IMG/VR virus record: IMGVR_UViG_3300036985_007718
Location: 1 to 27,883 of that record
DNA: 27,883 bases
Origin: a virus
Reading direction: 5' to 3' (one strand)
Shown: positions 1-27,883 of the stretch, one piece after another
Layout of the letters: every line of letters starts with the position of its first letter
Position numbering within the stretch: the first letter of the stretch is position 1
Notes under the pieces: generated by a model
Seen by the model: only the letters and a program-made list of their open reading frames with translations
What the model was told of the DNA's origin: nothing
The model's database searches: none
Program-made: the position numbers and the translations under genes

Positions 1-70
1 CAACCCAGCCTTCATCTCCCCAAGCTTCTAGAAGATTATTAAGATCTTCAAGGACACCTTCTTCTAACAT
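1..70 (-). CDS. Possible N-terminal part of an unknown protein, cut by the window edge
   Basis: The minus strand is open from position 193 to the left edge. From the ATG at 70 it reads MLEEGVLEDLNNLLEAWGDE, an acidic, leucine-rich, amphipathic start. More than half of its codons begin with G, as expected for real coding DNA. No good ribosome binding site precedes this ATG. A TTG at 181 has AGAGG six bases upstream and would add a KIRK-plus-hydrophobic segment resembling a signal anchor. A competing plus-strand frame (3-221, ending just before the RusA start) cannot be excluded, although its first 30 codons are rich in Ser and Arg, as antisense shadows often are. The product is not recognised. 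Confidence 0.3.
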   Translation of the reverse strand, partial: MLEEGVLEDLNNLLEAWGDEGWV

Positions 71-228
71 AGCATCAGGTGGTTCTAGCAAGAGGTATGT
101 TAGAACTATGCTTGTTGTGGTGAATAAGATCTTGCGTATCTTTAGCCGAGATGAATCTGGCTGGAAATGGAAGGATAACAATTGGCACCTCTATAGAATG
201 TATTTCGTATCATTACACTAGAGGCTAC

Positions 229-588
229 ATGACTATAATATTTTCTCTTCCCTTTCTTCCGATCTCAAAATCTAACGGATACAAAACAGGTGGTGGTAGA
301 TTCTATAAACCCGCTAACCTAATCCAACAGGAATCAGACATCAAGAGATTCATACAAGATGCTTTACCTGATCAATGGGCCCCTTCTCTCAAGCCCTATA
401 AGATAGAGGTCTATCTATCCTACGCAGATAAACGTCGAAGAGATGTCGATGGAGCTGCAAAGCTCCTTCTTGATTGTATGAATGGGATGGTTTATAAAGA
501 TGATTCCCAGATTATGATTCTACATATGGAGAAGATGTTAGGCGCTCAACATCCATCCACCCTTGTAATCTGTACAGAGATTTCCTAA
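229..588 (+). CDS. rusA: RusA-family Holliday junction resolvase
   Basis: This is a 119-aa endonuclease of the RusA family, which cuts Holliday junctions and other branched DNA during phage recombination and before packaging. Seen: an N-terminal LPFLPISKSNGYK segment, then a conserved block with D72 and D74 (RDVDG), a following helix, and D91/D92 (KDDSQ). These match the catalytic aspartates D70, D72 and D91 of E. coli RusA in order and spacing, and the length fits the family (about 120 aa). I chose the ATG at 229 because AGAGG lies four bases upstream and the protein then starts directly at the conserved strand. An in-frame ATG at 151 has no clear ribosome binding site. The stop overlaps the next start (TAATG), so the two genes are probably translated together. 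Confidence 0.87.
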   Translation: MTIIFSLPFLPISKSNGYKTGGGRFYKPANLIQQESDIKRFIQDALPDQWAPSLKPYKIEVYLSYADKRRRDVDGAAKLLLDCMNGMVYKDDSQIMILHMEKMLGAQHPSTLVICTEIS

Positions 589-860
589 TGCCCAGCGAAA
601 GACTAACAATAGGTGATAGGGTTACGACCACAGTGTTCATTGCTTGGGAATGGGTGACCATTGTAGGCGAGATTATCTGCGAGCCGGACCAGGTACTAGT
701 CTCTATCCTTACCGACGAGGGAAAGGTGTTCTGCGTCAATAGGAACAAGGCGCTACCTGTAGTGGTGGGCCCCACCCTTGACACAATACCTTGGGGTAAC
801 TATGTAGGTTCACCCCTCTCTCTGCTCAGAGAGCTTCCTCGGCAACCTGTAAGGCTATAG
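588..860 (+). CDS. Small hypothetical protein coupled to RusA
   Basis: This 90-aa protein starts inside the RusA stop codon (TAATG), which argues for translational coupling and a real gene. I do not recognise the family. The first 55 residues alternate hydrophobic and charged positions (RVTTTVFIAWEWVTIVG, then VLVSILTDEGKVFCVN), suggesting a small beta-barrel or SH3-like fold. The tail is Pro/Leu-rich. Its last 35 bases overlap the convergent minus-strand gene that ends at 826, so the two transcripts run into each other. The 3' part (750-806) carries a diverged copy of a regulatory-looking repeat that also occurs twice elsewhere, so this segment of the gene may do more than code. Confidence 0.72.
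   Translation: MPSERLTIGDRVTTTVFIAWEWVTIVGEIICEPDQVLVSILTDEGKVFCVNRNKALPVVVGPTLDTIPWGNYVGSPLSLLRELPRQPVRL
750..806 (+). repeat. Diverged copy C of the palindrome-plus-box element
   Basis: Bases 750-765 form an imperfect version of the palindrome seen at 27745-27760 and 18427-18442 (shared CTAC-TGTAGTGG). After the same 17-base gap, 789-806 repeats the box (CCTTGGGG, then TAACTATGTA) with one G fewer. It lies inside the 3' end of the small gene at 588-860. Unlike the other two copies it has no gene downstream on the same strand, so it may be a relic or serve another role. Confidence 0.5.
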
Positions 861-999
861 AGGCTAGGTCTTCTAAGAGCAGGGCTCTCTCATCAGCAGA
901 GATCCCACCCTTGGAGAAGGTGATGAGATCACGGATGAGCTTGAAGATCTTAGCGAGGGGAATCTTAGAAACTATTTTAGGATCGATTTGGATTGGCAT
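826..999 (-). CDS. Small hypothetical protein at the end of the head-gene operon
   Basis: This 57-aa protein starts MPIQIDPKIVSKIPLAK and has two helical stretches (about 5-25 and 35-55), the second acidic and leucine-rich. No family is recognised. I chose the ATG at 999 because AAGGA lies six to seven bases upstream, as for neighbouring genes. An in-frame ATG at 1032 directly abuts the previous stop and has only weak Shine-Dalgarno sequence; using it would add 11 residues. It is the last gene of the terminase-portal-scaffold run and converges with the plus-strand gene ending at 860, overlapping it by 35 bases. A small helical accessory head or assembly protein is possible, but nothing in the sequence proves it. 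Confidence 0.62.
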   Translation of the reverse strand: MPIQIDPKIVSKIPLAKIFKLIRDLITFSKGGISADERALLLEDLASIALQVAEEAL

Positions 1000-1032
1000 G
1001 ATTGTTCCTTTGGTCTGTCTATCGTTTGTCAT

Positions 1033-1881
1033 TTATTTCTTTTGAGCAGCAAACCATTTGCTGGCTTCATAAGGTGTTAGTCCCTTGGGTGCTTTTGTTG
1101 CAGATACATTTGATGTAGAGGCTGTCTTGTTAAAGGCATCACGTTGGGCTTGTGTCTTTAGTTTACCTTGCTCCCTTGCCTTATCTGCTAGAACCTTATC
1201 ATCATTGGCAAGCTGACCCTTGATGATCCAGAAAGCAGTCTCAATTTCTAGCTCAGGTTTCTCTGTGATGAGAGGAATGAGCTTAGCTTTAAACGCTTCA
1301 GTCTTCATCTCGGGATGCTGAGCAATGAAGCGCTCAGCTTCATAGATTTGCTGTTGCTCAACCATCTGTGTTTGCATTGGCTTCAACATATCTTGAAGGC
1401 GCTTGGCCGTCTCAATCTCTATGATCTTTGCAAGGTCTGCTTGGTCATAGGGATCAAGCTTAGTCCCGTCTTGTGAAGCGACAGTCCTTATATTCTTTGC
1501 AAAATCTCCATTGTATAGAGCTTCTTTCTCTAACTGTACTGCACGCTTTTCTTGCTCAAGATTCTGCTTCGCTTGGTGTAGTTCATTTTGCTGGCGTGCA
1601 TATGAGGTACGAAGGTTAGCTATAAGCTTCCGGCCCTCAGAGGTCGTGTGCTTTAAAAGGATTTCCTTATAAGCAGGAAGCCCTTTGTGTTCTTGCGACA
1701 TGATGTCTGCAAGCTTTGGGTCATCTGAGAAATCAAGATCAATAAGATCCTGTATTGACATTTGATCAAGCGCTGATGTTTGGCTATCGTTCTGAGCCTC
1801 TACAGCTACAGTGCCAGCTACATCATTTGTAGTTGAGCTATCCGTAGAAGAGGTAGAGGATTGTGGTCCTATCTCGTTCAT
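1033..1881 (-). CDS. Probable capsid scaffolding protein
   Basis: This 282-aa protein looks like a phage scaffold, the internal helper that guides procapsid assembly and is then lost. Seen: a disordered Ser/Thr/Asp-rich N-terminus (1-40), a charged coiled-coil stretch rich in Gln, Glu and Lys (about 85-122), further helices to about 240, and a basic C-terminus ending WFAAQKK, a typical coat-binding position in scaffolds. Start: ATG with GGAG about five bases upstream. It follows the portal, zinc-ribbon and a hypothetical gene. Oddly, the major capsid protein is not next to it but about 21 kb away at 23319-24335. Composition and position support the call; there are no catalytic residues to check, and another helical head protein is the alternative. 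Confidence 0.62.
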   Translation of the reverse strand: MNEIGPQSSTSSTDSSTTNDVAGTVAVEAQNDSQTSALDQMSIQDLIDLDFSDDPKLADIMSQEHKGLPAYKEILLKHTTSEGRKLIANLRTSYARQQNELHQAKQNLEQEKRAVQLEKEALYNGDFAKNIRTVASQDGTKLDPYDQADLAKIIEIETAKRLQDMLKPMQTQMVEQQQIYEAERFIAQHPEMKTEAFKAKLIPLITEKPELEIETAFWIIKGQLANDDKVLADKAREQGKLKTQAQRDAFNKTASTSNVSATKAPKGLTPYEASKWFAAQKK

Positions 1882-1906
1882 ACTATCTCCTAGTTTTTAT
1901 TGTTAT

Positions 1907-2425
1907 TTATGCTGGCAGTTTGCTTGGCATTTTCTTTGCAATCATTTGCGTGAATTCATCATCAGATACAGGGGGAGCTGGCTCCATAGATTCTGCTTCA
2001 ATTGGTTCGGCTGCAGATTCGGTTGGGCCTTCCTCTTCTGCTGTTGACAACCAATCTTTGAAATCACGGTTCTTAGAAATATTTGCAAGATTTGCAGCAA
2101 ATATAACAGCTCCGCGATCATCAGTGATTGTGGCTAGATCAGGAACAGGAACGGACACACCAGCTTCGACTGCGTCTTCTGTTGCCTTTGAAACCATAAG
2201 AAGAAGCTTTGTGAATTCAGTTGGGAATTGCTGTGTTGATTCAGTGAAGCTTGGATATTTATCTTTGATTCCAAATAGAGGAGCAACCTTGTTCCATTCA
2301 GTAACGACCTTGTTCAGTGCAGGAACTGTAAAGATAGTCTTTGCCTTTGGTGAAAGGATCTGTGTGCTCTTCTCGTCTTCGATAATCATCTCTTGGGCTT
2401 TAGCGCCAAGCTCGGGGTCCATCAT
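1907..2425 (-). CDS. Hypothetical acidic head-region protein
   Basis: This 172-aa protein has no family I recognise. The first 125 residues look folded and mainly helical, with an ordinary mix of hydrophobic and charged residues. Residues 125-160 are rich in Glu, Pro and Ala and probably disordered, ending in a short KKMPSKLPA tail. Start: AAGGAG lies six bases before the first of two consecutive ATGs. It sits between the zinc-ribbon protein and the probable scaffold, with 10 and 25 bases of spacing, so it is expressed with head-assembly genes. An assembly factor or minor capsid component is a reasonable inference from position only. Confidence 0.78.
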   Translation of the reverse strand: MMDPELGAKAQEMIIEDEKSTQILSPKAKTIFTVPALNKVVTEWNKVAPLFGIKDKYPSFTESTQQFPTEFTKLLLMVSKATEDAVEAGVSVPVPDLATITDDRGAVIFAANLANISKNRDFKDWLSTAEEEGPTESAAEPIEAESMEPAPPVSDDEFTQMIAKKMPSKLPA

Positions 2426-2435
2426 AATAATCTCC

Positions 2436-2870
2436 TTATTGATCTATAGTTGTGTTGCTTGTTTCTCTGGCTTTCTGCATTGATAGAATTGGGTCAGATG
2501 TCTCTTTCATTATCTTGTCATAGTTATCAAGGTAAGAATCAGTAGCTGCATTCCTTGCTTTTTCTTTTTCGAAATGAGAATCCATGAAGGAATCTCCACC
2601 TAGATCTTCAAGATGGATTAGGTTCTTTGCCTTCATGATTGCATCTCTTTCCATGCTATTAGAATAAGAAGCGCCAAGGGCTTTATCATAGTAACCATTA
2701 ACGCCACCAGATCCACTACAATCGCCCCAGCGACCGGAGGTGCGAGCGGGCATGCTAATCATTTTGCGAGAGGGCTGAGAGCATTTAGGACAAGGTAAAG
2801 AATCTTGAGAAGCTGGAACTAAATCTTCAAAGCGGCCATGTTGAGAACATCTAAAATCATATAAGGGCAT
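2436..2870 (-). CDS. FmdB-type zinc-ribbon protein
   Basis: This 144-aa protein begins MPLYDFRC, the signature opening of the FmdB zinc-ribbon family. Four potential zinc ligands are visible: C8 and H11 (CSQH) and C27 and C30 (CPKC). In cellular FmdB proteins the ligands are usually all cysteines, so the CxxH knuckle is a variant. After the ribbon come a Gly/Ser-rich linker (about 45-60) and a charged helical C-terminus. Small FmdB-like ribbons occur in many phage head modules, but their role is unclear. Start: AAGGAG, overlapping the portal stop, nine bases upstream. The context between portal and scaffold suggests a capsid-assembly or DNA/protein-binding role (inference). Confidence 0.7.
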   Translation of the reverse strand: MPLYDFRCSQHGRFEDLVPASQDSLPCPKCSQPSRKMISMPARTSGRWGDCSGSGGVNGYYDKALGASYSNSMERDAIMKAKNLIHLEDLGGDSFMDSHFEKEKARNAATDSYLDNYDKIMKETSDPILSMQKARETSNTTIDQ

Positions 2871-2882
2871 TTATCTATCTCC

Positions 2883-4451
2883 TTAAATTTGCGGTAGTTG
2901 CGCAGGTACTGCAGTCTGTTCCTGCACTGGCTCTTGAACCTTTTGTGGAATCTTGGTTAGAGCATCAGGTAGTTCAAAGAGAGAACCGATTTGGGTTAGA
3001 ATATCCTGTGCAGATATACCAAGGCTTGTAAGGACTGGAATAAGGGACATAAACTGTTGGCGTTTTGCTTCTTGGGCAAGAGGAACAGAGCCCTGGTCAA
3101 CAGCCACAATCTTGAATGACCCATCGAGATCTTCTTGCTTTAAGGTATGAAGATCATTGTCAATAGTTAGAACAGTTTTTGAATCTTCTTCATCTAAGAA
3201 TACCTGAACCAATCTTATGTAAGCTCTTGTGATTTGTTCAATGGCGGCATCACGAACACGAGCCATCTTTCCAATCTCTGAAGATGTATACTGAGCGAGA
3301 GCTGCAATCTCTGTAGCGGTTACATTCGTCGCCATTCCTTTTGCGAATGGCGCTAATACAGAAGCACGCTGTAGATCTTGTTCAACCTGCTGTAGATAAA
3401 TCTGGTGGTTTGATGACATCGGTAAGGAAGGTATTACAGAGAACACCTGAGAAGGCTGTCCCTTATCGATTCCAATGAAGCTATTGTCTAACCCAGCCTC
3501 CAGCTTGGCTAGCGCCTCCTCGTCCAAGGAGCCTTTCGTATAAGCGATTTGGCGGGTATCCCTGCGTATGGATTGGGCCCAGTGTGAACGGATTAGATTC
3601 TTTTCACGGATCTGGTCGTAGATTTTCTTTAAGGTAGAGAATCCTTTGAGGGGTTGTTCTGGTTGTGTACACAGATATAGTGGAGCAATAGGAACTATTG
3701 GCTCCTCATTTTCATCCATGAGAGGAATATCATCTTCTTCAATAATATCGCCATCACGAAGATTTGGAGACCATATGGTACGCTTCCCTAGAGCACGATC
3801 ATAGAATTCCACAATCTTAATAAACTGATATTCTTCAGGAATGGATTCAGTCTTTACTATTTTCGTATCTGTGAAATAATCCTTAAGCTGTTCCGTCTTC
3901 CATTCTTTATTTCCATAAAGCTCTTTTGCTTTTAGGACGGGCATATAGCTGATGTGACCTACCCATCTCTGTGAATCCCAATCAGAGGCAACCATGTCTA
4001 GGATAACCTCCCACGGCTTGAGAGCTATTAGTGAAAATTTGTCAAGCACGTTTGATTTAGTCTTGCCACAAGGTACGATTTTGATGAAGCTCATCGGGAA
4101 TATTAAAGCAAGACGAGCGGCTCGGGTAAACACCTCTTGCTGGTCAAACAGGAATCTATTAGCGATGCCCTCTGCAACCTTGTCATTTCCACTAGACGCC
4201 TTTATATCCTTAACCATTCTAACGGCAGGAGCCTTTGAGAATAGGGATGCAATGTATCCTTCAACGAAGCTATTAGCATCAGCAACCTGAATATCAAGAG
4301 AAGAATCCTTTGATATCCCATCCGCTTTAAAGAAATTGATGTTATAGATATCACGATAACGTGAACAATCGGCTTTTGCGGCTTCCCAATATTCATTATG
4401 AGAAGCAAAGATTGAAGCGATAAGCTGGCTACGGGCTGTTTTGTTTAGCAT
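2883..4451 (-). CDS. Portal protein
   Basis: This 522-aa protein is the likely portal, the dodecameric ring at one capsid vertex through which DNA is packaged and released. Evidence is position (8 bases after the large terminase, the classic order), length, and sequence typical of podovirus/P22-like portals. The helical N-terminus (about 1-60) has YRDIYN. The middle has SIRRDTRQIAYTKGSLDEEAL, then helical stretches with LAPFAKGMATNVTATEIAALA, the ATEI segment being common in portals of this kind. The C-terminus is Gln/Pro/Val-rich (about 500-522) and probably disordered. Start: ATG with AGAGG three bases upstream. No interruption was seen. Confidence 0.85.
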   Translation of the reverse strand: MLNKTARSQLIASIFASHNEYWEAAKADCSRYRDIYNINFFKADGISKDSSLDIQVADANSFVEGYIASLFSKAPAVRMVKDIKASSGNDKVAEGIANRFLFDQQEVFTRAARLALIFPMSFIKIVPCGKTKSNVLDKFSLIALKPWEVILDMVASDWDSQRWVGHISYMPVLKAKELYGNKEWKTEQLKDYFTDTKIVKTESIPEEYQFIKIVEFYDRALGKRTIWSPNLRDGDIIEEDDIPLMDENEEPIVPIAPLYLCTQPEQPLKGFSTLKKIYDQIREKNLIRSHWAQSIRRDTRQIAYTKGSLDEEALAKLEAGLDNSFIGIDKGQPSQVFSVIPSLPMSSNHQIYLQQVEQDLQRASVLAPFAKGMATNVTATEIAALAQYTSSEIGKMARVRDAAIEQITRAYIRLVQVFLDEEDSKTVLTIDNDLHTLKQEDLDGSFKIVAVDQGSVPLAQEAKRQQFMSLIPVLTSLGISAQDILTQIGSLFELPDALTKIPQKVQEPVQEQTAVPAQLPQI

Positions 4452-4458
4452 ATATCCT

Positions 4459-5976
4459 CTAATATTGGCGTGAAATGGGCGCGAACGGGTTGTTACGTTT
4501 TACAGAAGCATGTCTCTTGTTTTCAACTAGGAATTTGTTATAAGCATTTAGTGGTGCTTGTACATCCTTCAGGCATTGCCATGCCAAACCAAGGGAGATA
4601 ACGTTGTCTCCGTGTCCTGTTGCTCCTCTAACAGATTGAGGAGCTAGGCCCTTTTCATTTAGGACAAGGGCCTTTAGTTCTGAGATTGTAATGTAGTCAA
4701 GCTTGGAGATAGATCCTTTTCTTATTGCTTCCTTTAGATCTTCAAACATCATAAGCTTACTAGTTGATGTAGTAATCCAGTTGCCTCCCTCATCATTGGT
4801 CCAGAGATTATGAAATGAAAGATTGCGAAGCTCATTAAGAACTGGAAGACCCCAGTTGTTTTCTTCAATCATTGTTAGGGCATCATTATATTCTACAGAG
4901 ATATGTTGGATCTTCCTTGCAAGAGATGGTGGGGTTATCTCATTCGATCTATAGATGTAGCAAGGATTACCTGTCTTCTTTGATAAAACAGTTATGACGC
5001 TATAATCTTTACCTCTGCCTGATGCAACATCAACACCTATAGCATATTTGTCTTGGGGATCTGGCTCAAAGATTCTGTGGTCTTCTTGGTTTGTAGGTAA
5101 AGAGAATACATCAACGTTCTGAATATCTTCATTACTATAATAGCAATCTCCTTTCTGAGCAAATACGTCATCAAGACAAGCTGGGTATTCTGTATTGAAT
5201 TTGGAGATTCCCATCTCCTGAATCTTTAGACGCCGCCAATAGATCTGATTGTTCGTGAGCCCATATAGTTCTGCCAATCTTTCTTCTTCAACGGTCTTGA
5301 TGAAATCATCAGGAACTGCATGGTAAGAATATTCTTTATGATCTTGCCATGGAAAGAATAGCATCTTCCATTTACCTTGAAGCTCACCCCTCTGAATCTT
5401 ATCAACAAGAGAATGAACAGGATCACCAAAGGATCTGCATGTGCTTTCAATGATAATCTGGTTACCATTTAGTGCAGCAAGAAGGGTGGCCAGAAGCTCT
5501 TCTGGTTGTTCGTAGTAGCAGAATTCGGATACATGTGCAAAAGAGATTGTATAGGAACGTAGCCCACCCTGACCTCCTGCCGTCACTGCATTTACAGATG
5601 CGCCATTCTTGAATTTAAGGCAAGACGATGTTTCCTTAACCAGAGATTTCTGTAGTAGAGAAGGGAGCCCAATATAGAATCCCTTATATTTTAGAAATAT
5701 TTCTGATGCAGAATCCATCTTGTGAAGGACCGACATGCAGGTAATAGGATCCTTGGATACATAAGCCTTCCAAAATGCAAAGGCTGTTGATACAGTTGTA
5801 GATCCTATCTGCCTACATTTAACTACAAGAACATTGTATCCAGCCACAAGATCATCAAGCATAGTTTTTTGTTCATCGTTTAAGACGAGCTTTATCATCT
5901 CACCGGTTTTAGATATAATCCAAAGCCTTGAAATAAATGCATGCGGATCTCCCATGATTGCGTCTAGCGCATTCAT
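4459..5976 (-). CDS. terL: Terminase large subunit (packaging ATPase and nuclease)
   Basis: This 505-aa protein is the DNA-packaging motor. The ATPase half carries a Walker A-like loop at 53-61 (KCRQIGSTT, the KxRQxGxST form common in terminases) and a Walker B/catalytic region at about 143-151 ending in E151 (AHVSEF). The nuclease half has the RNase H-fold acidic residues D316 (GVDVASGRGKDYS), E371 (MIEEN) and D457 (GHGDN). All expected motifs are present and in order, and the length is normal. The start overlaps the stop of the upstream gene by one base (TAATG), so translation is coupled to the probable small subunit. The portal follows 7 bases downstream. Confidence 0.96.
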   Translation of the reverse strand: MNALDAIMGDPHAFISRLWIISKTGEMIKLVLNDEQKTMLDDLVAGYNVLVVKCRQIGSTTVSTAFAFWKAYVSKDPITCMSVLHKMDSASEIFLKYKGFYIGLPSLLQKSLVKETSSCLKFKNGASVNAVTAGGQGGLRSYTISFAHVSEFCYYEQPEELLATLLAALNGNQIIIESTCRSFGDPVHSLVDKIQRGELQGKWKMLFFPWQDHKEYSYHAVPDDFIKTVEEERLAELYGLTNNQIYWRRLKIQEMGISKFNTEYPACLDDVFAQKGDCYYSNEDIQNVDVFSLPTNQEDHRIFEPDPQDKYAIGVDVASGRGKDYSVITVLSKKTGNPCYIYRSNEITPPSLARKIQHISVEYNDALTMIEENNWGLPVLNELRNLSFHNLWTNDEGGNWITTSTSKLMMFEDLKEAIRKGSISKLDYITISELKALVLNEKGLAPQSVRGATGHGDNVISLGLAWQCLKDVQAPLNAYNKFLVENKRHASVKRNNPFAPISRQY

Positions 5977-6317
5977 TATTCCTTCTTCTTAGGGGGCTGA
6001 ATGAAATCAAGGAGCTCATTAAGAAGCTGTTGTCTCTCAACATCAGAGACAGGGCCAGCCGCTTTCTTCATATCGATAAGGAGCTTAGAGAAAGAGGAGA
6101 GCGCTTGCTTCATTTCTCTATCACCTGCTTTAGTATTTTTTAGTTCATAAGCAAATAGCTCAGCAGTAAGCCATAGGGCATCGTCTACATTCTTTGATTC
6201 AAGAGCAGTGATGACCTTGTTACAAATCCGTTCCTTTATGATATCTCTTGTTGGCTTTACGTTACGCTTCTTGGTAGCTGCGTTCTCTTTCAACAGAGCT
6301 TTAGTTTCTTCATCCAT
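5976..6317 (-). CDS. Probable terminase small subunit
   Basis: This 113-aa protein directly precedes the large terminase and overlaps it by one base (TAATG). Small terminases, which recognise phage DNA and load it onto the motor, usually sit here and have this size. Seen: a basic N-terminal stretch (KKRNVKPTRD, about 15-25) that could bind DNA, a helical middle and a Lys-rich end. No clear helix-turn-helix is visible. The call rests mainly on position; the HTH protein just upstream (6317-6727) is an alternative candidate. I start at the ATG at 6317, preceded by GGAGG four bases away and overlapping the previous stop, rather than a longer frame reaching 6404 inside the upstream gene. Confidence 0.55.
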   Translation of the reverse strand: MDEETKALLKENAATKKRNVKPTRDIIKERICNKVITALESKNVDDALWLTAELFAYELKNTKAGDREMKQALSSFSKLLIDMKKAAGPVSDVERQQLLNELLDFIQPPKKKE

Positions 6318-6727
6318 TATCCCTCCAGGTTCATAGCTAGGATAGCTGTTTTTAGTTTGTTCATAGAAGCTTTGTAGATTGTGAATATTGTTTTGTAAGA
6401 ACAACCATGGCTTTCACCCAACGCTCTGAACGTTGCACCCTCCACATAATGAGCATAGAAGATTCTGTATTCTGGATATGTTAGAACGCTTGTGGTTAGT
6501 TCATCGAAATCAAAATCCTTTATTCTCATACCAGAGACAAATAGGCCACAATCTTCTTCACCATCTATGGCCTCATTCATTTTATCCTCGGGGGATTCAA
6601 CGTCGATTAGCGTATCGAGGAACCAATCATTCTCTATCTGAATGTTGTTCTTGCTGAATGATATTTCTTTAGGCATGCCTTCTATTTTTGGGCAATTGCG
6701 GTATTGGGAATCTTTTCTAAAAGCCAT
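6317..6727 (-). CDS. Helix-turn-helix protein, sigma-region-4-like
   Basis: This 136-aa protein has a C-terminal segment (about 83-130) that reads like sigma-factor region 4 or a related HTH: YPEYRIFYAHYVEGATFRAL, then a turn at GCS and a second helix (YKTIFTIYKASMNKL). The pattern of an acidic first helix, EGxTxxxL and a serine-led recognition helix is typical of that fold. The N-terminal 80 residues are acidic and unrecognised. It is coupled by TAATG overlaps to both neighbours, directly upstream of the probable small terminase and large terminase. It could be a late-gene transcription regulator or a DNA-recognition subunit for packaging. The fold assignment is moderately sure; the role is inference. 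Confidence 0.58.
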   Translation of the reverse strand: MAFRKDSQYRNCPKIEGMPKEISFSKNNIQIENDWFLDTLIDVESPEDKMNEAIDGEEDCGLFVSGMRIKDFDFDELTTSVLTYPEYRIFYAHYVEGATFRALGESHGCSYKTIFTIYKASMNKLKTAILAMNLEG

Positions 6728-6954
6728 TATGAAATCTCCTTGAGGGTGAGGTTAAGCGGTTTAAGGTATGCTTGTAGGCATATGTAATAAGAATGAGCGT
6801 GTTGGGAGGGGTGTCTCTGTATGAGGAGGGTATCTCCTTTTAGGCGCACAGTAAAGAGAAGGGAACCATTATGAGATATATCATAATAGGCCCAGCGTCC
6901 TTTCATTACCTTGGATACGGAGAATGGGGTTAGGGTAAGAATATCAGGAAACAT
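6727..6954 (-). CDS. Small hypothetical protein in the packaging operon
   Basis: This 75-aa protein (MFPDILTLTPFSVSK) is unrecognised. The middle, with alternating hydrophobic residues and Gly turns, suggests a small beta-rich fold. It overlaps the end of the nuclease-like gene (about 11 bases) and its stop overlaps the next start (TAATG), so it is a genuine operon member. The start is uncertain: the ATG at 6954 has a weak GGA about nine bases upstream. An ATG at 6963 and a TTG at 6978 are in frame but have no ribosome binding site at a useful distance. Confidence 0.6.
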   Translation of the reverse strand: MFPDILTLTPFSVSKVMKGRWAYYDISHNGSLLFTVRLKGDTLLIQRHPSQHAHSYYICLQAYLKPLNLTLKEIS

Positions 6955-7489
6955 CTTTACCATTCCAAAATGGAGCAAGGTCTATGGTTTTTATCCAGCC
7001 AGCTTCTTTACATTCCCATTTAATTCGGATACCCCATGCACACAAGGTATCTCCTGGTCTTTGACCAACACCTTTGCCTGCTGGGCATTGATTAGCAATA
7101 TGAGAATCAACCCATTTCCGAAGCTTAGGAACGTGATACACATATGCTTTCATCGTTGACCGATTACATTCAATCAGATAATCGAGAGATTCAGCAATGC
7201 GCCAATCTGTTGGTTTGTTTTGTTCATGATCAGCATATGTCTCAAGCAGAAAGGTATCGTACATTCTGTGACCAGATACATCTGTGCCCCTATTTGTCTT
7301 CATCTCTACTGAATATATATCATCGGCATGAGATGTAAAAAAGATTTCAAGATCATAACGCTTGTTGTTTAGACCTGGTAGCTCTTTGATCTTTGCTGTG
7401 CCTTCTTGCTTGTAGAAGGCTTTAAGAGCATCGATGGCCCTTGTGTGTTTTGCGTTTTCTGCATCAAAAGATTCTGGAATGTAATTCAT
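6944..7489 (-). CDS. Putative PD-(D/E)XK-type nuclease
   Basis: This 181-aa protein has an arrangement typical of the PD-(D/E)XK nuclease fold: an N-terminal helix (about 8-28), a strand with an aspartate (D46, KRYDLEI), then a strand ending VEMK (E62, K64) followed by TNRGTD. An aspartate about 16 residues before an ExK is the hallmark of these metal-dependent DNA nucleases. The later segment GWRI/CNRSTMKAYVYHVPKL is unrecognised. The exact family is not known to me and the motif alone can mislead. It is the first gene after the strong promoter at 7510-7539 and leads the run into the terminase genes, so a role in DNA processing before packaging is a fair guess. Start: ATG with GAGG about five bases upstream. 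Confidence 0.5.
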   Translation of the reverse strand: MNYIPESFDAENAKHTRAIDALKAFYKQEGTAKIKELPGLNNKRYDLEIFFTSHADDIYSVEMKTNRGTDVSGHRMYDTFLLETYADHEQNKPTDWRIAESLDYLIECNRSTMKAYVYHVPKLRKWVDSHIANQCPAGKGVGQRPGDTLCAWGIRIKWECKEAGWIKTIDLAPFWNGKDVS

Positions 7490-7509
7490 AGTGACCTCTG
7501 CCTCTTATG

Positions 7510-7539
7510 ATTATATTACCAGATTGGTTCTTTTGTCAA
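7510..7539 (-). promoter_or_regulatory. Strong sigma70-like promoter for the packaging operon
   Basis: On the minus strand: TTGACA (7534-7539), an 18-base spacer, then TATAAT (7510-7515), both perfect consensus hexamers. It lies in the 67-base gap between the membrane-protein gene (ends 7557) and the nuclease-like gene (starts 7489), so the packaging run can be transcribed separately. The spacer contains AATCTGGTA, also present in the promoter at 27505-27532. Confidence 0.75.
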
Positions 7540-7556
7540 CCTTCTGTGTTGATTTT

Positions 7557-7859
7557 TTAGAACCTTTCTTTTATGATTTGGATGTTAAGCCTGACATCTG
7601 TTAGGTCTTCTTCGAAACGATCTTGTCTTTTTGAGAGACCAAGGATTGCTGATTCAAAGGCTTTGCGGTCTTCCTTATGCTCTTCCATTATATTTTCAAG
7701 GTTCTCTTGATTTTGTTTCAAATATGATTTGAGAATGGGGAATGCGTGACTAGTTATCATCTTATATATAGCTCCTAAGACTAGAAGCAAAACAATGACT
7801 GCACCACCTGGCCCTACAGCTATCTCAAAAAAAGAAATGATAATAGGAACGATTTCCAT
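7557..7859 (-). CDS. Membrane protein with cytoplasmic coiled coil, holin- or spanin-like candidate
   Basis: This 100-aa protein has one long hydrophobic segment (about 4-33, including AVIVLLLVLGAIY) followed by a charged helical region (about 45-97) rich in Glu, Lys and Gln with coiled-coil spacing. That layout, a short membrane anchor and long charged tail, resembles small phage lysis proteins, and in T7-type gene order a holin sits between the tail/internal-protein genes and the terminase. No family signature was recognised, so holin is only a candidate; a membrane-anchored accessory protein is also possible. The start overlaps the previous stop (TAATG). The promoter at 7510-7539 lies just downstream. 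Confidence 0.5.
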   Translation of the reverse strand: MEIVPIIISFFEIAVGPGGAVIVLLLVLGAIYKMITSHAFPILKSYLKQNQENLENIMEEHKEDRKAFESAILGLSKRQDRFEEDLTDVRLNIQIIKERF

Positions 7860-8122
7860 TATGGATTCCAGCCCTTATCTTTGCGCATCCATTCTGCTTT
7901 TAGCATTTCCATAAGAGCCATGTCCTTAAAGAAATCAGGACGATAAGCAGGTTCATCAGCAATATGAGCAGCCATTGCCTTGTTTGCAAACCAAAGACAT
8001 TGTCTTACAGTATAGGAATCTGTGCCAAGGGTTTCAATGACTGGTGCATTCTCTGCTTTTGTATCAGGGGATAATGAAAGAATCTCTTCTGATTCGTTTT
8101 GTTTTTCTAGTTCGTCTGACAT
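7859..8122 (-). CDS. Small hypothetical protein
   Basis: This 87-aa protein has an acidic, probably disordered first half (MSDELEKQNESEEIL to about 35) and a helical second half with RQCLWFANKAMAAHIADEPA, ending in a basic KKDKGWNP-like stretch. No family is recognised. Start: ATG with AAGGA about six bases upstream. Its stop overlaps the start of the membrane protein (TAATG), so the two are probably made in matched amounts. It might be a virion-associated or lysis-accessory protein, but nothing shows it directly. Confidence 0.68.
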   Translation of the reverse strand: MSDELEKQNESEEILSLSPDTKAENAPVIETLGTDSYTVRQCLWFANKAMAAHIADEPAYRPDFFKDMALMEMLKAEWMRKDKGWNP

Positions 8123-8131
8123 TTTTATTCC

Positions 8132-8737
8132 TTATGTATCCATTGAGATTTGAAGATTGGGAGGTTGTGTCCCATCACCGAGGACAGTACCCACATAGGT
8201 ATTTCCTGTTGTGATAATGCCTGCTGTGTTTGTTTGAAGGATAGAACCATCTTTCATACCAACTAATAGGCGTGAAAGCTGTGGCTGGGTTGTAGCCATA
8301 TTGGTACGAACACCCGCCCACAAATGGGTTCCAGCAGGAACTACATATCCTGCCCCTGCATTAAAAGCAGTTGTGTTTCTTTTTGTACCAGTTGTCAAAA
8401 GCGTATCTAGCGTACCTGAAGATGTCAAACAGGTAAGGGTTTGTCCTGCTTTATTGGGAGACGTGGGAGATGAGAATAGACCAACCTCTGCCGTCTGTGC
8501 TCCTAAAGCCACAACACCACAATACATCTCAACATGTTTACACGTTACAGCGCGTACTGTGTATCCACAATAAACCATTATAAGCTGATCAGCTGTCATA
8601 ATGTTTGAGCCAGCGTCATCTGCCCACATTGATCTGAAGCGTCTTTGCGAGCCTGGAGGAGCTACGTTAAGCCATCCCAAAGCATCAGCAACAGCTGCTG
8701 GTGCAATATTAGTAATTACGTGTGTTGGGTGTACCAT
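8132..8737 (-). CDS. Hypothetical beta-rich virion protein
   Basis: This 201-aa protein is rich in Thr, Gly and Ala, with alternating hydrophobic stretches suggesting a beta-sandwich, for example VVALGAQTAEVGLFSS and VVPAGTHLWAGVRTN. No enzyme motif is seen. It follows the largest internal virion protein and a second small beta-rich gene, a region where T7-like phages encode tail fibres, so a fibre or decoration protein is plausible (inference). Start: ATG with AAGGA about ten bases upstream; the adjacent gene ends 12 bases before. Confidence 0.65.
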   Translation of the reverse strand: MVHPTHVITNIAPAAVADALGWLNVAPPGSQRRFRSMWADDAGSNIMTADQLIMVYCGYTVRAVTCKHVEMYCGVVALGAQTAEVGLFSSPTSPNKAGQTLTCLTSSGTLDTLLTTGTKRNTTAFNAGAGYVVPAGTHLWAGVRTNMATTQPQLSRLLVGMKDGSILQTNTAGIITTGNTYVGTVLGDGTQPPNLQISMDT

Positions 8738-8749
8738 TGTTTTTGTTCC

Positions 8750-9115
8750 TTAGTAAACTGAAACTACGACTGCGTATGAGAAAGCATTGTCTGCGCCAGC
8801 GTTTGGAGCGCAGCGGAGATAAAGATTCCCAAGGAGATCTGTTGAGGTTAAGCCTTCTATGGCAGTGTCATCTGTTTGGGTAGCAACTGGAACAGATGTT
8901 GCAAGATATTTCTCAGCAGAGGTGCCAGTTGTAAAGCTACCCACATTGCCAATAGCTGGTTGATAGGTTGTCGCTGTTCCAGATATACGATTGACCATAA
9001 CGCGATCTATACGTACCATTCTCTTAACGTCACCAATGCGGAGAATAATCTCGGTAGCCGTTGCCTGATTGGTAACGTTTGCCGCTAGCTCCATTGGTTT
9101 TGGTAAAGCATTCAT
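8750..9115 (-). CDS. Small hypothetical beta-rich virion protein
   Basis: This 121-aa protein begins MNALPKPMELAANVTNQATA and has alternating Val/Ile/Thr stretches and many small residues, without recognisable motifs; it resembles small decoration or fibre-tip proteins in composition only. I chose the ATG at 9115 because AAGGAG is then seven bases upstream; an ATG two codons earlier (9121) would leave it almost touching. It comes just after the giant ejection protein in transcription order and before the 201-aa beta-rich protein; the two may work together. Confidence 0.65.
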   Translation of the reverse strand: MNALPKPMELAANVTNQATATEIILRIGDVKRMVRIDRVMVNRISGTATTYQPAIGNVGSFTTGTSAEKYLATSVPVATQTDDTAIEGLTSTDLLGNLYLRCAPNAGADNAFSYAVVVSVY

Positions 9116-9126
9116 AAACATTCTCC

Positions 9127-12100
9127 TTAATTCGTTGACCTTGTTTTATTATCGACCCCAAGCGTTTCTAGTTTATAGTTTTCGTCTTGGGTTTTTTTGG
9201 TATAGATTTCCGTAGGGCTATCAATACGAATGTCAGTTGTTACACCTAGCTGTTCCCATGGAGATGTAGTTAAATCTATTCCCTTTTCGGTAACATCAGC
9301 TGGGTTTATCATAACTGCAAGAGGCGCAAAATCTTTTAGAATGGTATCACCACCAATCGTTGATGAAACAACCCAGTTCTTGAAGAACCAATAACCATCT
9401 GCCATCTTTTCAATAACGTTTCCACCATTATCTTTCATGGAATATTTCATGCCACCCCATGAAGGTTCTCCTGGTTTTGCAGGATCTCTTCTGAGCTGGC
9501 CAAACAGGGCTTCGAAATTATCAAACGTACCTGTTGCTTTCATCCAAGCGATGTCTCTCGGATCGATGTAGCCCTGGTCATAAACCATTTTCTTTGTGGT
9601 TTGATTTCCACCTGTTACTGCTTTTAGCAATGGATCCATGCGGTCTGTTTGTAAGCTGAAAGCTTGGGATAGTTCCCTATTCCACAAAGCAAAGAATACC
9701 TTGGATAATAAGAATACAGAATCAGCTACAGGCATACCCGGTAGATAAGACGCATACCTCTCCTTATCAACACCATCGATAATCTTCCAGAGCGGACGTG
9801 ATTGCGTGTATTCTTTTTCATAAAGGTCTTTGGTCTTGCGATCATGTTCACCCCACACATATCCTTTCGTTAGTTTCATTTGATTTGCTAAACGTGTTGG
9901 ATTCTCAACGAGATTAGTTAGAACATTGATGGCTGCCGCTCTTTGAAACGAATAGAACGCCATCCAGGAATTGATGTATTTCTTTTCGAAATCAGACATC
10001 TTCCCATAATCGAACAGAGCTTCTCTTGCTTTCTGTAGAGCCTGTGAAACGTCTTCTCCTTTCTTAAGAGAATCGATAAGCACAGAAGATCTAAATGCTC
10101 CATCAGACCATTCAGCGAAAGCACTAGTTGCATCAACAATATTGCCGATAGCATTATCAACAGAAGGAATCAGGTTCTTAGATTTCATGTTTTCAATGAG
10201 ACCCTTCTGCAAGAATGCTTTGTTAGCTTTGCTGACAGCTTCCTGTGCAGAAGATAGCCCCTTCTGAGATTTGAGGATGCCGCCTGTACTAACAATATCA
10301 GCAAGGTCTCTATATGTATATGCCCGGCCAGCCACATCTACAAAGGCAACTGCATTTAATCTTGAATCTTGTAGTATAGTTGTCTTGCGAAGAAGGTCAC
10401 CACCCATCGTATCACTAGATAAGGCCGATAGCCATGCTCCTTGCATCCAATTCTTTGGCTTCATTGCTGATGCGGTGGCTTCACCACCTATGGTTGACAT
10501 CATAATAAAGGGGGCAGTCAGGAAATTCATGCCATGGAAACGAGGACGTAGGTTTAACATGAACGTGTATTTAGTGTTGCGTAAGGTACCTATTGCATCT
10601 GAGATACGGCCAAGAACACGAGCCGCTGTATTTGCATCTCTCTTCGCAAGGTCCTTAAAATATTCCTTGAATTTAGAAGCATCGAAAGAATCGCCAACTA
10701 TTTTCTTGATAGTCTCAACTGTCTTTACATCTCCAAGAATAGGATCAATCTTTCTTGTTCCATTGGAGATACCTTCAAGCCATTCAACATAATCTCCAGC
10801 ATCAGCCTTGGCCATGCCATAGTTATCTATAACATCGAATGCTAGATTGTCAATAGCCTCCATGAATCGAGGACCATCTTTAGATTTCATTATGCTTGAG
10901 AAGGCCCAGCCAAGGTCCTGGCCTTGTCTGTCCATAAAATCTTGAAGGACATTTATATAGTCTTTCTCTTCTCCTGCATTGACAGAAACGATATGAGCAG
11001 TCCTTGCTCCTATAATCGTCCTTATCTGCTCATCGGTGAGAACAGTGTGTTTGTCGATTGCAGTTCGGAGGGATTTACTAAGAGAAGGTTTATCAAGGTC
11101 CATCAATCCAATAAGATTGTATTCGAGGATCTTATCTTTCTCTGCATTAAAATAGATTGCGGATAGAAGCTCTTCAATACGGTCAGGAGAGATGGGTGCA
11201 AACCCTTCCTTTACATAGGGTGTTCCTATCTTATTGACATCTACAATATATTGCTTTACAATATTTACTGCATCCTCATTTGTTAGAGCTTCTTCTAATC
11301 TGACAGTAAGATCTTCAGTAAGGGAATCTAGTTTGCTGTTTAATGTAGGGATGCGCTCAAGGTAGCTCTTTAGATTTATGTTGATTGGGCGGAACCAATC
11401 AGATAGAGAGGCCCTTATCGGAAGATTGTGTATAGCTAGATCACGTACGTTATTAGCCACAATTTTAGCTGATGTCTTTCTTCTAAATGCTTCTTCCAGC
11501 ATTGAATGGGAAAGAGGAGGGGCCTTAGAAAATGCACGCTTGGGATGTTGGAAGATAAGAGCAAGCATTGCCTCTCTCTCGGTAATCTTTCCTTCTAATC
11601 CATAAGCTTTTGCAACAGCAGGGTCATTGATGATTTCCTGAATCTTTATTCTTAGCGTCTTCTCCATCGAGGACATCTCTTGCTGAATATTATTCAGAAT
11701 CTTCTGAGCATTTGCGGAGATTGGAGAATCAACCTTATTAAACTGAGCTGCTCTTTCTTTCAGAAATTTCCTGACAAGACCCTCACGTAGAACTATTGGC
11801 TTTAGCAATTCATTCTGAGCTTTAGCATCCATCTTGGAGATTGTGGATTCGCCTATTGAAGAAATCTTTCCAGCTGTACGAACACGAGCAACCTCATCAA
11901 TCTGTAGACCAACGAGCTTTCTTGCAGTTTGGGTAGAAACAGTTCCGCTTAGAACCTCTTGAAGCATATTTTCTAAAGGAATATTCTGCATACGCGCATC
12001 GTTTAGATGCATGCGAATCCAGTCGGCAACAATCTCCTTACCCTCATCGGAAAGAACAACCTTAGAGGTTGTGGCTCCACCAGATATAACACGCTTAGAA

Positions 12101-14433
12101 CCTGATATTGATTTAAGCTCAGCATCTTCAATAGCTTTTGCTTCATTTATTACAACAGATACAGGCGTCTTTGCTGCGTCTGCAAGGATCTTATTTCCCA
12201 TTGCCCTTGATGAGACTGCAGTCTTATCAGTTAGAAGGAAGAATCTTCCAGCCGAAGGGTCCGATGAAAAGACATGCGCAAGAGCATGTTCATCTGCAAT
12301 GGCTTTAGTAAAAGCAGCACGGCCTTCTTTTGTTTCCATTATCTTTGTAACAATATTTCTTAGGCCCTTAACGTTGGATCCTTTTAAAAGATCTGCAAGG
12401 TCAGGAGATGAGGAGAGAGCAGTCTTTGCCCACCTAGTGATATCCTCAACGCCTTCTTTGGTAGAACGTTGAAGGATTCCGGCAGCGCTTTTCTCAGAAC
12501 CAGAGAAAGCACGATCACCGATATCAATATATTTTTTTGTTAGAGCGACTGAATCATCTAAGCTCTTAACAATACCTTCCGCAATGCCATCTTCCAAGCG
12601 CTTTGCGTAGACAAGAATGTCTTCGCCTTTGTTAGAAGCAGCGAGGGCTTCTTTGTATACAGAAGATTCTTTGCCTATGGATGTCTCAAGCTTTTGTAGA
12701 ATCTTTTGGTTACGCAAAGCAACAGCGCCTTCTCCAGCCCGTTCATAATCGCCAGCAATATTCATTGCCCAGTTTGCTTCTTTGGCAGCATCATCAATAG
12801 CCTTAGCTCCGACAGATGCATCAGCTAGTTTTGTAGCAACCAGTAAGCGCATATCAATTGGACCTGTTCCAAGAGCTTGGATTACATGTTCGCCAACAGA
12901 AAGCTTATTTGCTCTTGATAATCCAGCTAAAGCTTTCTCCGCTGCATAAGCTTCTTTTGTAGCAGTACCTATTTTGCCAACAAGACCTGCACCTGGGACA
13001 ATGGGAACTGCGATAATATCAGTTGCTAATCCGCTAAGATATGTTAGATCTTTTATTATAGGCTTGAGAGAATCTGCCCCTGGAATCTTATTAAATAAAT
13101 CTGATTCGGTTACAGCGCCCGCAAGATCATAAGCCTCTTCTGCAATAGCTCTGTTCTTAGCTACGTTGTCAAGGGCATGTGTGACGGTTCTATCGTACCA
13201 GGACATTGAATCGGATACATCAGCTGCTCCGGATTTCTTCCTTTCTTCAAGAAAAGAATCACTAATATTCGAAGGCAAAGCTTCAGCAATACCGCCATAT
13301 ATACCTCCTATAACTGCATTAGCAGGAGCAGCAATCATTCTTGCTACGTAAGCAGGGTCTGATTCAATAGTAGCGCCTGATGGATATTTGTGTACACCAA
13401 ACCCAAGCATGCCTTCAAATTCAGGTGCCCGAGAAAGCATTTGCTTTTTCATCTCTGGATCTTGCCACCATTGTGGTTGTCCTAAGATATCATTTACGAA
13501 TACGCCCGATTCTGCGGTTGATGAAAGATCATCCAATCCGCCTTTTTGCAGTTGATCTTTCTTGCGTAGTCTTAGGTTCTTTCTTAATAGACGCAGGTAT
13601 TCGGAACCAGCTTCTGAAATCTCTGGGATGGTTGAACCAGTTTGTGAATGGCCGAATATGCTATTAGCTTCAAGCTCTTCATCAGAAGCGCCGGCTAGAA
13701 CCTTAGCCCCATTACCTGACATATCCTTGCTTAAGCTAGTTAAAACATTCCAGATTTCTTTTGCCTGAGCATCAGATGAGAGAGATGAGAATCCTTCCTT
13801 ATTCTTAGAAAGATAATCTCTTAATCCCTTAACAGCATCCTTACCTGCATCTGCTATGATAGAATCATCAACTGCTTTTTGGTATTCAACCTTTGGCTTA
13901 TATGTAAGATTCCCTTTCTCATCCATAATATCTGGAACGGATACCTGTCTATCAAGAACCGAAGACACTGGTGGTGCCTCTAAATAAAGGTTTTGTCTTT
14001 CTCTTGGAACTGCCGAGCTTTCTCTTTTGCTTTCAGAATAAATGTCAGCACCAAGAAGATCTCTCGATAGAGCTGCTCTTTTATTGTCATATGAATCTAG
14101 CCAGGTCTCAACCTTAATGGGCTGATAGTCAGGGTTGGCCGCCGCCTCTTCATCATCAATTCTTAGTACAGACTGGAGCGCACCAAGCTTAGCCTTCTGT
14201 TCTAATGGAGCTGTCTTGATGGATTCCGTTATTGCTGGGGAAACCAAGGATGATTTTGTTTCAAGCCCTGGTGTTAAATGTGAACGTACAAGCCTTAACG
14301 CATCGAATCTTTTATCAGATGTGTCCCTTCTCATATCTTCCGTAACTAGCTTTGGGTCAAACCCATCACCTATAAGAAGCTGATCTTCGGCCCTTCTGAT
14401 TTGCTCTTCAGAATATATATAAGGTGTCGCCAT
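9127..14433 (-). CDS. Giant internal virion (ejection) protein, T7 gp16-like
   Basis: At 1768 aa this is the largest gene here. Composition is mainly helical, rich in Ala, Lys, Glu and Asp. There are hydrophobic glycine-rich patches at about 363-387 (ANAVIGGIYGGIAEAL), 465-490 (LATDIIAVPIVPGAGLVGKI) and near 1300 (NFLTAPFIMMSTIGGEA) that could insert into membranes. It is the last of three consecutive ejection-type genes, matching the order and increasing size of T7 gp14, gp15 and gp16, which leave the head and form a channel across the Gram-negative envelope. No lytic transglycosylase motif was found at the N-terminus, unlike T7 gp16. Start: ATG with GAGGAG five bases upstream. The frame is intact. 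Function rests on position, size and composition. Confidence 0.7.
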   Translation of the reverse strand: MATPYIYSEEQIRRAEDQLLIGDGFDPKLVTEDMRRDTSDKRFDALRLVRSHLTPGLETKSSLVSPAITESIKTAPLEQKAKLGALQSVLRIDDEEAAANPDYQPIKVETWLDSYDNKRAALSRDLLGADIYSESKRESSAVPRERQNLYLEAPPVSSVLDRQVSVPDIMDEKGNLTYKPKVEYQKAVDDSIIADAGKDAVKGLRDYLSKNKEGFSSLSSDAQAKEIWNVLTSLSKDMSGNGAKVLAGASDEELEANSIFGHSQTGSTIPEISEAGSEYLRLLRKNLRLRKKDQLQKGGLDDLSSTAESGVFVNDILGQPQWWQDPEMKKQMLSRAPEFEGMLGFGVHKYPSGATIESDPAYVARMIAAPANAVIGGIYGGIAEALPSNISDSFLEERKKSGAADVSDSMSWYDRTVTHALDNVAKNRAIAEEAYDLAGAVTESDLFNKIPGADSLKPIIKDLTYLSGLATDIIAVPIVPGAGLVGKIGTATKEAYAAEKALAGLSRANKLSVGEHVIQALGTGPIDMRLLVATKLADASVGAKAIDDAAKEANWAMNIAGDYERAGEGAVALRNQKILQKLETSIGKESSVYKEALAASNKGEDILVYAKRLEDGIAEGIVKSLDDSVALTKKYIDIGDRAFSGSEKSAAGILQRSTKEGVEDITRWAKTALSSSPDLADLLKGSNVKGLRNIVTKIMETKEGRAAFTKAIADEHALAHVFSSDPSAGRFFLLTDKTAVSSRAMGNKILADAAKTPVSVVINEAKAIEDAELKSISGSKRVISGGATTSKVVLSDEGKEIVADWIRMHLNDARMQNIPLENMLQEVLSGTVSTQTARKLVGLQIDEVARVRTAGKISSIGESTISKMDAKAQNELLKPIVLREGLVRKFLKERAAQFNKVDSPISANAQKILNNIQQEMSSMEKTLRIKIQEIINDPAVAKAYGLEGKITEREAMLALIFQHPKRAFSKAPPLSHSMLEEAFRRKTSAKIVANNVRDLAIHNLPIRASLSDWFRPININLKSYLERIPTLNSKLDSLTEDLTVRLEEALTNEDAVNIVKQYIVDVNKIGTPYVKEGFAPISPDRIEELLSAIYFNAEKDKILEYNLIGLMDLDKPSLSKSLRTAIDKHTVLTDEQIRTIIGARTAHIVSVNAGEEKDYINVLQDFMDRQGQDLGWAFSSIMKSKDGPRFMEAIDNLAFDVIDNYGMAKADAGDYVEWLEGISNGTRKIDPILGDVKTVETIKKIVGDSFDASKFKEYFKDLAKRDANTAARVLGRISDAIGTLRNTKYTFMLNLRPRFHGMNFLTAPFIMMSTIGGEATASAMKPKNWMQGAWLSALSSDTMGGDLLRKTTILQDSRLNAVAFVDVAGRAYTYRDLADIVSTGGILKSQKGLSSAQEAVSKANKAFLQKGLIENMKSKNLIPSVDNAIGNIVDATSAFAEWSDGAFRSSVLIDSLKKGEDVSQALQKAREALFDYGKMSDFEKKYINSWMAFYSFQRAAAINVLTNLVENPTRLANQMKLTKGYVWGEHDRKTKDLYEKEYTQSRPLWKIIDGVDKERYASYLPGMPVADSVFLLSKVFFALWNRELSQAFSLQTDRMDPLLKAVTGGNQTTKKMVYDQGYIDPRDIAWMKATGTFDNFEALFGQLRRDPAKPGEPSWGGMKYSMKDNGGNVIEKMADGYWFFKNWVVSSTIGGDTILKDFAPLAVMINPADVTEKGIDLTTSPWEQLGVTTDIRIDSPTEIYTKKTQDENYKLETLGVDNKTRSTN

Positions 14434-14470
14434 TCAATCTCCTCGTAATCTAAATGGATGGAGCCTGTTC

Positions 14471-16336
14471 CTATTTCTTAAGAACAGGTGCCTGAGGAAT
14501 AGCTTTATCAGAACGGTCTTGTAGCTGAAAGCGATAAGCAAGAAGACGAAGAGCTTGATCTCTGCTTTTCTCATCCCCCTTATATGTTTCAATAACTGTA
14601 GCTCTCAATCCAATCCAATCTTTTGGTTGATCCAAATGGTCATTAGAATTCCAGAGATCTGTTACGGTCTTACCAATTGATGTATTGCTTAACAATCTTT
14701 CTGCTTTCTTTGGCTTATCGAGGAGAGATCTGCCTTCAGCTTGTTCCTTTAGGGCATGCGTGAAATCTTCTTCTTTGATAGATTTAGGTGCAACCTTCTC
14801 AACAACCTTCTTAGCAACAGTAGACGCTGGCATATCCTTGTCTGAAAAAGCAGGATCTACAACTGGTACAGATTCTCCAAACTGGATATCATCTTCAGGA
14901 ACCTTCTTTGGTCTGCCAGACATTATTCGATCTATTTCTTCTTTACCAACACGCATAACCTTATCTTCAGGTAGTGGTTGTATATCTTTTGCTGCTGCCT
15001 GCAAGCCGAGCGCTGTCGCGGCCTTGGAAACTGGTGCAGAAGAAACCGTATTTGAAAGAGAGGGAATATCTCTCATCGCCTGTGTGCCAGCGGCATCAAC
15101 AGTAGGGGATATAGCAAGCCCTACATCTGTAGTCTCGGCTGATCTGTCTATTAGTTTACCATTCTTTGCAAAGAAGATTGCTTCATTAACAGCTTCAGCT
15201 TTAGCCTGAGCAACCTGCCCTGGATTAGCATCAGCTGGTAGCTTTGATAGCTTCCAATTAATGAAGGTATCGATGTAAGATTTAACATCTCCTAAGCTTT
15301 TCTTCTTCTCATAGTTTGGAAGAGATTCGAATTTGGATCCATAAATATTTCTTGCATTGTCTATGATTGTGGATGCATCAGGGAGATCGACACTAGGGCT
15401 GGTAGACATTAATCTCTTCGTTCCAAGCTCATTGACTGAGCCTATAACATATCCTTCACCACCCCTAACAACACCTGGTTTCCAGTCTATACCTAATACA
15501 TTTTTAGCTACCGTTCTGGCATAATCGGTTCCGCGCATTTCTTCTAGCTGAGAGATACGATTTGCTTGTTCTGGATCAATATCAGGACTAAAGATTCCAT
15601 AGCCTTTACCACCGCCAGAAGGAGAACCTGTTCCTGATCCTGCAGATACCTTATTGGTACCAACAGTTAGAGAATCAGCATAGCGGGCTGCCATGTCATC
15701 AGGTGCTGCTGATATTATTTCACTGGGTTTAACCTGTTTTTTTGCAGCAATGCCTTCTAGAATAGCCCTATCTACTGTACGTAAATCCTCTGGTCCATTG
15801 CTTGTTGCATCTTTTCTTGAGGAAATACCATTAGATATTGCACGAACATTGTCCCATGAATTAGGACCATCATAGGCCGCCACCGCCTGATCAACTATTT
15901 GGTCAACCAGTTTCCTGTCTTGATCTGCAGTAACATATGTTTGTCCTGAAATAGCCTTGTCACGGGACGCTGCTCTACGGTTAGCTTCAGTCTGTGTTGC
16001 TACGAACCTAGCACGATCTGTTTGTTTCGCGGCCATATACTGTTTCGTCTTCTCACTATTAGTAAGAACATCTTTTTCAAGAGACAAACCTATGCGTCTC
16101 TGTTCAGAAAGCTGTCTATCAATATCATCTACAAGCTCTTTTGTTGCTTTTGCATTTGCAGTGTAAGCATCGTATTGGCTTTTATAGTTAGCTTCTGCTA
16201 GCTTAAGAGATGTCTGCCAATTCTCGTAGCGCTGATTGGTATATATGTCTGTATATTTACCAGCTTTTGATTGCCGGTATTCGGGTGTCTGAGGGACATC
16301 CAAAACATAGACGCCTGGAAAAATCTGTTTAGCCAT
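14471..16336 (-). CDS. Internal virion protein, T7 gp15-like by position
   Basis: This 621-aa protein is helical in the first 200 residues, with long Gln/Lys/Asp/Ala stretches of coiled-coil type (about 40-135), followed by a Gly/Ser-rich linker (about 228-245, SAGSGTGSPSGGGKGYGIF) and a Pro/Lys-rich C-terminal half. No enzyme motif was seen. It sits between the small gp14-like and giant gp16-like proteins, so a core/ejection role is inferred. Start: ATG with AAGGA nine bases upstream. A 7-bp inverted repeat surrounds the stop (14464-14470 with 14482-14488) but has no T-run, so it is unlikely to be a terminator. Confidence 0.62.
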   Translation of the reverse strand: MAKQIFPGVYVLDVPQTPEYRQSKAGKYTDIYTNQRYENWQTSLKLAEANYKSQYDAYTANAKATKELVDDIDRQLSEQRRIGLSLEKDVLTNSEKTKQYMAAKQTDRARFVATQTEANRRAASRDKAISGQTYVTADQDRKLVDQIVDQAVAAYDGPNSWDNVRAISNGISSRKDATSNGPEDLRTVDRAILEGIAAKKQVKPSEIISAAPDDMAARYADSLTVGTNKVSAGSGTGSPSGGGKGYGIFSPDIDPEQANRISQLEEMRGTDYARTVAKNVLGIDWKPGVVRGGEGYVIGSVNELGTKRLMSTSPSVDLPDASTIIDNARNIYGSKFESLPNYEKKKSLGDVKSYIDTFINWKLSKLPADANPGQVAQAKAEAVNEAIFFAKNGKLIDRSAETTDVGLAISPTVDAAGTQAMRDIPSLSNTVSSAPVSKAATALGLQAAAKDIQPLPEDKVMRVGKEEIDRIMSGRPKKVPEDDIQFGESVPVVDPAFSDKDMPASTVAKKVVEKVAPKSIKEEDFTHALKEQAEGRSLLDKPKKAERLLSNTSIGKTVTDLWNSNDHLDQPKDWIGLRATVIETYKGDEKSRDQALRLLAYRFQLQDRSDKAIPQAPVLKK

Positions 16337-16348
16337 TAGTTATTATCC

Positions 16349-16987
16349 TTATTTAAGAAGGTCGCTAAGCTGTGATGCATATTCTGGATTATCTTTTAGA
16401 GAGGCTTCAAGGGCGGCATAGTCTTCAGCTGAAAGATTGTATTCTGCTTGAGCAGAAGAGATGTCAGCTTTGACAGGAGGAGCAACAGTGTTATTAACAG
16501 AAGAAGCACCCGATAAGGTTTCTGCACCAGAAGAACCAATAGATGTCCAAGCCGCCAATCTACGTTGTTTGGATTCTGAATCAGCTGAAAGACGTGCCCA
16601 ATATTCTTGCCTCTGTTGTTCTGCCTTAGCTGCATCAGCTGCTTCAACCGCCTGATTAATATCAGTACGAACCTTGGCACCTGCTGCACCCAACGCTGCT
16701 GCTTGTTTAAGGGCTGTTCCTGACCCGCCTGCATTAGCTGAGGCTTGGAGCTGGCCTGCTTGTGCAGCCGCTCTCTGAATGGCGTTTTCAGCTGAGGAAC
16801 CTTGCTGCTCTAGGATACGTTGCTTCTCTGATTCGGTTAAACCTGCACCCTCTGTATTGAGCAGAGCCTTAAGCCTAACCATTTCTTTCTTATTTTCTTT
16901 TTCAGATTTGGTCTTGACTATAGTTGGAATAGCTTTAAAGGCCGCTCCAGTTGAAGAAGCCGCACCTTGTAGTAGTTGCATAAGCAT
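16349..16987 (-). CDS. Small internal virion protein, T7 gp14-like by position
   Basis: This 212-aa protein is rich in Ala, Gln, Ser and Glu and mostly helical. The N-terminus is mildly hydrophobic (MLMQLLQGAASSTGAAFKA), then a Lys/Glu region, then an Ala/Gln/Gly stretch (about 65-115) and a coiled-coil-like run to about 145. This suits the smallest of the three ejection proteins. The start is odd: a strong GGAGG lies about 18 bases before the first ATG, too far for normal use, with an in-frame ATC at about the ideal distance. I keep the ATG at 16987. A gene of this length, position and composition is typical of podovirus internal core proteins, but no defined family was recognised. Confidence 0.6.
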   Translation of the reverse strand: MLMQLLQGAASSTGAAFKAIPTIVKTKSEKENKKEMVRLKALLNTEGAGLTESEKQRILEQQGSSAENAIQRAAAQAGQLQASANAGGSGTALKQAAALGAAGAKVRTDINQAVEAADAAKAEQQRQEYWARLSADSESKQRRLAAWTSIGSSGAETLSGASSVNNTVAPPVKADISSAQAEYNLSAEDYAALEASLKDNPEYASQLSDLLK

Positions 16988-17035
16988 TGCTGGATTGATA
17001 ACACACCTCCGATCAATAGTGTTGTTGATTGTTCT

Positions 17036-17701
17036 TTAATAGTAAATTGCTTCTATCGTTACATTCTTTGCTGATGCAAATCCCTGCTGTGTATTGCAGT
17101 CAATAACAAGAGAAAGATTATGCCAGCCTTTAGCAAGGGATTCAACATAGCTTATAGGATAAGAGCGTCTTAATGTTAGATTCAATCCTCCCGCATTTGG
17201 TGATGCAGGTGCTGCTGAGAATTCAAGGGCGTAGGTTACTAGCTTTCTTGTTCCGTCAATGTCTATATAAATGGGATGGTCCTGCCCTACAATATTTTTG
17301 TTAAGATTTTCATCCTCAACTACTATGGCAATCCATCCATGCAAAACTACGATAGCGTCTTGCTCAAGATAGAATCTCTTTCCTGTATTTGCTATGTTGA
17401 TATATTGTGGAGATGCCGTATAGTCTTTTGACTGTTTTAGTTCTCCAGAGAAATAAGATCTATTAAATGTCTGTGTATCCCAAAAATGTGTATATATATC
17501 ACCTGTTGTAAACTGGTGATCTCTAACAACCTCGTAGTATTCACCTCGGGCTATCTCAACATAATCAACGCATTCTCCTAGAAGATCTGATTGAAGAACA
17601 TCCTTGTTAATGTATTTACGCAAAGCCTCTTGGGTTTCCTGAAGCTCTGAAGCTTGAACAGGATTTCCAGAGACGAATGTATATGGGGGTGTGAATGACA
17701 T
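17036..17701 (-). CDS. Virion appendage protein, third of three similar genes
   Basis: This 221-aa protein has a short helical N-terminal segment (about 12-45, including NPVQASELQETQEALRKYIN) followed by alternating hydrophobic strands that look like a jelly-roll or TNF-like beta-sandwich, ending VTIEAIYY. The two genes upstream (17711-18346 and 18443-19099) have the same length and layout, and the 218-aa one shares VTIEA near its C-terminus. Similar sets in phages often form head or tail fibres. No enzyme motif was seen. Start: ATG with AAGGAG about five bases upstream. The adjacent gene is 9 bases away. Confidence 0.62.
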   Translation of the reverse strand: MSFTPPYTFVSGNPVQASELQETQEALRKYINKDVLQSDLLGECVDYVEIARGEYYEVVRDHQFTTGDIYTHFWDTQTFNRSYFSGELKQSKDYTASPQYINIANTGKRFYLEQDAIVVLHGWIAIVVEDENLNKNIVGQDHPIYIDIDGTRKLVTYALEFSAAPASPNAGGLNLTLRRSYPISYVESLAKGWHNLSLVIDCNTQQGFASAKNVTIEAIYY

Positions 17702-17710
17702 ATAATCTCC

Positions 17711-18346
17711 TTAATGTCTATGAAGAAGAGCTAGCATATTAGTCTCTCTAAATGTAACGCTGTTTAAAGGATCCATAACACCAACCCTACATTGTAGCTT
17801 AGATAAGGTTATGTCCGCTCCCGAATGTATGTATATGTGAGAGAATCCAAACCTTCTATTCTTGTATTGAGATTCAGCCGCAACACCTTGCGGTCTTGCA
17901 AGAAAAGAATATCTATATTCCATGCTGTTTATGATTGTGAATCCTGCTCCTATATCCCAGAAGAAAGCCAATCGGAATTCGACAGCATCAGTAGTTGCAC
18001 CAATGGTTCCGTCTGTCATATAGATATTGCCTTGCATTCTTAGGCAATCCCCTGCTTTGATTGTTTGATTAGCAGTAATCTCCATATCGGTTCCATGGGT
18101 GATTGCCGTATAAGCAAAGAGATTATAGGTGCCTGTTGCTCCCGTTGCTTCTTCTTGTTTTTCCCACCAAATAAGAGAAGGGCCATAAGAAAAAGCAGGT
18201 GCAAGATGAGCGCGATTAACCCCACCTGTCCTTATGAAATCCTTATCAATATTTGCTGTAGCTGTAGCAATGGTGGTGTAGTCACTGTTCACCAGGGAAG
18301 GATCCACGAGGGTTCCTTCCTTTGTATTCTTAACTGTTATAGACAT
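17711..18346 (-). CDS. Virion appendage protein, second of three similar genes
   Basis: This 211-aa protein starts MSITVKNTKEGTLVDPSLVN, followed by a helical region to about 45, then a beta-rich domain (for example TDMEITANQTIKAGDCLRMQ). The overall layout matches its two neighbours. The gene starts just after a 96-base gap holding a full copy of the palindrome/box element (18384-18442), so it may have its own promoter or leader control. Start: ATG with TAGAGG five bases upstream. A receptor-binding or decoration role is plausible from context; no function can be proved here. Confidence 0.62.
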   Translation of the reverse strand: MSITVKNTKEGTLVDPSLVNSDYTTIATATANIDKDFIRTGGVNRAHLAPAFSYGPSLIWWEKQEEATGATGTYNLFAYTAITHGTDMEITANQTIKAGDCLRMQGNIYMTDGTIGATTDAVEFRLAFFWDIGAGFTIINSMEYRYSFLARPQGVAAESQYKNRRFGFSHIYIHSGADITLSKLQCRVGVMDPLNSVTFRETNMLALLHRH

Positions 18347-18383
18347 TGGTTCCTCTAGTACGTAAGGGAGGGATGGTGTTGAT

Positions 18384-18442
18384 GTACATAGTTACCCCCA
18401 AGGAATAGTGCTCTGGTACAGCACAACTACTACATGTAGTGG
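18384..18442 (-). repeat. Copy A of the palindrome-plus-box element, in a gene leader
   Basis: Bases 18427-18442 form a 16-bp near-palindrome (CTACTACATGTAGTGG, one mismatched pair), directly after the stop codon of the gene ending at 18443. After a 17-base gap that can fold as GTGCT/AGCAC, a 26-base box (18384-18409) is identical, read on the minus strand, to 27779-27804. The gene at 18346 starts downstream. The exact 26-base match and the conserved spacing rule out chance. A regulator site or phage-specific promoter is inferred. Confidence 0.7.
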
Positions 18443-19099
18443 TTACCGGCATTGGTTCACACACCAGATGAACCGGTCCTTAATAATCATGTCGGGGTAT
18501 GTCCAAGCATCGTTGTCGAATTCAGAATTCCATAATCTCCATTTAGCTTCTATAGTTACGAATTCAGAACCAACAGGAGCAGAGAAAGGAAGATCTATTG
18601 TAAAGGTTCCAGCCGGAATCAAACCAGATAAGGCTATCATTACATCATTTGCAAAGACAGCCAGTTCCCATGCTCCATTGGTTCCTTTCTCAACGCTGTT
18701 GCCAGTAAGAAGATCCGTGTAGAATGTTGCGTATTTAGTTACGCAGATAACTGCTGCGCCTTTGACCATTCCTTCTCTTGCTTCAATCTCTAGCTTGAAA
18801 TCTGATTCAATAGTATTCCAACCTTGGAAGATATTTCCCGCGCCTGCTGAGAATGTTAGATTAGATTGACGTGGTCCAACCTTATAGTGTGAGCGCACTG
18901 GCCCTTTGGTTCCATCGGTTTGATTATAAGAATAAGAAACGCAATCAACAAGGTGTGTTTCTGATACAGCTTTTAAAGGAAGGTTATGTCCATCAAGCTG
19001 GTTATTAAGGGGTTCAATACATCCTCTTACCTCTTGAACAAGGTTGTCTGCCGCATTAATGTTCCCAGATTTAAACGCTTTGGTTGTATATGTCCTCAT
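18443..19099 (-). CDS. Virion appendage protein, first of three similar genes
   Basis: This 218-aa protein has a short helical start (about 10-35, INAADNLVQEVRGCIEPLNN), then a beta-rich region with FKLEIEAREG and FVTIEAKWRLW, ending in an aromatic-rich strand. Its layout and length match the two following genes, so they may be a duplicated set or share a fold. It lies one base after the tail nozzle gene, suggesting a tail or neck appendage. Start: ATG with GAGAGG six bases upstream. No catalytic motifs are seen. Confidence 0.6.
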   Translation of the reverse strand: MRTYTTKAFKSGNINAADNLVQEVRGCIEPLNNQLDGHNLPLKAVSETHLVDCVSYSYNQTDGTKGPVRSHYKVGPRQSNLTFSAGAGNIFQGWNTIESDFKLEIEAREGMVKGAAVICVTKYATFYTDLLTGNSVEKGTNGAWELAVFANDVMIALSGLIPAGTFTIDLPFSAPVGSEFVTIEAKWRLWNSEFDNDAWTYPDMIIKDRFIWCVNQCR

Positions 19100-19100
19100 C

Positions 19101-21269
19101 TTAGCCTCTCTGGTTGATGGTTCGTTGTCCGGTTGTAGTGTAACCGAGCTTGTACATTAAGATGTGTATATAGTCAGAGGTAGCAATCTCGAATCTAAAG
19201 GATGTTGTTTGTTCAGAACCTGTGTCCCACCTGATAGCAATCATCTTGGATTTCTCCCACAAAGATGTTCCCCATACAGCAGTAGGGTTTGCAGGGCTTG
19301 TGGCGAGCGTTGACTGTGAAGACGTGGTATCATAGTAGTCAGCCTGTATCGGGGCTACAGACCCCGCTGCTGTACCAGCAAAGCCACCATCTACGAACCA
19401 GCTCAGCCCTACAGGATTATTGCCTTGAGATAAACCTTCAACGATGACATGTTCAACGGATTTCTTTATTCCATTGTCGCCCATATTTTCCCATACAGAA
19501 ACAAAGCGGCTGTTACCCCTTGCTTGATTTGATGTGGACAAGGTTATATCGGATTGTCCTGTGGAGACATATGTCCATTTCTTTCCCCAATAAGGATTGT
19601 GGGACCATACCTGAAGACCTATGCCAGGCCAGCTTGAAGCCGTTGCAGTTATAATAGACCATGTAGGATAGGTTCCAAGAATAATCCAACCAGATCCATC
19701 TGTAGCGAGCTGCGTGAATTTCATTTCTCCAGTTTCGAAATCTTCACAGTTTCTTAGGGACCATCCTTTTGTTTGGCAATGATAGACAGCTCCTCTTATG
19801 TTTTCTGTTTGACCATCAGCAGGATAGTGGCACCAGTATTCTTGTTCTCTTTCTGAGAATGTAGCTGATGCTCTTGCGAGCGCGCCAGTGGAAAGACGAC
19901 CCCATTCATCGGATAGCTGGGCTGAAATATTCTTTGCCTTATGAACAGAACCGCCAACAATACCACCATTAATAGAATAGATTCCATCTTTAGCCAAGAA
20001 GCACACGCCTACATCAGGCACATATTTGATTGTGTTTGTTGCGGTGGTTCCAACGAAAGGATCCATCGTAGAGATCTGATAGCCAGATGCCGTCTTGTTT
20101 ATAATGTCTATTGATCTTTCGCGGAATACAAGAAGAGAATTGTAGTAAGGAAACAGAGCAGTGATATGTCCGCCCTCTCTTACGCCTACATCAAAATAGT
20201 TAAAGGTAGGAAACTGTTCTGGTAGTGATTGAGAAGAATAAATAATCTTTGTAGGATGAGCTTCGCCACCAGCTAGAAACATGCAGTTATCAAAAGCAGT
20301 TGCGTATTTGTATCCGTTATCAATAGGTGCTGAAGATTGAAGATCAACAGGCGTTGTATTCAGTTCTGAATCTGGCAAGAAATCAATAAATGTTTTCGAA
20401 ACATTCTCATTGATTTGAGACACAAGATAATAGTCATCAAGCTGAGATGTTAATCCATCTTTCTTATTCTTGGTGCGGAAGATTAAACGTGCAACTGTCC
20501 CATCAGGACCAATAGCTACATCTGTAAGAATGATTCCCATCTTTCCTTCATCAGTAGTTGCATCTATAGTCCACGATACAAAGAAAGGTTCTGATAGTGG
20601 AGACATTGAACCTGTCTTAGACAAGAATGCAACACGATAGCCACAGCTATTACGGGCATCTTTAGCTCCATCCCCTACACCATAATATGTTGTCTTGGGA
20701 AAATAAACATTTGAAGATTGAGCTTCTAGGTAATGTGTTGTAACAGTATCGATTGCATTTGCTTGAGGTTGAAAGATTGTTGGTGTTGCTGGCAATCTGT
20801 TCCATCCAAAAGGTTCAATAACCTCGCGCCCCCAGAATTTAATAGGAGCGTTAACACCATTAAGAAGCAGAGCGAAATTCTTGAAAGGTGCAATCTGGGT
20901 GCCGGGGTTATCAGCCTTAGGATCAATGCGGTCGTTCTTAAGAATAACTGCTCTTGAAGAACCTAGCCCTTTATTTCCCCAATCATAACGGAGCTCATTG
21001 CCACGCTCATATAGGTAGTAAGGCTCAGATCCTTCATGTCTTTTCCAACATGCAAGGAATCTTACAGGCGAATATGTCTTCCTGAATTCAGAAATAGGTA
21101 TTGTCTCAGATGCATTTGTAGGAATGAGAGGCTCCCATCCAACCGAACTGTGCCAACCTCCATTCTCATCTTGCCTGAAATTAGATATCTCAAAAGCTCT
21201 ATTATCTTCAGGGAACAAGCTCTGATCCATACCTAGAATCGGTTTGCTTTTAGTGTAGGTGCTGTTCAT
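19101..21269 (-). CDS. Tail nozzle / stabilisation protein (P22 gp10 or T7 gp12-like)
   Basis: This 722-aa protein is a candidate for the large beta-rich ring that extends the short tail. The sequence is typical of phage stabilisation/nozzle proteins: an N-terminal segment (MNSTYTKSKPILGMDQSLFP, NFRQDENGGW), then repeated strands, with a stretch near 320-390 (KIIYSSQSLPEQFPTF and ALFPYYNSLLVFRERSIDII) that closely resembles the beta-propeller part of such proteins. The length is normal for the family. It follows the adaptor gene directly (TAAATG, no gap), and the ribosome binding site is weak, so coupling is likely. Frame intact. The family identification is from recognised patterns, not a search. 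Confidence 0.65.
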   Translation of the reverse strand: MNSTYTKSKPILGMDQSLFPEDNRAFEISNFRQDENGGWHSSVGWEPLIPTNASETIPISEFRKTYSPVRFLACWKRHEGSEPYYLYERGNELRYDWGNKGLGSSRAVILKNDRIDPKADNPGTQIAPFKNFALLLNGVNAPIKFWGREVIEPFGWNRLPATPTIFQPQANAIDTVTTHYLEAQSSNVYFPKTTYYGVGDGAKDARNSCGYRVAFLSKTGSMSPLSEPFFVSWTIDATTDEGKMGIILTDVAIGPDGTVARLIFRTKNKKDGLTSQLDDYYLVSQINENVSKTFIDFLPDSELNTTPVDLQSSAPIDNGYKYATAFDNCMFLAGGEAHPTKIIYSSQSLPEQFPTFNYFDVGVREGGHITALFPYYNSLLVFRERSIDIINKTASGYQISTMDPFVGTTATNTIKYVPDVGVCFLAKDGIYSINGGIVGGSVHKAKNISAQLSDEWGRLSTGALARASATFSEREQEYWCHYPADGQTENIRGAVYHCQTKGWSLRNCEDFETGEMKFTQLATDGSGWIILGTYPTWSIITATASSWPGIGLQVWSHNPYWGKKWTYVSTGQSDITLSTSNQARGNSRFVSVWENMGDNGIKKSVEHVIVEGLSQGNNPVGLSWFVDGGFAGTAAGSVAPIQADYYDTTSSQSTLATSPANPTAVWGTSLWEKSKMIAIRWDTGSEQTTSFRFEIATSDYIHILMYKLGYTTTGQRTINQRG

Positions 21270-22760
21270 TTAGAAGCTCGATCTACGAATGTTTGTACTA
21301 GCAAATATGGTTCTTCCCCTTCCCGCTCCAAACAGAAGAGCTCTCTGATGATTAACATCGAGACGCTCTACATATTTCTTTTCAGCAGAAAGAACATCCT
21401 GTTCAAACCGGACCCTGTACATTCCGGCTAACTGTAGGTTTCCTTTCTTTGTGAAATAATCTTCAAGAGCTTTGTATACAATAAGATCATGTAGCTCATG
21501 TGGCATCTCGGGTGCATCAGTGATAGATGCCAAACATTTGGGTCTATAAAGATAACGAAGCTCAAGCTGTTTGAAATATTCTTCAGGTGCAGTGATTGCA
21601 TCTCCATTATAAAGAGCATAAGCATATTTAGCATCATAGCTGTTAATACGAGGATAAGGTCTTACTATGTGATGATGCCCATCTACCTCTATGTAAGGAG
21701 CATTACCTGCTGACACCTGATCCAAGAATGCAATGGAAACATCTGAAGCTTCATCATCTAGAACCTTAGGTTGGTGATCATATTGTGATATGACACCATT
21801 ATTTAAGGTAACAGTTACCCATTTTGGAAGACCTAATCTTTTGCCAGTTACATGGTCGATGTTTACATTTGTAAAGAGAACCTTTTTAAGACCCTCCCAT
21901 ACATTGGGGAAGCGGTCATAGATGTTATTATAAGCCGGTGTTACTACAACCTGATCGTCATGTGTAACCGTTCTAAGATTTATCACGGGCTTATTTCCAC
22001 CACCAGCTAAAGCCTTGGCTTGAACAGTGAGCGGTTCAGATAGGGGGCCATAAAGATTTCCATTAGCTCTGAAGCACCACGCAAATTCGTACCAGGTATT
22101 AGCAGCAAGGGTACCAGTTAGGATAGCAGTAGTCGCTAGCTCTAGAAGCTTCTCACCAGAAGGAACATTAACAGGTGGTGTATGTATATAGAAATCTGCA
22201 TAAGAAGCTGTGCGGTCTTCAGCTAATGACATTTCTTCTTCACGTCTACCTAACACTGCTGAAAGGTATTGACGTTGACCTCCTACGATTGGAGCATCTC
22301 TATGGGACAAGGAACAAACCTGAACAAGATCTTCTGGTAGTTCATAGTAACGTGTCTTTATTTTCCAAGATATATCATCAATGAATGTGGTGCCGCGGAA
22401 AGGTTCAGATAGTCTTATCTCTGTATCGGAGATAACCTTAAGGATTGTGTATTCTCTACCTTGACATTCAAAGATGTTTCCTGCAAATGTAAAATCAACC
22501 AGAGATCTTATTGACCCTGAGAAGGTGACCTTCCTACTGAAATCTGTAACGGATGCATTCTTTCCTGTAAGGGTGTAATCCAAATCAGGCAAGGTATTTA
22601 TATAAGCAAGCTTCTGAGCGAACGACCATGATTTAGCCATCCATACATATTCGTATGCATCATTGATCAGGGAATCAATGTCATCCAAATGCGCTTGATT
22701 GGTTGGTTTAAAATCAGTGATGTTCTGAATTTTATTTCTAAGATCTTTGAGATTTGACAC
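21270..22760 (-). CDS. Head-to-tail adaptor (neck) protein, T7 gp11/P22 gp4-type
   Basis: This 496-aa protein connects portal to nozzle. The N-terminus (about 1-50: NKIQNITD, DIDSLINDAYEYVWMAKSWSF) and the C-terminal helical part (about 390-460: EEYFKQLELRYLYRP, PEMPHELHDLIVYKALEDYF) are typical of podovirus and siphovirus adaptors. In between, about residues 200-330 look like an inserted Ig/fibronectin-type beta-sandwich (NTWYEFAWCFRANGNLYGPL), which makes it longer than minimal adaptors. The start codon is GTG, with AGGAG six bases upstream. It is the first gene after the terminator that ends the capsid operon, so it needs its own or read-through transcription. Confidence 0.68.
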   Translation of the reverse strand: MSNLKDLRNKIQNITDFKPTNQAHLDDIDSLINDAYEYVWMAKSWSFAQKLAYINTLPDLDYTLTGKNASVTDFSRKVTFSGSIRSLVDFTFAGNIFECQGREYTILKVISDTEIRLSEPFRGTTFIDDISWKIKTRYYELPEDLVQVCSLSHRDAPIVGGQRQYLSAVLGRREEEMSLAEDRTASYADFYIHTPPVNVPSGEKLLELATTAILTGTLAANTWYEFAWCFRANGNLYGPLSEPLTVQAKALAGGGNKPVINLRTVTHDDQVVVTPAYNNIYDRFPNVWEGLKKVLFTNVNIDHVTGKRLGLPKWVTVTLNNGVISQYDHQPKVLDDEASDVSIAFLDQVSAGNAPYIEVDGHHHIVRPYPRINSYDAKYAYALYNGDAITAPEEYFKQLELRYLYRPKCLASITDAPEMPHELHDLIVYKALEDYFTKKGNLQLAGMYRVRFEQDVLSAEKKYVERLDVNHQRALLFGAGRGRTIFASTNIRRSSF

Positions 22761-22799
22761 GCTTGTCTCCTGTATCTATGTGACTGGCTGTTGTTCCGG

Positions 22800-22840
22800 C
22801 AAAAAGAAAAAGCCCGCTCTCCGATGAAAGAGAGCGAGCC
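22800..22840 (-). terminator. Intrinsic terminator after the capsid genes
   Basis: Read on the minus strand, a 10-bp stem (22830-22839 pairing with 22812-22821, one G-U) with an 8-base loop is followed by TTTTTCTTTTT. It lies right after the cement gene (ends 22860), separating the capsid pair from the adaptor and tail genes. Partial read-through would leave capsid protein far more abundant than tail proteins. Confidence 0.8.
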
Positions 22841-22859
22841 TAGCTTTATCTTCTAAAGA

Positions 22860-23285
22860 TTAGAACCGTGGGAGCACGATACATTCGGATGAACCAGCTG
22901 CGGCAGCAGTGAGAGCAATACCGCAGAAGGAGATGTCACCAGTTGCAGCAGGGTCACCAACACCGTCAGCAGTTACGATAACCAGGAGGTCACCAGCAGC
23001 AGTACCTGCATCGACAGTTGCCTTAGCTACGTATCCTGCGATACAAACCTTTACAGCAGCCCCAGATACCACAGTCTCAAGAGCAACACCACAAACGAGA
23101 GGTGCACCAAGAGCAACCTTGACACATTTCTTTACGTAAAGAACCTTGTCAGTTCCGGTTTTTGAAATGTCAAAAGACACCCAGTCACCAGCAGTTACAG
23201 TTCCACTAGCAAGAAAGACCTCTGTCTCTGAGCGTTGTACCGCTGAGATACCCGAATCAAGCCGTTGAATATTTCTAGAATTCAT
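22860..23285 (-). CDS. Capsid cement / decoration protein (DUF2190-like)
   Basis: This 141-aa protein has the signature of capsid cement proteins: repeated small beta-strands with many Val, Ala and Gly, such as VTAGDWVSFDI, ALGAPLVCGVALETVV and GTAAGDLLVIVTADG. It probably sits on the outside of the capsid and stabilises it after expansion. It lies 33 bases downstream of the major capsid gene and ends just before the terminator, so it is made in similar amounts. Start: ATG with AGAGG about seven bases upstream. A DUF2190-type assignment is from recognised pattern. Confidence 0.68.
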   Translation of the reverse strand: MNSRNIQRLDSGISAVQRSETEVFLASGTVTAGDWVSFDISKTGTDKVLYVKKCVKVALGAPLVCGVALETVVSGAAVKVCIAGYVAKATVDAGTAAGDLLVIVTADGVGDPAATGDISFCGIALTAAAAGSSECIVLPRF

Positions 23286-23318
23286 ATTATATTTTCCTCT
23301 TTTATTTGATTGTTAAGA

Positions 23319-24335
23319 TTATGCGTCTGCGTTGGTAAGAACACCGAGAGAACCCAAATGGATACCAGCGAGCTGAGCCATTAGTTGGATCTGCCAGGTA
23401 TCAGTTGCATAACCAAGAGCACGACCACGCTCGACAAGAGCGAAGCGACCGTCGCTGTGGAAATACAGTTTGACGCCTGCGAAATTGAGGAAATACATCG
23501 AGAAGATATCTTCAGCTGCACGACCACCAACTGTCATTGCAAGATCAGAAACTACAGGAGCTCCACCAAACATGAGGGACATACGTCCACCGTCTAGCTC
23601 GTCACCTGAGACGTATCTTTCATTAACAAATAGGGTTGCTTTGTAGAGACGGAAGGCTGCTTCTGAAGCAATGACCACGTCGATTGGCTTTGGGCCCTGG
23701 TGAACTGAAAGGATCTGGGTGTGGATTGAATCCATTCCAGTCTTACCGTTCGCTGCGAATGCGCCAGCGCCAGAAGCCCAAGCATTAGTCCAGCCTGGGA
23801 TGTTGTAGGTTGCTTTGCTAAGCCCACCGACAACGTTGTTTTGTGAAGCCTTTAATCCGCCTTCGAGGAAACCAGTTCCAGCAGTAGCAACGGTTCCACC
23901 GTATAGGGTCTCAAGACCTGAACCAGCTAAAGAACCATTAAGGATTTGACCGTTAAGATCGCGACCCATTTTGTCCATAGCGGATTTTACGTGTGCAGAA
24001 TATAGGTCGATGATTGCCCGCTCACCACTGTTCTCAAGCTTGCGCTTGGCTGATAGTGCAACAGGTGCAGTCCAGAAAGCCCAAGGAAATTCTGCGTAGT
24101 TCAGAACGTCTTGAATGGTTTCGTTGGTGGGCTCATAGCCATCGGTGTGGTAGGTAACAAGGGAATGGTCCTTAACAGCAACAGGAACCTGAATCTTGGA
24201 ACCGCCATCAAGCTCAACTATTCCAGATGCTTTGTCTGCGTAGTCGAGGAATGCGTGCCGGCGCTTTAGGGCTTCAGTCTCTTGCTCAAGGATGTATTGT
24301 AGTGTTGACGCAATTACGTCAGTAGAAACGCTCAT
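23319..24335 (-). CDS. Major capsid protein (HK97-fold)
   Basis: This 338-aa protein is the likely shell subunit. It begins MSVSTDVIASTLQYILEQET, contains an N-arm/E-loop-like region with beta strands, a Gly/Ala-rich middle (about 150-200) and a C-terminal half with FVNERYVSGDELDGGRMSLMFGGAPVVSD, all typical of P22-type and related HK97-fold major capsid proteins. Length fits. The cement protein gene follows. Start: ATG with GGAG about eight bases upstream. The scaffold and portal are not adjacent but about 20 kb away. No sign of frameshift or truncation. Confidence 0.85.
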   Translation of the reverse strand: MSVSTDVIASTLQYILEQETEALKRRHAFLDYADKASGIVELDGGSKIQVPVAVKDHSLVTYHTDGYEPTNETIQDVLNYAEFPWAFWTAPVALSAKRKLENSGERAIIDLYSAHVKSAMDKMGRDLNGQILNGSLAGSGLETLYGGTVATAGTGFLEGGLKASQNNVVGGLSKATYNIPGWTNAWASGAGAFAANGKTGMDSIHTQILSVHQGPKPIDVVIASEAAFRLYKATLFVNERYVSGDELDGGRMSLMFGGAPVVSDLAMTVGGRAAEDIFSMYFLNFAGVKLYFHSDGRFALVERGRALGYATDTWQIQLMAQLAGIHLGSLGVLTNADA

Positions 24336-24462
24336 TGTAATATCTCCAATTAAAAAATGTTATTTGTCTCATTCCCTGTTGAAGGACCTAAAGGGTATCC
24401 GTAGAATCTTTTAGGATTACAAAGGCCGGGGGATGTTGCGCCGTCGTATATTGGTCTGTAGG

Positions 24463-24490
24463 TTGTTACCTTAATATGGTAATATATTTT
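24463..24490 (+). promoter_or_regulatory. Possible promoter/operator for the plus-strand island
   Basis: TTGTTA (24463-24468), a 16-base spacer and TATTTT (24485-24490) give a weak sigma70-like promoter 22 bases before the endonuclease VII start. An inverted repeat TTACC-N7-GGTAA (24466-24482) overlaps the spacer, a typical repressor site position. In the rest of the 176-base gap 24336-24511 I see a 6-bp inverted repeat (CCTAAA/TTTAGG) and no convincing minus-strand promoter for the capsid gene. Confidence 0.35.
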
Positions 24491-24511
24491 CATAAGATTA
24501 ACGAGGATTCA

Positions 24512-24916
24512 ATGAAGACGTGCACAAAATGTGAAGAAGAAAAGGACAGCCTTTCTTTCTATGCTAACCGGAACCTATGCAAGATATGCATGAATAGAAG
24601 ATCTGCCGAACATGCTTCCAAGAATAAGGAGGCAACTGCGACACATAAACGCGTCTCATCTTTTAAGATCAAATATGGAATAACTATTTCGGAATATGAT
24701 TTATTGTTCAAGGAACAAGAAGGAGCTTGCGCTATCTGTAAGACACATCAATCAACACAACCGATTGCTTTGGCTGTGGACCATTGCCATACTACAGGCA
24801 AGGTAAGAGGTCTTCTATGTGGTAAATGTAATAGAGGCATTGGACTATTCGAAGACCGTGAAGATATTCTAGTATCGGCAATTCATTATTTAAAGGAGAG
24901 GAAAGATGTCAACTGA
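24512..24916 (+). CDS. Recombination endonuclease VII-like protein
   Basis: This 134-aa nuclease matches the endonuclease VII family, which cuts Holliday junctions and branched DNA and clears DNA for packaging. Seen: an N-terminal zinc ribbon (C4/C7 and C23/C26), then the core, with C73/C76 (CAIC) and C103/C106 (CGKC) as zinc ligands around the DHCH-TTGKVRGLLC catalytic segment (D90, H91, H93; N107). I chose the ATG at 24512, with GAGG five bases upstream, over one at 24476 that lacks a binding site. The last 11 bases overlap the endolysin gene, so the two are co-expressed. Together with RusA, the phage has two different junction nucleases. Confidence 0.86.
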   Translation: MKTCTKCEEEKDSLSFYANRNLCKICMNRRSAEHASKNKEATATHKRVSSFKIKYGITISEYDLLFKEQEGACAICKTHQSTQPIALAVDHCHTTGKVRGLLCGKCNRGIGLFEDREDILVSAIHYLKERKDVN

Positions 24917-25421
24917 TTTTGAGAAAGCATTAGGTTTAGTATTACGCTATGAAGGTGGCTATGTCAATAACCCAGCAGATAGGGGTGGTGCTACGAACAA
25001 AGGTATAACACAGAAGACCTATGATAACTATCGGATAAAAGCTAGGAGACCTGTTCTCTCTGTTAAAGAGATAGAAGATGGGGAGGTATCCACCATCTAC
25101 TATATGAACTACTGGTGTGAATCTTCCTGTGATAAGATTCCATCACCGCTTAGTATTCTTGTGTTTGATTTTGCTGTTAATAGTGGACCATCAAGAGCAA
25201 TCAAATATCTTCAGCGTTTACTGAATCTAAAGGATGATGGTATCGTTGGACCTAAGACCCTTGCTGCTGTTGGAGCTGTAGAAGATTTACAAGATTTCTG
25301 CTCTGACTATCTTGATCTTCGCGATGATCTGTTTGCGGGTATAGTTGCCCATGATTCTACCCAAAAGATATTCCTTAAGGGATGGTTAGCCCGAACCAAA
25401 TCCTTAAGATCCATTATATAG
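24906..25421 (+). CDS. GH108 endolysin (peptidoglycan muramidase)
   Basis: This 171-aa protein belongs to glycoside hydrolase family 108. Seen: the N-terminal active-site motif with catalytic E16 (YEGGYVNNPADRGGATNKGI), and a C-terminal peptidoglycan-binding module (about 81-122: FDFAVNSGPSRAIKYLQ, DDGIVGPKTL). It cleaves the sugar backbone of the cell wall to release progeny. No signal peptide or membrane segment is seen, so export probably needs a holin, for which the 51-aa membrane protein just beyond the terminator is a candidate. Start: ATG with AGGAGAGG just upstream, overlapping the previous gene by 11 bases. Length is normal for the family. Confidence 0.92.
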   Translation: MSTDFEKALGLVLRYEGGYVNNPADRGGATNKGITQKTYDNYRIKARRPVLSVKEIEDGEVSTIYYMNYWCESSCDKIPSPLSILVFDFAVNSGPSRAIKYLQRLLNLKDDGIVGPKTLAAVGAVEDLQDFCSDYLDLRDDLFAGIVAHDSTQKIFLKGWLARTKSLRSII

Positions 25422-25450
25422 CAGCTACATACTGGTTCTTCCGGAAGAAG

Positions 25451-25495
25451 AAAAGAAAAAGGTACGTTCTTATTAGACACGTACCTTTCTTCTAT
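25451..25495. terminator. Two-way intrinsic terminator between convergent genes
   Basis: A perfect 10-bp stem (25458-25467 with 25479-25488, AAAGGTACGT/ACGTACCTTT) with an 11-base loop is flanked by TTTCTTCT on the right and, on the other strand, TTTTTCTTTTC. It can stop the plus-strand endolysin transcript and the minus-strand transcript from the 51-aa gene. So the capsid operon cannot simply be a continuation of the upstream minus genes. Confidence 0.82.
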
Positions 25496-25523
25496 CTGGG
25501 GTTTAGGTTCCTTTAAGGCTACA

Positions 25524-25679
25524 CTAAAGCACACCCGCAAGGAAAGCTACAATCAAAAGAACAACTGCAGTCCACCATATCCACATGTAAGGCGTGAAGG
25601 CCAATGTGAAATATCCTGCGAACATGATCCAGAAGACATCAATGCTGCCTGGGTTATTAGATGAATGTCCGGTTTCCAT
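25524..25679 (-). CDS. 51-aa membrane protein, holin candidate
   Basis: This small protein reads METGHSSNNPGSIDVFW and has two hydrophobic stretches: about 15-32 (VFWIMFAGYFTLAFTPYM) and 33-51 (WIWWTAVVLLIVAFLAGVL), ending right at the membrane segment. The start is an ATG with AAGGA seven bases upstream and lies 3 bases after the stop of the AP2 gene, so it is a real operon gene. It lies across the two-way terminator from the endolysin, and small two-segment membrane proteins next to endolysins are often holins. I recognise no family, so holin is an inference. A regulator of lysis or an envelope-modifying protein is also possible. Confidence 0.6.
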   Translation of the reverse strand: METGHSSNNPGSIDVFWIMFAGYFTLAFTPYMWIWWTAVVLLIVAFLAGVL

Positions 25680-25682
25680 GTC

Positions 25683-25964
25683 TTATTCCTTTTGTGCGGA
25701 GCGATATCTCTGTTGCGATGCGCGATGCCGAGCACGGTGCTCGTCCGTCCATGGTACCTTGCGGCCGTCCGGTGCATGTAGAATGTTGAGAATCTTTTTG
25801 GAGGTCAGGGAAGGATCCAAGGTTGGCAGGATTTCCTCTGCCTTTATGGCCCACTGATGAGCCTCCTCCTCGGAGGGAAAGCAACCCAACCAGGTGACAG
25901 CGGCATCCACATAAATGAAGGCGCGCCATCTTCCTTTAGATTTATCGAAGCAAGCTCCTCTCAT
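25683..25964 (-). CDS. AP2/ERF-like DNA-binding protein
   Basis: This 93-aa protein carries an AP2-like domain at about 3-45: three strands with FDKSKGRWRAFIYVDAAVTW, LGCF, then a helix EEEAHQWAIKAEE. Such domains bind DNA and in phages often come with homing endonucleases or integrases; here it stands alone. The C-terminus (about 60-93) is Arg/Gln-rich (TDEHRARHRASQQRYRSAQKE-like), perhaps a second DNA-binding segment. The gene is visibly richer in G and C than its neighbours, suggesting recent acquisition. The start overlaps the previous stop (ATGA) with no clear ribosome binding site, so it depends on coupling. Could be a truncated homing endonuclease, but no HNH residues remain. Confidence 0.68.
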   Translation of the reverse strand: MRGACFDKSKGRWRAFIYVDAAVTWLGCFPSEEEAHQWAIKAEEILPTLDPSLTSKKILNILHAPDGRKVPWTDEHRARHRASQQRYRSAQKE

Positions 25965-26284
25965 TGTTGGTCAAACACTAGAGGAGCAAGGCTATCTGTT
26001 CCATTCCAAGCGGCATAGAATTCATAGTCATCTATCAGCTTGTTATGGGCTCTGAATAGTTCTCTATCTACAACCTTCCCAGTCTCAAGAAGAAGATCTC
26101 CGTTCTCGTCAATTGCCATTATCATTCTGATCTCATCAACAATATATGTATGTGTACATATAGGATTAAGAAAACATGATTGGGACATCTGCCTTATCTC
26201 CTGAACCCATACGTAATCTCCGAACGTAAGAGGAAATGATCCCTCATCATCACCAACATAAGATCCTTTGTAAGAGCCCATCAT
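25961..26284 (-). CDS. Hypothetical protein coupled to the polymerase gene
   Basis: This 107-aa protein is unrecognised. Near the start are many Gly/Asp/Ser residues (GSYKGSYVGDDEGSF), then a beta-strand-rich middle (FGDYVWVQEIRQ, HTYIVDEIRMIMAID) and a final Asp/Tyr-rich segment. The start codon overlaps the polymerase stop by one base (TAATG), with a second ATG directly after, and no good ribosome binding site, so it is probably translated by coupling. Linkage to the polymerase suggests a replication accessory role (inference from position). Confidence 0.65.
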   Translation of the reverse strand: MMGSYKGSYVGDDEGSFPLTFGDYVWVQEIRQMSQSCFLNPICTHTYIVDEIRMIMAIDENGDLLLETGKVVDRELFRAHNKLIDDYEFYAAWNGTDSLAPLVFDQQ

Positions 26285-27453
26285 TAGTTCACACCATAAT
26301 ATTTCTGAGAAAGCTTTAGTCCTGCGTGGATTTCATATTTGCTTTTTAAGAAGGCATCGATGCATCTTTCAAGCCGGGAAATCTCCCCTTCAGTTACTGT
26401 CCCTTCAACGTGAAATCCGTCAAAGAGAAGACAAGAAACTGTGCGTCCATTGTAATCACACCAGCCCTCACATATAGAAAGGATTTCGTCTTCTATTGAT
26501 TGGATGAATAGAGCAAGACCTCTATTATCATTGGCGATATTAAAATCCTTCGCTTCTGGTAGGGCTAGAAGGGTCTTCTTTGCATGGACAAGCTCTTCTT
26601 TGTAAGCTACTAGGAAAGGATGATGAACTAGTTTATTGTCAACGATGGTTAGTGTTGCGCGAGAATCAGTTAGCCAACCTCTCATGGCGTCTTCGCTGTA
26701 GGAAAGGGAAGCACCGTAGTTGATCATAATCATCAAGGTCTTTGCAGCCTTTCTATCTACCTTGTAGTAATCCATGAGCTGGGCTAGAACACCTTCACGA
26801 TTAGAAATGTATTCGTTCATGTGGTACATGTCTGCATCCTCATCTGCCTTCGCCATAAGAGAAAGGATGATGGTAGGATGAGCGTTGACCATATCAATGT
26901 CTGTTACATCTTCCATGATATAGCGTCTGATATATCCGGGTAAACCCTGAAGAGAAATAGAGGATGCGAATCTCCTGCCTTTCGCTCCTGATGTGCGGCG
27001 ATAAGAAACCATATTGATTCCATCTGCATCACAGGCCTTGCGGTAAAGGCGGGCTGACATCCGGTCCTCTATGTTATGGCAATAGGTCTCATCTGCAATT
27101 ACATGATCTAGCTTGGCTATGTTAACCTTCTCTGCATAATAAACAACACCTACCTTAAGCTTACGAGGAGCTGCTGGTTTATCAAGCAGCTCGTCAATGA
27201 TTCTGTAAAAAGCCTTGGTGGGCTGATATGCTTTACAAACACCCTTGCTCCATTCAGTTGGAGGGTAGTACCGTGAATCTGTTTCAATAAAAAGAAGGTC
27301 AGTAGCTGCCCGGTAGTTGTCACCGAATACGGTCTGAAGCTCAGCTGCCTTCAGCCAGAAAGAACCTTTAACGTTAGTGTGGTCCATCTTCCCGCGTAGA
27401 ATCTTTGCGAAGGTTGATGCGATCCAGTTTTCTTGTTGCTCTGTAAATGTCAT
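26284..27453 (-). CDS. TV-Pol-like family A superfamily palm polymerase
   Basis: This 389-aa protein carries the three polymerase motifs in order. Motif A is at 185-193 (DIDMVNAHP, D187 probably catalytic). Motif B is at 234-247 (R-x3-K-x3-I-x3-YG), exactly the spacing of the PolA O-helix and of T7 RNA polymerase. Motif C is at 344-348 (FDGFH, D345). Between B and C, N310 to Q318 with acidic residues (IQSIEDEIL) resembles the N..IQ stretch of PolA. Before motif A, GRRFASSISLQGLPGYIRR resembles the TV-Pol group described by Iyer, Abhiman and Aravind, known mostly from transposons and viruses. No 3'-5' exonuclease or helicase domain is present. It could be a primase, polymerase or primer-extension enzyme. 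Start: ATG with AAGGA eight bases upstream. Confidence 0.7.
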   Translation of the reverse strand: MTFTEQQENWIASTFAKILRGKMDHTNVKGSFWLKAAELQTVFGDNYRAATDLLFIETDSRYYPPTEWSKGVCKAYQPTKAFYRIIDELLDKPAAPRKLKVGVVYYAEKVNIAKLDHVIADETYCHNIEDRMSARLYRKACDADGINMVSYRRTSGAKGRRFASSISLQGLPGYIRRYIMEDVTDIDMVNAHPTIILSLMAKADEDADMYHMNEYISNREGVLAQLMDYYKVDRKAAKTLMIMINYGASLSYSEDAMRGWLTDSRATLTIVDNKLVHHPFLVAYKEELVHAKKTLLALPEAKDFNIANDNRGLALFIQSIEDEILSICEGWCDYNGRTVSCLLFDGFHVEGTVTEGEISRLERCIDAFLKSKYEIHAGLKLSQKYYGVN

Positions 27454-27478
27454 GATGTTATTCCTTTGGTTGTTGTAC

Positions 27479-27497
27479 CAGTCGCTTGAGGTGACTG
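27479..27497 (-). promoter_or_regulatory. Possible operator dyad at the polymerase promoter
   Basis: Arms CAGTCGC and GTGACTG (one mismatch) flank a 5-base spacer, giving a 19-bp dyad just downstream of the expected start point of the 27505-27532 promoter. It could be a repressor site or a 5' hairpin in the mRNA. Confidence 0.4.
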
Positions 27498-27504
27498 TCT
27501 ACAT

Positions 27505-27532
27505 ATCATACCAGATTTTATTAGCAGGTCAA
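27505..27532 (-). promoter_or_regulatory. Strong sigma70-like promoter for the polymerase operon
   Basis: Minus strand: TTGACC (27527-27532), a 16-base spacer and TATGAT (27505-27510) with an extended -10 TG. It lies about 52 bases before the polymerase start. The spacer contains AATCTGGTA, shared with the promoter at 7510-7539. Confidence 0.72.
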
Positions 27533-27677
27533 CTGTTTTGCGCTATCCTGTGTAGATTTCTGAAAATCTTGTAAAAAAGAGGGGAGCTCGGTGTCTCAAG
27601 GAAGACAGAACGCGGAATAAAACGTCTGCCCTCACCACCGTGCTCAACCCTCTACACCTATTGTACCATGTTCTTTA

Positions 27678-27686
27678 TGGTATACA
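27678..27686 (+). promoter_or_regulatory. Possible extended -10 promoter reading rightwards
   Basis: TGG followed by TATACA on the plus strand forms an extended -10 motif. The right half of a TACCAT-N7-ATGGTA inverted repeat overlaps it. No convincing -35 is seen. If used, the transcript would include element copy B and the hairpins at 27829-27866. Confidence 0.28.
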
Positions 27687-27744
27687 TAGAAAATGTTGCA
27701 ACTATTTTTTCGCGCACGGTTCTAGTGCCATGACCTATCAAGGA

Positions 27745-27804
27745 CCACTACATGTTGTGGTTATGTACGTTGTAGGCTACTATTCCTTGGGGGTAACTAT
27801 GTAC
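27745..27804 (+). repeat. Copy B of the palindrome-plus-box element
   Basis: A 16-bp near-palindrome (27745-27760, CCACTACATGTTGTGG), an 18-base gap and a 26-base box (27779-27804) identical to the minus-strand copy at 18384-18409. Orientation is plus, towards the window edge. It probably lies in the leader of a plus-strand gene beyond 27883. Confidence 0.7.
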
Positions 27805-27828
27805 TGATACAGGTCCCTACCCAGGTCT

Positions 27829-27866
27829 AGGTAACAGTAGGTTACTGTACCTCCCTTAGAGGGAGG
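27829..27866 (+). promoter_or_regulatory. Two overlapping hairpins at a Shine-Dalgarno-like site
   Basis: Hairpin 1: 27829-27839 with 27843-27852 (ten pairs, one bulged base). Hairpin 2: CCTCCC (27850-27855) with GGGAGG (27861-27866), 5-base loop. They share bases 27850-27852, so they exclude each other. Hairpin 2 masks the AGGAGG run at 27864-27869. No start codon is visible before the window ends. Confidence 0.4.
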
Positions 27867-27883
27867 AGGTTAGGTACCTATTC

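Follow-up and report, generated by a model that had tools for sequence, protein, structure and literature searches.

DNA polymerase I excludes ribonucleotides by means of two residues: E710, at position +5 of motif A, and F762, four residues after the lysine of the O-helix. Polymerases of the TV-Pol kind, to which the replication protein of Sputnik and Zamilon belongs (PMC2579912), are nuclease-free and reduced to a minimal family-A core, with an invariant, template-contacting arginine in a beta-hairpin, two aspartates in the palm and an RxxxK motif in the fingers. Phages, plasmids and transposon-like elements all encode such enzymes, and a TV-Pol element was described in Microcystis phage Ma-LMM01 by Iyer et al. 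2008 (PMC2579912). As of 2020, the sole biochemically characterised member was CCPol (PMC7581432), which in the CCPol-MP primase of SCCmec acts as a primase-polymerase (PMC7581432, PMC10061031). CCPol extends primers, and makes them de novo together with MP; it keeps the glutamate and the phenylalanine at the two discriminating positions, and favours dNTPs (PMC7581432). MP, a partner that binds single-stranded DNA and is needed for priming, is encoded just after CCPol. A second group, divPolA2, consists of small stand-alone phage proteins with palm and fingers and without exonuclease (PMC11348598).

Here we describe a phage protein of 389 amino acids, P0001. The sequence comparisons below identify it as a divergent polymerase core of the family-A type, and of the TV-Pol kind. 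A preliminary description of the locus called this type of enzyme little-studied, which it is, but stand-alone divergent PolA-like phage enzymes, divPolA1 and divPolA2, had already been published (PMC11348598). The window that we analysed is the complete record, 27,883 bases long, of a tailed phage; it has no end repeat, and is thus probably a genome fragment. Terminase, portal, capsid and further virion genes are leftward in the window, endonuclease VII and a GH108 lysozyme (24476-25421) rightward; the left end bears RusA, and the right end the polymerase gene row. A search for sister phages based on the terminase gave distant phages only, and not a single viral contig. Since the contig is a fragment, the remaining replication system of the phage is out of sight: in the vicinity of the polymerase, neither a helicase gene nor any other gene for replication can be seen, and no D5-like helicase, recombinase or transposase, to which the polymerase is linked in some relatives, was recognised among the scanned proteins of the window. 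The window also contains, on the minus strand, an ORF of 1768 amino acids (9127-14433), without confident match in Pfam or PHROGs, that probably encodes a large virion or ejection protein.

The polymerase gene has 389 codons and runs on the minus strand, from an ATG at 27453 to a TAA at 26284-26286: both the interval and the length had been given correctly before, and the strand is now added to them. A ribosome-binding site, AAGGA (27462-27466, minus strand), stands 8 nt 5' of the ATG. A possible sigma-70-like promoter, TTGACC-16-TATGAT with an extended -10 (27532-27505, minus strand), lies some 50 nt 5' of the start codon and matches the consensus at 10 of 12 positions. This well-placed site is a plausible promoter in a region without excess of such sites, where 11 are observed versus 8.5 +/- 2.7 in shuffles, a count not above chance; of the strong promoter once proposed for the gene, the site is retained and the strength is not. 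The position at the head of an operon is borne out, since the 430 nt or so that separate the gene from the end of the contig contain no sizeable co-directional ORF, and the start codon of the following gene shares a base with the stop codon of the polymerase in the sequence TAATG. This next gene is an ORF of 107 amino acids (25961-26284, minus strand) of no known family, for which family searches gave no match, and which is not evidently conserved beside the polymerase genes of the relatives. It is a candidate partner of the polymerase, by an analogy, positional only, with the SCCmec gene that directly follows CCPol and encodes MP; unlike in CCPol-MP, the neighbour has no demonstrated OB fold, and no Cch-type helicase is seen in the fragment. 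Third in the overlapping row is an ORF of 93 amino acids (25683-25964, minus strand) with an AP2 domain (Pfam AP2, E=5e-4; phrog_99, E=1e-8) of the type present in HNH homing endonucleases. This short ORF is without the HNH part, and overlaps the 107-aa ORF.

Relatives of P0001 were recovered through tblastn in phages and plasmids, and then through later profiles; viral and genome contigs, scanned with single proteins or with early alignments, yielded none. In Desulfovibrio phage 7757/SRB7757, tblastn detects a protein of 767 amino acids (E=1e-4). A protein of 538 amino acids in the Polaromonas plasmid pW9NP1, whose gene is located just before RepA, was at first a weak lead; the two proteins are mutually linked at E=2e-9, and a second Polaromonas plasmid, pH8NP1, carries another relative. 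These three proteins are the nearest sequence relatives, and have their motif set in common with P0001. Compared to it, the Desulfovibrio phage and Polaromonas plasmid proteins are longer, about 20-26% identical, and have H-D-G at motif C; the phage polymerase has a C-terminal extension, unlike P0001. Profiles added a circular Rhodoferax plasmid, more Pseudomonadota genomes and three IMG/VR contigs, L016, L017 and L029; at E<=0.001, 6 of the 399 sampled genomes are matched, 2 of them weakly. The family thus resides in small plasmids, mini-phages and one Desulfovibrio phage: in the small plasmids its genes adjoin RepA or ParA, and the phage-like circles of about 11 kb also carry ParA or a recombinase. 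Two of the plasmid members coexist with a RepA initiator, so that the role of initiator does not have to fall to the polymerase in these plasmids (PMC6015842). The product of MW202692 that is annotated as "DNA directed DNA polymerase" was rejected, as its sequence reads as a DnaB/RecA-type ATPase.

The motifs of P0001 are, in this order, G159-R160, D187-MVNAHP, R234-x3-K238-x3-I242-x3-Y246-G247, Q318..E321 and F344-D345-G346. Motifs A, B and C and the Q..E motif are as the preliminary description read them, and their presence is not due to chance: the whole set is collinear with that of 12 relatives, in which the G-R pair, the aspartate of motif A, the lysine and the Asp-Gly of motif C are near-invariant. 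R160 (26974-26976; this and all the following positions on the minus strand) is the template-contacting arginine of the hairpin, equivalent to R429 of T7 DNAP and invariant in 13 of 13 members. The catalytic aspartates D187 of motif A (26893-26895) and D345 of motif C (26419-26421), both kept in all members, align by hhalign with D475 and D654 of T7 gp5. The spacing of motif B, or O-helix (26713-26754), equals that of R518, K522, Y526 and Y530 in T7 DNAP; R234 is present, while most relatives retain just the lysine of RxxxK. The Q318..E321 motif (26491-26502) corresponds to the region of Q849 in Pol I. At motif C, F344 occupies the position of a histidine that is near-invariant in the relatives, giving F-D-G for H-D-G.

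Membership in the family was assessed by exclusion: a profile made from nine relatives, with P0001 omitted, was run on the 119 stop-to-stop frames of the window, and P0001 is the sole match. Its core scores an i-E of 2.8e-18, and its N-terminal domain (residues about 3-92, positions 27178-27447, minus strand) an i-E of 7e-4. This domain is common to the plasmid and phage relatives, and our guess is that it has winged-helix character. With hhalign, P0001 matches the family built without it at E=1.9e-16 over residues 6-351; the thumb, palm and fingers core (residues 101-389, positions 26287-27153, minus strand) does so at 2.8e-16, and the N-terminal 100 residues alone not significantly (E=0.046). 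The family matches four phage PolAs at E=8.7e-8, with a probability of 94% and with the hairpin and motifs A, B, Q and C in order; P0001 alone matches PolA at 9.3e-6, and its core at 5.8e-6. Decoys, namely reversed PolA, terminase and capsid, score 0.1 or worse, and T7 RNA polymerase, at 0.19-0.57, is at decoy level. Of the kinships that a profile comparison had been proposed to check, the one with PolA is thus found, and the one with T7 RNA polymerase is not. As already stated in the preliminary description, P0001 has no recognisable exonuclease or helicase domain, for which its 389 amino acids leave scant space. It has no match in Pfam, in NCBIfam or among PDB sequences. Searches of PDB sequences with the family profiles A3 and A9 gave chance hits only; nanobody, TetR and acyl-carrier hits obtained in such searches were taken as noise.

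Structure prediction gives an answer for a relative. AlphaFold2 applied to P0001, with a shallow alignment, yielded no usable fold (pLDDT 42.8), and the model was discarded; applied to the core of the L016 polymerase, it yielded a model with pLDDT 79.5 and pTM 0.78. That D187 and D345 meet in a palm, as the preliminary description anticipated, is therefore predicted solely by way of the L016 protein, which is about 20% identical to P0001. Among PDB structures, Foldseek places Klenow on top for the L016 model (E=1.3e-8), followed by KlenTaq, Aquifex Pol I and Pol theta, with T7 DNAP also present; all 22 matches with E<=1e-3 are PolA-type. The best matches in BFVD are unnamed phage proteins of 400-550 amino acids and, among named entries, the replication proteins of Pyramimonas orientalis virus, Zamilon virophage and Qinghai Lake virophage rank above most DNA polymerase I entries. 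In the L016 model, helices 25-43 and 57-77 precede the hairpin, where TV-Pols have a bi-helical thumb; the model of P0001 is not reliable there.

The TV-Pol-like kinship proposed earlier agrees with these fold matches, and also with a profile link to Ma-LMM01. The family profile, built without P0001 and without the Desulfovibrio phage, matches gp030 of this phage at E=1.8e-4 in its genome, and the pH8NP1 protein matches phrog_34692, the PHROG of gp030, at 1.1e-5; P0001 alone is not significant against gp030 (E=0.24), and its link is by transitivity only. Because gp030 adjoins an IS605-like transposase pair, we take it to be the TV-Pol published for Ma-LMM01, and thus probably one of the original TV-Pols. 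P0001 has the traits of the kind, with its pair of palm aspartates, its hairpin arginine R160, its RxxxK fingers and no fused nuclease. Unlike TV-Pols, it has F-D-G at motif C; within this fragment of the genome, a D5 helicase is neither fused to it nor seen nearby, and no recombinase is found.

The best PHROG match of P0001 is, however, of a different group: phrog_4756, whose function is given as unknown in PHROGs, is matched at E=2.2e-7 over residues 156-267, and AUR84708, a divPolA2 protein described by Yutin et al. 2024, hits this PHROG at E=1.8e-91, so that phrog_4756 is divPolA2 (PMC11348598). Phages with divPolA2 carry PolB too, and an accessory or repair role was proposed for divPolA2 of barbaviruses (PMC11348598). 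P0001 could likewise be an accessory or repair polymerase, additional to a standard replicative polymerase whose gene lies off the contig, and the short row that its gene forms with an AP2-domain ORF, in place of a visible replication cluster, is in line with this. We nevertheless hold this reading to be unlikely, if still worth keeping in mind. P0001 fits an eight-member divPolA2 profile at 2.6e-5 by hhalign, much more weakly than the plasmid and mini-phage set at 1.9e-16, and no second polymerase is seen for the phage in its contig, which is a fragment. In a tree of 23 cores, divPolA2 (100/99) and PolA (98/94) each form a clade of their own, and P0001 joins the TV-Pol-like set (88/75, 90% of bootstraps), a position that is not firm because P0001, with 1.72 changes per site, and the Desulfovibrio phage have long branches. 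Given the profile E-values and the tree, we call P0001 TV-Pol-like, related to divPolA2 but outside it: besides forming its own clade, divPolA2 proper has another N-terminal domain, and Glu or His at D+5. Classical PolA, such as Pol I and T7 gp5, was also rejected, since P0001 is outside that clade, has a core that starts near residue 100, and is without 3'-5' exonuclease domain.

The two positions by which Pol I excludes ribonucleotides set the family apart from CCPol. In P0001, H192 (26878-26880, minus strand) occupies the ribose steric-gate position, that of Pol I E710 and T7 DNAP E480, and I242 that of F762. Across the 13 members, motif A +5 is His in 10 and otherwise Gln, Asn or Val, and never Glu; the residue four after the O-helix lysine is Leu, Ile, Thr or His, and never the discriminating aromatic residue. 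As H192 and I242 replace the discriminating residues, P0001 may select sugars loosely. Going further, one could see in it a single-subunit RNA polymerase or RNA primase, in which the two replacements permit NTPs and lead to transcripts or RNA primers. T7 RNAP itself has G542 and M635 at the two positions, and the weaker fold matches of L016 include RNA polymerases (8dh1 at E=1.1e-3, T7-type at about 1e-3 and weaker, mitochondrial ones at 0.007 and weaker). We consider this improbable: the sequence-profile match to T7 RNAP is at decoy level, which led us to reject a T7-like RNA polymerase; a T7-type promoter-binding N-terminal domain is absent at this size; and CCPol, although of a different subgroup, keeps both residues and prefers dNTPs (PMC7581432). 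Equally speculative is the idea that the TV-Pol-like subgroup of plasmids and phages, with His and an aliphatic residue in place of E710 and F762, would be a self-starting, ribonucleotide-using primase, here with the translationally coupled 107-aa protein. If true, it would add a third, family-A-derived type of primase, making RNA or mixed primers.

The reading that we retain, and hold to be reasonably probable, is that P0001 is a minimal polymerase of the TV-Pol kind that would use single-stranded phage DNA as template for nucleic acid synthesis, and would initiate or elongate primers when the phage replicates. The N-terminal domain would be followed by a thumb, a template-gripping hairpin, a palm holding the metals with D187 and D345, and fingers with the R-K-Y O-helix; R160 and Q318 would contact the template, and R234 and K238 bind the triphosphate. 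Since all those residues are present, we infer, by comparison with family-A enzymes, a two-metal nucleotidyl transfer on a single-stranded template. Other replication proteins would come from the host, or from phage genes that lie past the ends of the contig. That P0001 is instead a decayed or non-catalytic relative, DNA-binding or regulatory only, is very improbable in spite of the F for H at motif C and the long branch, as R160, D187, R234, K238, Y246, Q318 and D345 are all retained, including an O-helix arginine that most relatives have lost, in an intact reading frame with a good ribosome-binding site.

From its sequence, then, P0001 probably serves in replication or in the making of primers, and is probably a divergent addition to the known TV-Pol kind, not a separate kind. 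A compact stand-alone phage member, with full catalytic residues in a family that has lost its sugar-discrimination residues, makes ribonucleotide use and RNA priming testable, and would let one test whether family-A cores prime alone, and with which nucleotides. In the absence of a matching Pfam or NCBIfam model, members of the subgroup are annotated "hypothetical protein", and the family alignment would let replication modules of plasmids and phages be recognised. The pH8NP1 protein (L004:4926-6431, WP_181374945) even bears the RefSeq name "Clp protease N-terminal domain-containing protein", a label that looks wrong, the Clp_N match being sub-threshold and located inside the polymerase fingers.

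Two of the contigs found with the profiles deserve mention. L017 (IMGVR_UViG_3300034072_002137, 1-11098) is 11 kb long, has a terminal repeat of 127 bp and is probably circular; it encodes a tape measure protein, a serine recombinase and a polymerase of P0001's family, and neither a terminase nor a capsid gene was recognised in it. L016 (IMGVR_UViG_3300020048_001266, 1-10864) is 10.8 kb long and probably circular, given its terminal repeat of 55 bp. It has genes for TerL, connectors, ParA, the TV-Pol-like polymerase, capsid, protease and portal, and none for a tail; it is possibly a capsid-forming satellite, or a mini phage-plasmid. On the side of divPolA2, the hypothetical proteins QVW00637 and ADX88373 of isolates of Vibrio phage ICP1 (L033:601-1905 and L039:53-1714) match phrog_4756: the cholera phage ICP1 thus carries a divPolA2.
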